Assembly: GCA_949710005.1 (NCBI GenBank)
Contig: OX453272.1
Location: forward strand, 20,180,929 to 20,244,928
Direction of reading: 5' to 3'
DNA length: 64,000 nucleotides
Origin: Ricordea florida
Lineage: Eukaryota > Cnidaria > Anthozoa > Corallimorpharia > Ricordeidae
In this document: positions 1-64,000 of the stretch, piece by piece
How the letters are laid out: each line of letters opens with the position of its first letter
Position numbering within the stretch: position 1 is the first letter of the stretch
Translations under genes and position numbers: made by a program
Notes under the pieces: generated by a model
What the model was told of the DNA's origin: nothing
The model's input: the letters and a program-made list of their open reading frames with translations, nothing else
The model's database searches: none

Positions 1-1040
1 ATAAACGCATGACAAAAAAAGTGTCACAAAAAATAAAAATGAGAGATCTGGAATGGTCTTTGTGAGCATGTGGGCACTGTGTTTTATTTCGTGACCACAA
101 GCAATGACCGAATTTGTAATTTGTCAGCTTATGATATTGTAAGATAATTTAATGTGCTTTCAATCAAACTTGACAGCCAGATCGAAAGGGGTTCAGTACG
201 ATGTTATAAAGTAATATTATTGCACCAACACATCAACGATGAACAATTTACGAACTTTCGAGGAATCAAGAAAATTTCAAATTTCAAAAATTCAAGCAAG
301 CAAGCAATTGCAAAAATTTTGCAAGCACGAGAAGCAAGAACTTGTCTAAAATTTGCGGGCAGATCGAGTAACAGGCAAATTTTGCAAGCACTAGAAAATT
401 TGAAGGGACTCTACAATTTTAATATGACCAACTCACTTTTGTTAGTGCAAAAACCAGTAATCCTGAACCAGTTTTCGAGGGTTCTTAGTTTTCGAGAAGT
501 CTTAGGTCTTAGCTTTTGTGATACCCCCGAAATCTCATAGACAAAGAATGTTAATGTCCAACCTGTATGCACACACATGCACAAACCAAACATGCTTAAC
601 TTAATTTTTTCAAAGAAAATGAAACATTTTTTAGGTACAAAACCTATATATTCTCTGGAATTTTCAGGACTTTTCTGACAGATGTACACACACCTCAAGA
701 CAGAAATGCCTATTTCAGAGTACCCACCTTAACAACTCAAATTTCATAACCTCCTGGTTCCAGACATACCTCACGTGCCCATGGTCAAAAACCTTTAATC
801 TTAAATCCTGAAATGACAAATGACAAACCAAGACTGAATTTTTTTTTTAGAGAAAACATTCAAAGTACAAAATTAGTTAGAGTTTAATTTGATTACTGAA
901 TTTTTTTTTTTTTCATTAAAACTACCAAAGAAATTTGTAAAATTTTGCATTGAGCTTGTTTTCCTTCTTCGCCAACTTTGCACTGCTCAGAAGAGGTCAG
1001 GAACAGAATTCGGCCTTGTTAGGCAATTTTTCAATGGGAA
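1..1040. other. AT-rich sequence without recognised gene
   Basis: No reading frame here has recognisable protein features. The short open frames are AT-rich and unsupported. Short homopolymer runs occur near 841-850 and 900-913. Confidence 0.5.
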
Positions 1041-1250
1041 GCCAGCTTGGCTCAGCGGTGAGAGTGCTCACCTTCCACCATTGTGACCCGGGTTCAACTC
1101 CCAGTCCAGGCTGTGGGCTGAGTTTGCTGATTTTCTACTCTGTTCCTAGAGGTTTTCTTTTGGGTACTCCAGTTCTCCCCTCTCAACAAAAAGAAACATT
1201 TGAGGTGATTTGATTTAATTTCATTTGTGCTTTACAGTGTTTCCAATTAG
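1041..1250 (+). repeat. tRNA-headed SINE
   Basis: The first 65 bases look like the head of a tRNA gene. A box-like TGGCTCAGCGGTGAGAG starts near 1048 and a B box-like GGTTCAACTCC starts at 1091. A non-tRNA body rich in T and CTCCCCTCTC follows. This is the layout of a tRNA-derived SINE transcribed by RNA polymerase III. The head does not fold into a full tRNA cloverleaf by eye, so a working tRNA gene is unlikely. The 3' limit is approximate. Confidence 0.6.
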
Positions 1251-1327
1251 TATACAATTGACACTCAAAGTTCATTATTATTGTCATGGAGCGAGTGCAG
1301 CAAGCAGGGCAGCAAATCACAATCAAA

Positions 1328-1785
1328 ATTTAGAAGAAAGGTAGGCAAAATCAAGATTTTGCTGTGATTTTTAGCCTCACTTTCAGCGGACCACAATGTT
1401 TTGCGCTATGGAAAAAGCCTTGCTTTAAGCATACCAGAATGCACTGTGCTGTGGTAGAACCTCAATTTAAAACAAAGACAACAACAAAGAAGGCCTGCAC
1501 TGTCCTCTTCCTTTTCGAGTTTCATCAGACCTAGTTATCACAATCTAATCAAATTTGGATTGACAGAGAAAGATTGACTTATGGACACATCACATGTATA
1601 TCATAAAACCTTGCAAGTCAAAATGATGAGCTTGAAAAAGCGCTCTGCAGTTCTTTGACGTATTTATTTTTTGATGCTGTCATCAATGGCTGTTGCCTTG
1701 GTGGGGACACTTGATTCACAGTCTAGCACTGTGCCACGTTAGAGATCAACTAACTCTTGTAGCATAATGCAGCATAGTATTCAAT
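1328..1785. repeat. Diverged local duplication, copy A
   Basis: About 450 bases recur at 2008-2432 in the same orientation with many substitutions. Shared blocks include AACAAAGACAACAACAAA, GAGAAAGATTGACTTAT and GGCTGTTGCCTTGGTG. No coding sequence is evident. It is probably a dispersed non-coding repeat with an old tandem duplication. Confidence 0.6.
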
Positions 1786-1975
1786 GCTAGCAGTTCAGGA
1801 TTTAATGTTTGTTGGTCATACCTTGGCTTCAACACTTGAGATTCAACACTTACAAGTACCTATGTCATTTATTCCCAATTGCACAGACTTTTTCATGCTA
1901 AGAAAGCGAGCCATTCTTCTGAGGCAACACGCAGTGATAGAATTGAATTTGTTACAACGATCACAGTCAAATTTC
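1782..1975. repeat. Dispersed repeat segment, also at 7374-7560
   Basis: This stretch directly follows copy A of the local duplication. It reappears at 7374-7560 with shared blocks such as GATTTAATGTTTGTTGGT and CAAGAAAGCGAGCC-like sequence. It belongs to the same unnamed repeat family and has no supported ORF. Confidence 0.55.
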
Positions 1976-2007
1976 TGAGGACTTCCACAGTCCTGGCTAC
2001 ACTAGTC

Positions 2008-2432
2008 TGAATTTAAAAGAAAGGTACAGCTGTAGGAAAAATCAAGATTTTACCGTGGATTTTAGACTCACTTTCGGTCGATCACAATGCTTTGCATAGT
2101 GGTAGAGCGTCGTTTTCAGAGGACCCCAATGCACTGCACACTGGTAGAGCCTCGATTTGGAACAAAGACAACAACAAAATAGGCATGCAATATCATCTTC
2201 CTTTTCGAGAAAGATTGACTTATCGACGTATCATCTGCATATTGTTAAATTAGGTGAGTCAAAATGATGAGCTTGAAAGGGCGCTTTGCAATTCTTTGGT
2301 GTATTTAATTTGCGATACTGCAATGAATGGCTGTTGCCTTGGTGAGGAGACTTGATTCACGGTCTGGCACTGTGCCGTGTCAGAGATCAAATAACTCTTG
2401 TAACATAATGAAGCATAGTACTCAAGGCTAGA
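2008..2432. repeat. Diverged local duplication, copy B
   Basis: This is the second copy of the segment at 1328-1785. The sequence from 2433 to about 2600 is unremarkable. Near 2607-2660 lies AAGTAAAGTCTTTATTTATCG, which resembles the 3' tail of a LINE in inverse orientation. Confidence 0.6.
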
Positions 2433-2694
2433 TTCTAGAATACCAGGTCACTTTTCTGCACAGTCCAATGCGCTTCTATTGCAGTCCTGTGGTCCGTGGT
2501 CTAATATACTGGTCACTGATTTAAAGAATCAACTGTATCTGCATTCGTTCCACCACTACTTTACAAAAAGAGCTTCTACTTAGATACTCTCCAAACTTCA
2601 CCAATGCATGTAAGTAAAGTAAGTAAAGTCTTTATTTATCGAGGGTAGCACGAAATAGCATATAAATACTAATAAACTAGTGGCCCTCATTACA

Positions 2695-4170
2695 AGATTA
2701 CTAGAAATACGACTCCTGCAAAAACCTCGCGAAGCTAGTTTTTAAAGGACTCCTAATGGTTTTTCCTATGAGGTATGGAACCCCAATTTATGTATTAAAT
2801 TATTATATTATTTTTACTTTTTGTACTTTCTCATTTTTTGCAATTATTATCATGCTTATTATTATTGTATTATTATCATTATTAATATTATTACTGGTAT
2901 TGATATTATGTGGCCAAGAATAGGGACAGATGGCGAGCATTGATTTCCGGCCCTATCCCCCACTCGGGGGCAAGGAACTTAACTACTGATATTATTATTA
3001 CTATTGTTATTTTTTTTGTTTAACATAATAATATACTGTTATGGGGTGGGGGTGTATGTCCTAATCTGGCAAAAGGTATTGTTCCTCTACTACTACAAGC
3101 AATACAGTTTTCTTCTGAATAGGGTTTGTATCAGAGGAATTAAAAATTACTCAACTCTGAACAATACCATTTCTTCTTTTAAGCTTAGAATCTAGTCATG
3201 GTTGCCACAGCCATAAGATCTTTAAGTTCCCTTACTTTTCCTTGACAAATGTAAAATTTTCCTTACCAACTAAATTAGAAAAGTCACAAATTAGTCCTGG
3301 TCGTGACCTCCAACCTCCTCTCACAACCAACCTCTCCACCCATTTATTTAATATGCTTTCAGAAAGTTACATACAGTGTACATGGATGGATAGTTTCTTA
3401 AGATAACCAATTCATAGAAAAAGGATTGATTTCCTTGGAAACCCAAAATCACCTGGTCATTTAATTCTACCAATCCAACACATTTCATGTCACATTCTTG
3501 ACCACACCAAACCATCGCTGAATTGGCAGGAAATAAATTAGTAGTATTAAATTTCACTTTTCCCTGACTTGATTTGAAATTCCCTCACTTTTCACTGACC
3601 TTGAAGACTTTGTCTTCCCTTACCATTCCCTGACCTGTGGCAATCATGCTAGTGCAGTCATTTATCCATACAGTTAGTGTGGAAAATCATGATTGAAAGC
3701 ATAGGGCATTTAGGAAACTTCAAAGACTTGTTATTACATACAGCACCCTTGCAATGAATATATAAGAAAAATCGCTAAAAATTTTAGCATTTCAAACTTT
3801 AGTTTCTCCCTTATAGAGTTTTTCCAATGTAAAAGGTCAACTGTCTATTGTGGTTGTTATTAAATATTTGTATTTGACATCATAAAAATGAATTAAACAG
3901 CATTAAGGAAAAAGGTTAAGATGTTGCCTAATTTTGCAAAGTAGGGCTTAAATTAACTTTTCATTTCTGGGAAAAGGGTGGTTGCTAAGAGAGTAATTCC
4001 CAGAGATACATGGAAGTCAAAGGTTAAAACCCATTTTGAAATGGCTATGGAACTTGTCTGTCCCAACGAAACTTTTTAATTACGTAACATATACATATAT
4101 GTAGCAAATAAATATAGCAAAGAGAAATACTACTCAGAAATCAGTAATACCATATGCTTTATTTACAAAT
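2695..4170. repeat. 1.5-kb dispersed repeat, copy 1
   Basis: The segment matches 40760-42710 over nearly its whole length in the same orientation. Matching blocks include CTAGAAATACGACTC, GGGGTGGGGGTGTATGTCC and TAGTCATGGTTGCCACAGCC. Copy 1 is continuous where copy 2 carries a 580-base LINE fragment, so it gives the empty site. No credible coding frame is visible, and the short open frames at 3004 and 3348 are not conserved as proteins. Its class is unknown. Confidence 0.75.
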
Positions 4171-4339
4171 AATTGCATTGATCAGTGATAATATTGCAGA
4201 ACCAGTCACTTATTGTTTGATATATTTTCTGTTGAAAATGCTGAACATAACTGCTACATCAAACAAATCTACAATATATTTTCACTGTTGCAATGATATC
4301 AGATCACATAATTATAAATAATTGCTATCACAACTGCAA

Positions 4340-4950
4340 TCTCTGTATTGGGAATTTCTTTAAAATGGAAGGCAATCATTTCACTACGAAAACTACCTAC
4401 TTGCATTCTCATTGCAATATTTATACTACATGACAGTCATCTTTTATTTCTTTGCGGTTGGTTTCTGTTTCCCCTTTCCTGGCACTTTTTTCACGATGAT
4501 ATGGTAATCTGTTTTGTCGTTCGTCTTCTGATTCTGTCTGTATGCTGCTGAAGTCGTTCCTACTCGGTTTCCGTTCTAAGTCATTTTGCTAAATTCTGTT
4601 CGCCAATTTCGTTATGTAATCGCTCGCTCATGTCCTGTTACCCATAAAACAAGTCTTGCTTCTATCGATAACAAACTCAATTTCCAATCTAACACGATGG
4701 TAACTTGATGGTATTCGGGTCCTTTTCCTTGCTGTTTCCTTTGCCTTTTTTGAGCGAGCAGTTATCTTTGCTGCGATGTCTCTTGTTATCATCTCTACTG
4801 TCGTTTCTCAATCTCTGCTTTGAGTCGCCGCATTCAAACTTACTGGACGACGATCTCTCGTCGCTCGTTCTTGTATATCTTGTATATCTTCTTGCTGGGA
4901 TATATTTCCGGGACGAGTGAAATCGGTTTACACAAAATTCACATTATTTT
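4340..4950 (-). other. Minus-strand open stretches of charged, Ser/Arg-rich composition
   Basis: Read on the minus strand, 4945 down to about 4695 is open for roughly 80 codons and is rich in S, R, D and K. A second open stretch runs from about 4590 to 4430. Short sequences resembling 3' splice sites precede them. The composition is reminiscent of SR-type or low-complexity nuclear proteins, but no domain is recognised and neither stretch has a clear start. They could be exons or fragments of a dead gene. Confidence 0.2.
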
Positions 4951-5048
4951 CAAAACATCATTCACAGAATTCGTAATGGCCGAAATTCACAATGGCCTGC
5001 GAACGGACACCTTTAAAATGATTAATGTAAAACAGCGCTCATTTGTAG

Positions 5049-5083
5049 ATATATACATATACATATACATATATACATACATA
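5049..5083. repeat. ATATAC microsatellite
   Basis: A short run of ATATAC/ACATAT units ends in ACATACATACC. It is a simple sequence repeat with no coding role. Confidence 0.85.
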
Positions 5084-5817
5084 CCAAGATCTTTATTGTA
5101 AACAAACAACAAGTTCAATAGATTTTAGAAAAAAGTCTTAAATAACATTATGTCTAGCAATCCTTTGTAACGTCAACCGTTTCACCTGCAAGCGCAATCA
5201 AACTTTGAGCGTTATCACGCTTTTGGTGTCAAGTCTTTGTCTTGCAACTACATTCCACGTGACCACGCATGAGACAGACCGTAATTGAGAAAACGTCATC
5301 CAATCAAAGGCTCCGAGCTACCTCATGGTATGTGGTAATTATTCTATGAAATGCTGTCCTTTACCCAGACCATAAAGCGTTCATTTCGAATAGTTCGTTT
5401 TGTGCACTCTTGCTACGGCTGATCGATTACTCGTCGCCCAACTTTGAGACATCGCCACTTTTAAGACTTTAAAACCCATTTCTTTGCCCTCGAGCATTCT
5501 TGAACACATTTCCTGTTCGATCGCGAGATCTTCAAAAGTGTATTTTGATCAAAGATGGAGCGAAAGGAACGAAAACCCGCCTTGGCAATCTTTGCGTCGG
5601 CCTCAACACAACAGACGCCATTTTGTAAACATGTGCTGTCGCTTTGTCTCACCCCCTCACCCCACATATGTTGACATAAAACAATTGCACGACTTTGTGG
5701 ACGAAACCAAACCTAGCAGGGGAGATAGGGGAGAACCTGTTTAATTCACATTTAATGCGGATTAATGCATAAATTAATTGTCTAACGGGAATGGAGTGAC
5801 AAATCTAACCATTACTA

Positions 5818-5850
5818 TACCTCATGGTATGACATACATACCATGAGGTA
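5818..5850. repeat. 14-bp perfect hairpin
   Basis: TACCTCATGGTATG (5818-5831) is followed after five bases by its exact reverse complement (5837-5850). A near copy of one arm, ACCTCATGGTATG, also occurs near 5321. The hairpin lies just past the end of the minus-strand ORF at 5867, so it could be a transposon terminus or a 3' structure. Confidence 0.7.
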
Positions 5851-5866
5851 AAAATGCTACCAAAAT

Positions 5867-6292
5867 TTAAATTGGATGAGAAAAATCCTTATAACCTCCT
5901 TTATTTGCGTAATGTTGTCTTGCACAAATTGTTGACTCGAGGCATCCAACGACGCGTGTCTTGTCGCTGTACAAAATTCGTGTATTAACTTCAGCTTTTG
6001 GATCCCAACGACAACAGTAGCTGACAATACAAGAGTTAGTAGTATTCATGTGCATAACTTTGGCTTTCAAAGATAGTTCAGAGTTGGTCATAGCTTCATA
6101 GTTTGCTTTCATGGCCTTCATTGAGTTCTCTTTGAGTCCGCGGAACGACCTTGCCGAAAAGTGCTCACTGTTGTAGTTTTGGGTAGGTCTACCGCGAACG
6201 GCGTGTGCGTTTGTAAGCGATGTGAGCATTCCAAGGAGAAACCCGAACATAAGCAGACTACACATCTTTCGCATCCAACATCGATGGTGCAA
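5867..6292 (-). CDS. Small secreted protein, 141 aa, unknown function
   Basis: The predicted protein begins with a charged stretch. A strong hydrophobic segment follows from about residue 12 to 30, with the small residues NAHA where a signal peptidase could cut. The predicted mature part is basic in its first half. Its C-terminal third holds most of the cysteines, including a CC pair, as in small disulphide-bonded extracellular peptides. The start used is the first Met; Met 12 would give a cleaner signal peptide. A frameshifted relative sits at 43490-43879 on the other strand, so the ORF belongs to a duplicated family and may be mobile-element-borne. No family name is recognised. Both copies keeping the signal peptide and Cys region argues that the frame was once coding. 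Confidence 0.5.
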   Translation of the reverse strand: MHHRCWMRKMCSLLMFGFLLGMLTSLTNAHAVRGRPTQNYNSEHFSARSFRGLKENSMKAMKANYEAMTNSELSLKAKVMHMNTTNSCIVSYCCRWDPKAEVNTRILYSDKTRVVGCLESTICARQHYANKGGYKDFSHPI

Positions 6293-6364
6293 TAACTTGA
6301 TGCAGCCTCGTTTTCATAATAGCAATACCCGAAGGCCTCTGCGGGTAGTCCGATTTGCGACGTT

Positions 6365-6720
6365 GTCGATAGACTGATAGACTGATAGACCGAAAAGGTA
6401 AACCTAGACTCTGGCTACCTGCGGTAGTAGCCCGAGTAATTAAGGCTTACAATAAAATTAATAAAAATCTACAAAACTATAATACAGTTATAAGCACGCG
6501 GCACAATATTTATAAGGAAAAATTATTTAAAAATTGCTGATCTTTAAAAATCTTACTCCAAAGAGAATTCTTAAGAATCTTAAGAGTCTCTGCTTTTCTC
6601 ATTTGAAGTGGTAGTTTATTCCATTCCTTGCAAGGAGTCACAGTGAATGTTCTTCCACCTTCTGTATTTCGTTTCACTCGAGGACAGGCTATATTAAATG
6701 CATAATGGTGAATTCTTCAT
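6365..6720 (-). pseudogene. LINE reverse-transcriptase 3' end fragment
   Basis: On the minus strand, 6720 down to 6510 is open and encodes a C-terminal tail with the motif EGGRTF, then KEWNKLPLQMRKAET and a stop. That pattern is typical of the ends of CR1/L2-type LINE reverse transcriptases in marine invertebrates (recalled, not searched). The 3' flank ends in a TAGACTGA-type microsatellite at 6366-6390. The same microsatellite occurs at the LINE fragment at 41163, which supports one family. The 5' part of the element is missing. Confidence 0.65.
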
Positions 6721-6790
6721 TCTTACATCCACTGCCAAATCACTACGGACTGTTGACTGCAGATCACTTCACTGAAGAAATAACTCCTAC

Positions 6791-7062
6791 CAGGAGCCCA
6801 TCACCCGGAGCCTCCATGTCCCTTATAAACCCTAGGAGACAACCTTTGCCCGTATCTTTCTATTTTTAGTCGTTCGAATTCCCGCGAATGCATTGTACCG
6901 TCCAATCAGAACAAAGTTGTTCTTTTACGTCACATGCAGTCACAAACCAGTGATAGTGTCTCACAAAATATTCTCTTGAGACTGTACTAAAAATAAAAAG
7001 ATACGAGTAAAGGTTGACTCAAGGATATAGTGTGTATGGAGGCTCCAGGTGATGGGCTCCTG
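6791..7062. mobile_element. 272-bp MITE with long inverted repeats
   Basis: The ends are reverse complements over about 80 bases, starting CAGGAGCCCATCACC on the left with the complement GGTGATGGGCTCCTG on the right. Near-identical direct repeats CTCCTAC lie just outside (6784-6790 and 7063-7069). CAGG ends with a 7-8 bp target duplication fit a hAT-type non-autonomous element. There is no ORF inside. Confidence 0.85.
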
Positions 7063-7373
7063 CTCCTACGCATATTCATTCCTTATGGACTTAAGTTAAG
7101 AATTTAGGACCGCTTATTTTAATTTAACGACTTTTTGACAAGATTTGTCAAAACCAAAGTGTAATGCTATTCTAAGCAGACCAATCTGAATAAGAAAACA
7201 TACTCCACAAAGCACACTACCTAAAGTCACTATGACCATGGCACTGTGGACGGTGGTAGTCAAATAAATGTGTTCACATCAAATGCACATTTCACACCAC
7301 AGCACTGTGGACTGCCATAAAGTAACACAGCTCATCAGCAGCTGGGTATTCTAGAATTCCTCCGTACTCAACT

Positions 7374-7560
7374 CTAGCAGTTCGAGATTTAATGTTTGTT
7401 GGTAATATTCTCGCTTCTCAGTTATGAGATTCAGCACTTAAAAGTATCTATGTCATCTATTTCCGATTGCACAGCCTTTTACACGCCAAGAAAGCGAGCC
7501 TTTTTTCCGAGGCAATACGCAGTAGTAGAATTGAATTTCTTACAATGATCGCACTCATAT
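7374..7560. repeat. Second copy of the dispersed segment at 1782-1975
   Basis: The same order of conserved blocks is present as at 1782-1975, with about three quarters identity by eye. The sequence on either side, 7063-7373 and 7561-7837, holds no supported gene. Confidence 0.55.
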
Positions 7561-8260
7561 AGTTCCGCAGCACTTGCAAGTTTAATTTTATTACGTCAAG
7601 TCAATTTTTAGTTAACTTACACAGAATGTTATGTACATACATGTTAAGTCATAATGACTTTATAATGTTGTTGAAACAAAATAGGAGAAAAGAAAGTAAG
7701 TTTGTTAATATGCTGTTATGATGTAGAGTCTGGAACACCTAAATAGTTAGTAAACTAATCGAGTAGGCACCAAAAATTAATTACTTCACGAGCAAAAGTA
7801 ATGGAGTAAATAACATTTCTTGGTTAAAAAAGTATTACAGTAGAACCCCGGTAACTCGAACTCGGACAACTCGAAAACCCTGCTGACTCGGACAAAATTT
7901 TGTTTCCCTTGATCAAAATTTACCCCAATAACTCGAATTTCTAGTTCTTATAACTCACCACAGATTCCCATTGAGATATCCCATTTTGTTATCACGTGAT
8001 CAAATTCTAACACTAGAACAAAGACTGGAGCAATTTGATTTTAATTCATAGTGCAACGAACAGATCACATATTTGACAGTTACATTTACCGATCATAAGA
8101 GTCATACTGGATGCGGTGTCTTTGCTGTCACAAAGAAAAAAACAGTGCTACAGTGCAGTAAACATGTATCCATTGGAATGTCTGTACAAATACAAACTCT
8201 ATGTTCTCAATTTTTTTTAGCTTGAGAGGTCTTCTGTTGCTGAGTACAATTGCAAAATGC

Positions 8261-8719
8261 TCACTTCTCAAAGCGTTCAAACTCTTTCTTCAAAATGTTG
8301 ACAAATGTTTCTTGACCAGAGAGTCTCAGCTTACATGGAACTTGCATCCCTTCTCCATCTCCAAGCTTAACAGCTTTGTTGGCTCTTATGACCACACTAC
8401 ACAAACTATGTTGATCTGTTTCTAGAACGTAGAAGATGGTTTTAGCGAAGCAACCACTTTTTCCTCGCTTCAAATGGCCCACTACTTCACCATCTTTACG
8501 GACACACACTGCATATTTATCGACAACACTGCTTGGTTCTGGTATTGCTTGCAGAACGTCTCCCTGGCATAGTTTCCAGTGATTTACAAATGCCTGATAT
8601 CCCTTCACATGTGAATCAATTTCAAATGAACTGCTTGGTTGCATGATGTTCGACTTACTGTACATCAAGTGGCAGACCAATAATAAAATGGTACTGAGTT
8701 GACTACGGTGTGGCAGCAT
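8261..8719 (-). CDS. HIRAN-like domain protein, 152 aa
   Basis: Residues about 37-125 show the pattern of a HIRAN-like fold: a hydrophobic opening, then a conserved turn with EPSSVVDKYAV, VRKDGEVVGHLKRG, and a final strand with GDGEGMQVPC. HIRAN domains bind DNA ends or damaged DNA in some helicases. Free-standing versions are common in cnidarian and fish genomes (recalled). The ORF is intact and reads away from the transposase within the Tigger element, so it may be an accessory gene of the transposon. The N-terminal 25 residues are hydrophobic and the later Met at residue 26 may be the real start. The domain call rests on motif shape only. Confidence 0.5.
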   Translation of the reverse strand: MLPHRSQLSTILLLVCHLMYSKSNIMQPSSSFEIDSHVKGYQAFVNHWKLCQGDVLQAIPEPSSVVDKYAVCVRKDGEVVGHLKRGKSGCFAKTIFYVLETDQHSLCSVVIRANKAVKLGDGEGMQVPCKLRLSGQETFVNILKKEFERFEK

Positions 8720-9059
8720 TGAAACTTGATGGAGTTGTTAAAGTGCTATTAAGGGTCTTATTAATGTACCAACAGGTGCGCAAACTTAATCTGTACTTTT
8801 GCATCAAAAATGTATTGGTCAATGTGAACCAAAGAGTCCAGGCTGTTCTTTGCAAACTTCACTACATAATTATTTTTTTAAGAGCACAGTACACAGCACT
8901 TATCATATCTCACTCTCACTCAAAGGTGGATTCTTCTCGGCAAGTTTTTTGTTACCTTCGTGAAAAACCTCCTAAATTACCTGGACAACGCTGGAAATTT
9001 CACTGTTGTTATCTGGACACTTTCACCGTTTCCGATTTTATTATCCTCTTTGTGTCATC

Positions 9060-10350
9060 ATGCTGTCTACTAAAAAGCGAAAAATTTCTTCGAAAACGTT
9101 GAAAGAGAAGTATGAAGCAATAAAGAAAATCGAAAGAGGATGTCAAAACAAAAATGTAGCCGCAGACTATGACGTTCCCCCTAGTACTCTGTCAACATGG
9201 CTGAAAAACAAAGATAAAATCTTAAAGGCTTTCGAAGGAGGAGACAGCTCAAAGATGCAGAGATTAAAGCCGTGTGGAAATGAAAACCTAGATCACGCTT
9301 TGTATACATGGTTTGTTCAGATGAGGCAGCAAGGTGTCCCATCCCCGTAAGTGGCCTGGTAGTGAGGGAGAAGGCACTTACTGGTAGGTATGCTAAGGAG
9401 ATGAACATTAAGGATTTCACTGCTTCCAACGGTTGGTTCGATAGATGGAAGAATCGCCACGACATTGCCTTTATGGTAATTTCAGGCAAAGCACAGTCAT
9501 GCACCTTAGACGTAACAGTCTCTTGGAAAGAATCCACCCTTCCAACGCTTCTCTCAAAGTACGCCCTGCACAACATATTCAACGCTGATGAGTTTGGCCT
9601 ATTTTACAAAGCCTTACCAGAGAAGTTGATGCTTCTGAAATCTGAAAATTGAGTCAGAGGGAAATGCAGTAAAGTACGCCTAACTGGACTTGCGGCTGCT
9701 AGTGCCGCAAGAGACAAACTACCCATGTTCGTGATAGGCAAGTCACAGAAACCAAGGTGTTTTAGTGGAGTACAAAATTTGCTGGACGGCCAACTTTTTG
9801 AGGAATGGGTAAAAGAGCAAGACCGGAAGTTTGAATGCGAGGGTAGAAAAGTAGCCCCAGTAGTCAACAAGTGCTCCGCCCACCCGCACAATGCAAACCT
9901 CAAGGCCATAAATTTAGTGTTTTCACCGCCGAACACTACATGCAAGACCCAGCCTATGGACCAAGGTGTCATAAGGGCAACGAAGGCACATCACCGTGCG
10001 TCTGTGGTGCGCAAGTGTATTGATGTAGTAGAGAAGGCCAAGGCCACTCCAAATATTTCAGTTTTGGATGCCATGACGATCTTAACAAGGGTATGGAACA
10101 CAGTAACGCCTGAAAAAATCCAGAATTGCTTCAAAAAGGCAGGTATTTGCAGTGAAGCACAGTCAAATGCCATTCATGATCTAAACAGCCTTTTCTTAAC
10201 CCTAAGCTGTACCAGCGAATGTTAACGCCGTATCCACCTCGAAGTCGGGTTCATTAACAGATGAAGAGATTCTGGCAGAATTTAGTGGTGATCAGAAGGC
10301 GATGGTAGAGGACAAAGACATAGATGAAGTTGAGGTCGTAGAAGAATGCA
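9060..10350 (+). pseudogene. Tigger/pogo transposase, frameshifted
   Basis: The first 95 codons encode a helix-turn-helix of the CENP-B/pogo type, with KRKISSKTLKEKYEAIKKIE and a DVPPSTLSTWLKNK recognition segment. Two frameshifts, near 9350 and 9650, then break the DDE domain into three frames. The first catalytic Asp survives in NADEFGLFYK and the third in QPMDQGV. The position expected to hold the second Asp reads Asn in VVNKCSAHP. An acidic C terminus continues until E1 cuts it off. The gene is inactive on three counts: frameshifts, the lost acidic residue and truncation. Confidence 0.85.
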
Positions 10351-10356
10351 CAATGC

Positions 10357-10465
10357 AATTATTTTAAAATTTTATATATTCGGATTTTTTGGAATGTTGA
10401 TTCACTTTTTTATATGTGTTGATTCACGATTGACCACGCCCATGATTGGAATGTTTCTGCATATG
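10357..10465. repeat. E1 left terminal inverted repeat
   Basis: The sequence TTTTATATATTCGGATTTTT and, further in, TGACCACGCCCATGATTGG match the right end in reverse complement. Only one GGGCGTGG-type unit is present on this side. The outer edge abuts the Tigger transposase frame. Confidence 0.8.
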
Positions 10466-10522
10466 TCGATTTCATAAAAATGAAATTTTCATTAAGTAGA
10501 TTGTGAAAAAATAAAATTAAAA

Positions 10523-11258
10523 ATGGCAACAAAATATTTTATTCTTCAACTTGATAAATCTTCTAAATTTGATTTTGATAAAATAATTGTTGAAAAACCT
10601 TTTAAAAATCAATCTGGGGCAACATCTTATATATTTCTATCAGATGGAAAGAATAAGAAATCAAAACTATGTTTCGAACTAGAAGAAATGACTACAACAA
10701 CAAATTTAACTCATCAATATGGTATGAAAAAAGGAGCTAAAACAACTGAAAATGCTAATGGTTTTCAAATTTCATATCCAGTAATTGATGAAAGTAAAAC
10801 TAATAATCTTTTAGATAAAATACATGAAAAATGTATGGAAAAAATTATTGAACTTTTTGATGAGGATGAGAAAAATATACCAAAATCCTACTTTAAAATC
10901 TTACAAAGCAGTTAAAAAAGAAAAAGAACCTGATTGGAGAGATTTTTTAAAACCAATAGTAAACAATAAAGGTAAATTTTATATTAAGTTAATGACAAAA
11001 TGTGAAAATGGTGAATTAAAATGTTCCACAAACATATTTGAAGATAAAGAAAAGGTTAATCCATTAGATTATATAGATATATATGTTGTATGATTAAAAA
11101 GCATTTATTTTGGTAATCATGGTGACAATTCATATGTAGCTTCCTTAAAATTTTTTGTTACATTGATGAATTTATCTATTTCAGAAGATGATGATGAAGT
11201 TGATGAAGAATTTGATAAAACATTTGATTTTAGTTGTTTAAAGAAATCTAAAAAATAA
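10523..11258 (+). pseudogene. E1 terminal gene, about 240 aa, frameshifted
   Basis: The first frame runs 10523-10915. A one-base-type shift near 10890 moves the reading to the 10824-11093 frame. An in-frame TGA at 11091 is followed by about 54 further open codons to a TAA at 11256. The protein is Lys/Glu-rich with a middle segment DWRDFLKPIV then FYIKLM and NPLDYI, and an acidic C terminus with EDDDEVDEEFD. It is convergent with the next gene. E2 has no homologue and carries a SAP/zinc protein in this position instead. A single-stranded DNA-binding role is a guess from the basic core and acidic tail. No family is recognised. Confidence 0.55.
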
Positions 11259-11288
11259 ATAACAAATATAAAACTTCATAACTTGATT

Positions 11289-12828
11289 CTAGTTATGAAA
11301 ATTCAATAATTTATCTAAAAAATACCAACCTAATCCACCCATAACAACGGTTAAAGCAGCAAGATTAATTTTATGAGAATTTTCTTCAGATACTATAACT
11401 TTTGGTTTTGTTTTCTTTTCTGGTTTTCTATCTTCTATGTGAGGTAACACAACCTTTGAAGAACCAAGATTATGCCTTATCCCAACCGATTTCATCTCCT
11501 GATTCACGTCCAAATTAACACCAAACTTCATATCATCAGTAGCTTTCATTAATTTATTATTATAACTAACCGCACTCTCAGTATTTATGATCATATTACT
11601 CGGCATTAACCAAACGCCGGGTGCAATCGCTAAATCAAGCCGTAATTTCGCTTCTTGAGCTGCAAAATGATATCTCTGAACTGAGCTCGTTATATCATTC
11701 TCAATCACACTACTCTCGAATAAAGATAAAAACTCTTGCTGCGTCTCAATAGCTCCACCACCATTTCCGATGATTGAAATTCTCGTGTTAACTTGTGAAC
11801 CTAATATGCAATAAACGAAAGCTTCAGCAGACCGATTCAATCTCCCAAGTCCAGCTTTCGTTAATCCATTTCCGACAGTAGGTATAAACCAAACATATTT
11901 AAATTCCAAGAAATCATCATTCCTAATAAATGAAATCAAATCACCTTTATCTTTCTTCCCACCCTCATCTGAAAATTTACCACCTTCACCAGGCCATTGA
12001 TTCGCTTCAGTATCATAATTTCGAATCAAATGAACGATCTAAAAACCCCCACCTCTACTATTATATCCAGCGCCATAATCTAAAAATATATCACCTAAAC
12101 CATGATTCCTTCCACCCTTCCATCTGAAATCAGAATTATTCGCTAAACCGAATTCTCTACATACTCTTTGATATGCAACTTTACTATAGGGATTGTTTGA
12201 GATATTGAATGGTTGTTCATGCGACAATGGCACACTTAATTCATATAATATTCTTCTAATTGTAAAATAGATGTGAAACTTATTGAAGCTATTCACAACT
12301 TTCGGATAATTCATGCTTTCATATGGATTAATTCCACATCCAGAAGTTGCACACCAAACCGCGAAATTAAGTTGCTGTGGCCAATAATTCATATCAGGAG
12401 CGTTCAACCATTTTCGACTTTGATTTTCAGATTTGAAAGTTACAACCTGAGATTTGAAAACGCTTTGCATTTTAGCAGTAGATTTTTGAGTCTTTGATAC
12501 ATAAATATCTAATGAAGTTAATAAATTTGTTATATCAGAACTAAAGTTATCGAAATCAGTTGCAGGTATTGGATATTTTTCATTCGTCAAGGTCAAGCTT
12601 TTTGGGAATGAACTTACCATTAGACTTTTCAAACCTAAATCAATATCCAATTCGTTTTTCAAATTCTGATGAAGGCCCTGTGTCCATGTTTCACCAGTCG
12701 GATCATCACAACTCATCACAGTTTATGGTTTTCCATTTCATGTAACCACCATAAATATCAGTTACATATTCAAACTTATTCAGATTAGCTTTTGGGTATC
12801 TTTTCTTAAAATCCTTAAGTAAACCCAT
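11289..12828 (-). pseudogene. E1 homologue of the 511-aa orphan protein
   Basis: Two long frames, 12039-12719 and 11289-12029, align end to end with E2's protein at 35821-37356, and an N-terminal stretch starts at ATG 12828. Breaks lie near 12720 (frameshift) and near 12035 (stop). Shared segments include NYWPQQLNFAVWCATSGCG and LRLDLAIAPGVWLMPSN. The C terminus again ends in a hydrophobic segment. Conservation of the core between two diverged elements shows it is an essential element protein. Its function is unknown, and a structural virion role is plausible. Confidence 0.8.
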
Positions 12829-12892
12829 CTTCTATCTTGATTATAGATAAAAGATTTGATATTTTTGAGTTAATAATAGCTCTTCCCAAAAC

Positions 12893-13484
12893 TTAACGTG
12901 ATTGTGCAACGCTTAATTCTCTGAGTATTTCTTCTCTGGCTTGATTCTTGAGCATTAAGGAATCGTACTTTTTTAAGGGGGTATATCAGACTTCAGGGTT
13001 TCAAACTTTTTAACTTCTTCAATAATCAATGAAAACTCTTCATCAGATATCTTATTATCACGAAGTGCTTTGGAAACCAGACCTTCTATCGTATTTATTT
13101 TTGCTTTTGCTAAAGATACAGTACTTTGGTGTTTTGTTGCCTTAGCAGATAAACTTTTAGAAACTTGTTCGCACGCTACAGATGTACAAACACCACTGGC
13201 AACTCCCAATAGAATCGCGACTATTACACCAAAACCACTGAGTGAACTGGCCAAACCTGAAGCTGCTAAAACTCCGGATAGAATGCCACAAACCGAACTC
13301 GCATTTATGAGCATTCCTTCAGAACATTTTCATAGTGTTTCGATTCATTTTGTAATTTATCGAGAGCTTCACAACATTTCTGCAATCTGAAAGTATTTCC
13401 ATCAGGAGGAGGAGCTGTTGGATTTGAAGAGTGTGAAAACGGAATTTTAGATACATCTGGGTAGATTTGCTTATATTTATCCAT
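12893..13484 (-). pseudogene. E1 homologue of the 198-aa Gly-rich hydrophobic protein
   Basis: An N-terminal frame starts at ATG 13484 and ends after about 55 codons. The reading shifts to 12973-13314 and then again near 12980 to finish at a TAA at 12893. The Gly/Ala/Ser-rich hydrophobic core and the following KHQSTVSLAKAK helix match the protein at 35121-35717 in E2. Two frameshifts make it inactive. Confidence 0.8.
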
Positions 13485-13507
13485 TTTATTATTTTTGTTT
13501 CTTAACT

Positions 13508-13792
13508 TTAAATTGTTATTGGTTTAGTTTCATCTTTATAGCAAGGTATGGGTTTTTTAGGTATTTCTGTTTCAGTTATAGGCCCCGATTATAAATTGTG
13601 TAAATCATAAAAAAGATTATCAATGTCTATAATTTCATATTTTTCATCATATTTAATATCTTCAAATTTGAATTGTCCACGATGAAAACCAGTATTGATT
13701 TTGAAATAAATTTGCCCAGCATCTCCTGAATTTAAACCTAAATCTTTGGTTTCTTTTTCTGCAAATCTCATAAGTTTAAAATTAAAATCCAT
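13508..13792 (-). pseudogene. E1-specific small protein with in-frame stop
   Basis: The 67-codon ORF at 13589-13792 continues in frame past a TAA for 26 more codons to 13508. The product is acidic and hydrophilic, with a short Pro-rich tail. It starts inside the stop of the minor-capsid-like gene upstream. No counterpart was found in E2 and no family is recognised. Confidence 0.45.
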
Positions 13793-14383
13793 TATGTAAA
13801 CTTTAAATTAACTATAATTGGTGAACCTTTTAAGTCAAGTTTTTTTTCCATTACTATCCAAAATGCTAAAAGTAAAATAATTTATAGGACCTCTTAACTT
13901 TTGAGTTGGTAAAGCATAATAATTCTGGGATGGGACGTGAGCAAGCAGAGATGAAGGACAAAGTTTCACTGAGTCGTTAAATCTACCTGTATTCATATAT
14001 GATGATCGATTATCAACCAAGCTGCAAAATAGTTTCAAAGGTTCCTTAACCTGAATGTTTATCGGATATAATTTACCTGGTATAATAACTTCTGGTTCTG
14101 CAAACCTCTCGAAAGATTAAGCTTATAGTTTTTATTCGAATATAGATAATCTACTTCATCAGTTTCTATTATGGTACGTTTTGCATTTTCTGTATCATTA
14201 AGAAAAATCGCATGAATACTACGCAATGAATATGTTCCAGGTTGAATGATGAGAAAGGGTCTATTCTCTTCTTTGACAATCTTTTGTTGCTTTTTAATAA
14301 TTATTTATTTTTTGGGTATCTTACAATCCAAAAGTTGTATTTCTCTTATCCTATTCAAAGGAGGATCCAAATAAAGTCACCAT
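13792..14383 (-). pseudogene. E1 minor capsid (penton-like) protein remnant
   Basis: On the minus strand a broken frame starts with a DPPL segment. It continues through a PGTYSL element and a long beta-rich middle (13835-14038 frame), and ends with SILDSNGKK then a GSPIIVNLKF strand. This order, an N-terminal DPP region and a terminal strand after a D-x-x-G turn, matches the minor capsid proteins of animal Polintons as I recall them. At least two frameshifts and a stop are present. E2 keeps only the two ends of the same gene (34935-35111), which supports homology and orientation. Confidence 0.55.
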
Positions 14384-14582
14384 TTTATAATTAACGATTC
14401 TTGTTCTTTAACTATCAATATCCAAACATGTTTCGCAAAAAATCCAATCACTTTACTCATTAAGTTTTGTTCATATTGTGGACATAGCAAAAATGTTTCT
14501 TTTATAGTATCATCTTCCTCCTCAATTTGAATCAAAAATGATGGAGGATTGACATAAAACATTTTATAATTAACGATTCTTC
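14381..14582. repeat. 22-bp direct repeats from a local duplication
   Basis: The same 22 bases occur at 14381-14402 and 14560-14581. The minus-strand ORF between them ends in a degenerate copy of the hydrophobic C terminus of the neighbouring 314-aa homologue. A partial tandem duplication of that gene end is the simplest reading. Confidence 0.6.
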
Positions 14583-15514
14583 CTTTTAAGCTGCTCTATG
14601 AAATACACAACAACTGCAACGATTAATAACCAAGCATTTTTACCGAGAAAAGAAATAACTTCTCCCGCAGTTTTGAAAAGGAAGCTCACGATTGCACCAA
14701 CCATTCCAGGTAATATTTCACCAAGTTTCTTACCAACCGCTTTCAAACCATTACCTAAACCAGAACCCAATTTCGATAAACCTTTGGAAAGATTCAAAAC
14801 TATAACTCCAATTTTTTAAATGGATAAACCTTTCTTGTTTTTATGAAGCTCATTTTTATATTGACCTGATTCATTATGAAGTTTCTCAACCTCTGTTTTT
14901 GCTTCTATTTTCTGATTAACAGCAGAATCTAAATAACTCTCACTTTCAGCGATTCTTTGCTGTTGTTCATCTATTATTCTACGGAGTTCCTTTTCATTAT
15001 CAGCATAAACTTGCACCTCTAAACCATTTGTTTCCAAAACCGTTCTTAGCCCTTCCAAAGCGTTATTTAAATCTTTATTCGCTTCATTCAATTCTTTTAG
15101 ATTTGACAATAGTTCACCATTCTTTGCAACTAATGTTTCCGAATCAATCCCAAGAGATTTTTTTATTGTACCTGGTAAACCATCATATTTAATTTCCCCA
15201 TATTTATCAATCAATAAATGAGGAGTATTATTAGATTTGCTAGTTTATCTAACCCATACTCTACCTTCTTCATCGATATTTGCTATAATGAGTGAATTCA
15301 GAGGATTAAATTCATAAAATTTACTTTGAATTATTTGGAAAGCTTCACGCCTATCTTCACCTTTCTCCCCAAGTAGTGGAGCGGTTTCATCTATATCATG
15401 AAAAACTGATGCGGAGGTTATCGGACTCCTATAAAGCGTTTCATCCCAATCATAATCTCCATCTCCATTTGCACCCGGTTCATTTCATTTAGTTGGATCG
15501 AGTTCTTCATCCAT
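14570..15514 (-). pseudogene. E1 homologue of the 314-aa acidic/coiled-coil membrane protein
   Basis: The gene starts at ATG 15514, meets a TGA after nine codons and a TAA near 15245, and then reads open through a coiled-coil frame at 14816-15214. A stop separates this from the 14570-14797 frame. That last part keeps the Gly-Lys-rich amphipathic segment and the ILPGMVGAIVSFLFKTAGE core, followed by a terminal membrane segment nearly identical to E2. The acidic N-terminal run of E2 is not matched. Confidence 0.75.
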
Positions 15515-15559
15515 ATTTGTTTCTTTACTTGATAACTAGTTAAGAAGTCTCTAAGTTAG

Positions 15560-16495
15560 TTAAAAAAAATTACTCGCAACATAACCTATCGATAACATTC
15601 CAACACCCACATACATCATTTCACCAACTTTTTGATCACTACTAGGTTTATAATAATCGGAGAATTTTGGTTCATCTAAAGTATTTTCCGGATGAGTTTG
15701 GTTGTATAATTTAAAAGCTTCATCAGTATTCGCAATATTTTTATAAGCTTTAGTTTCATCATTTTCTATATAGTAAAAGGTTTGAACCCAGGAGTATCAG
15801 TAGTTCGTCTAGTTTGATCGTCCGGGTGAGGGTACTTCTGAAAAGAACTGTTGTTGGTGACTGACGTTTCGACAACATGGGCGGAAGTCATCTTCAGAGT
15901 CAAGTGAATAGTGTTTGTCAGACGATGATGTTATAAGTCTGGTCTGTTAAACGTGATTGGTCAGGTTAGCCATGATGGTATTGGCTGAAAGACTCGTGTA
16001 AAGTTTGTTACCAGTCATTGATCGGTTTCGATCCGTCTATTGTTTGTCAAATAGGTCGGTTTTTGGTCCGTCTATAGTTAGTCAAATTATGTCGGTTTGT
16101 TAGAAGTCCGTTTGTCGGTTTTGTTTTCGTCATGGATAAGTCGTTTGTAAGGCGCCGGTAGTTGTTGAGATCTGTTAAGAGGTGTTCGTTCCAAGTTGGT
16201 GTACCAGCCTTCCAGAGTCAGTCGTTGAAAATAGTTTGTACTGTAGGTTAAGCAATGATTGATGATTCAATGAATCATTTTCTCTCTTATTAACCCAATC
16301 AATGAAAGCTAATCTCTTCTCCTAAAATTCCGTATATACTTTTTGATATTTTTCTAAAGCTTTATCATGTCTCTCTCTTTCCCTTTCGACATCAGATGAT
16401 GAAGAGCCACTAAAAGTCTTCGCGAGATAATTTCCGCCAATGAACGCCATTGCATTAAGAATCGCTCCTCCAAGCATTATCGCAATTGTCGTCAT
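15560..16495 (-). pseudogene. E1 homologue of the 130-aa membrane protein, split by an insertion
   Basis: The gene starts at ATG 16495 with a hydrophobic N terminus, then a charged helix, and meets a stop near 16325. A 476-base foreign segment at 15783-16258 interrupts it. The C-terminal part resumes to a TAA at 15560 with KFSDYYKPSSDQK and a Gly-rich membrane segment. The match to E2 at 33537-33929 is clear at both ends. Confidence 0.75.
15783..16258. mobile_element. Insertion in E1, probably a Penelope-like terminal repeat fragment
   Basis: This segment differs in base composition from the AT-rich E1 around it (richer in G and T) and interrupts a coding frame. It contains GACTGACGTTTCGACAAC followed by GTCATCTTCAGAGTC, a pattern I associate with Penelope-like element ends. 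The match is from memory only. No coding sequence is inside and no clear target duplication was found. Confidence 0.45.
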
Positions 16496-16498
16496 GAT

Positions 16499-16720
16499 TT
16501 ATATACTTTTAGGTAATATATTCTGATCCTCTAAATCGTTTTTAAGATACGTGCTTCCCCCCAAAAAAGCAACCCATTTCACATAATTCATAACATTCGA
16601 TGATGGATCCGCAAGGAAATTTTCTTTCAAAGCTTTTTTAGCTACCCAACCCACACCGGCGGAAAGACCAATGAGAGTTGCAGAATCAGTAACGGTTTTT
16701 ACAAGCTTATTGTCAGACAT
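16499..16720 (-). CDS. E1 small two-helix membrane protein, 73 aa
   Basis: This ORF is intact and matches the 72-aa protein at 33295-33513 along its full length. It opens with DNKLVKTVTDSA. A Gly-rich hydrophobic helix, a short loop with NDPSS-like sequence and a second hydrophobic helix follow. It is one of the few E1 genes without a break. The function is unknown, and conservation with E2 points to a small membrane component of the element. Confidence 0.7.
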   Translation of the reverse strand: MSDNKLVKTVTDSATLIGLSAGVGWVAKKALKENFLADPSSNVMNYVKWVAFLGGSTYLKNDLEDQNILPKSI

Positions 16721-16727
16721 TTTTAAA

Positions 16728-17093
16728 TTACATCCAACTACTGTTTAAATTACTTTTTGGAGTTTCTTTAGTTTTATCTGGAATTTTTAGTGTTTCTTGT
16801 GCTTTAAAATCATCTTTATTATTTCTGTATCTTATGAATAAATCAATCGCGGCAAATCCGATTACAGCTAGAGATAAAACGGTTTGAAAAGATAATTCCG
16901 GAATCCAAGCAGAATTACTACTATTCATAGACCCTTCCTCTTTTTGTTTTTGTTTTTCTTGTTCTTTTTGTTTCATCAATGCTTCTTAGGCTTTTTTATT
17001 ATATTCACCTAATTTCTTTCCAGCTGCAACCTTTTTTGGATCTTTTTTTTTTTGTGGTACAACAGGTTCCTTTGTGATTTGTTCTTCAGACAT
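16728..17093 (-). pseudogene. E1 homologue of the 128-aa single-pass protein
   Basis: The gene starts at ATG 17093 with a Lys-rich segment containing DPKKVAAGKKLGEYN. It is broken by one TAA near 16988 and then reads open through the membrane segment (AWIPELSFQTVLSLAV) to 16728. E2 at 32867-33253 has the same layout but a Pro-rich tail that E1 lacks. Confidence 0.75.
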
Positions 17094-17171
17094 TTTATTG
17101 AATATTCTTTGATACCTTTACGACATTCTTACTAAGTAACTTTATTAAGAAAAATACATGTTGATGAAGTC

Positions 17172-17390
17172 TTAATTTATCTTGAGACTGTTAATTATAG
17201 ATGATAGCATTGTTATCAATAAGAAATAAACTACCACAACACCAATTCCAAAGACACCTGTAGGAGATAATAGAGATATTGGCTCTTCTCGTTTCAATTC
17301 TTTAAGATCTATTATTTTAGCAACATTTTCTTCATTTTCTTTAAATACTTCAAGACTTTTTATGATTCTATCAATAGTTTCTTCACTCAT
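17172..17390 (-). CDS. E1-specific small membrane protein, 72 aa
   Basis: The ORF is intact and overlaps the end of the upstream 166-aa gene by eight bases. The N-terminal 40 residues are charged and helical, and residues about 45-68 form one hydrophobic membrane segment. E2 has no ORF at the corresponding place between 32832 and 32867. No family is recognised. Confidence 0.55.
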   Translation of the reverse strand: MSEETIDRIIKSLEVFKENEENVAKIIDLKELKREEPISLLSPTGVFGIGVVVVYFLLITMLSSIINSLKIN

Positions 17391-17883
17391 GTTTATTAGA
17401 TTGCACAGGTTCTTTTAAATTATTTTCCTCTTTAATTTCTGTAAACTGCTTGGCAACATGCATGAATGCTGATAGAAGTGCCACCAATCTTCCACCTTTG
17501 AGAACAAGTAATCCAGAGAGTTCCGAGATCTCCTTGTGGATTAACTGATCATTCTTCCAATCTTTCACAAGCTCACCTGCATCATCTATATTCTCAAACT
17601 TACTCACAATTTTAGAAATCAATTGGAATGATGAATTCACCAAACCATCAGCAATTTTTCTGCCGGACACAACTTTATATATTCCGTAAAATTTTTCAAC
17701 ATCCTTTTCTGATAATTTGTGAATAGCAACAAGATCCATTTCATTCCCCAGATATTCTTTCGTTGAACCGAAGCAAGCGAGAATGGCTAAAGATTCCCTC
17801 TTAGATTCCAAAGCATCATCATCATCAGCATCCTGTAAAGCTATTCTATCATCTTTATTAATAATTTCTTCAAGATTAGACAT
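17383..17883 (-). CDS. E1 homologue of the 160-aa helical protein, intact
   Basis: This 166-aa ORF is unbroken and aligns with E2 32350-32832. It has an acidic N terminus, ESLAIL, TKEYLG, a central helical region and a GGRLVALLSAF-like hydrophobic helix. Its start overlaps the ATPase end by a few bases. Similar predicted proteins accompany cnidarian Polintons (recalled), with no known role. Confidence 0.7.
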   Translation of the reverse strand: MSNLEEIINKDDRIALQDADDDDALESKRESLAILACFGSTKEYLGNEMDLVAIHKLSEKDVEKFYGIYKVVSGRKIADGLVNSSFQLISKIVSKFENIDDAGELVKDWKNDQLIHKEISELSGLLVLKGGRLVALLSAFMHVAKQFTEIKEENNLKEPVQSNKHE

Positions 17884-18478
17884 TTTTCATTGTTGCTTCC
17901 AGTGTCTCTAAATAGTTTACAAAAGGGTAACAAAGGCATAAACATAATATAGAATATTTTTTTTCTTTCAATGCTTTTTCAAAAAACTTACGATGATCAG
18001 CATCTAAATCTCCACCATAACCTTCGAATATAGTTTTCATTGTAATTTGAGATGGATTGTAAGAAGTATGACACAAGCAACATTCTCCCTGAAAGGTTTC
18101 GCTATGGATGTGAGTTGTTGAGTTAATACCCATACAAAAAATCCATCATGTCTCCCAGAAAATGCTAGGTCTATGAACTTATTCAATCTATTTTTAAAAT
18201 ATTTGGAAACGGCACAATCATCTAGAATAATTAATGATTTTGTGCCTGAAAAAAATAAGGAGCAATCAGTTAATAAATCATTAATTTCATCTTGATTACT
18301 CGAATCCGGTGAGAACAAAAAGAATCTCAGATCACCCTTGGTGGGGCAAATCAGAATAATGTATTCAAAAGCTTTTCTGAAAGAACCTCGAAGTTGATTC
18401 ACCAGACATGAGTTTTTCACATTTTGTTGGACCGTTAATGATACAGTTGAATGGAATTTTATCTCGCAATTCATTCAT
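17876..18478 (-). pseudogene. E1 packaging ATPase, Walker A destroyed
   Basis: The gene starts at ATG 18478 and is homologous to the A32-type ATPase at 31693-32319. The P-loop is damaged: the Gly-Lys-Thr core expected after GPT-x-C is missing and the frame shifts just after it. The Walker B region SLIILDDCAVS and the downstream VWVLTQQLTSIAKPFRENV segment are intact. A second shift near 18050 leads into the C-terminal frame. The enzyme cannot hydrolyse ATP as encoded. Confidence 0.85.
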
Positions 18479-18485
18479 ATTTAAA

Positions 18486-19435
18486 TTAAGATACTATTTC
18501 CTTTAGATTGGAATTCATAACTGCCATTACAGCATCAGAAACAACGAACATATAACAAGTAATATTTCCAGATCCACCTTTTTGCCGTTTAATTTCAAGT
18601 CAATATCATCATGAGTATTTCTAATTGTAAAACCACCACCACGAATTTCATTATCAGGATTAGTTCTCAAATCAATCCATAAGGCGAATTTATCTGTGTA
18701 GAAATTTCCCTCTTTAACAGAACCATTCACCCCAAAACGTTTAATAGCAGATTACCATAAATCACTAGGTATCATACCCTTAGAATATCGACGATTTGAA
18801 ACACCATCAATATCGATATTAACTGAAGTTATTTTTGGATTTACAAACTTTTCAGAATTTCTATCTCGTTCTTTATAATCCTCTGTGAAAAGACATAAGA
18901 TTCCTGTCATGGATCTCTTTGGTGTATTTATATGTTTATTAATTAATTCATCATTAGATCTGATTAAAAAAGTTTCAAATAGAAGAATTTCTTCATACAT
19001 AAAACCTTTACCTATTCGATAAGAAGCCATTGCTTGTTCAGCTAAATATTCGCTTGAGATGGATGAATATTCCAACTCAATATTTGTGATTTCATAATCT
19101 GGAGGTGTTTCACTACTTGAATAAATAACAACATCAGAAACAGGGGCTAGAGTAATATCAAAACATAATGGCATAGGTAAAGATAAAAGACTCCATGATC
19201 GTTAAGAATTGGATGATCAAGAGGTATTGCATATCTGGTGTTATGAATCGCAGCTAGAAGAGCCTCCTCTGCATTTGAAGTATCTTTATCTCCTGCATTC
19301 GTTCTAAGTTTACGAATACTCTCAGAAGAAATACCTTGTCTCAACCTATTTTTACGCTGTTCCTTTGGTAAATATAAATCATGATAGGTTTTAAATAAAT
19401 CAAATCTAGAAGTATCCTGAATAGATACTTTGATG
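18486..19435 (-). pseudogene. E1 major capsid protein, N terminus deleted
   Basis: Frames 19147-19479, 18752-19174 and 18527-18730 together cover residues about 99 to the end of E2's 412-aa capsid-like protein. Landmarks are QGISSESIRKLRTNAGDK, NPKITSVNIDIDGV and the final VMNSNLK. Three shifts or stops break it. The first 98 residues are absent because a deletion joins this gene directly to the truncated integrase at about 19430. Confidence 0.8.
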
Positions 19436-19992
19436 GTGGATCCTGGTAAAGAATTCATGGGTAATGTTACAAAACTCATGGAGAAGCATGAAGTAATTAT
19501 TCAGAGAAGTTCGGCTGGGAATCATAGATTTCAGGCTTTTGTGGAGAGAGCTAATAGAACGATAAGTGAGAAATTATTTAGCCATCAATATGCGCAGGAG
19601 ATAATACCAGATGAAAGATCCAGAGTTTGGGTCAAAAGATTACCTGATATCATCAAAACTTTGAATACAACAACCACTAGAATAACCGGTAAATTACAAG
19701 AAGTTAAAATCGAGTCTATGAATTATAAATGACCAGTTGGGATTGAAGAAAAAAGATTACCTTCAGAGGTTATGGTTAGATATTTGTATGCTCCAGGTGA
19801 AGATGAGGGTGGAGAAAGAAGAAGAGCAACGGATCCGATTTGGAGTAAAGAAATTTATCCAGAAGTGTTGTTTCACCAAATCAACCGGTTTTGTACAATT
19901 TAGATGGCGGGCCTGGGATAGGATTTGTTCACGAGGAACTTCAAGTTGTGCCGGAAGATACTGAATTACCGCCTGAGAATGTCCTGAAATGA
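19430..19992 (+). pseudogene. E1 integrase, N-terminal half deleted
   Basis: The frame begins at VDPGKEFMG, which corresponds to the second catalytic Asp of E2's integrase. It continues through the glutamate motif FVERANRTISEKL and then breaks near 19690 and 19740. The SH3/chromo-like C terminus ends at 19992. The first catalytic Asp and the N-terminal domain are gone. The 3' end overlaps the convergent polymerase remnant, as in E2. Confidence 0.85.
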
Positions 19993-21866
19993 CCATGTGC
20001 ATATATTTGAATTCCATCCTCTCTGATTATTCTTTTATCATCTTCACAAGGTAAGGCAACTTTATTAACCGTTTCTGTATAAACTTTGTGTAGATGACTT
20101 TTGATAACATTCATCTTTCGCATCTGAGGTTGTTTCTTGAAAAGACAATTCTTATAATCATCGAAACTTATGGTCTTCTTCACGACAGCCTTTGCAACAC
20201 CTTTACATTTCCTCTCTTCTTTTCCTTCATCCATTTTGAAAGAGTATAATTTTGCTTGAAGACCTACAAACTCAGAAATCTGCTTACCTCCAGTTTCATC
20301 CTTCATCATACCAATAACCTTCTTATTCAATCCAACTTCGATTCAGGATGGATGATCTTTAGGAATGGGTTGCTTGTGTCAAATAGAGCTTTTGCATCAG
20401 GGTTTATATCCTGGTAAAAATCTTCTGTCTCTATCTCATACATAAGTGAATCAGTGTCAGTGAACAGAAGTTTAGCATTTTCACCATATTTAGGTTTAAT
20501 ATAATTGTAATGGAAATCATACATCAAAATCTTACTTAAATCTAGAACTGAAGCACCCAAGTAAACAGGTTTATCAAATGTTAGCTTCGTCTTCTTCATG
20601 TTAATGGCTACTAAATTATCACAAAAAATAGTTCAATGTTGAAAGTTTGGTTTAGATATTAACTTACGTGCTTGTAATTCATTAGTTACTAGCTGCACAT
20701 CAACCCTGTTTCTAAAGTTCTCCATGGTTTTACCGGAGTTATTCAAAAGCTTGAAAAAATCTTTCTCGAAGTCATTGGTTCCTTTAGCTCTGAGTTGTGT
20801 ATTCATATCGATGTAAGGCTTCAAAAATGCAGACTCTTCAAATGTAATTCCCCTATGTATTTTAGTTAATTTTAATCCGAGACTTAAGTATAGTTTCAAA
20901 GATTCATGGTGAATAACATAATTTGTTTTCTTTCCTAATGTTGGGATAAGTTTCTCTACTCCATTAATTTCTTTCGTTCTGGTGCAAGTGGATAATAATT
21001 ATGAAGATCATGAAGATGCTCTGGATATTCTAAATCAACTTCCAGAAAGCATGGATATTTTTCCCAACCTTCAATCTCCTTATTCATCCGTCTAAAACCG
21101 TGAGTTGGTAGAGCTTTAATCATAGCCCAACCATAAAGATCATTTGCATCTAGATATGTGATATACCTTTTAGGTTTATTTGGATCATATTCCTTCATAT
21201 ACGGATTGTTAGCTTTACCATATCTAGTAGTAATCATCGAGACTCCTCCATGAATTCCTTTCTCAATCATAAGCAACATTTCTGGGTCTCTCAAAAGCTC
21301 CAACTTTACACCAGTCTTTCTTAACATCGCATCCCAAGCTAATCCGGGTACTGTGTAATACCAAGCTGGATCCAATCCATAGTTTTTACAACAAACATCT
21401 CTTAAGTTCTCAAAAACATCAGCCAATAGAACAACATCAGTATTAAGATATAGATCAAGATAATCTCTCATGTTTTTCATCTTGAAATAATCCCAAATCT
21501 TTTGAGCATGTTCATAATCCTCATCTGATATGTTGGTATCATAAAGCATTGAGTAAACGTTTGTTATGTTCACAAATACCTTTTCCTTTACATTCCCCAC
21601 AATAATAAAGCTCATGATTATGAATACATATAGAAGTTCCTTTACATTCTTTACACCGTGATTTTTGTTTATTATGTTCACAAATTGATGAACCTTCACA
21701 TTCTTAACAAACATATTTATAACAACCATGTTTACATATATACTTAACATTCTCAGGTTCAAAACCATTCAAAACATTTGCAAAATCTCTTTTACACAAA
21801 AAAAAAATATTTTATACCTTTTTCTTTAGCTAAAGATTTTACTTCTTTTAATGTTTTATCTTGCAT
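19941..21866 (-). pseudogene. E1 type B DNA polymerase, internally deleted and frameshifted
   Basis: The minus-strand ATG at 21866 opens a SAP-like start, breaks after about 24 codons, and runs into Cys/His repeats at about 21560-21740. It then joins, at about 21556, polymerase sequence corresponding to roughly residue 805 of the E2 enzyme. From there the ExoIII region, palm motif A (YLDANDLYG) and motif C (TDTDS) are readable. Shifts lie near 20950, 20615 and 20330. About 790 residues, including ExoI and ExoII, are missing. Confidence 0.85.
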
Positions 21867-21959
21867 TTTGAAATTTGATTAAGTACTTTTAAAATAATTT
21901 AAGTCATCATTTTTTTAATTATTCATAACTAGTTTCAAGTTATGAAAACGTATATTAAC

Positions 21960-22181
21960 TTAAAGTTTAATTTTTTCCATTAATTTTTTACGTAATCGAT
22001 CTTTGACTGGTGTATTTTTCTTAAAATTTTTATTTATCACTTCAAAAATAATTCTAATATCATTCTCATTGTTTTTATTAAGTATACTTTGAATGTCATT
22101 ATCTGATAAACGATTTCCATATCTTTCAAAATCATAACACAAAAGATCCATTCTTTTATAATTTGATTTTGACTTCGGCAT
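21960..22181 (-). CDS. E1 terminal small ORF, 73 aa
   Basis: An intact, Lys/Asn-rich ORF lies between the polymerase and the right TIR. It has no membrane segment and no recognised motif. It has no counterpart in E2, where the polymerase starts inside the TIR. It could be a real element gene or a chance frame in AT-rich DNA. Confidence 0.35.
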   Translation of the reverse strand: MPKSKSNYKRMDLLCYDFERYGNRLSDNDIQSILNKNNENDIRIIFEVINKNFKKNTPVKDRLRKKLMEKIKL

Positions 22182-22261
22182 TATTTACTTTTTTTAATAT
22201 TTTTTAAATATATTTAACAATTTTAATATAATAAATCACCTATAGTAAATCCACTTTCATC

Positions 22262-22620
22262 TTAAAGTTCTTCAAATTCTTCAAATTCTCCAAATTCTTC
22301 AAGTTCTTCAAAAAATTCATAAGCTTCCATCATAAATTTTTCAAATTCTTCTATTTCATCTTCACATTTATTATACAATTCTTTATAATAAAATCCACAA
22401 TTTAAAAGTTTACAAATTCTGTGTTTTTTAACTTTTAATTTTAATTCCATCTAAATCTTCAGGCAATAATTCTTTTGATAAAATTTTTGCACAAATTTTT
22501 AATTTAATACCTGTATCTATTTCCGAATTCACAATTTGTTTACGTAATCTTTTAAAAAATCTTTTTATTTGGTAATTCATACAAAACATGTTCAATAAAA
22601 ATTTCAGCAACTAAAGACAT
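22262..22620 (-). pseudogene. E1 terminal ORF, Glu-rich tail, frameshifted
   Basis: A start at ATG 22620 gives about 22 codons before a stop. Shifting frame there and once more near 22440 gives a continuous Lys-rich then Glu/Phe-rich protein to 22262. The tail repeats EEF-type units. No homologue is recognised and the low complexity limits confidence. Confidence 0.35.
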
Positions 22621-22659
22621 TTTTACGCATATTCATAAAAAAACCAGTCCATTTTAATT

Positions 22660-22955
22660 TTTGCATAAACATTCCAATCATGGGCGTGGTCAATCATGAA
22701 TCAACATACCAATCATGGGCGTGGTCAACCGTGAATCAACACAAAAAAATCTGAATATAAAAAATTTTAAAATAATTCCATTTTTTCAAAAGTGAATCAA
22801 CATTCCAAAAAATCCGAATATATAAAATTTTAAAATAATTAATCCATTTATTCAAAAGTGAATCAACATTCCAATCATGGGCGTGGTCAATCGTGAATCA
22901 ACACATAAAAAAAATCACAATATAAAACATTTTAAAATAATTATTTCATTTTTCA
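22660..22955. repeat. E1 right terminal repeat with tandem units
   Basis: Three copies of CCAATCATGGGCGTGGTCAA (near 22674, 22709 and 22870) alternate with GTGAATCAACA-type units and TATAAAATTTTAAAATAATT blocks. The left end has only one set. The right TIR has therefore expanded by unit duplication, or the left has lost units. No AG...CT terminus or target duplication could be fixed. Confidence 0.75.
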
Positions 22956-22975
22956 AAAAACCATAACGAGAAATT

Positions 22976-23290
22976 TTAAGAAGCATATCCCATAAAAATA
23001 AACGATCGATGGTTTTGCGCTCGGAGTGAGGTTTTCCTACTACTAGGAGTCTCACATCCTTCAACTTCCAGAGAGGTTGGTGCCAGTAGTTTAAAGCTGA
23101 TGGCTTCGAAAGCTGCTACCACTGGTTTAGCAGAATCTGACTCGACAAGTGGTGAGGAATCAAACGCAAGCACAGAATTGGAGGAATTGGAGTGTGACCA
23201 CATTTTGTTTTGGATTGTGCTCGATTGACTGGATGTTTGTTTCTTTGGAGGTCGCCACAACTTTTCTTCTCTTTCGCTGATTAATGCCAT
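22976..23290 (-). CDS. Unassigned ORF, 104 aa
   Basis: The ORF is Ser-rich and hydrophilic, without a signal peptide, membrane segment or known motif. It lies between the right end of E1 and the BEL gag remnant and has higher GC than E1. It might be the first exon of a host or element gene. It is reported only because its composition is not that of random AT-rich DNA. Confidence 0.22.
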   Translation of the reverse strand: MALISEREEKLWRPPKKQTSSQSSTIQNKMWSHSNSSNSVLAFDSSPLVESDSAKPVVAAFEAISFKLLAPTSLEVEGCETPSSRKTSLRAQNHRSFIFMGYAS

Positions 23291-23549
23291 TATTTTTTTC
23301 CAGAAGATTTTCTCGTTGATTTAACTTAACCCATTTTTTTGCCGCAATCACTTGACAGTGTTCGACTGCAACTGCTAAACTCACAAATTCAATGGGCTAT
23401 TTTTATTGTGGGCGCTTGGGGATCTGAAGCTTGTGTTTCATTGGTCGGCAGCATGACCCAGTTGACAGCCGCTTTGATGTGGTATGATAAGCTTGCAAAA
23501 CTTTACGAGTCTTAAATTCGGGCTTTATTTTTGCGTGGATTTCCTTGCT

Positions 23550-24739
23550 TCAAGCGAATTCTGGGTTGTGCCCATGCTCTGTAACTTGACCACAGAGGTC
23601 GACTAATTCATTCATTAAAGATTGGAGCTCTCCTATTGCTATTTTCGTGGTTTTGCATGTCTCCTTAGTACCTTCCGGTTCACAGTCCTCCGTGTTACTT
23701 ATCATGGCCTTGAATGTCCTTTTCCATGGATGGAAAAGCGTTACATCTCCACCAAAGGTATCCGGGTGGCACTTGGGTAGATTTGGCTTGGCAAGGCTCG
23801 AAACGATTTGCTGGTTAGTTAAGGTCAGGGTTTCTATAAGTTGACTACCAGTTGTATCTCTTAACGGAGTTGATGTGCGATAGGGAAAGCCAATTGTCCC
23901 TTGCGACCCGTAACCGTTGTTTAAATTTGGCCCCGGTGCTATTAGGTTTGATGAAAGTGTGGTTGGGTGGGGAGGAGGATCTCTTCGGGCCTCGCTCTCG
24001 ACGCGTTGGGGGTCTGGCACCAAGTTCGAGTGGACCCACTCCGTTGTACGATCTTGAAGGCGAACCTTGGAAGTACCAGGCAAAATCACCGATTTACGTT
24101 CGTTTTCTTCTTCTTCGATCGCTTCTTCTGTCGCTCGGAGTCTTGCATTCGCTACAGTAAGCTTCTTATTCGCTGCCAGAAGCGCCATATCTCTATCGTG
24201 CTGTGCGCGCCCTCGATCGCGGCGGCTTTGTTCCTCTGCTTCGCGTTGTCTCCATTCGTTCTCCTTTTCAGCCATGATTCGTTCAAACTCGGCATGCTCC
24301 TTTGCCACTGCAGCTGCGGCAATTGCGCGAAGTCTTGCAGAACTGCCCGCAGATGATTTACTCTTAGTGATGACGTGACTTCCGACAATTTGTCGGTTTC
24401 TTTGTTCTTTGTTTGCATCAATACCATAGCTCGGCTAAGTGTTTCGCGTTCGAGAGAGAATACTGCTTCTGGGTTGTGCCCATGCTCTGTGTCTTGACCA
24501 CAGAGGTCGACTAATTCATTCATTAAAGATTGGAGCTCTCCTATTGGTATTTTCGTGGTTTTGCATGTCTCCTTAGTATCTTCCGGTTCACAGTCCTCCA
24601 GCGACCTCATGGCAGTTTTTAGCCTCCTGTGGGCGTCGCATGCTTCTTTACGCTTAGTTTCAATTTTGTAAGCAAGACCTTTTTTCGTTAGGATTCTAGC
24701 TCATTGATCCACTTTTTCGTCTATCTCCGTTGATTGCAT
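23550..24739 (-). pseudogene. BEL/Pao-type gag remnant
   Basis: Read on the minus strand, an N-terminal region with one TGA precedes a Gln/Glu/Arg-rich helical coiled coil. A Pro-rich linker and the segment FGGDVTLFHPWK follow, typical of gag in BEL/Pao elements of cnidarians (recalled). The frame then ends in a second copy of a 138-base segment already present near the N terminus (24470-24605 and 23555-23692). The protease and RT that should follow are missing. Confidence 0.65.
23555..24605. repeat. 138-bp direct repeats bounding a gag segment
   Basis: 23555-23692 and 24470-24605 are about 95 percent identical by eye. Both encode the same gag stretch (ETCKTTKI, SLMNELVDLCGQ). The later copy truncates the gag frame, as expected from a partial duplication or strand-transfer event within the retroelement. 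Confidence 0.8.
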
Positions 24740-25196
24740 TTCTCTTACGCTGATCAGAGAAACGTCTTGGCACATCACTGTAGCAACTCAAAGAGCAGAA
24801 AACCAAGAATTGCAGATGATGACATTTGTACATGTTTTCCAAAACTGCAATCAAGACAGCAGTGCAGTACTTGCAATTATGAAGGATGTCATTTTAAAGC
24901 TAAAAAAAAACAATGAAAACACAATGCTGGCTGTTATCACATTTTTCCAACCCACAAGATGGCAGCTGTGACAGGAAAGTATTTCCCATTAAATCACATG
25001 TGAGGATCCATATCAACCAAGGCTTAAACACTGAAACTTCCAAAGAGATGGTAGAAGCTATCCAGTCATCAGGAAGTGTTCCGGGGGTCAATGTCACATT
25101 ATGTGATTCTTTGGAAGGTCCAAAGTCTTCTTTTAGTGTGAAACTTTAAGGTGTCAGTTTCATTTCTAATATCGAAAACAGAGATGGAAGCTTATG
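24734..25196 (+). pseudogene. Zinc-finger-type gene, left half, split by E2
   Basis: A plus-strand frame (24913-25149) encodes HVRIHINQGLNTETSK and a VPGVNVTLCD segment. After one in-frame TAA at 25147 it stays open to the E2 target site. The same frame resumes exactly after E2 at 38215 with KAYRIGPGK. The pattern resembles a large multicopy family of cnidarian proteins with a C2H2 finger and a conserved C-terminal helical domain (recalled). The upstream part (24734-24912) is Cys-rich but broken. It was already a pseudogene, or part of another mobile element, when E2 inserted. Confidence 0.6.
25192..25196. repeat. E2 target-site duplication, left
   Basis: TTATG directly precedes the AG terminus of E2 and recurs directly after its CT terminus at 38210-38214. 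Polintons are described with six-base duplications. Here five bases match and the sixth flanking base differs. Confidence 0.85.
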
Positions 25197-25496
25197 AGTA
25201 GTTGTAATATGCCGATCCTAGGCCAAAAATTAAATTCCTTGATAAATTCCTTGATAAAATCCTTGATAAATTCCTTGATAAAATCCCTGATAAAATCCCT
25301 GATAAAATCCCCGATAAAATGGTTAATAAAATCTCCTGATAAAATGGTTAATAAAGTATCTTACGCAATCCTCCACCTCCTCCTACTCACCAAAACATTT
25401 AATTAGTGGTTTAAAGAAATACATATATAGTAGTAATAGATGGAGAACCAAACAGTAAAAGAACTGAAACTACTTGCCAAAGAGCGGGGTATTAAA
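25197..25496. repeat. E2 left TIR, extending into the polymerase gene
   Basis: Three parts are visible: a short unique end, an array of 12-base GATAAAATCC-type units (about 25236-25345), and a leader that includes the TTTAAAGA box, the polymerase start codon and the first 19 codons. Beyond 25496 the two ends diverge at the DNA level but still encode a similar SAP-like motif. Confidence 0.93.
25410..25417 (+). promoter_or_regulatory. TTTAAAGA box upstream of polymerase
   Basis: The octamer lies 22 bases ahead of the polymerase ATG. The same octamer, similarly spaced, precedes at least six other E2 starts. It probably acts as a TATA-like core promoter of the element. It is duplicated in the right TIR at 38013-38020. 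Confidence 0.6.
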
Positions 25497-28400
25497 AAAT
25501 ATTCTAGAATGCGTAAAGCCGAACTCATTGAAGCGTTGGGTATAAGAGAGGCCCAGCCAAATACACCGATCCCAACACCACGTACTAAGCTTTCTAAAAC
25601 TCCACCGATCCCAACACCACGTACTAAGCTTTCTAAAACTCCACCGATCCCAACACCACGTACTAAAAAAGCTAAACCTATCAAAGTACCACCAACCAAA
25701 CGACCACCCCTCAAAGCATCAGGTACTACTCCTAGAACTAATATCCTTAACCAACCGCAAAGACCCATTCCAGAACCCAGAAAATCGTTAGTTAAATCAT
25801 TCAAAGATTTATTAGGAATAGATAAAAATTCAGTTAGGGAAGGTATTAAAAAATTTTCAGACTTGATTATATCTTATGTCCCAGAACCTATCAAAAATAT
25901 TATAAACCGTGTATTTAATGAAGAAGAAGAAGATTATTTCACTGCAGAAGAAGAACAAGAAGAAGATTATTTCACTGCAGAAGAAGAACAAGAAGAAGAT
26001 TATTTCACTGCAGAAGAAGAAGAAGAAGATTTCACTCCAAAAGAACATCAAACAGCGTTGAAGGGGTATCTAAAAACCTATAGGATAGATGGACAGAAAG
26101 GGTATGACCCCAAGACATTTATCAATAACATCAAACCAAAAGTTCTGGATCTCATTAAGCAGCAAAAGAAGCCGCTCATGGTGAAATTTATATTTACGTG
26201 TAAGTTTATAAAAGAGAATCCTGCTACTGGACAGATTGATGTAAACTCAGGATACTTTAATTCAACCGTAGAAACGATTACTAAGTCAACCGATTTCTCT
26301 GACTCGTACAATACTATGACAAATCGTCTACTTGAATCAATCCAACAGTTTCAAAATCAAGGTTCTGGTTGGCAGTTTGATCAAGTGGAATACTTTGATA
26401 TCAACATCGACCCATTTGAACCTCTTTCTGGAAGTTCCTATATTCCACTACCATCAAAATTAGCATCAAAGAAGGCAATTATCAACGTTAAGAATGAGAA
26501 GGATCATGAGTGTTTCAAGTGGGCAGTAACCTCAGCTGTATATACACAAGATGTTCATCCAGAGAGACTAAATAAACAAATGAGAGAGAACTCAAATAAT
26601 TTTGACTGGTCAGGAATAGAGTTCCCCGTTTCACTAAAACAGATTGATAAGTTCGAAAAGCAAAACCCCTATGCGATTAACGTCTACGGATATGAAGGTG
26701 ATGTATACCCTCTAAAAATAAGTAAGAAACATAAAACTAATGTAATCAACTTACTTCTCATATCAAACGATGAAACAAATCACTACTGCTGGATAAAGAA
26801 TATGAGTAGACTTTTATCCTCTCAAGTCAATAATCACCAACACGCACGCACATTTTGCTATAGATGTCTTAACTCATTCCAGTCAAAGACTTCATTAGAA
26901 AAACATCTCGAATACTGCACCACAAACGAAGAAGTTAAGATTGAAATGCCTTTAGATAAAGATGGAAATCCCCTTCATATTTACTTTAAGAATTTCAACA
27001 GAAAAATGCGACACCCCTTTGTTGTATATGCCGACTTTGAGAGCTCTACAGAGAAGATAGACACCTGCTCCCCAGATGAAAGTAGAAGTTTTACTAAACA
27101 ATACCAGAAGCACAAAGCATCAGGTTACTGCTATCTTATCAAGTGTTTTGACGACAACATATTTCCACCCAAGCTTGTACGATACACTGCCGAATCCCCA
27201 GACGAAGATATACCACAGATGTTTGTAGATAATTTAGAGTCAGATATTAAGAAAATTTATAATAGGTTCAAATTCCATAAGAAGGTAAAGATGAGTAAGA
27301 AAGATAAAATCGACTATAAAAATGCTACTCACTGCCACATCTGCGAGGATGAATTAGGAGAAGATAAGGTATTAGACCACTGCCACCTTACAGGAAAGTA
27401 TAGAGGAGCAGCTCATAACGAATTCAACTTAAACTATAAAATTCCAAAGTTCTTCTCAGTAATCTTTCATAATCTATCTGGATATGATTCACATCTATTT
27501 ATCAAGAACCTTGGTACATCAAAAGGTAAAATAAACTGTATACCTAATAATGAGGAAAAGTATATTTCTTTCACAAAACAGATTGTAGTTAGCACCTTTA
27601 CAAACAAAGAAGGTAAGCAGGTTGATGTGAAGCGAGATATAAGATTCATCGATTCATTTAAATTTATGGCAACCAGCCTTGACAGCTTAGTAACTAATCT
27701 ATCAAAAGAGGCTTTCAAAAACCTAAAGAGCTACTATGAGGGTGAGCAATTAGAGTTATTATTGAGAAAGGGTGTTTTCCCATACGATTGGTTTGATGGA
27801 TTAGATAAACTCAACGCAACCAAACTTCCACCAAAGGAGGCATTCTACTCAAAACTCAATGACACAGACATAACAGAAGACAACTACCAACATGCTCAAA
27901 AGGTGTGGGGAATCTTTGATATGAAAACAATGAGGGATTACCACGACCTATATCTTGAGTCAGATGTACTCCTGTTAGCTGATGTCTTTGAGAACTTTAG
28001 AGATATTTGCAGTAAAAGCTATGGATTGGACCCTGCCTGGTATTACACAGCACCTGGACTAGCTTGGGATGCAGCGTTAAAGTTAACTAAAGTAGAGTTG
28101 GAGCTGCTAACTGATCCTGACATGCTACTTATGGTTGAGAAAGGCATTCGAGGAGGCGTATCTATGATCTCTACTAGATATGGTAAAGCTAACAATCCGT
28201 ACATGACCAACTTTGATTCTAACTTACCCACAATATATATCACATATCTTGACGTAAACAATCTCTATGGATGTGGAATGAGTAAACCACTCCCTACTCA
28301 CGGTTTTAGATGGATGACTAACCAAGAGCTTACAAACTGGAAAAATCTCCCATGCATACTCGAGGTTGATTTGGTGTATCCTCAACAACTTCACGACTTG

Positions 28401-29474
28401 CATAACGACTATCCACTAGCTCCAGAGAGACTTATCGTTGAAAAGGTTGAGAAATTGATCCCAAACCTCAACGACAAGGTAAAGTATGTAGTTCACCATG
28501 AGACCCTGAAAGTTTACGAAAGTCTAGGATTAAAAGTCACCAAGATTCATAGGGGTATTACATTCGAAGAGTCTGCATGGTTAAAACCGTACATCGACTT
28601 GAATACCAACCTCAGGGCTAAAGCATCCAACGATTTTGAAAAAGATTTCTTCAAGCTGATGAATAACTCCGTATTTGGGAAAACCATGGAAAACATTAGA
28701 AAAAGGGTGGACGTACGATTGGTTACTAATGAAAAAGATGCGAAAAAATTAATATCAAAGCCAAACTATCAGCACCACACCATCTTTTGTGATAATCTAG
28801 CGGCCATCCACATGAAGAAAACAAAGTTGGTCTTCGATAAACCTGTTTACTTAGGCATGTGTATTTTAGACCTAAGTAAAACATTGATGTATGATTTTCA
28901 CTACAATTACATCAAACCTAAATATGGTGAAAGGGGTAAGTTGCTGTTCACAGATACGGACAGTCTTGCCTATGAGATAGAAACAGATGATTTCTACAAG
29001 GATATTAGCAAAGATGTAAAATCCATGTTTGATACTACTAATTATCCCAAAAACCATCCATCAGGTATCGAGACAGGTGTTAACAAGAAAATCATCGGCA
29101 TGTTCAAAGATGAGGCTGGTGGTAAACAGATAACCGAATTTGTAGGTCTACGGGCCAAGCTCTACTCCTACAGGATGGATGAAGGTACAGAAGAAAAGAA
29201 ATGTAAGGGAATGAAGAAGGCAGTCGTCAAGAAAACCATCAGTTTCGATAACTACAAGGATTGCCTATTCAATAAAGAACCACAGATGAGACAGATGAAT
29301 GTAATCAGAAGTCATAAGCATGATGTTTACACTGAAACGGTTAACAAGATCGCCTTATCACCATTTTATGACAAGAGACACATTTGTGAAGATGGTATAC
29401 ATACTTACGCCCACGGACATTATCGTTCAAACACAAAATTAGGTGGCAGCTCAGTATCTTCTGGTACAAACTGA
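25440..29474 (+). CDS. polB: Protein-primed type B DNA polymerase with SAP-like N terminus, 1344 aa
   Basis: The enzyme replicates the linear element. Residues 5-34 form a SAP-like DNA-binding motif. A Pro/Thr-rich linker with a 13-residue unit repeated almost three times and an acidic linker with an 11-residue unit repeated three times follow. A C2H2-type finger lies near 470-492 and ExoI DFES at 532. A Cys/His cluster resembling endonuclease VII-type zinc sites (CHICEDE, LDHCHLTGKYRG) lies near 632-665. The ExoII segment HNLSGYD and ExoIII YHDLYLESD follow. Palm motifs are A (YLDVNNLYG, Asp 938), B (NNSVFGK) and C (DTDS, 1172-1175). All catalytic acids seen are present. The start is fixed by the TTTAAAGA box and by the shared TIR start. 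The 3' end overlaps the convergent integrase by 55 bases. It is longer than many Polinton polymerases because of the linkers. Confidence 0.95.
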   Translation: MENQTVKELKLLAKERGIKKYSRMRKAELIEALGIREAQPNTPIPTPRTKLSKTPPIPTPRTKLSKTPPIPTPRTKKAKPIKVPPTKRPPLKASGTTPRTNILNQPQRPIPEPRKSLVKSFKDLLGIDKNSVREGIKKFSDLIISYVPEPIKNIINRVFNEEEEDYFTAEEEQEEDYFTAEEEQEEDYFTAEEEEEDFTPKEHQTALKGYLKTYRIDGQKGYDPKTFINNIKPKVLDLIKQQKKPLMVKFIFTCKFIKENPATGQIDVNSGYFNSTVETITKSTDFSDSYNTMTNRLLESIQQFQNQGSGWQFDQVEYFDINIDPFEPLSGSSYIPLPSKLASKKAIINVKNEKDHECFKWAVTSAVYTQDVHPERLNKQMRENSNNFDWSGIEFPVSLKQIDKFEKQNPYAINVYGYEGDVYPLKISKKHKTNVINLLLISNDETNHYCWIKNMSRLLSSQVNNHQHARTFCYRCLNSFQSKTSLEKHLEYCTTNEEVKIEMPLDKDGNPLHIYFKNFNRKMRHPFVVYADFESSTEKIDTCSPDESRSFTKQYQKHKASGYCYLIKCFDDNIFPPKLVRYTAESPDEDIPQMFVDNLESDIKKIYNRFKFHKKVKMSKKDKIDYKNATHCHICEDELGEDKVLDHCHLTGKYRGAAHNEFNLNYKIPKFFSVIFHNLSGYDSHLFIKNLGTSKGKINCIPNNEEKYISFTKQIVVSTFTNKEGKQVDVKRDIRFIDSFKFMATSLDSLVTNLSKEAFKNLKSYYEGEQLELLLRKGVFPYDWFDGLDKLNATKLPPKEAFYSKLNDTDITEDNYQHAQKVWGIFDMKTMRDYHDLYLESDVLLLADVFENFRDICSKSYGLDPAWYYTAPGLAWDAALKLTKVELELLTDPDMLLMVEKGIRGGVSMISTRYGKANNPYMTNFDSNLPTIYITYLDVNNLYGCGMSKPLPTHGFRWMTNQELTNWKNLPCILEVDLVYPQQLHDLHNDYPLAPERLIVEKVEKLIPNLNDKVKYVVHHETLKVYESLGLKVTKIHRGITFEESAWLKPYIDLNTNLRAKASNDFEKDFFKLMNNSVFGKTMENIRKRVDVRLVTNEKDAKKLISKPNYQHHTIFCDNLAAIHMKKTKLVFDKPVYLGMCILDLSKTLMYDFHYNYIKPKYGERGKLLFTDTDSLAYEIETDDFYKDISKDVKSMFDTTNYPKNHPSGIETGVNKKIIGMFKDEAGGKQITEFVGLRAKLYSYRMDEGTEEKKCKGMKKAVVKKTISFDNYKDCLFNKEPQMRQMNVIRSHKHDVYTETVNKIALSPFYDKRHICEDGIHTYAHGHYRSNTKLGGSSVSSGTN
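25566..25666 (+). repeat. 39-bp coding tandem repeat in polymerase linker
   Basis: Nearly three copies of a 39-base unit encode a Pro/Thr/Arg/Lys-rich 13-residue repeat (PIPTPRTKLSKTP). The copies are identical at DNA level, so the expansion is recent. Confidence 0.9.
25920..26033 (+). repeat. 33-bp coding tandem repeat, acidic
   Basis: Three copies of a 33-base unit encode the 11-residue acidic repeat EEDYFTAEEEQ. It follows the basic Pro/Thr repeat and gives the linker a strong change of charge. Confidence 0.9.
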
Positions 29475-30397
29475 AGCTCTTCCCTAACAAAACTACGCCT
29501 CGGTCCATCTAGTAAATAATACAACACTGGCTGATTAGGTGACACCACACTCCTAGAAAGATTGTAAACCCGAATACTCCAGATAGGATCCGTAGCTCGT
29601 CTGCGCTCACCACCCTCAAGTTCACCAGGAGCTAATAGATACCGAACTTTAACACCAGGTGGCAGTCTCACCTCATCATGTCCAACAACTCGCTTATACT
29701 TTGGAGGATCAATATCAACCTCTTTCAATCTAATGGCTTTTACAGGCTCTTTACCAGTAATGCGTGTAGGTTGACTATTCAGAGTTTTCAAAATAGCCGG
29801 TAATCGTTTCACCCATACTCTAGATCGATCATCACTAATCATTTCTTGAGCATATTGATGACTAAATAGTTTTTCTGATAATGTTCTATTTGCTCTTTCA
29901 ACAAATGCTTGAGCTCTATGGTTTCCAGCTTCAGACCGTTGTATGGTTACATTATGTTTTTCCATAAGTTTTGTTACATCACCCATAAATTCTCTTCCAG
30001 GATCGACAATTAATGTTTTAGGATATTTTAACTTTCTGGAGTATATTTTTGTTAAAGCTTTGGATACCTCATTACTTTCTTTTGAGGTTAGTGGTTCTGC
30101 ATCTTTGTATCTCGAGGCAATATCAATCACAACCAGAGCATATCGATATGTCTTTCTTCCCACTTTATCATGTGGTAAAAATAATAAATCCGCTTGGTGA
30201 ATCTGATTAGGCTTTTCCACATTCCAGTGAGGTCTAGGGATATACTTTGGAGCTGGTAGATAGATTTGCCACAGCGCCTGTTTCTCAAGCCATCGTTTAG
30301 CCTCATCTTCACTAACGTTTGCTTTTTCAGCTAATTTTGGAATGGCAGAATAACCTTTCCAATATCCATAAGTTGAATAGTATGTTTTTGATAGCAT
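29420..30397 (-). CDS. Retroviral-type (rve) integrase, 325 aa
   Basis: This enzyme would join the element ends to target DNA. A helical N-terminal region (residues 1-50) precedes the DDE core: Asp 70 in IHQADLLF, Asp 132 in IVDPGREF and Glu 167 in FVERANRTLSEKL, with about 35 residues between the last two. The C terminus from about 250 has a basic SH3/chromo-like domain. Integrases of this type are a hallmark of Polintons. The gene is divergent from the capsid gene with 49 bases between start codons, and convergent with the polymerase. The AG...CT ends and 5-bp flanking repeat fit its activity. Confidence 0.93.
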   Translation of the reverse strand: MLSKTYYSTYGYWKGYSAIPKLAEKANVSEDEAKRWLEKQALWQIYLPAPKYIPRPHWNVEKPNQIHQADLLFLPHDKVGRKTYRYALVVIDIASRYKDAEPLTSKESNEVSKALTKIYSRKLKYPKTLIVDPGREFMGDVTKLMEKHNVTIQRSEAGNHRAQAFVERANRTLSEKLFSHQYAQEMISDDRSRVWVKRLPAILKTLNSQPTRITGKEPVKAIRLKEVDIDPPKYKRVVGHDEVRLPPGVKVRYLLAPGELEGGERRRATDPIWSIRVYNLSRSVVSPNQPVLYYLLDGPRRSFVREELQFVPEDTELPPNFVFER

Positions 30398-30446
30398 GTT
30401 TTCGTTACTAATTTAAATAATATTCCGACTATCTTTAAAATAAAAC
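30398..30446. promoter_or_regulatory. 49-bp bidirectional promoter between integrase and capsid gene
   Basis: The whole gap between two divergent ATG codons is 49 bases of AT-rich DNA. A TTTAAAGA box on the minus strand (30432-30439) sits 34 bases from the integrase start. Read on the plus strand the same sequence is CTTTAAAA, six bases from the capsid start, and an ATTTAAATAAT stretch lies nearer the integrase. Very short leaders are implied. Confidence 0.55.
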
Positions 30447-31685
30447 ATGTCGCAAGCTATATCTGAAGAAATTAACCCAAACAGGATTCCACTAGAGCCT
30501 CTCGGTTTGAAAGCGGAATCGTCACTGAATCGAATTACACTCAATCCCTCATCCGCTAATCCTGAAGAAACACTATATATAAATATTCCACAACTTTCTC
30601 AGAATGTAGTGATTGTCCCAGGAAGTGTATCTCTACTATTTGACTTGACTGTTGATGGTCATGCTAACAACACCCTTGTGAATAACGTAGGCAGTAACCT
30701 TGTATCCAGACTCAGGGTTCTTTTTGGTGGAGAAACACTACAGGATACTCAAAGATACGATCTCTTTCAAACCTACCATGACTTATACTTAACAGCTGAA
30801 GATCGTCAGAATGGAATAAAACAAGGTATTTCTTCTGAAAACATGAGGAAGCTTAGGACAAATGCGGGTGATAAGGTAACTTCAGGAAATGATAAGGAAG
30901 TAGCTCTTGCAGCAGTATACAACACCAAGTACCGTATCCCACTCAACCATCCTATTCTCAGCAAGCATGGGGTTTTCTATCCAAAGGCGTTACCTCATTC
31001 ACTAATCTTTGAGATTACACTGGCCTCAGTTTCAGATATTGTTGTTTATTCTGACAAGACAAAGACTCCAACTTACACAATCGAAAACCTTGAGTTGGAA
31101 TATGCTTGTATCTCAAGTGAATACTTAGCTAGTGAGGCTAAGTCAGCTTATCAGGTTGGTAAAGTATTCTTTTACGAGAATGTACTTCTCCACAAAACTT
31201 TTACCATCTCCAAACCTAATGACAGTTACATAAACGAGTACATTAATATACCTAGGAGATCAATGAAAGGTATATTGTGCTTGTTCACAGATAGATACGT
31301 CGGAGGAGCACGAGACTCTGAGAAGTTTGTCAATCCAAATATTACATCAATCGACATTAACGTTGACGGCATGCCAAACCGTATCTACTCCAAGGGAATG
31401 AAAACGTCAGACTTCTGGGATTCGGTAATGAAACGTTTCGGTAAAGAGGGTGTCAAGCTAAATGATTTTTATGTCGACAAGTTTGCTCTATGGATTGACT
31501 TGAGAACTCACCCTGACAATAGTATTCATGGAGGAGGTATGGCCTTGAACAATACACGAGATGGAGTAAAACTTGAAATGAAACGAAAAGTTGGAGGAAC
31601 AGGAAATATCACCTGTCACATGTTTGTGGTAGCCGACGCGTTGATGGAGATCATGAATTCAAACTTAAGATCAATTATGTATTAG
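30447..31685 (+). CDS. Predicted double-jelly-roll major capsid protein, 412 aa
   Basis: The predicted shell protein has no catalytic motif and no membrane segment, and consists of beta-strand-like stretches. Features shared with Polinton/adintovirus major capsids as recalled are an early strand pair PGSVSLLFDLTV, a NNVGSNLVSRLRVLFGGE segment followed by an aromatic YDLFQTYHDLY helix, the internal HPILSKHGVFYP, and NPNITSIDINVDGMPNRIY in the second jelly roll. The position directly before the packaging ATPase also fits. The length is short for the family (often above 450). E1 carries an N-terminally deleted homologue. A structure prediction would settle the call. Confidence 0.72.
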   Translation: MSQAISEEINPNRIPLEPLGLKAESSLNRITLNPSSANPEETLYINIPQLSQNVVIVPGSVSLLFDLTVDGHANNTLVNNVGSNLVSRLRVLFGGETLQDTQRYDLFQTYHDLYLTAEDRQNGIKQGISSENMRKLRTNAGDKVTSGNDKEVALAAVYNTKYRIPLNHPILSKHGVFYPKALPHSLIFEITLASVSDIVVYSDKTKTPTYTIENLELEYACISSEYLASEAKSAYQVGKVFFYENVLLHKTFTISKPNDSYINEYINIPRRSMKGILCLFTDRYVGGARDSEKFVNPNITSIDINVDGMPNRIYSKGMKTSDFWDSVMKRFGKEGVKLNDFYVDKFALWIDLRTHPDNSIHGGGMALNNTRDGVKLEMKRKVGGTGNITCHMFVVADALMEIMNSNLRSIMY

Positions 31686-31692
31686 TTAAAAG

Positions 31693-32319
31693 ATGGAAGA
31701 ACTGCGAGATAAAGTTCCTTTTCATTGCATTATAACAGGTCCAACAAATTGTGGAAAGACAAAGTACCTCATGGATCAGCTAAGAGGACCATTTCGCAAA
31801 GTTTTTGAATACATTGTTCTAATATGTCCTACTTATGCTAAAAATAAAACCTATCATAAATTTGCTCACGGAGATAAACGTTTATTAGTATTATCACCAG
31901 ATGCTAGTAACAGCGATGAGATTAACGAGTTATTAACTGATTGTCAAACTTTGTTCTCTGGTACAAATACACTAATAATTTTAGACGACTGTGCTGTATC
32001 GAAAGATCTAAAGAAACGCTCGAACAAGTTTATAGATCTATCATTCTCTGGAAGACATCACGGATTATCAGTGTGGGTATTGACACAACAATTAACATCC
32101 ATAGCAAAACCATTCCGTGAAAATGTAGCTTGTGTGGTTACATTCCATAATCCATCACAAAAAGGTATGAAGATGCTTTTCGAAGATTATGGAGGTGATT
32201 TAGAAGCTGAAACTCGTAAAAAGTTTGTAGAAATACTGAAAACCGAAAAATATTCGAGACTCTGTTTGTGTTTACGTTATCCATTCCAATGTTATTTAGA
32301 GATTCCCGCGGTGATTTAA
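31693..32319 (+). CDS. A32-type (FtsK/HerA) genome-packaging ATPase, 208 aa
   Basis: This protein pumps element DNA into capsids. The Walker A motif GPTNCGKT lies at residues 16-23, Walker B LIILDDC with Asp 98-99, and a downstream VWVLTQQ sensor-like segment matches poxvirus A32/Polinton ATPases. The size is typical. It starts seven bases after the capsid stop, without its own TTTAAAGA box. It is therefore probably read together with the capsid gene or from an unrecognised promoter. Confidence 0.92.
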   Translation: MEELRDKVPFHCIITGPTNCGKTKYLMDQLRGPFRKVFEYIVLICPTYAKNKTYHKFAHGDKRLLVLSPDASNSDEINELLTDCQTLFSGTNTLIILDDCAVSKDLKKRSNKFIDLSFSGRHHGLSVWVLTQQLTSIAKPFRENVACVVTFHNPSQKGMKMLFEDYGGDLEAETRKKFVEILKTEKYSRLCLCLRYPFQCYLEIPAVI

Positions 32320-32349
32320 AAGAATCTATGTATTATTACAAATTAAAAG

Positions 32350-32832
32350 ATGACAAGCGTTGAAGATTTTATTGAAGAACAACCTGAGGTAAAAGATAAG
32401 ACCAAAGATGATGATGTTGAAATCAAACAAGAATCACTAGCTATTCTCACATCTCTTGGGACCACAAAGGAATATCTAGGTGATGAGATGAGTCTAGGTG
32501 ATATAAAGAAACTCAAAGCAAAAGAAGTTGAAAAATATTATAATCGGTACCAGACTGTATTAGGTAAGAAAATTAGTGGTGGATTAGTAGATTCAACTCT
32601 TAAATTAATTTCTCATGTCATTTCGTACTTGGTTGATGTGGACGATATCGAAGCGCTTTGTGAAGACTTAAAAAACGATGAGTTGGTTAATCGTGAACTA
32701 TCAAACTTTGCTGGTCTGTCAGTACTGAGAGGTGGAAGATTGGTAGCACTTGCTAGTGGACTATTCCAGGTTGCTAAGCACATTAAAATCAACAAAATAC
32801 AAGAAGAAGTTTCAAGTACTGATCACAACTGA
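32350..32832 (+). CDS. Conserved helical protein, 160 aa
   Basis: The N terminus is acidic. The remainder is predicted helical with ESLAIL, TKEYLGDEM, a YYNRYQ segment and a final GGRLVALASGLFQVAKH amphipathic helix. An intact E1 homologue (17383-17883) shows it is conserved in the same position after the ATPase. Similar predicted proteins occur with cnidarian Polintons (recalled). The role is unknown, with a structural or assembly function most likely. A variant promoter box TTTAAAAG lies 27 bases upstream. Confidence 0.72.
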   Translation: MTSVEDFIEEQPEVKDKTKDDDVEIKQESLAILTSLGTTKEYLGDEMSLGDIKKLKAKEVEKYYNRYQTVLGKKISGGLVDSTLKLISHVISYLVDVDDIEALCEDLKNDELVNRELSNFAGLSVLRGGRLVALASGLFQVAKHIKINKIQEEVSSTDHN

Positions 32833-32840
32833 TTTAAAGA
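32833..32840 (+). promoter_or_regulatory. TTTAAAGA box upstream of the 128-aa gene
   Basis: An exact octamer lies 26 bases before the ATG at 32867 and overlaps the stop region of the previous gene. Confidence 0.55.
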
Positions 32841-32866
32841 TTCTTTACTATGGGAAATAAATAATC

Positions 32867-33253
32867 ATGTCTGATGAAGTTGTTGAACAAATTACAATAG
32901 ATCCCCCTCCTCCTAAAAATAAGAAAGCTGTTAAAGAGAAAGACCCTAAAAAGGTTGCTGCCGGTAAGAAACTAGCGGAATATAACAAAAGAGCTAAAGA
33001 AGCGTTAGCAAGGGAAATTAAACGTGAAGCGGAGACTAACCAGGAAGAAAATATAAATGCAGAGAGCGAATCTAAAGCATGGATTCCAGAGCTATCTTTT
33101 ACTACTGTGTTATCTCTTGTTGGAATAGGGTTTACCGCAGTTGACATGTTTATGAGGTACTACAAAAACAGAAAACCACCAACCCAACCACCACCCTCAC
33201 AGACCACTACCAAACCACCACCTCAACCAACTCCTAAAATAGTAATGCTCTGA
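32867..33253 (+). CDS. Single-pass membrane protein with Pro-rich tail, 128 aa
   Basis: Residues 1-60 are Lys/Glu-rich, with the conserved DPKKVAAGKKLAEYN block. One membrane segment spans about 74-96. The C terminus is a Pro/Thr-rich tail (TTKPPPQPTP). The E1 homologue keeps the basic block and membrane segment but not the tail. The layout suggests a virion or membrane-associated protein with a flexible tail. No enzyme motif is present. Confidence 0.7.
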   Translation: MSDEVVEQITIDPPPPKNKKAVKEKDPKKVAAGKKLAEYNKRAKEALAREIKREAETNQEENINAESESKAWIPELSFTTVLSLVGIGFTAVDMFMRYYKNRKPPTQPPPSQTTTKPPPQPTPKIVML

Positions 33254-33262
33254 GGAAAGTAG

Positions 33263-33270
33263 TTTAAAGA
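33263..33270 (+). promoter_or_regulatory. TTTAAAGA box upstream of the 72-aa gene
   Basis: The exact octamer, followed by TTTT, lies 24 bases before the ATG at 33295. Confidence 0.55.
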
Positions 33271-33294
33271 TTTTCTCTACCCACAATAAAAATC

Positions 33295-33513
33295 ATGTCA
33301 ACTGAAAACAAACTTGTGAAAACTGTTACCAATTCAGCCGTCATTATCGGATTGGCTGCCGGTGTTGGATACGTAGCTAAAAAGGCTATGAAAGAATCAT
33401 TTATAAACGACCCCTCCTCAAGTATTACAAACTATGCTAAATGGGTCGCTGTCCTGTCCGGTAGTATGTACCTAAAAACTTATTTAGAAGATCAAAAGAT
33501 TTTGCCAACTTAA
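33295..33513 (+). CDS. Small two-helix membrane protein, 72 aa
   Basis: A short polar start (NKLVKTVTNSA) leads into a Gly/Ala-rich hydrophobic helix at about 14-28. A polar loop with NDPSSS and a second hydrophobic helix at about 48-60 follow, ending in a charged tail. It is homologous over the full length to the intact E1 ORF at 16499-16720. Two short helices suggest a hairpin membrane protein, possibly viroporin-like in shape; that is inference only. Confidence 0.68.
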   Translation: MSTENKLVKTVTNSAVIIGLAAGVGYVAKKAMKESFINDPSSSITNYAKWVAVLSGSMYLKTYLEDQKILPT

Positions 33514-33536
33514 AGATTTTACATATTGACTAATAA

Positions 33537-33929
33537 ATGGCGACAATAGCAATGATGATTGGTGGAGCTATTTTGAATGCGACTACGTTCGTTGGTGGGT
33601 CATATCTTGCAAAATATCTCTCAGGTGATAACACAGATGCGGAGCGAATACGACACGACAAGGCAATAGAAAAATATCAAAAAGATTATGCTACATACCA
33701 GGAAAAGAGACAGAAACTCATTGATTGGTACTCTCAACAGCAGGATGCTAAACACATAGCTTCACAAAATATTTCTAATACTGATGAAGGTTTGAAATTG
33801 TATAGTCAGACACATGAACCAAAATTCTCTGATTATTATAGACCTAGTAGCAATCAAAAGATGGGGGAGATGGCATATGTGGGTGGTGGTATGCTGGCAT
33901 TGGGTTATATGGTTAGTAAATTATTTTAG
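33537..33929 (+). CDS. Membrane protein with hydrophobic ends, 130 aa
   Basis: There is a Gly/Ala-rich hydrophobic N terminus (residues 3-27) and a strongly charged helix with ERIRHDKAIEKYQK. A conserved EPKFSDYYRPSSNQK segment leads to a C-terminal hydrophobic Gly-rich segment (about 112-128). The E1 copy is split by an insertion. The near-match box CTTAAAGA lies 20 bases upstream of the start. The function is unknown. Confidence 0.7.
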   Translation: MATIAMMIGGAILNATTFVGGSYLAKYLSGDNTDAERIRHDKAIEKYQKDYATYQEKRQKLIDWYSQQQDAKHIASQNISNTDEGLKLYSQTHEPKFSDYYRPSSNQKMGEMAYVGGGMLALGYMVSKLF

Positions 33930-33945
33930 GTAAGTGTGTGACCAG

Positions 33946-33953
33946 TTTAAAGA
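33946..33953 (+). promoter_or_regulatory. TTTAAAGA box upstream of the 314-aa gene
   Basis: The exact octamer, followed by TTT, lies 24 bases before the ATG at 33978. Confidence 0.55.
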
Positions 33954-33977
33954 TTTCTTACTGATAAGTAAAAAATT

Positions 33978-34922
33978 ATGGCAGAAGGCGGAGATATACC
34001 AGACTTTCCTGTTGATATAGATGATGATGATGATGATGATGGGAATGATACAATTAATTTGAAACAAATCACAAACACATCCACCAGTCGTCAAACTAAA
34101 CATGACGCAAAATTTAAAGAAACTTCATTTGGTGGTAGTGAAACTCAGCCCTTCTTGTTGAAAGATTTGGGAGAGATGGAAATTGAACAAGATGAAGCCT
34201 GGGATAGAATCAAATCAAAATTCCCAAAAGTTGATGCTTCCAAGTTCACAGCTAAAATTAACGATTTGGGTCATGTAATTGTGAAACTGTTAAGAAAAAA
34301 TTCAAGACCTTATACTTTATTAGGTAAAGATGATGAAATTAATGATAAACTCCCCAAGATTATAAGGGACAGTCTAGGCCCAAGAGCAGAAGAGGTTGTG
34401 GAGGCTAATGATGGTGTGATCGCTGAGAAAAAGGGATTACTCACCAAAATGAAAGAGAAGCTAAAATTCCAAAGAGATAAGCCGCTTAAGACCCCAGAGG
34501 AAAGTAGCCAAATTGAAACTCTAGAGAGAGAAATTGCTGATCAAGAACAAGAGATAGCCAACTTGGAGGAGGATAATGAGCAAATACAGGAAAGAATGTC
34601 ATTACGGGATCGTGTGAAGGCCATCTTCAAAAAGTACGGTTTTACAGTCTTTGCCGTTGTTAGTGCTGTAGGTGTGGTTATTGGTGTTATAGTTTCTAAT
34701 CATTCTAAAGGTCTAACCAAATTGGGTAAAGGTGTTGGTAACGGGTTGAAAGCGATTGGTAAGAAACTCGGTGAAATATTGCCTGGAATGGTTGGAGCTA
34801 TCGTGAGCTTTCTGTTCAAGACTGCCGGTGAGGTTATTGGTTTTTTAAGTAAAAATGCTTGGCTGCTTATAGTGGCTGTGGTTCTATATTTTGTGGAACA
34901 ATTTAAAAAGAAGAGACGCTAA
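33978..34922 (+). CDS. Acidic/coiled-coil protein with membrane-active C terminus, 314 aa
   Basis: Order of parts: an acidic N terminus with eight consecutive Asp codons near residue 15-22; a mixed central region; a Glu/Gln-rich coiled coil near 170-205; a first membrane segment at 222-240; a Gly/Lys-rich amphipathic stretch (GKGVGNGLKAIGKKLG) at 250-265; a hydrophobic ILPGMVGAIVSFLF core; and a terminal membrane segment (294-308) ending in basic residues. The C-terminal 70 residues are the best conserved part in E1. The amphipathic plus hydrophobic end resembles membrane-active virion components of related elements (recalled). A penetration role is inference. Confidence 0.7.
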   Translation: MAEGGDIPDFPVDIDDDDDDDGNDTINLKQITNTSTSRQTKHDAKFKETSFGGSETQPFLLKDLGEMEIEQDEAWDRIKSKFPKVDASKFTAKINDLGHVIVKLLRKNSRPYTLLGKDDEINDKLPKIIRDSLGPRAEEVVEANDGVIAEKKGLLTKMKEKLKFQRDKPLKTPEESSQIETLEREIADQEQEIANLEEDNEQIQERMSLRDRVKAIFKKYGFTVFAVVSAVGVVIGVIVSNHSKGLTKLGKGVGNGLKAIGKKLGEILPGMVGAIVSFLFKTAGEVIGFLSKNAWLLIVAVVLYFVEQFKKKRR

Positions 34923-34934
34923 GTAAAAAAAATA

Positions 34935-35111
34935 ATGAATGAGACAACGTTTCTATCTATCACTATGCTAACTCCTGAAACAAGAATTTATCTGGATCCA
35001 CCCTTAACCCAAGTAAAAGATATACAAATGCAAGTTAGTTACATTTCTATGTTGACTTAAGTTGACTTAAATAACGAACCTATCCGAATTCATTTAAAGA
35101 TTTCCTGTTGA
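34935..35111 (+). pseudogene. Minor capsid (penton-like) gene, internally deleted
   Basis: A 41-codon ORF (34935-35060) encodes an N terminus with the DPPL element. It stops at a TAA inside the first of two tandem copies of GTTGACTTAA. A second frame from the other copy (35061-35111) encodes a 16-residue C-terminal strand ending in HLKIS. Both ends match the two ends of the E1 gene at 13792-14383, so most of the reading frame between them has been lost. The duplicated ten bases mark the deletion point. E2 therefore cannot make this protein itself. Confidence 0.55.
35093..35100 (+). promoter_or_regulatory. TTTAAAGA box upstream of the 198-aa gene
   Basis: The exact octamer, followed by TTTCC, lies 20 bases before the ATG at 35121. 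It lies within the remnant 3' end of the minor capsid gene. Confidence 0.55.
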
Positions 35112-35120
35112 TTTTTCAAA

Positions 35121-35717
35121 ATGGAAGACTACAATAGAATTTATCCACAAGTGCCTCTGAATGGTGACCAAAATAATTTCAGACTTCAAAAATCGTGTGA
35201 AGTAGTACATAATCTTCAGAAGGAAATTAGACATTATGAGGATGTTAGGAAAAAATACAATAGAGCGAGGGGGATATTTACTAAAATCAGTGTTGGTAGC
35301 GGGGTGGTTTCAGTTATCCTATCTGCAAGTGGACTGGGAACCTCTCTTACTGGTTTTGGTGCTGTTGTTGGTATCCCGTTGGGAGCGGTTGGTGGTCTTT
35401 GTGGTGGAATATCGGTCGGATTCGGTGCGGCTTCTAAACGACTTTCACATAAAGTTAGTAAACACGAACAGACCGTTTCTCTAGCAAAAGCAAAAGTAAA
35501 CACCATTCACGACTTGGTTTCAAAGGCACTGAAAGATAACGCCATCTCCGACCAAGAATTTTCGCTAATTTTAGCAGAGGTTGACAAGTTTGAGAAACTA
35601 AAACTCGAAATCCGTCAAAAAAACCGGAAAGATACAGAAAAAAACTTAAATATGTCACAGATAAGGACAGAGGTTCGTGCGGAAATTTTAAAGGAGTTAA
35701 CCGGTCCCGAACGTTGA
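35121..35717 (+). CDS. Gly-rich hydrophobic helical protein, 198 aa
   Basis: The protein has a polar N terminus and a charged helix (HNLQKEIRHYEDVRKKYNRA). A long Gly/Ala/Ser/Val hydrophobic region at about 52-105 follows, and then a conserved helical half with SHKVSKHEQTVSLAKAK and ISDQEFSLIL. The same order is seen in E1. Related predicted proteins are frequent in cnidarian genomes next to Polinton genes (recalled). The hydrophobic stretch could span a membrane twice. The role is unknown. Confidence 0.7.
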   Translation: MEDYNRIYPQVPLNGDQNNFRLQKSCEVVHNLQKEIRHYEDVRKKYNRARGIFTKISVGSGVVSVILSASGLGTSLTGFGAVVGIPLGAVGGLCGGISVGFGAASKRLSHKVSKHEQTVSLAKAKVNTIHDLVSKALKDNAISDQEFSLILAEVDKFEKLKLEIRQKNRKDTEKNLNMSQIRTEVRAEILKELTGPER

Positions 35718-35820
35718 AATTTTCATTTGAGCGAACGCCTGTAGGATGGAATTATGAGGTTGGTATTAGAAAAGAACGGTGTTGATTTAAAAACATCTTA
35801 TTATAAACATAAATAATAAA

Positions 35821-37356
35821 ATGTTACTAAATGATTTCAGAAATAGGTATCCAAAGGCTGATCACAGTCAATTCGTATTTGTGGCCGATCAATATGGTGG
35901 TTACATTAGGTGGAAAGTTAATGGGACAACAATCATGTCTTATGATGACCCCACTGGCAAAACATGGACCGAAGACCTATCACCCCGTTTGAAAAGACTG
36001 CTATGGAAAGATTTAGGATTGAGTGATGATGAATTAAGCTCATTCCCAAAGAGTTTAACTATGACCAATCGCTCTTACCCAATACCTGCCATTGATTTTG
36101 ATGACTTCACAAGTAATATCACAAACATGCTGACCTCATTAGATATATACGTGTCCAATACTAAGAAATTCACCGCTAAGATGCGAAACGTATTTACATC
36201 CCAAGTTGTTACTTTCAAGTTTGGTAAACAGAGTCGAAAATGGCTTAACGCTCCCGATATGAATTATTGGCCCCAACAACTAAACTTTGCAGTGTGGTGT
36301 GCGACCTCTGGATGTGGTATAAGTCCTTTCGAGAGTCTCAACTACCCTAAAGTCGTTAGTAGCTTCATTAAGTTTCATATATATTTCACAATAAGACGAA
36401 TACTGTATGAATTGAGTCTTCCCTTACCTGATGAGCAACCCTTTGTAATCAATAACAACCCTTACAGCAAAGTAGCTTATCAACGATTGTGTGCAGAATT
36501 TGGAATCTCAAAAAACTCTGACTTTAGATGGAAAGGTGGAAGAAATGGGGGTTTGGGAGATATATTCATAGATTATGGTGCTGGATATCATGGAGCGGGT
36601 GGTGGTTATCAAAATGTCCATATGGTAAGGAACTATGATGATGAAGCTGATCAATGGCCCGGTGAAGGTGGTAAATTCGCTGATGATGGGGGTAAGAAGG
36701 AAAAGGGTGACCTCATCTCATTCATCCGTAATGACGATTTTGCCGATTACAAATATGCTTGGTTTATCCCAACAAGTGGCTATGGACTCACTAAAGCCGG
36801 TCTTGGTAGATTGAATCGATCTGTAGAAGCTTTTGTTTACTGCATATTGGGGGCGCAAGTCAACACTAGAAACTCGATTTCCGGTAGTGGTGGTGGAGCG
36901 ATCGAGACTCAACAAGAATTCTTAGCCCTGTTTGAGAGTAGTGTGATTGAGAATGACATTTCGAGTTCGATCCAAAGGTATCAATTAGCTGTCCAAGAAG
37001 CGAAATTACGTCTTGATTTAGCTGTTGCTCCCGGTGTATGGCTAATGCCTAGTAATATGATAATCAACACTGAGAGTGTGACTGGTTTTAATAACAACTT
37101 GATGAAGGCCACTAGTGATATGAGTTTTGGAGTGAATAGTTCCCTAAACACTGAAGCAAAACAGGTTGGAATAAAACATAACATGGGATCTTCAAAGATA
37201 AAGTTACCGCATAGAACTGAGACGAAACCAAAACCCTCAACTCAAACAGACTCAATGCGACCAGACTCAATGCGATCAGACTCAACGCAACATGAAAAGA
37301 ATATATTAGCATTTATAGTTGTCGCTGGTGGATTAGCGTGGTATCTATTTTGGTAG
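35821..37356 (+). CDS. 511-aa conserved orphan protein with C-terminal membrane anchor
   Basis: This is the largest gene after the polymerase. The conserved core (residues about 60-420) contains SFPKSLTMTNRSYPIPAIDF, NYWPQQLNFAVWCATSGCGI, a Gly/Asp-rich middle and the LRLDLAVAPGVWLMPSNM segment. A Ser/Thr/Pro-rich linker with a DSMR repeat leads to a hydrophobic anchor at about 491-510. No catalytic motif is visible. Conservation with E1 along the full length implies an essential part. A surface or vertex protein of the virion, anchored in an inner membrane, is one possibility. The variant box TTTAAAAA lies 27 bases upstream. Confidence 0.75.
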   Translation: MLLNDFRNRYPKADHSQFVFVADQYGGYIRWKVNGTTIMSYDDPTGKTWTEDLSPRLKRLLWKDLGLSDDELSSFPKSLTMTNRSYPIPAIDFDDFTSNITNMLTSLDIYVSNTKKFTAKMRNVFTSQVVTFKFGKQSRKWLNAPDMNYWPQQLNFAVWCATSGCGISPFESLNYPKVVSSFIKFHIYFTIRRILYELSLPLPDEQPFVINNNPYSKVAYQRLCAEFGISKNSDFRWKGGRNGGLGDIFIDYGAGYHGAGGGYQNVHMVRNYDDEADQWPGEGGKFADDGGKKEKGDLISFIRNDDFADYKYAWFIPTSGYGLTKAGLGRLNRSVEAFVYCILGAQVNTRNSISGSGGGAIETQQEFLALFESSVIENDISSSIQRYQLAVQEAKLRLDLAVAPGVWLMPSNMIINTESVTGFNNNLMKATSDMSFGVNSSLNTEAKQVGIKHNMGSSKIKLPHRTETKPKPSTQTDSMRPDSMRSDSTQHEKNILAFIVVAGGLAWYLFW

Positions 37357-37543
37357 TTCATGAGTATTTCACGTGGGTATACAGTCTCGATCACGTGTAG
37401 AACAATAGATTACATACTTTTACGACATAGCAACAAGCAAGTTGGAAAGTAGATTTGAAGTTTACTTTTAAAAGGCTGGTTTCTAACGTCGCTCAGGAAT
37501 GTCTATAAATTTTGTTATGTAACACTGACTTGCGTTATATAAC

Positions 37544-37990
37544 CTAGTGTTTTTGTTTTGTATCTTGTGTATCTTGTGTTGCGTGACACTCTGTACACTT
37601 CGACTTTATTATATTGTGTTCACATATACATAACCTACAAAGCCATATTTGTTTTCCATGAATACATATTCCTTTCCCGTTGCAGTCTTTACATACATAC
37701 CTATCCCTTTTATGCTCACAAAGACTACCACCGTTGCATTCTATACATCGCGTTTTCCTTCGATTATGGGGACATATTTGCGATCCTCCGCATAACTTAC
37801 AGCAATATTTAACCCTTCCATGAATACACTTATACTTAATATTTTTTTTTTTATCAGGTATCGGTTCATGTGAGGGGGCGGTTATATTACCCAGAGCTTC
37901 AATGAGATCGGCTTTTAGCATTCGATAATATCCTTTAATACCCCGCTCTTTGGCAAGTAGTTTCAGTTCTTTTACTGTTTGGTTCTCCAT
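37544..37990 (-). CDS. SAP-like / Cys-His repeat protein sharing its start with the polymerase, 148 aa
   Basis: The first 19 codons and the promoter lie inside the right TIR and are identical to the start of the polymerase. The SAP-like motif (residues 5-34) continues with lower identity beyond the TIR. From about residue 54 five zinc-binding-type modules follow, each CxH then about six residues and CxxC (for example CPHNRRKTRCIEC). A His/Gln/Thr tail ends the protein. A nucleic-acid-binding or regulatory role acting on the same sites as the polymerase is a fair inference. A related repeat module is fused to the polymerase remnant in E1. Confidence 0.75.
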   Translation of the reverse strand: MENQTVKELKLLAKERGIKGYYRMLKADLIEALGNITAPSHEPIPDKKKNIKYKCIHGRVKYCCKLCGGSQICPHNRRKTRCIECNGGSLCEHKRDRYVCKDCNGKGICIHGKQIWLCRLCICEHNIIKSKCTECHATQDTQDTKQKH

Positions 37991-38209
37991 CTATTACTAC
38001 TATATATGTATTTCTTTAAACCACTAATTAAATGTTTTGGTGAGTAGGAGGAGGTGGAGGATTGCGTAAGATACTTTATTAACCATTTTATCAGGAGATT
38101 TTATTAACCATTTTATCGGGGATTTTATCAGGGATTTTATCAAGGATTTTATCAAGGAATTTATCAAGGAATTTAATTTTTGGCCTAGGATCGGCATATT
38201 ACAACTACT
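37934..38209. repeat. E2 right TIR
   Basis: This is the reverse complement of 25197-25496, shorter by 24 bases because two 12-base units are missing from the tandem array. The rest appears identical, including the first codons of the SAP-like start. Confidence 0.93.
38013..38020 (-). promoter_or_regulatory. TTTAAAGA box upstream of the SAP/zinc gene
   Basis: The minus-strand octamer lies 22 bases before the ATG at 37990 and is the TIR twin of the polymerase box at 25410-25417. Confidence 0.6.
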
Positions 38210-38214
38210 TTATG
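38210..38214. repeat. E2 target-site duplication, right
   Basis: TTATG directly follows the CT terminus of E2 and matches 25192-25196. Confidence 0.85.
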
Positions 38215-39160
38215 GGTGTGGAAAGCGTATAGAATTGGACCTGGTAAGGACATGCCACTAACAAAACTAGGTGTTCCTCAGGTGACACAGCTACCAAATC
38301 TCATGAAATGTGACACAGACACAGCTAAGAGTTCCCCAATGTCCATTTTATGAAAGTGAAGTCAAACTTACCACCACGCTTTACAGAAATGCTCATCCAG
38401 TGAAAACAAGGAGCCTCCAAGTGGTACCTCAGTTTCTATTTTTGCCTGTCCCGATGAGGGCTGCATTAAAATGTATCAACAATTTTCTTTCAGCTCCAAC
38501 TGGAGATTGGAAAACAGGAACGCGCTCTGGAGCATGAGATACTACTGGACAGAGCAGTACACAGCTATGCAGACAGATTGCAGGAACAATCTGGTGGGGA
38601 GCCACAGGTCCAGCAATGCAGAAAGCCCCTCAACCTTACAAATGAACCATCTTTGCCTATGGGCTGGGCACTGAGATCCAATCAAGTTCAAAGAACAAGA
38701 TTTACAGAAAAGCAAAAAGATTACTTAACCAGTAAATTCTGCTTTGGAGAGACAATGGACCATAAGGCAGATACAGCATCGGTAGCAAAGACTATGATGA
38801 CGGCAAGGGGCAGCAGCGGAAACCACCTCTTTACAAGTTCCAAATTCCTAACAAGTCAACTAGTTTCAAGCTTCTTCTCGAGACTGGCCTCTAAGCACAC
38901 TCTTGGAGATGATGTAATGGCAGTAAGTGACATTGAAGAAAACATTGACAAAAACCAGAAAACAGAGAATAAGGAAGCCCTAAATGACTTAAGAAACTAA
39001 ATTCTTCAAGAAGTAGCCCTGCATCAAATTTATTATAACCATTACAACATCTGTCAAATTTTACAATTCAAACATTCCAGAAGATCTGCGAGGACTTCCA
39101 TATCTAAATAAACAACATCAAAGGGAAGAGAAAAGCTCCTTGCATTGAAAGACTGGTTGG
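38215..39160 (+). pseudogene. Zinc-finger-type gene, right half, split by E2
   Basis: After the target site the frame continues with WKAYRIGPGK. Then comes a C2H2-like finger (CPDEGCIKMYQQF) broken by one shift near 38495. The frame 38578-39000 holds a conserved helical domain with RTRFTEKQKDYLTSKFCFGE, a KADTASVAKTM segment and VSSFFSRLASK. After a stop at 38998 a further 50 codons stay recognisable. This domain order recurs in many predicted cnidarian proteins (recalled). Multiple breaks make it a pseudogene. Confidence 0.65.
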
Positions 39161-40759
39161 CTTTTGAAAGAAGTGCCTGTGTCAGGAATAACTGGAACTT
39201 TTTCTTGAGTAGAACTCTAACGTTAAATTGTAAGCAAGTTCATAATGGTTTTTGCTGCCCGGATATTAATTGTGAAAACAGCTCACGTTTTGCAGTAATT
39301 TCACAAAAATATCATTGCTTCATGCAACATTTGCCTATAAAGAGAACTTGCATGAAGCCAGTGGAAGGTGCAGTTTAGCTCAAATGTGATGCTCAAAAAG
39401 GCTCAATGGTTGAGCACTTTCTAGTAAGGTAATCACTAACTGTGCCTAACAATACATTTGTGACAAGCATTGGGTGATTTTGAAAAGAGCATGGTGTTTT
39501 TCGACTCTTCAAGTTGTTGAGCTGACGTTTACATCAACACTGACAGTAATATGCCACCTGAATGACAATCTTTAAAGAGTGTTTTTCTTTGGCAATGGAA
39601 GCTGCGCTGTAATAATGTTTTGATGTCCTCATAGTGAGATACCCTGCTCAGGTCCTTAGCGATGATAGTCTGGTGTGGTGCCATTAAGACACTATTCCCT
39701 TCTCCCTCTTGGTACAAAAGATTTTGTCCAGTTTCAGTCACACAACACTAAATATGATCAAGTTAACCTTAACTTGGCATCCACCAGTTAATGCGGTTTC
39801 TATAAATCATTTTTTCACAGAAAGAGGATCTTAGCATTATCTTATTTCCTTTTTCCCTGTATTCATTTACTTGCAGTAAAACCGCTTTAGTCAATTTTGG
39901 CCACCCTGTCAAGATTGTGAGCAATTGTACACACAGATAAATCTCCAGCAAATAAAAGAAAATATCCATAGAGACATACTTTGCAGCATTAAAAACAGGA
40001 GGAATTCAATTAACTAGTTCAAATCTTGTTTTTAGTGCCGTTAGAGTGCATTGTCTCTTAATTCGAAAGTAAGGAGGCATCATTTCCATAAAAATATAAA
40101 TTGACATAATTTTCGTATGTAGGTAAGTGAGATCAACCTTTTTCTGTGTTCGCAAGATAACTAGAGAAACAAAATGAAAGACCTACAAAAGTAACAAAGA
40201 GTACTAACCTCTGTTTGCCTAAGAACTTCATAACCTTCATGTCTTAGATTAACATTCAAGACTAATGGCAGCTTAACTCCTTTAACAGACCTGAAAATAG
40301 GAGCAACAATCAGCCAGTGCAACAAAGCATTTCCATGATAAAATGATGCACCCTTTCAGTTCTACTGTTACAGCCCAAGCACGCACATACAAAATCTCAT
40401 GCATATTACAGGCAAGACAAATGTAACCGTGAAAGAAGTTAGAGTCTTGTCAACAGTGCAATTGTTCAATAGTAAGAAAAATGTGAATTGCTGGATAATT
40501 TAAAAGGAACAGTATCAAAGAGGTTGTTAACATTCTACAAGATCCGCATAATTCTTCATATCATACAGAAGCTGAATCCAATAATTGTTTTATTATGAGT
40601 TAAAAATATTTCAAGAGCATATTAAAACTGTCCTTTTCTCTTGGCAAGTTACTGATATCTTCCTCAATGGCAGGCAGCCTTTAGTGTTGAAAGCCTTTTA
40701 CCCGCCAGTTTTCCTGCTCTCTGGTCAAGTTCCATGACGTCAATTGTTGAAAAATTCAT
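39161..40759. other. Stretch without recognised gene
   Basis: Short ORFs here (39145-39378 plus, 39529-39741 and 39769-39969 minus) show no domain, codon pattern or homology within the window. Nothing else was recognised. Confidence 0.4.
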
Positions 40760-42710
40760 CCTACTAGAAATACGACTCCCGCAAAACCTCGCGAAGCTAG
40801 TTTTTAAAGAACCTGTAATTGTTTTTCCTGAGGGATAAAACCCCAATTTATGCATTTACTTATTATTCTATCATTATAACTTTTTGTATTTTCTCATTTC
40901 TTGTATTTATTATGATTATTATTATTATTGTATTATTACTATTATTATTATAATAATTACTGGTATTGATACTATTATTATCTTTTTTTTTATGTTTAAC
41001 ATCATATACTGTTATGGGGTGGGGGTGTATGTCCTAAGCTGGGAAAAGGTTCCTCTGCTACTTCAAGCAATACAGTTTTCTTTTGAATAGGGTTTGTATC
41101 AGAGGTGGTAAAAATTACTCAACTCTGAACAATACCATATCTTCTATTAGGCTTAGAATCTAGTCGATAGACTGATAGATAGATAGACTGGTTTATTATT
41201 AAATCACATCGCAGTAAAATACTGAATTGCATAATTATTTACAAGCTACTAATATACAATTATAAATATAATGCTTAAAGTTCTATTAAAATGTTCTCAT
41301 TCATCTCAAACTTGAGTTGGTTTCAGCCGCACACTTCACGAAAAACGAATTAGCAAAACGCTTTGTCTTGGCTGCTGGTACATAATACGTTCTTTGGCGC
41401 CTGAAATTATAATGAGGGCTGTAGACTTCAGGAATTAGGTGATGCAGTTTACTGTCCTGATTCTCGCTGATTGATCTAAATAAAGACTTAATTTGTAATG
41501 TCTTCGTGATGTGCCCTGATAGAGGTCAAACAGGCGCGCTCTAATGCTTCCCTGTAAGGCATTCTAGGAAAAATACATGCCAGAGCTCTTTTCTGAAAAC
41601 TTTCTAACTCCGACTGTAAATACTGAGGTAGAGAAAAATGGAAAACTGGACAAGAGTAGTCAAGGGAAGATCTAATACATGCGCAGTAGTAGGTGACAAG
41701 ATCTTCGGCTGGAATGTGCGCACGTTTAAGTTGCACAAGGAGATAGTCATGGTTGCCACAGCCAAAGGATCTTTAAATTCCCTGACTTTTTCCTGAAAAA
41801 ATGTAAAATTTCCCTTACCAACTAAATTAGAAAAGTCACAAATTAGTCCTAGTAATGGCCTCCAACCTCTCCTCACAGCCAACCCCTAAACCCATTTATT
41901 TATTATACTTTCAGAAAGTCACACACAGTGAACATCGATTTATAGTTTCTTAAGATAACAAAGTCATGGAAAAAGGATTGATTTTCTTGGAAACTCAAAA
42001 TCAGCTTTTAAACAGTCATGTAATTCTATCAATCCAACACATTTCATGTCACATTCTTGGTTACACCAAACCATCGCTGAATTGCCAAGAATTAAGTCAG
42101 CACTCTTAAATTTCACTTTTTCCTGACTTTTCTCAAATACTTAAATTTTTCCTGACTTTATTTGAAATTCCCTGACTTTTCCCTGACCTTAAAGAATTTT
42201 CTTACCCTCACCATTTCCTGACCTGTGGCAATCATGCTAGTGCAGTCATTTGTCAATACAGTTAGTGTGGAAAATCATGATTGAAAGCATAGGGCATTTA
42301 GGAAACTTCAATGATTTGTCATTACATACAGCAGCCTTGCAATGAATATATAAGAAAGATCATAAAAATTTTGGCATTATAAACTTTAGTTTCTCCCTTC
42401 TAGAGTTTTTCCAATGTAAAAGGTCAACTGTATTTGACGTCATAAAAATGAATTAAACAGCATTAAGGATAAAGGTTAAGATTTCATGCTTAATTTTGCA
42501 ACGTAGGGCTTAAATTAACTTTTCATTTGTGGGAAAAGGGTGGGGCTAAGAGAGTAATTCCCAGGAATGCATGGAACTAAAGTTAAAAACGCATTTTAAA
42601 CTGGCTATGGAACTTGTCTGTCCCAATGAAACCTTGTAATTACTTAATACATCTATTTAGCAAAGATATATAGCAAAGGGAAATACTACTCAGAAGTCAG
42701 TAATAACATC
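40760..42710. repeat. 1.5-kb dispersed repeat, copy 2, interrupted
   Basis: This is the second copy of 2695-4170. It is collinear except for a 580-base LINE fragment at 41163-41743. Numerous substitutions and small indels show that the two copies are old. Confidence 0.75.
41163..41743 (-). mobile_element. LINE 3' fragment inserted in the repeat
   Basis: The minus-strand frame 41488-41736 encodes the end of a LINE reverse transcriptase (PYREALERACLTSI region). The insertion ends in a GATAGACTGATAGATAGATAG microsatellite at 41163. TAGTC flanks it on both sides, and the uninterrupted site is seen in copy 1 near 3193. The 5' end is truncated, as usual for LINE insertions. Confidence 0.7.
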
Positions 42711-42719
42711 TGCTTTATT

Positions 42720-43515
42720 TACAAATAATTGACATGACACAATTACTAACCTCGCTTTGCGAGGAATTACAGTACAATTGGCATCAATTGAAATTAATTG
42801 TAGCATAATAGCACGGGTTTTTTGACACTTAGCAGGATTAAATGACATCTGCCACTTGCTTTGCCACACTTCCAGTTTCCTTAGGTCCTCCTGGAGTTGA
42901 TCGCCGTTCTCCATGGTTGAAACAATACCGTATAGGAGTGCATCATCCGCAAAAAGCCTAATTAAGGATTTCATATTATCAGGCAGGTCGTTGACGTACA
43001 ATGGGAATAGCAAAGGTCCTAATACGGTTCCTTGGGGCACGCCAGAGGTTACTTGAGAGGGATTAGAGTGCTTGCCCTCGCACACCACAGACTGAAAGCG
43101 GTTTGTCAAGAACGATTCAATCCAGCTTAACAAAGGTCTGCAGATACCATTGTAGTATAGCTTGTAAATTAGGCGTTTGTGAGGATCCTTATCGAAGGCT
43201 TTACTGAAATCCAAAACAACAGCATTAACAGAGTTACTTTCTTGGACGGTTTTGGCCATATCGTGAATGGTCAAGATCAGCTGGGTTACAGTTGATCGTT
43301 TTGCTCTGAATCCATGTTGCACGTCTGTTAAGATCGCGTGCCGTTCTAAATGCTTCATTATGTGACTGTGCATGATATGCTCAAGAACCTTTGATGAAAT
43401 GCAGGTATATGAAATCGGTCTATAATTTGCAGGGTCCGATTTTTCTCCATTCTTGAACACACCACATACATTGGCATGTTCCCATTTGGATGGTACATGG
43501 CCGGCATGAATGGAG
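42720..43515 (-). pseudogene. LINE reverse transcriptase fragment
   Basis: The minus-strand frame has the RT order: NYRPIS, then AKRSTVTQL, VVLDFSKAFD, SGVPQGTVLGPLLF and the catalytic FADDALLYG box. The reading remains open upstream to about 43515 without a start. The N-terminal endonuclease and the C terminus are missing. A D residue replaces the usual V before PHKRL. It is CR1/Jockey-like by motif style. It directly abuts the small secreted-protein relative on the other strand. Confidence 0.8.
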
Positions 43516-43879
43516 GCTTGGTAAATTGCTTATGTTAGGGTTTCTCCTTGGAATGCTCACATTGCTTACAAATGCACACGCTGTTCGCAGTAGACCTACC
43601 CAAAACTACAACAGTGAGCAATTTTTGGCCAGGTTGTTCCGCAAACTCAAAGAGAACTCAATGAAAGCCATGAAAGCAAACTATGAAGCGATGACAAACT
43701 CTGAACTATCTTTGAAAGCCCAAGTTATGCACATGAATACTACTAACTCTTGTAGTTTCAGCTACTGTTGTCATTGGCATCCAAAAGCTGAAGTTAATAA
43801 ACAAATTTTGTATAGCGACAAGACAGACGCGTCGTTGGATGCCTCGAGTCAACAATTTGTGCAAGACAACATCACCTGA
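43490..43879 (+). pseudogene. Relative of the small secreted protein, chimeric start and frameshift
   Basis: From about codon 15 the protein matches the ORF at 5867-6292: signal peptide (LGFLLGMLTLLTNAHA), the basic KENSMKAMKANYEAMTN stretch, and Cys residues. The first 14 codons come from the LINE sequence. A shift after SDKT replaces the Cys-containing C terminus. The DNA match continues past the stop to about 43905, so the unit was copied with its 3' flank. It is probably non-functional. Confidence 0.55.
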
Positions 43880-43905
43880 ATAAAGGAGGTTATAAGGATT
43901 TTTTT

Positions 43906-44727
43906 CTTTAAATGTTCTTCCCGAGCTGTAAATTATGCCATCATCGATGTAGGCTTCACATCCATCAAGATTTGCAATGACTTTGTTGATCAGGCGCTGA
44001 AAAGAGGACGGCAAATTCTTCATTCCAAACGGCATAACTTTCTACTGGTACTATCCGTCTGGAGTTACAAAGGCTGAAATTTCCTTTGCGCGTTCCGTTA
44101 ATGGAACCTGCCAGAAACCTTTGAGCAGGTCAAACTTTGTAATGTATTTAGTTCTTCCCACTGTGTCAATGCAATCATCCATTCTTGGGATTGGAAAGGT
44201 ATCAGTTTTGGTGACACTGTTCACCTTCCGGTAGTCCGTACACATATGGTACGTTCCATCTGGCTTTGGGACAAGTATGCAAGGTGATCTCCAGCTACTA
44301 TAAAGTCATTCTCCAGCAAGTACTTTATCTCATCCTTAAGGTATTGTTGCTTCTGAGAACTAAGTCTGTATGGATGTTGTTTCACTGGAGGAGCATCACC
44401 GACATCAACATCATGATAAAAGTGATCAGTTCTTGATGGCACATCCAGGAAATATTCAAACAGCAGGTTCTCTAGATCTTTTCTTTGAGCTTCTGGTAAG
44501 TGAGACAGCTTGGAATCCAGGTCACGCAGCACATCAGAGTTCGAGAGTCTTGCTGTGACAGCAGAACCATTTCTACCTAACTCACAACTAAATTCTTCCT
44601 TAGGTTCCGAAATAACTACATTCACATTTGCAGGCTGTTCCTCTTCAGAAAAACTACCTCGTTCAAAATATGGCTTTAACATATTAATGTGACACAGCTG
44701 TGTTTCCTTACGCTTATCTGGAGTAGG
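43906..44727 (-). pseudogene. Gypsy-type element: reverse transcriptase part (Gmr1-like order)
   Basis: On the minus strand a linker frame (44221-44682) with HDVDVGDAPPVKQHPYRL leads into RT motifs: DYRKVNSVTKTDTFPIPR, KFDLLKGFWQVPL, FVTPDG, MPFGMKN and YIDDGIIYS. The frame stops or shifts several times, and RNase H is not found. Upstream on the same strand lies the integrase C terminus (47018-47447), separated only by a hAT insertion. The element therefore had integrase before RT, opposite to ordinary Gypsy. Confidence 0.8.
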
Positions 44728-44933
44728 GTGTCAAGGGAGAAATGTTACTCTGAAACTAGGAAAATAGGAATGACGGTAGGTGGAAAATAGGAAAAATAGG
44801 AATTCTAGCCCCAAAATAGGAAAAAAAATAAATAAAAAAATAGGAAACTTTCTCCGAGTTCTATCCATTTAATACCCCCAGCAACAACTGTTCCCGTGTA
44901 TTATTTAACAGACATAATGATATACATCTTCAG

Positions 44934-44984
44934 TATATTCCCACAAGTATGTCGGCATAATGCCGACATACTTGTGTGAATATA
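44934..44984. repeat. 51-bp near-perfect palindrome
   Basis: Arms of 25 bases with one mismatch surround a single central base at 44959. The core is CACAAGTATGTCGGCAT and its reverse complement. It lies within the hAT remnant and could form a strong hairpin or cruciform. Confidence 0.85.
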
Positions 44985-45236
44985 CTTACCGTATAAGGAA
45001 AAACAACTGTTGTCACTCATGTAACCAAGCGCAACTCATCCTACAACATTACTAGATTTGAAATTTTCATGAGATATTTCACAACTGAAACAGATGCGAA
45101 ACCGGCCTGTAAAACTGTGCGAACAATAAGGGGCAAGAAATTATAATTTTTTTTACAACCAATGTCAAAGTTCGCTATCGCCAAATGTATGTCTTTCTTA
45201 CAATAACTTCAAAAAGGACCTTAAAATAACCAAAAC

Positions 45237-46589
45237 TTATAATCTTTTAGCTCTTTTAGCAGATTGGATAACCTTAGTTGGTTTGCCCCTTTTGGGGGCA
45301 ACATTTGTCGTTGATGACATGGCTTTTTTTAAGAGTTTGTGCTGCTTGTCTGTCAACAGTTTTCTCTTTTTTCCAATTTTCTCCAAGCTTTGCATTGCTT
45401 GGTCTAGCTTTTTCTTAGCAGCGTCAAGCATCATTGTGGCTACATTAACACTCTGTCTATTGACAGTTTTTGCTGATAGGGCATCATGGAGTTTTGATGT
45501 TGCATCACTAAGTAATTCATTGGCACCTTTCAATTCTGCTTTTACTGTTTCTTCCTCGTACATCAGAGTGTCCTGGCTCTCTTGTAGGGATTGTTTGGAT
45601 TTAGCCATCTCCTCTTAAGCTTTCTGTATTCTTTCAGCTTCCTTCTTCTTTTGTTCAGCTTCCTCCTTCTTCCTCTCTTCTTGTTTTTCTGCCTTAAATC
45701 GTGCCTGATATGCAGTGTGAGCTGATGGTATGGATAGCTTCAACTCTTTTGTTATTGCAATGTTCTCAGGTTGACCATTAACTGGATCATAAAACCTGCC
45801 TGCCTCCTTTACAGTGCTCAGACCTGTGATTGTCACTTCTCTTAGTGCTGACCTGTCACTGGTGACCACTCTTGCATTTACCGAAAGACTCCTTTCAGAC
45901 TCGGCATTTGTTTGGGCTAACACAAGTCCAGATTTGATTACTAAAGGCAGAGATTGATATCAACTGCTACCATCAATTGACTTAACAAGGAAGACATCAT
46001 TCCAGTAATGATCAATTCGCCGAGTGCTATCAAGTTCAGACACTTCTTGATCTGCTTGTAGCAATTTCCACTCATCCAGTACTGATGAGACATCCAGCTG
46101 TGGTTGAAGTTTCCTGGTAAGATTCTGGATGGACATATCTGTGGATTTTCCGGTTCCTTTTGAGGAGATTTAGGCAGCCAAGGTCTCTCAAGAGCTTATT
46201 GCCCAAGGGTAACCTCAACTGAAGGTGGGATACTGTGGCTACATAAAATGCTCGAATGCCAAGAATGGCCAGCCCCTGTTTCGCAGGATTCGAACATGCT
46301 AAGGCCCGTCTGGTTTGATCACCAATAAAAGGTTGATTGTCACTTGTAACTTGACATCTTCAGAACCTAGTGAAGCACCATATTTGCCTTCCAGTGCAGT
46401 GGGCTTCGGGAACCTTCGCATTATCTTGAGAAGGGTTAGGCACATGCTGTCATAAACCAACTGTATGGTTGGAGTACTTTTCTGGAAGAGTGTTAGAAAT
46501 TCTTCAAACAGTGGAAAAGTAACTTTTAAAAACTCAAGCAGAACTCTAGTTACATCTTTGTCTCCACTCATGAGCATTGCTGCCACCAA
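45237..46589 (-). pseudogene. hAT-like transposase C-terminal region
   Basis: Three minus-strand frames (46299-46589, 45615-45923, 45237-45608) follow one another with stops and shifts between. The middle frame holds TNAESERSLSVNARVV, which resembles the hAT dimerisation region in which a small residue precedes ERxFS. A Glu/Lys-rich helical tail and a basic C terminus follow. The DDE core is not recognisable. Assignment rests on that motif and on the terminal repeats. Confidence 0.5.
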
Positions 46590-47017
46590 CTTGTAGTTGA
46601 CGCTCTTAGGTGCTGTTTTCTCATCCTTCCCTAGGTCTTTGATAAATTGGTGTATAGCATCACTTACCTCACCACTTCAAGATGGTGGCTGTGCAAGCAT
46701 GGAGGTGAACCTCCCAGAAATCCTTGCAAGCTACAAAAACACTGAGAAAGTCTGGGCACAAGTTCAGAGGAAACGTCATCCAAAATGGGCTTCAAAAGGC
46801 TTCCAGAAGGCTTCAAACTGGTCTTTTTGCCGTAAAAGGTTTCAGTTTTTTGTAGAATTTGTCAGTTTTAGTTTTTTTTCAACTACTCCAAAATGTTTCT
46901 GTGCAGTAAGTAAAATCTTAAAAAAATAGGAAAAAATTGGAAAATCTCGAAAAAATAGGAGAAAATAGGAAGCAAGTCAAAAAAATAGGAAAAAATAGGA
47001 ACTTGACACCCTGACAT

Positions 47018-47447
47018 AATTAAGATCACTAAACTTCTTCTTAATAACATAGGGCCCAAAAAATCTAGACTGCAATGAATTGCCTTGCACTGGCAAAAAC
47101 ACAAGGACCTTCTGTCCTGGCTCAAAACTTCGCTTTACAGCATCTAAATCATACCTTTCCTTAACCGATTTCTGGGATGAACTAAGATTGGCCCTTGCTA
47201 ATTCACAAGCTCTAGATAGCTTAGTGCGGAAATCTAAGACATACTGCAAAATATTAATATGAGGCTCATTAGAACTAGATAATAACTTTTCTTTAAGTAA
47301 TTTCAGAGGTCCTCTCACAGTGTAACCGGACACAAGCTCAAAAGGGCTGAAACCAAGAGATTCTTGCACAGATTCGCGTGCAGAAAACAACAAAAGATGA
47401 ATACCTTCCTCCCTGTCTTTCTCTGTCTCAAAGCAGTATATCCTCAA
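47018..47447 (-). pseudogene. Gypsy-type element: integrase C-terminal part
   Basis: The minus-strand frame encodes ESLGFSPFELVSGYTVRGPL, a helical linker, SVKERYDLDAVKRSFEPGQKVLV and a GPYVIKKK beta segment. This is the C-terminal half of a Gypsy integrase with its GPY/F-type module. The catalytic core is missing. At 47450 the sequence changes abruptly to Polinton polymerase sequence. Downstream on the same strand, after the hAT insertion, the frame continues toward RT. Confidence 0.8.
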
Positions 47448-47449
47448 GG

Positions 47450-48460
47450 CAGTATATATTATTTATCGTATGGCAATAATCGATCATTATTTCTCAACAC
47501 TAAAAAGCTTTTTGTTTGATCATTATACCCAATATTAATTGAATACGGATTATGTATTTCAAATTCATCTATGTCTTTATAGGTAACAGGAAAATTGATA
47601 TAATCCCAGTTAAATTTTTCTGAATTTGTTCTATATTTTGTTAATCGTTGAGGATCTTTATATACGGGGTAAACCGCTGATGTTACTCCTCATTTAAAAC
47701 ACTCATTATCATTCTCATTCTTAACATTAATTACTACTTTTTTATCTGCTATGAATTTGGGTTATTCAATATAACTACTACCAGAGACTGGATCCGATTT
47801 TACAACCTGTCTATCAAAATATTCCACATTCATGAATCGCCATCCGGAACCCTGATTTTCCAAATTTTGTATTTTCTTCTAATATTATTTTGAATATTTC
47901 ATCTATTTTTGTCATTATATTATATGAGTCAGTAGTTAATATTGCGTTTCCTCCATCAAAACTGGGGAAAGTGACGTCAGGTTCTCTTGAAGGTGCGTCT
48001 AATTGGACACGACATGTTAATATGAAAAAAAATTTAATTGGCTTATTCATATTCCTAATCGTATTTAAAACAGATAATTTAACTTTTGCTAGGAATTAAC
48101 TAGCATCACCAGTAGTACCATCTACTCAATAAGTCTTACGAAACTTTTTAATCACAGTTTGGTGTTCTCTTAATACATAATTAGAAGGATTACAGTAATT
48201 TTTGTACAATTGATTTATCTGATTTTTTAATTCTCCAAAACGCTTATCAACATTTCTTTTTATTTGGGGTGGAATACAAGCCAAAAGCCAATCAGCAAAC
48301 TCATTAAGTCTATTTCTAGTTTCATTTGCTAGTCTTTCAGTCACTTGTCTTAAGGTGCTTTGGTTAGTAGTGATAGGTGGAGTTGGTCTGAAAACAGGAA
48401 CTTCAATTTCAGGAATTGGCTTATTCATTAGATTTTCATTTGGGCTTGTCATTAATTAAC
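47450..48460 (-). pseudogene. E3: N-terminal fragment of a third Polinton-type DNA polymerase
   Basis: The frames 48126-48452 and 47814-48050 and the open stretch 47460-47810 align in order with residues about 140-420 of the E2 polymerase. Landmarks are REHQTVIKKF, a LTCRVQLD strand, GSGWRFMNVEYFD and a conserved INVKNEND-type segment. Stops at positions that are Trp in E2, plus frameshifts, break it. The sequence differs strongly from both E1 and E2, so this is a third lineage. The catalytic part was lost where it joins the Gypsy remnant. Confidence 0.75.
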
Positions 48461-48523
48461 AATTAACTATTATAATTCGATTTCTTTAGTATTTAAAGAC
48501 ATCATGTATAATTGATTTAAACA

Positions 48524-48697
48524 ATGTGGAGTTGTTGCGTTAAAGAAAAAAAAGAAACTCAATGTGTTCCAGGTAGTGAAAAATATGTTAAAACTCGTAA
48601 TGAAAGATTTTTGGTTAAGTGTATTTGCACCAGTTGAGGTATTAAAAAAGCAAAATTTATATCAGAATCCGATTATAATTATCATATGAAATGTTAA
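48524..48697 (+). pseudogene. Small Cys-rich ORF next to E3
   Basis: A 57-codon frame with one internal TGA starts WSCCVKEKKETQC and ends HMKC. It is Cys- and Lys-rich. It lies divergent from the E3 polymerase start. It could be a zinc-binding accessory gene of the third element. No family is recognised. Confidence 0.35.
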
Positions 48698-48810
48698 GTT
48701 GATGCAAAATGGCAGAATGGGGGATTCTGATTGAAAGCGGTTAAAACTAGTTAAAAATCTACAATTGTAGTTTTATAAAAATGAAACGTTTTTCCTGGAT
48801 AGTAGATGTA

Positions 48811-51800
48811 CAGTATTGTGAAAAAGTAATGCAAGCGAAATTCGCGAATTTCGTTCTTTGTTCCGGCGACTTTTCGACGAAAGTTCGCTGGAAAGTTCGA
48901 GTGAAATTTCATGGCGTATCGAGCGATAATTCGCTTCGAAGTTTTGTTAGGCTAAAGAAAATTCGCAAGGACAAACGATAATTCGCCAGGCAATGCACGA
49001 AATTTCGCAACACATTGAACAGTAGTTCGGCAGCGTTTGCGTAATTTTCTTTTAGCAAACGATACAAACAAGCTGTCGAGTAAGTTACAAGCAATAAATT
49101 TTGTAAATACGTATCAGTTTGCAGTCATCGATCACTGATTCAGGGGATAACAATTTAACTATGACAAATACGTTATTTGAATCTTACTCACCTAAAATTT
49201 GCAAAAGGTTTTCTAGCAGCGTCGCATGCTCGACTTCCGCTCGAGCTCAGTTTCATACGCAAAAAGTAGAATACACTTAACCGCATTATGAAGACAACGA
49301 GCTCAGTTCGTTCCAAAAACAAAACAAAAACATCTCCAGTTCTGCCTTCGCACTTAATTCGAACACACGTGCACGCTCGCAAATCCACGCGGCTGTTGTT
49401 TATTTCTATCCCTGTCCCCTCGCGGTTGTTTGTTAAAGTGCTGACCCAAGTTGCTCGAAGGCTGGATAAAGCTAACCACCGGATAAATCGCTATCCAACA
49501 AATAAGTGTTGACAAAACAAACCACACCATCTGCTGGATAGTGATCTTTCTGGCTATATTGTCCAACTTTCGAACAACCCGGGACTGAGGTGACTGGGAG
49601 TTGCTTTTAAGTCTTTGATAAGTTCACCATTATTTTGCTCCATTTTCGTTGCCTTTATATTACTCAGTGGTACTGTGTTTTGGGGTTTTGGATCAAGTCA
49701 GCAATTTAGCGTTCCTTCTGAAATAACCAGGTGAGTTTCATAGCTAACATTTTGTCAAATTGTGATGCTATTACAGCAGACTAATGGCTTCTTTTGTGCG
49801 CAATGATTGGACAGAAAAACAGAATTTACAAAAAATTCATCAGATTTCCCTCATTATCCAATGAGCGAAAGTATAAAACCTACAAAAACAAACTGAACCA
49901 TTTAATTCGCATCGCAAAACGTAAATACTATGATATTAAGTTTGAGAGTGCCAAACGTGACCTTAGAACAACTTGGAAACTGCTTAATGAGGTTATAAAT
50001 AAGCGTAAAAGTAAATCACCTTTGCCCTCATCATTTGCATCTGAGGGTAAAACGATAACAGATCCTGTGGAAATTGCTGATAAATTCTGTAAATACTTTA
50101 CTAATATTGGTCCCAATCTGGCTAGAGGCAATACGCAGCGTAAATTCCTCATTTAGTTCTTTTTTTGGCGACGTTAACCATCCTCCTATCACCCTGCAAC
50201 CTACCGACCCCTGTGAACTGGAAAGCATTTGTAGCATGTTCGCCTCGGGGAAGGCCCCCGGTTATGACAATATTTCAATGCGTGTTATTAAACACTCATT
50301 TCACCTGATTTCTGCCCCTCTGGCCAACATCATAAACTTGTCTTTGCAAAAAGGTATCTTCCCTGATACACTAAAAATTGCTAAAGTGATTCCTATTTAC
50401 AAAGCAGATGATCCTAGTCTTTTTACAAATTACAGACCCATTTCCTTGTTGTCCAATTTTTCCAAATTTTTTGAAAAAGTTATGTATAATCGCATGATTG
50501 AATACGCCGAACAATATAATATATTATACCGCTGCCAGTTTGGATTTCGTAAAAACTATTCAACATCCCATGCTCTAATCCATCTGATAAATAGAATCTC
50601 TTCGGCAATTGACCAGCGTGAAACTACTGTAGGTGTTTTCCTAGATCTCTCCAAAGCCTTTGACACTCTTGATCATCAAATCCTATTCGCTAAGCTGGAG
50701 CACTATGGTATCCGTGATGTGGCTCTGCAGTGGATAAAAAGCTACTTTTCTCGCCGTCAGCAATTCGTTCAAATTAATCAAACTTGTTCCTCAATGCAGA
50801 CCATTAAGTGTGGAGTTCCCCAAGGATCTATTTTAGGCCCCTTATTCTTCATACTTCATATAAATGATCTTCCTTTCTACTTTTTGCTGACGACACGAGT
50901 GTCTTTTTTTCACACTCTAATCCTAGCTACTTAGAGAATGTGCTTAATAATGAGTTACTAAATATTGATGTTTGGTTAAGGTGCAATAAGCTCTCAGTTA
51001 ACATCAAAAAAACAAATTATGTTACCTTTAGTCCGAGTCAGAGGAAACTCGACCACAATTTTTCTCTCTCTTTTGGAGGTCAACCTTTAATTCAAAGCAA
51101 TGTAACTAAATTTCTTGGGGTGTACCTAGACGAACATCTTACTTGGAAGTATCACATAAACTTTGTCTGTAAACAAATCGCTAAGTCAATCGGTATCTTA
51201 TCCAGGACGCGTTTCTACTTATCTTGTAAGACCAAACTCACGCTGTACTACACATTAATTTATCCTCATATTACTTATTGTAACTCCACGTGGTCTTCTA
51301 CTTACGTATCTAATTTAAACAGAATTTACTTGCTACAAAAGCGGGCTGTGCGAGCTATCACAAATTCAGAATATCGAGCACATACTGCTCCTCTATTCTC
51401 CAAACTGGAAATTCTAGATATTTTCCAAGTTAATACGCTCGACACTGATAAATTTATGTTTCGCTACCACAATAATCTGCTGCCCCCACTCTTCCGCAAT
51501 CTGTTCATGACAAATAGTCAAGTCCATAGTTATCACACAAGAACAGCCAGTAATTATCGAGTGCATTCCTGTCGTACGAACATTAAGAAATTCACAATTC
51601 TTCACCAAGGACCTAGAATCTGGAACTGTCTTCCTGCATCTATTACAAATTTGTCAAGCTTTTCTGTCTTTAAGAACAAAGTGCTAGAGTTTTTATTAAA
51701 ATAGATACTAAACTAGTTTAGCCGCACTTCTTCGCAGCCCTTATTTCTTATAATATTGCGATGTCGAGGTGGCCTCTCTTTACAAGCCTGGTGGTTTCCT

Positions 51801-52216
51801 GAGGTCTCCTCGCCTAACAACCTGCTGTATACTGTTAAATTTATTGTAAAAAAAGGCTAATAAATAAATGATGATGATGATGAAAGGTCATTTATATATT
51901 TCACTCGGTGAACTGTTGTTCGAAAATGCTCTTGGCCTATTGATAAACAATAGAACAAATTTTCAGAAGGAGCAAATTTTCGTTCAAAAAATCGCAGTGA
52001 CTTTTCGGGAGGAGCGAATTATCGCTCGAAAATTCGTGGTGAATCATCGCACAACACGCATTATCGTTCAAAAAATCGTACGTATCAAAACAAGAGGTGT
52101 GACGAAAATGCGGGGAAATTTCATCGAAATATCTTTTCGAGCTAAATATCTTCGAATAACCCCGAAAAGCAAGGAATTTCGTCGAATTTCGCTTTCGTTA
52201 CTTTTTCACGATACTG
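48811..52216. mobile_element. TA-flanked DNA transposon with a LINE nested inside
   Basis: The left end CAGTATTGTGAAAAAGTAA and the right end (reverse complement CAGTATCGTGAAAAAGTAA) are each bordered by TA (48809-48810 and 52217-52218). Both arms are full of CGAAATTCG-type motifs. CAGTA ends with TA duplication fit the Tc1/mariner-pogo superfamily. No transposase was seen, so without the LINE it is a non-autonomous element of about 1.3 kb. Confidence 0.8.
49794..51885 (+). pseudogene. CR1/L2-like LINE, 5'-truncated
   Basis: The frames 49794-50156, 50074-50934 and 50940-51704 give an almost continuous RT ORF. It opens with a linker upstream of RT (KRKYYDIKFESAKRDLRTTWKLL) and continues with NYRPISLLSNFSK, FLDLSKAFDTLDH, CGVPQGSILGPLFF and the C-terminal thumb through KAVRAI-like sequence to SSFSVFKNK. 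The FADD box region near 50885 is broken by a shift. The element ends in AATAAATGATGATGATGATGA, a tail typical of this group. The endonuclease domain is missing. Confidence 0.85.
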
Positions 52217-52239
52217 TAATTGGCCGATTCTGGGTGGTT

Positions 52240-54185
52240 TAGGGGGTGCGCCAGAATCGGCCAATTGCATTTACTTTTTACATGGTCCAAACCTGACCAA
52301 TAATTTATTTGACGCTCTCACCAGATTTCAACGAGATTCAGTCGCTATGGTATCAGATGTAGAAGCAATGTTTCATCAAGTAAGGGTCAACTTGAAACAT
52401 TGTAATGCATTGATATTCCTCTGGTGGTCTGAAATAGTCAGCAGTCAATAGTCGCCATGAAGTTGGACTGTACTCTGCGAGAACTTGAGTTCCCTTCTAC
52501 AGTAAATCAAGAATGAAAATAACGATTTTACACCTTTGTGGCCAACCGCCTGATCCATGACAGCTCACAACCATTCCAGTGGAATTATGTGAAGTACAAA
52601 AGAAATCCAGCAGATGTTGCCAGCAGAGGACTGACAAAAGAGCAGTTGCTCGACCAAGATCGTTGGTTAGAGTTCTCAACTTGTGGCAAAATGAACAATA
52701 TTGGCAGACTCTTTCGAATTTTTTACTGTATATTTCAGAACAAGACCCATCACGTAACACAATCCTCTGAAATTCCGGAACTGGAGTCACTGATCCAGTG
52801 GTATTCCTCGTGGTACAAACTAAAGAAGGACGTGGCTTGGCTTTTGCAGTTTAATGAGTACATTCAAAAGAAAAGATATCACCGAGGGAAGAGAAAGGGA
52901 CCTATGATGACTCAATACCATGTGATGAACTCACTATTAAATAACTGGGAGCTGCTGAAATTTGAATTATGGCATATGTGTAGAGGTCATCATTCCTAGA
53001 AATGATTGACACTCTGCAGAATAAATGTTCTAGAAAACACCAGAAACGTATCCTTGCTGTTGCCAAACAACCATCACGCCTCTGATCAACAAGTTGCTGA
53101 TCACAGCGCATCACAAGTCCGTGGGACACCTAAGTCAGGAATATGTTTTGTTGAGGTTAAGACCGAGATGCTGGATCATCTAGTGAAGAGCATTGGTTTG
53201 TAAGGTGCTTGCCGGTTCCTAAGGAAGCAGAATGCATTTCTGGGACAGCACGTGATGGCTGATCTACCAAAGGACCGTTTGACCCCTGGTGAGCCACCAT
53301 TCTCTTACGTGGGTGTAGACCTCTTTGGGCCTCTTAATGTAAAACAAGGAAGGAGTCCAGTAAAACACTATGGCTGTCTTCGCTCATGCCTAACTGTACG
53401 AGCTACCCATATTGAGGTGGTAGAGGTCCTAAGGACCAATTCATTCATTAATGCACTATGTAGACTTGTTAACCGTAGAGGAAATACTAAGGTCATAGAG
53501 AGCAACAATGGGATATACATCCATGGTGGGGAAAGAGAGTTACAAGAAGCTCTTGAGGACTCAAGCCAGCAAAAAATCAAGTTCTTTCTTCACCAGAAGA
53601 ACATCGATTGGATATTTAACGCACCCTGGAAGCTTGGACATGAGAGGGGTGTGGAAATGGGTAGTTCATTCCATTTGAAAGATCTTAAGAAAGCTACTGA
53701 AGGAACAGTTGATTTCTGGAGAGGCACTAAGAACCTTCATAACAGAAGTCAAAGCTATCCTTAACATCTGGCCACTAACTCCTATTAGTGACGGTCCCAG
53801 TGATCCAGCACTTCTGACTCCAAGTCATCTGAACACTTCTCTGTCCAAATTTAAATATGCCCACGGGTTTACTTGCGAAAGATGACTTATATTTCCATCA
53901 CAGCTGGAGACAAGTGCAATATCTTGTCGGTCTGTTCTAGAAGAGATGGCTATCTGGTTACCTACCCAAGTTGCAAGAGCACAGGTAATAAACAAAGCCC
54001 TGCAGCAATTTAGCAGGAGGCCTTGTACTTATTGCTGATAAAAGAGTTCACTGAGGTCAGAGGCCATTGGGCCGTGTTGATAAAGTTTATCAAGGCAAAG
54101 ATGGATTTATCAGATCAGTAAAAGTTGTGACAAGGTCATTGACCTTGACGAGGCCGATTACTAAGCTTTGTTCCCTCAAGCAAGA
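52240..54185 (+). pseudogene. BEL/Pao pol remnant
   Basis: In order: a short RT piece with LLHGPNLTNNLFDALTRFQ (about 52272-52390); an RNase H end to integrase zinc region (52538-52999) with NPADVASRGLTKEQLL; an integrase core (53252-53764) with FSYVGVDLFGPLNVKQ, and ESNNG where the second catalytic Asp would be expected as SDNG; and a C-terminal segment near 54065-54180 with LGRVDKVYQGKDG. Large internal deletions and several shifts are present. The catalytic Asp change adds to the evidence that it is dead. Confidence 0.8.
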
Positions 54186-57100
54186 CAATTCAAACGTCAA
54201 CAAACAAACTGCTGGACACTCAATAAGTAATTGAATAATTTTAGTTAATGAACTCTGACACACTGAATAACATTCTAGATGTCAATAGCTATTTACTAAG
54301 AGTGAACTTTAATTAAGTTCAATTGTTTCAAGCCCTCTTGTAACACCAGGTGGAGTCATGACTGTGCTACTGATTAAAAATGCAATTGAAATGGAGTAAC
54401 CCTGAGAATCAATGTACATCTTTCAAAAAGCCAGAAAATAAAGATCTAGAATCTCGGAGATGGTGGTTGAAGCATGGCGCAAATTACACTAATGAAGCAA
54501 AGAAACAACATGGCTTTCAATCTGCAGTCAACTTCACTGAGTTCAAGAGTATAATTTAGAGTTCCAGAGTCAACAAAGTAACAGTAGTTTTAACCTTGAA
54601 TAATACTTGAAAAGAAAGTGCATTTCGTTAATTGATTTCTTTAACTATTTTAATTATTTGAGTGGAAATTGACTTTGTGTATGACTTTTACCATTTCAAA
54701 GATAGGCTATGTTGATAGCTGTGCCTTGGTCATGATAGGTTTATAGGAGACAAAAGTTTATTGGTGGGCAATACAAGCAAGTGAGTGTTTATGCCATGGA
54801 CAAGAGTTTGATACGGTCTTCATAGTGATTTAATTTTTCCATAACTGAGAGAGTTGCCCTGTAACACTGTTTTGAAGATTCCACAGAAGACCATCTATGT
54901 AATGACACACGCTCTCAACACAAGCACTTTGTTCCTCACAAATATGCTATTTTCAAAACATCCCTATCATTTTGACTAGAGGCTTACTGCCAGAAACACA
55001 ATCGAAAAGATACATGTACAAGATATCAATACTATTTGTAAGTGGCTGCAACTACATGTACGAAATAAGGGCAGGCATTACAATGTGCAAGTACCTTTCT
55101 TGGTCCAAAGAAATGTTTTTCACTTTCCCAACATACCAGATTCCATAGGATGTCTGCAAAAAACCAAAGGTACATGTAACTAATCATCGAGGTCATGCAA
55201 CCCAGTCAATGGCTCATATGGTTCTGTGTGGTTTAACTCTGACAATTAGCACATGAGAAAAATGCATCAGATCAATACAAATGTATGCAGATGGGTCAGT
55301 GCTCTTAATAGCTAAGATGACAAGTATTGAACAATAACTATTAGTATATACAAACTCAGCAACATTGGCATTTTGACCAATCTAACTGGCTCTCCACCCC
55401 AGACTATTACCAGACTATTAAACACTATCCACAATATTCCAACTTATTCAACTTATTCTTGCACTGGCTCAATCCATACTCTACCCAAAAAAGAGATCCT
55501 GAAGCTAAAAGATCAGGCTTTGTGGTGATTTTGTACACATGAAGGGGCATGGAACCCATCAAGAAGATTATGAGTAGTTACAACATCAAAGTTGCCCAAA
55601 AACGTTTCCTAACTTTAAGCCAAATCTTCACCATGCCTAACGATCCTGTACCAAAGGAACAAAACAGTGATGCTATTTGTTCCATCCCTTTCCACTGTGA
55701 TCATAATACATTGGGCAGATTATATGGAAATTTGGTAACCGCTTAAAGGAACACCAAAAACCAAAGATAAAAAAATAGACAGTCAAGGACTGTATGTGGC
55801 TACTGCATATATTATAATTATGATGATGATGATGTATTAGTACAGCACACTTTTTCATACGAATATATTATGGGATAGAACGAAATAGAAGAATGGACAG
55901 CTTAAAGTGGAGCCATTTTTTGTAAAGAAGTGGGTAGCTTTAATGGAATGGGACCCCATTTTCTGATTGCCAAACAGTATGCAATTTAGTTCAACAACAT
56001 GTGCAAATTACAGTGGCCACTTAATACTCAACAATTTTAACATCAAAATTTTCTTCTTTGGGGGGGGGGGGGGTACGTTGTACTGGGTCGTCATCTTATC
56101 ACCATGTCAAAGGATTGAAAATATCTTGTGTAGCCAAAGTAGGCAAAGGAACTGACTATTTAATGATGCATCCATAGATGTTGGAAAAGTTTGAATACAG
56201 AGATTTTAAGTGGAGATTTATGGTGTATAAACTATATGTAAGTGAACAGCAAAACTGAAACACCTGTCTTGAACTTCAGTCAAACATTTTATTGACAATT
56301 TATACAACACAACAATGATACCAATCCCCTCTGCCAACCTTTAGGAGATGAGAAAAATTGAGCAATGCCTCTTGTACAATTGTCTTATGGATGAAAATAA
56401 ACCAATAGAAATAAGCCTGCCCAACAGTAAGTTGCTAATGCAGTATCATCTACTGTACAAAAATTCAACAGTGGTTAACTCAGACACAGCTCTAACAGAT
56501 ATACCTTTGCAGACTGACATAATATTTCTACATGCTCGGTCCGTTAGTGCATTCTCGAATACCACCTCATTAAGGTTGAACTCTTGGAAAGAATTCTGCA
56601 CAGGTCCCTACTTCATTATGCATGCAGGAAATGTTCGATTTTCCACATTTCTGTCAGAAATTCTACCGATTCTAATTTTCCGTATTTCAGTCAAAATGAA
56701 TTAGGGACCTGCTCGGAAATCTTGCCACATTTTGTTCCCAATAGGGAAGTACTCGTGTCTTGAAAGAGATAAGTCGTCCCCCAAATAAAGTATTTTGTTC
56801 CAAAGAGGGAGTTGTGTTTCTAAAGGAATTACTCGTTTCCTGAAGAAAAATTCCTTCCCAATCAGGAATTATTTGTCTCTCGAAAGACATTTCTTGTTCC
56901 CTGAAGGAAATATTTTGTTCCCAAGCACAATTTCAATTTTGAGGCTCACATATTTCGCTACACCTTAATTTCATGATTTTGCGAAAATTTTGCTTTTGGA
57001 CTCACTTTAATTTCGCGTTTTTCAGTGAAAAAATATTTCTTTGACAATTTTACTTAACATGTCCCTGAATTTGACCAAACAACTTAATCAACAATGTCCA

Positions 57101-57856
57101 AATAAACAGAAACGCAACTGATTATGTAAATAGTAACAAGAAAGATGTTCTCAGTGTCTACAAGGCACGGTTTGTGACATAGCTTTGCTCCTGTTACGTT
57201 GTTTTTAGGTGATTTTACTTGTAAAGCTACAAGTTAAGAGAACACTTCATGTAAGAAGGTTCTTGGACATCCCACTAGTAGGAGTAGCATGTGCTCAGGA
57301 AGCTCAGAATAACAGTGGTCTTAAATCAATACAAGACTCGAGTTTATTTCATGGTGACCCTGATGTGTTAAAAAAGTCATAGAACAGGGAGAAATAGATT
57401 GGAGCCTTCAAGGATACTCCAGGAAAAAGATTCGAAGGGACAAGGTGAGCGATACTAGTGAACAGCGGCCGCCATCTTGGATTTTGGAAAGTGCCACCAA
57501 TTCTGTTCACCAAAGTCAACTAAATACAGCAATTAAATTGAGACCAACCATCTCAACCCATCCTGCAACCAGAGGTAGATAGTTGCAGTGTAATTTGTTT
57601 AATATTTTAATATTTTTTTGTTTAATAATTTGTAAATTTGCAATTGGATCGGAACTGAATCTTTTCACGTGTACAGAAGACTAATGGCGAATTTCAGCAC
57701 ATCCGAGCACAGATCAGTGAACCTAGATTACTTATCTGGTATTTGGAACGGTGATACAGCCCAGTAGAGATACATAACAGTCAGTGCAATACGCGAAAGC
57801 AAGCAAAAACCCCGATTGATCGCGATAGCTGATCGCACACAAGTAATTCAGTCACC
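54186..57856. other. Long stretch without recognised gene
   Basis: AT-rich DNA with simple repeats: an ATGATGATGATG run near 55815 and a run of thirteen G near 56061. Short ORFs (55549, 55967, 56348 on plus) have no supporting features. A long terminal repeat for the Gypsy element that begins at 57857 may lie in the last few hundred bases, but no TG...CA pair or primer site was identified. Confidence 0.4.
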
Positions 57857-58848
57857 ATGCCAGAGACCAACGAGGATAGGAGGGCGCGACAGGCTGCAAT
57901 CGAGCGAGCTGCTAGAGCAAGGCTACATGGAGTTGAAATGCCCAAGAGATTAGACTTCACTTCCAAGAAACTACACCATGAATATTTGTGCTTTAAGACT
58001 TTAGCTAAAAAGGTTTTAGAATGCTACCACGGGCTTGAGGACAGTGTCAAAGTAAATAAAGTACTAATGTGGATGGGGCCAGAGGCACGCGTCAAACATG
58101 AGCTACACCCATTCCCACCAGGAGACAAGGAAAAACTTGACCTGCTGTGGAACGTCTTCGACAATTTGTGTTCCAAGAAAGAAGAAACCAATCCTACCAA
58201 GGCACATTTTGGCAAGAAACTGCCCAAATATGTCACTAAGGTCTTTCTAGACAAGGACCAATCACCTGATGTATTGTATGCCCGGCTGAAGTTGAATTGC
58301 CAGATGGAAGCACAAGAAAGCTCAAGGGCAAGGTCGACACTGGAGCTCAGGTGAATGTGATGAATTATATGACATTCAGAGAAATCTTTGGCAATGATGC
58401 AGAGGGAATTCTGCATGACAGTAAAGTGAAACTCACAGGCTATGGAGGAAAGCACTTCAGAAACCAGGGGAAATTCCGTATTGGTGTTCGACACAATGAT
58501 GTTGTTGGTCGCCACGTCAAATTCTTTGTATCCGACTATGGCAGTAACTTGTTCTCACTAAAAGTCACCTGTGCAATGAAAATCATCAAGATTATGTGTG
58601 AAAGGAAGAAGGACTGCAAGAACTGTCATGGTCCCTGTGATGTGAGTGAGGTCAACAAAGGTACTAAGGAAGAAGAAGAAGTCACCCCAGCACCAAACCA
58701 AGACTTCACAAAGCCCAAGTATTCTCTCAAGGTGAGGAAACCCATCGAAATCAGGGATACAGCACAAAAACAAACTCTAAAAACAAATGGCGCAAAAACC
58801 GTAGAAACACCTCTGGAAAAAGGCGAGCAGTCAAAGGGAATTAAATGA
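57857..58848 (+). pseudogene. Gypsy element 5' part: gag fragment and aspartic protease
   Basis: The frame 57857-58354 starts with a basic helical region and continues with gag-like helices (KTLAKKVLECYHGLEDS) to ARLKLNCQ. Just after, in another frame (58297-58848), lies the aspartic protease site GKVDTGAQVNVM with the DTGA triad, followed by beta strands and a Cys cluster. The gag end and the zinc knuckle are missing, so gag is deleted internally. The element resumes at 62165 with RT after Penelope-like insertions. Confidence 0.75.
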
Positions 58849-58849
58849 A

Positions 58850-61280
58850 AAATTCCTTAAAAAACTTTCAACCCATCAACTATCTGACGACCAAGTCAAC
58901 GTGCTATCAAGGGGTCTTAAATTTATCCCAACGCCCGTGACTAACAAAACCATAATCAGGCGACAACTCTTGCAGGATTTTAAACAATTCGCGAGAAGAA
59001 TGCGCCTCCAATACATATTTCACGGCCAAGATAAAGAACCACATCCTTTTCATGTCAAATCAAACTGGATGCCTCCGGTTCAACAATCCATAACCCTTGA
59101 AAGCTATTTGGAAAGTGTCAAAACACAACTAGCCGACATCAGAATCAATAAGCCCAAAAATAATTTGTCACGCAATGAGATGGCAGCTTTAAAAGAGCTT
59201 AAGAATAACTCTGCCATAAACCTCAAAAAAGCGGACAAAGGAACAACAACGGTCATCATGAATAAATCAAACAAAATACAAGAGGCTGAAGTGCAACTCG
59301 AGAATAGAGAGCACTATAAACCTCTCGGAGCACCGACAGTGCTCGAAATTAGAAAAGAATCGAAGTTGCCTTATGGCAAATGCCGGACAACTTGGCCCCT
59401 CACATTGGTTGCCCTGATAAGGACTTGGTTGCCCTTAACATGTTCTATGATTTTTGCCTAGTTATAGGGTTTGACCAGAGAAATAATACCCCTATCAGTA
59501 TGCCTCTGTTTTCATAGTTCTCGAAGTTCTGCGAATAATAAATATTTAATATTTCAAACAAAATAAGTTAACCATCCCAATTACTTTATTCTGTGTCAAG
59601 ATTCAGAATACTTACATTTGTATATACGCGTGCGCCAAAATATTTCGAGGTCTCGGTTTGAAGACAACACGACAAGCTTATCGTGGCTTATTGAATCGAA
59701 CGAACGGCGTTCAATTAACGGTTACAACCTTCCATTTCCTTTGTTTTACATCTCTCAGTATCAGGAGATAAACCTCACTTTTAGAGCTGTTTTCGTGTCT
59801 CAAGTTTATAGCTTCTGTTCTTTATTCTGTTACGTATCAAGGTAATGTAAGTACTTCAATTTTTTCCTGGGTTGCCCGACGAATTCTTCTTGGGCAACTA
59901 GCCCTTTATTTTTCCTAAAAAATGGTTGCCCAAACGAAGTTTTAGTTGTCTCGGGCAACCGGGCAACCGCTAATTTCGAGCACTGCACCGATGGTAAAGA
60001 CCACACAAACAAAGGTCAACCAGATCATTGGCGAACTGCATCGGGGCAAACACATCAATGACATGACAAAAAAATGGCTTTCTCAAACCACCAGCCCGCC
60101 TAGAATTCCTGTCTTCTACACGCTTACAAAAATCCACAAATCTATTATGGTCGGAAGGCCGATCATCTCAGGTTGTGACGGCCCTACTGACAGAATATCA
60201 CCTTTTGTGGATACATTGCTACAGCCTATCGCACAAAAACAACAATCCTACATAAAGGATACACCTGATTTCATCAATTTTATAGAAAAAACAAAGATAG
60301 GCGAAGACACAATTTTGGTAACAATGGATGTTTCTAGCTTATACACGAATATACCACAAGAGGAGGGAACAGAAATAGTATGCAAAGCATATGAGATGTT
60401 CCACAACTATGATCCTCCAATCCCCACACACTATCTAAGGAATATGCTTGGTTTAATCCTAACAGAGAACTCATTTGAGTGAAACGGAAAAAATTATCTC
60501 CAGACCCATGGTGTCGCAATGGGCACAAAGACAGCAGTGTCTTTTGCAAATGTATTCATGGTAGAGATTGAAACAAATTTAATTCAACAAAACAATACCA
60601 AGCCAAGAGAATGGAAACGTTACATTGATGACGTATTCTCCCTTTGGGACTGTACAAGAAATGAAGTGGATCGTTTCATTCAACAAGCTAATACATTCCA
60701 CCCAACAATAAAATTCACAGCCGAAATATCAGCGAACGAAATAACTTTCCTTGATACAGTTGTGTTCAAAGGAGAGAGGTTCATAGAAAAATCCATCCTG
60801 GACATCAAAACTCACTACAAGCCAACCGAAACCTTTCAATATACCCATTTCACTTCGTGTCACCCTCCAGGGGTAAAAAGAGGCTTTATCAAAGGCGAAG
60901 CAATACGACTGCTTAGAACAAACTCTTCAAAAACAAAATTGAAGAGTGCCTTGCAAACTTCAAACAACGCCTCGAAGCACGTGGGTATCCGAAGAAATAT
61001 ATAGAAAGGTCCCTGTCAGAGGTCATCGTTGACTCAAGACAATCAGCTCTTAAACTACAAAAACAAAAAACGGCAGAGACTATTGCCTTTTGTAACTGCA
61101 TACCACCCTGCAGTAAAAAATCTTAACAAAATTGTGATGGAAAACTGGAGCTCCATAGAAAATCAGCCTCTACTGAAAACAATTTTTAAAAAGCCTCCGA
61201 TCATATCTTACAAAAGAGGTAAATCTCTAAAAGACATGCTTGTAAGAGCAAAACTACAATACGAAGGCTTTTGATAATAC
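58850..61280 (+). pseudogene. Penelope-like element, copy A
   Basis: The frames 58901-59336 and 59986-61274 encode a Penelope-type RT. Landmarks are an N-terminal LKKADKGTTTVIMNK, FYTLTKIHKS, RPIISGCDGPTDRIS, the catalytic MDVSSLYTNIP, THGVAMGTKTAVSFANVFM, YIDDVFSLWD, and a C-terminal KRGKSLKDMLVRAKLQ. A TGA at 60481 and shifts near 60950 and 61080 break it. No GIY-YIG endonuclease was found. A hAT-type MITE at 59337-59985 interrupts it. Confidence 0.85.
59337..59985. mobile_element. 649-bp hAT-type MITE inside the Penelope element
   Basis: The terminal inverted repeats read CAGTGCTCGAAATTAG on the left and CTAATTTCGAGCACTG on the right. CACCGA flanks it on both sides (a 6-8 base duplication, depending on where the end is placed). 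Both inner arms contain GTTGCCC motifs. Its removal restores a continuous RT frame. Confidence 0.88.
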
Positions 61281-61660
61281 GACGCAACCACAAAAACCAC
61301 ATGGGGAGTCCGTGCAGGCCTGTCTCTACCTTCCCTGAGAAACATCTAACTTAAAGTTGTCACACCTCAAACAGCAGCTGAAGAGATTCGTAAAGAATTG
61401 AAACCGAGCGGTCCTGCTGAAGCAACTATGATTACAGACAACGAATTACTTCAATACCTCGGACCAAATACACCTGGTGACGAGGATGCCTGTTATACAG
61501 TACCAAAAATACCTTCGTACTGTCCACTTTCGGACACTGAAGAAAACATGTCAAAGGACAAACTAAATGATGCCACAGAGGATTCACCTCCATTGACGCA
61601 ACCCAGACCACTGACTCGTAACACCAATGAGAACAATTGCAAAATGTAAATAGGCAGAGT
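61280..61660 (+). other. Segment between two Penelope-like copies with an 83-aa ORF
   Basis: The frame 61398-61649 encodes an acidic, Pro/Thr-rich protein without a recognised domain. Upstream, the short GGGGAGTCCG motif near 61303 also occurs after copy B at 62135, so the start of this segment is 3' sequence of the Penelope-like element. The ORF may be Gypsy, Penelope or filler sequence. Confidence 0.3.
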
Positions 61661-62164
61661 TCTTTGACGAAGGGCTAACGCTCAAAACGTCATCACCTCC
61701 ATTTTACCTTACGGTGGTATAACTTACTTAATCAACTCCTTTGATTTACCCAATTTCTTGTATTCACAGACTACATTTGAAGAGTGCCTCTCAAACTTCA
61801 AACTACGCCTCAAAACGCGAGGATACCCTAATATCTTCATTGAGAGGTCCCTAACAGGAGTCTGCTTCGAAGACAGAAAGTTGGCACTCCAACAAAGAAA
61901 AAAGACTCAAACGAGAGTTTTGCCATTTGTCACGACATATCACCCAGCAGTGCGTGACTTAAAGAAAATTTTAATGGAAAACTGGGTTGTCATACAAAAC
62001 CAGCAGTTGCTGAAAAGCATCTATACAAAGCCTCCAATTATATCATGCAAGAGAGGCAAATCTCTTAAAGATACGCTTGTTAGAGCGAAGATTTGACAGA
62101 AGGCTAAAATGCATCGCTACCACAACTCACGAGGGGAGTCCGCATAGGCCTGTCATTATCTTTT
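61660..62164 (+). pseudogene. Penelope-like element, copy B, 5'-truncated
   Basis: The copy begins with CTTTGACGAAGGGCTAACGC then AAAACGTCA, typical of Penelope terminal repeats. The frame 61758-62096 encodes the C-terminal RT thumb region (FEECLSNFKLRLKTRGYP to KRGKSLKDTLVRAKI), clearly homologous to copy A but about a third diverged. A partial copy in tandem with a longer one is the usual structure of these elements. Confidence 0.8.
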
Positions 62165-64000
62165 GTTTTCAACACCATGGGTTAGCAATGTGCTATGCAC
62201 ACCCAAGCCCAGTGGAGATATCCAGATTTGTCTTAATCCAAAACCACTCAACAAAGCAGTGAAGAGGCCACACCATTATGGAAGATATATTACAGAAATT
62301 ACATGGCTGCAAGTATTTCTCAACCCTTGATGAATCGTCTGGATACTGGAATATTGAGATACACCCAGATTGCGTACATCTACTCACTTTCAACACACCA
62401 TTTGGACGCTACGCATACAAGAGGCTTCCATTTGGGCTTGTGAGTTGCCAAGACGTATTCCAGCGTGCTGTGGACGAAACATTCAGCAACATCCTTGATG
62501 TATACTGCATTGCAGATGATGTGCTGATTGCTGCAAGGACAAGGCAAGAGCACGATCTGTCTGTAAACAGGGTCATTCAACGATGTCGAGACTCAGGCTC
62601 CAGGCTCAATCCAAAGAAAGCAATTACTTTGGCCATACCCTAACGAAGGAGGGATTAAAGCCAGACGCAAAGAAGATCCAAGGGATAAAGCGGTTGTTGG
62701 CGCCAAAGAATAAGCTGGAACTACAGTCACTGCTAGGAATGTTCAACAACCTGGGGAAGTTCATACCCAACCTGGCTGCCAAGACGCAGGACCTCTGCGC
62801 TCTGGTAAAGAAGAATGCAGACTTTGTGTGGGAAGACACACACACCAAGATACTCGAAGCACTGAAGGCCGAGCTCAAAGACAACACAACATTGCAATAC
62901 TTCGACCCCCAGAAAGAAATTGTCATCGAGTGTGACGCCAGCCAAGAAGGCCTGGGTGCATGCCTACTCCAAGACGGCAAGCCAGTCAATCTCTCATCTA
63001 GGAGCTTGATTGATGCAGAAACAAGATACTATAATCTTGAACGTGAGACGCTTGCTGTTGCCTGGGCGGTCAATCATTACCAACAGTATGTGTATGGCTG
63101 AAAATTCAAGGTGCTCAGTGATCATAGTCCATTACAGCAGATCATCAAGAAAGACATGAGACACAACTACTTTTGTTGTGATGCCAAGGCTTAGATTTCA
63201 CAATTGGATACAAGACGGGTACAGAGATGCAAATATCTGACTGCCTTTCAAGTTGCATACCGCCACCAGCACCCAACCAAGGACCAGTATTCCCGGAGAC
63301 CAGCCAAATTGGGATATTTGAAGTCACTGCAGCAAAAGAATCTAACATCCAGAAGATCAGATCAGCTCAAAAGAAAGATCCAGTCTTCCAGGAGCTAGAG
63401 CGTCTATGCCAGCAAGGATGGCCGGAGCACTGCAATCAAGTGTCTGAGTTGGCCACAGCTTACTGCGATTACAGACACGATATTGCAGTCATCGATGGGA
63501 TCATTGTGAAGAGCCAAAGGATCGTGGCGCCCCTAAAGATGGAAGAGTGTTTACTCCAGAAACTGCACCGAGTCCATCAAGGAGTGGACAAATCTATCCA
63601 AAGAGCCAGGGACAAGTGGTTCTGGCCTACCATGAGAGAGCAAATCAGGAGGCTTATTCTGACTTGCCCATCCTGTCTGGAGCACCAACCTAGACAGAAA
63701 CAAGAAGCGGTTATCCCTGTGATCACAACCAATGCCATGCAGATACTGGGTTGTGACATTTTCCAACACGCATCATTGACTACCACACAGGGTACCCGGG
63801 GGTGGAGCCAATCAAGAACCAAGAAGCGGACAGAGTAATCCAACACTTTCAGAGTGTCTGCAACCCGTTTGGTTACCCCACGGAGGTAGTGAGCGATCGA
63901 GGCTCACAATACACTTCCAGAGATTTCCAAGAACTCTGCTTGAAATTTAACATCGTCCACAAGCCAGGGACCCCTCACTCTCAGTGGAAAAATGGCCGTT
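62165..64000 (+). pseudogene. Gypsy element 3' part: RT, RNase H, integrase; runs off the window
   Basis: The order is normal Gypsy: RT from a degenerate start at 62190 (62278-62643, with STLDESSGYWNIEI, RLPFGL and a catalytic box reading IADD), RNase H (62583-63101, with IECDASQEGLGACLLQ and YYNLERETLAVAWAV), integrase zinc domain (63227-63838, HRVHQGVDKSIQRARDKWFWP and CPSC), and the start of the catalytic core with SDRGSQYTS and a HSQWKNG segment at the window edge. Several shifts break it. It continues the element begun at 57857. Confidence 0.85.

Follow-up and report, generated by a model that had tools for sequence, protein, structure and literature searches.

How two unrelated genes at opposite ends of one mobile element come to share a promoter and an N terminus is the question raised by a Polinton-like element of 13.0 kb from Ricordea florida. 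It is located at positions 25197–38209 of the window, i.e., the whole stretch of 64,000 nucleotides that was analyzed. One terminal gene encodes PolB, and the other, which reads inward from the right end, encodes a small protein with Cys/His repeats (C/H protein).

The element, its ends and its genes

The features of the element and its flanks are listed below, with their coordinates in the window, strand and basis.

25192–25196, no strand: left target-site duplication TTATG (direct sequence)
25197–25496, plus strand: left terminal inverted repeat (TIR), 300 bp, begins AGTAGT (sequence alignment)
25410–25416, plus strand: TTTAAAG box, 30 nt before the PolB ATG (sequence)
25440–29474, plus strand: PolB, 1344 aa (recognized motifs, fold match, profile search)
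29420–30397, minus strand: RVE integrase, 325 aa (PF00665, E 1.2e-9)
30447–31685, plus strand: candidate double jelly-roll major capsid protein, 412 aa (PF16903, E 0.0036, below the Pfam cut-off, and position)
31693–32319, plus strand: A32-like packaging ATPase, 208 aa (PF04665, E 2.5e-12)
35821–37356, plus strand: 511-aa protein without family match, adjoins the right end (homolog in the second element of the window)
37544–37990, minus strand: C/H protein, 148 aa (ORF, Pfam, model)
37934–38209, minus strand: right TIR, 276 bp (sequence alignment)
38210–38214, no strand: right target-site duplication TTATG (direct sequence)

The right boundary, which the initial annotation had placed at 37990, was corrected to 38209 by alignment of the TIRs. 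No substitution was found between the two TIRs in 276 aligned columns; they differed solely by a gap of 24 bp within an array of 12-bp tandem repeats. The left TIR contains 9 units of this repeat, the TTTAAAG box, four in-frame stops, the ATG of PolB and its codons 1–19. The contents of the right TIR are the same, except that it has 7 repeat units and that the ATG and codons 1–19 belong to the C/H protein; the units were counted by a sequence pattern of our own. The tandem repeats span 25231–25363 (9 units) and 38069–38175 (7 units), and a 70-aa reading frame bearing an LIKS/LINS repeat is also left uninterrupted by those of the left end. In the window, 21 bases taken from the outer TIR end matched twice at up to 3 mismatches, where 0 matches were expected, and both matches were the ends of this element. 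All ORFs used for the element genes were open in one piece, and the element is apparently young and intact. An assembly artifact is unlikely, as the flanks differ at the two ends while the 5-bp duplication is common to both.

Similar to Polintons/Mavericks, the element possesses an RVE-type integrase, an FtsK/HerA (A32)-type ATPase, TIRs and a terminal-protein (little-finger-like) domain before the polymerase. The target-site duplication known from vertebrate elements is 6 bp, whereas that flanking this element is 5 bp (TTATG), and the element was therefore named "Polinton-like." No peptidase family was matched when the 12 element proteins were searched with Pfam sequence profiles for an Ulp1-type maturation protease. 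The remaining genes encode several proteins without family match.

PolB starts with a Rho_N head (residues 1–34), which is followed by a linker (residues ~36–195) that was modeled with low confidence and is predicted to be probably disordered, a little-finger fold (residues ~197–330) and the polymerase motifs. The latter are DVNNLY, NNSVFGK, and DTDS, which we take to be motifs of a polymerase. No polymerase profile was matched in searches with Pfam (on the protein and 12 aligned relatives), NCBIfam, PHROGs and PDB sequences. The PolB relative P0057, from a bacterial MAG record, was named DNA polymerase by its source. Thus, the name PolB is based on the motifs, the terminal-protein-like fold and the name given to P0057. 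In the fold search, residues 197–330 matched the little finger of Y-polymerases, a match that is also described for Polinton terminal proteins in the available text of PMC11071308, and the modeled region is a putative terminal-protein-like domain. In addition, Cys358 and His448 were invariant in 10 sequences and are located where a vOTU protease is expected, in a poorly modeled region. PolB also contains an endonuclease-VII-like zinc motif (residues 614–657, 27279–27410 of the window; PF02945, E 0.0006, below the cut-off), which was matched in all 12 aligned PolB relatives at E up to 0.1.

A shared gene start with a Rho_N head

Both terminal ATGs, that of PolB at 25440 and that of the C/H protein at 37990, lie inside the TIRs. 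As the initial annotation had stated, the TIRs extend into coding sequence, of which the ATGs and 19 codons are found within the 300- and 276-bp repeats. Its description of two terminal genes with a common promoter and N terminus was also borne out, the TIR being identical throughout the box, the ATG and codons 1–19. Four in-frame stops stand immediately before the ATG (TAG TAG TAA TAG ATG) and render the start unambiguous. DNA identity was said to stop after codon 19, and it does so exactly: codons 20–34 differ at 9 of 45 bases (80% identical), with silent changes in 3 codons and amino-acid changes in 4 codons. The boundary at codon 19 is not due to chance (Fisher p 1e-8), identity within the TIRs being expected anyway. 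Past codon 34, the similarity between PolB and the C/H protein was no better than that of shuffled sequences.

Similar to the box before PolB, the TTTAAAG box of the right TIR is 30 nt before the ATG of the C/H protein. TTAAAGA, which was first picked by eye in the same sequences so that its count is descriptive, was found 27–41 nt upstream of 8 of the 12 element genes, including both terminal genes and 6 of the 10 others. TTTAAA was present at ~27–42 nt upstream of 10 of the 12 genes (span 25410–38020) and TTTAAAG upstream of 7. The element contains 10 copies of TTAAAGA on both strands, 8 of which are the sites before genes, and 3% (plus strand) and 1% (minus strand) of its 60-base pieces hold this motif. 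Judged from these positions, the TTTAAA-type box is apparently the element's own promoter type, and the TIR supplies it to both terminal genes.

The first 34 residues of the two proteins were identified as Rho_N (PF07498), with scores of 34.8 bits (E 1.6e-8) and 29.9 bits (E 5.5e-7) against a cut-off of 24.9. A SAP-like motif had been proposed to continue in the proteins beyond the identical DNA. The similarity indeed continues to residues 33–34, but the domain is Rho_N rather than SAP. The SAP profile (PF02037) reached 11.2 bits (E 0.3) in the C/H protein against a cut-off of 23.9 and was not matched in PolB; weak SAP matches were found in 5 of 18 C/H and 2 of 12 PolB relatives (best E 0.0007). 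The model of the C/H protein was superimposed on the N-terminal part of Rho, with 15 of 17 Foldseek matches being Rho and a deviation of 0.9 Å over 32 residues (best E 1.3). Moreover, Rho ranked first when a sequence profile was compared with solved structures (E 0.009). The body of the C/H protein consists of five C-x-H-x6-C-x2-C units at residues 55–135.

Heads, linkers and element ends among relatives

Rho_N was found in 16 of 18 C/H proteins (the window protein and 17 relatives), and a head was recognized by our own pattern in 111 of the best 120 of 4680 PolB matches; both shares are biased upward, because the search queries contained the head. Among the best 120 of 3051 matches to the C/H repeats, 115 of the 116 new proteins were without a head by our own pattern, the exception being P0163; the search profile favors long arrays and therefore headless long proteins. 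Most of the rows have one protein layout. The organism names among the relatives listed were Nematostella, Exaiptasia, and Oculina, in addition to the bacterial MAG record of P0057.

The similarity between C/H proteins and PolBs often exceeds the head. The best partners were P0006 and P0018 (89% identity over 71 columns), P0012 and P0098 (92% over 77) as well as P0011 and P0094 (84% over 80), all of which then diverge abruptly. In several pairs, the similarity extended to residues 63–80, into the predicted disordered linker, before a sharp stop. When linkers alone were compared with 112 PolB linkers, 11 of 16 C/H proteins scored above the best of 100 shuffles. P0002, which has two heads, was left out of this comparison, as were P0015, P0017 and those PolB rows in which the head was absent or escaped the pattern. 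Linkers of P0006, P0011, P0012, and P0163 matched those of particular PolBs at 30 of 35, 39 of 46, 41 of 43, and 49 of 59 residues, respectively, and the matches of P0003, P0008, and P0013 covered merely 14–22 columns. P0001 tied with its best shuffle, and P0004, P0009, and P0014 fell short. Likewise, the linker of the window C/H protein was not common with the PolB linkers compared (score 34, shuffles up to 42). P0163 and PolB P0086 are apparently on one contig (length 2533339 for both), yet their linkers differ, which was counted against copying between ends. P0002, a C/H protein, contains two heads in a row, of which the first is PolB-like, as is its linker, and the second has diverged; in PolBs P0020 and P0023, the beginning of the head is partly doubled. 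We read these doubled heads as traces of end-copying, although they may also stem from plain duplication. P0017 is a C/H relative without a head that may be a fragment.

A tree of 17 C/H and 42 PolB heads, built from 89 columns and with many open forks, rejected a single C/H clade (AU p 0.00055), which was recovered in 0% of 200 bootstrap trees. Nine changes between C/H and PolB were counted on the best tree, of which at least three are forced by well-supported branches. The sample was without P0015, P0017 and 9 of 121 PolB rows (head missing or missed); after removal of 11 duplicates over 60 residues, thinning at 88% identity reduced the other 101 PolB rows to 42. A larger earlier head tree agrees (10 changes, 0% of bootstrap trees). 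The C/H labels were more clustered than shuffled ones (9 changes versus a mean of ~15, with 0 of 500 shuffles as low), and some shared history of the C/H heads therefore remains.

The window also contains a second, broken element at ~10352–22942, which has many short inverted repeats at its ends. Its genes for PolB, integrase, capsid and the 511-aa protein are related to those of the element at 25197–38209, the pieces being 58–77% identical. Its repeats end ~800 bp short of its C/H head, and the similarity between its inner ends was at chance level (score reached by 39 of 200 shuffles). On one and the same strand, the Rho_N head and a C/H piece are joined directly to PolB from residue 803 onward, and the other end of the element has a different ORF. 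The second element is without the shared-start layout, and the arrangement is therefore not universal. This element was the one relative compared at the DNA level. The initial annotation had named two features of related elements as speaking against its reading, namely unrelated starts at the two ends or terminal repeats that always end ahead of the ORFs. In the second element, the repeats do stop before the ORFs; at the protein level, two proteins with a common head but different bodies recur in relatives. A third, short PolB remnant was found at 47474–48449 on the minus strand, covering residues 96–459 at 25–47% identity.

In the search for intact related elements, scans of IMG/VR with PolB, the C/H protein and the candidate capsid protein gave no match; a scan with a PolB alignment gave two loci, matching just a short zinc-motif stretch or a 109-residue PolB stretch. 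A scan of genome contigs found three more distant PolB contigs (L003, L004, and L005). The PolB of L004 (3582–7052) is without a Rho_N head, and L003 and L005 do not include the PolB start. The three contigs are in bacterial MAG records (Muriicola, Gastranaerophilales, and Cyanobium) and are probably eukaryotic contamination. When IMG/VR was scanned with the head alone, 31 loci were found. In a tblastn search of five element proteins against 36 loci, these 31 matched at most the head, plus some linker in L011, L017, and L020, and they are therefore uninformative on element ends. Similar heads were also present in several kinds of phage protein families (PHROGs).

Origin of the shared start and comparison with known systems

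The window and the relatives are probably best accounted for by a terminal repeat that has expanded inward across the start of PolB at its 5′ end, with end-copying spreading the gene start in a protein-primed element. The TIR would then be a movable "gene start" that consists of the element-type promoter, the start codon and most of the Rho_N head. During protein-primed replication, one end could be rebuilt on the other, either by panhandle annealing or by a broken end copying the other, and the right-hand C/H gene would receive the PolB promoter and head in frame. In the main, the PolB end is likely to have served as the template for the C/H end, because the head is missing from most C/H-repeat proteins found outside this group; copying would have occurred during replication rather than after insertion. 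The stretches of ~34 to 80 residues shared by relatives, with their variable end points, may likewise be owing to their TIRs. In several relatives, the linker is shared along with the head, which is better explained by end-copying than by selection acting solely on a DNA-binding domain. The earlier proposal of gene conversion between the ends is supported as to homogenization, the common promoter and the pairing of one head with two different bodies; in detail, the head is Rho_N, and the shared part is longer than the head in several relatives.

End-copying is compatible with functional targeting, in which the Rho_N head would be a putative nucleic-acid-binding module selected on both proteins, bringing PolB and the C/H protein to one site, perhaps the 12-bp repeats of the TIR. 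This is possible, albeit tentative: conservation of the head goes beyond the stretch of identical DNA (codons 20–34) and extends to most relatives listed, it fits the N-terminal part of Rho (0.9 Å over 32 residues, with Foldseek E >1), the TIR offers 7–9 twelve-base repeats and the PolB head precedes a terminal-protein-like fold. However, the similar heads of the 31 IMG/VR loci and of varied phage families mean that the domain names no target, and sharing often passes the head into the linker. The latter would rather be expected if the head were idle in the C/H protein and present just because the TIR covers the start codon and promoter. For codons 1–19, TIR identity is a sufficient explanation, several relatives have the linker in common as well as the head, and headless P0017, which may be a fragment, exists. 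That the head is a passive by-product is nevertheless doubtful, given that heads are recognizable past the identical stretch and in the doubled P0002.

That the head was fused to both genes once, long ago, and was then inherited separately with only ordinary upkeep of the TIRs is disfavored and improbable. This would agree with the partial clustering of C/H heads (9 changes versus ~15 when shuffled) and with the one layout of most rows, but one C/H clade was rejected (AU p 0.00055), and the linkers of P0006, P0011, P0012, and P0163 match those of particular PolBs. As identical TIRs are silent on when they were equalized, ectopic gene conversion between the ends after chromosomal insertion, and not in replication of the free element, could also be considered. 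It is very improbable: zero substitutions and open genes fit a recent insertion equally well, and in-frame joints across many lineages would be easier to keep in a replicating element.

The position of the PolB head has a further implication. Because the head is before the terminal-protein-like domain, the cleavage that has been proposed for Polintons would leave it attached to the DNA-linked terminal protein, and we would guess that this brings both proteins into action at the genome ends. It is conceivable, if rather unlikely, that the TIR is a transplantable gene start in a broader sense, such that each rebuilding of an end could graft the terminal-protein head onto whatever gene is opposite. 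The element would then go on producing proteins whose head is that of the molecule covalently bound to its DNA ends, and would be a built-in fusion generator by which a zinc-type protein is tied to the very ends that replication uses. The locus provides a concrete sequence-level case in which linear protein-primed elements can create and maintain gene fusions at their ends. When a repeat that is identical at both ends carries coding sequence, the N termini of two different proteins undergo concerted evolution. The case makes two questions testable in public cnidarian genomes: by what route terminal repeats become longer or shorter, and what precedes the Polinton terminal protein.

According to the available text of PMC8097293, vertebrate Polintons/Mavericks have TIRs of 46–1447 bp (mean 402), an (AGT)2 end motif and a 6-bp target duplication. 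The element described here resembles them in its RVE integrase, A32-like ATPase, PolB-like gene, TIRs and AGTAGT start. Different from them, it has a 5-bp duplication, and its TIRs extend into both terminal ORFs, a feature unmentioned in that portion of the source. The layout of Polinton pPolB is TP-vOTU-Exo-Palm in the available part of PMC11071308. Similar to pPolB so described, PolB of this element has a little-finger-like domain at residues 197–330 and Cys/His residues where vOTU is expected. Different from it, PolB has an extra Rho_N head and a long linker before the terminal-protein domain. Neither "Rho" nor "SAP" occurs in the searchable text of that paper.

In the titles and abstract openings surveyed, neither a TIR that extends into Polinton coding sequence nor a Rho or SAP head on a Polinton PolB was described. 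Compared with headless C/H-repeat proteins, the C/H protein has the same tandem C-x-H-x6-C-x2-C units; 2 of 10 scanned headless proteins carry GIY-YIG, whereas the protein of this element has a Rho_N head and no nuclease part.

Poxviruses and some fungal mitochondrial plasmids are linear, and their terminal repeats hold parts of genes. Similar to these, genes of the element described here reach into the terminal repeats. Different from these, however, one start is given to two unrelated genes, and the point at which start and body join moves between lineages.
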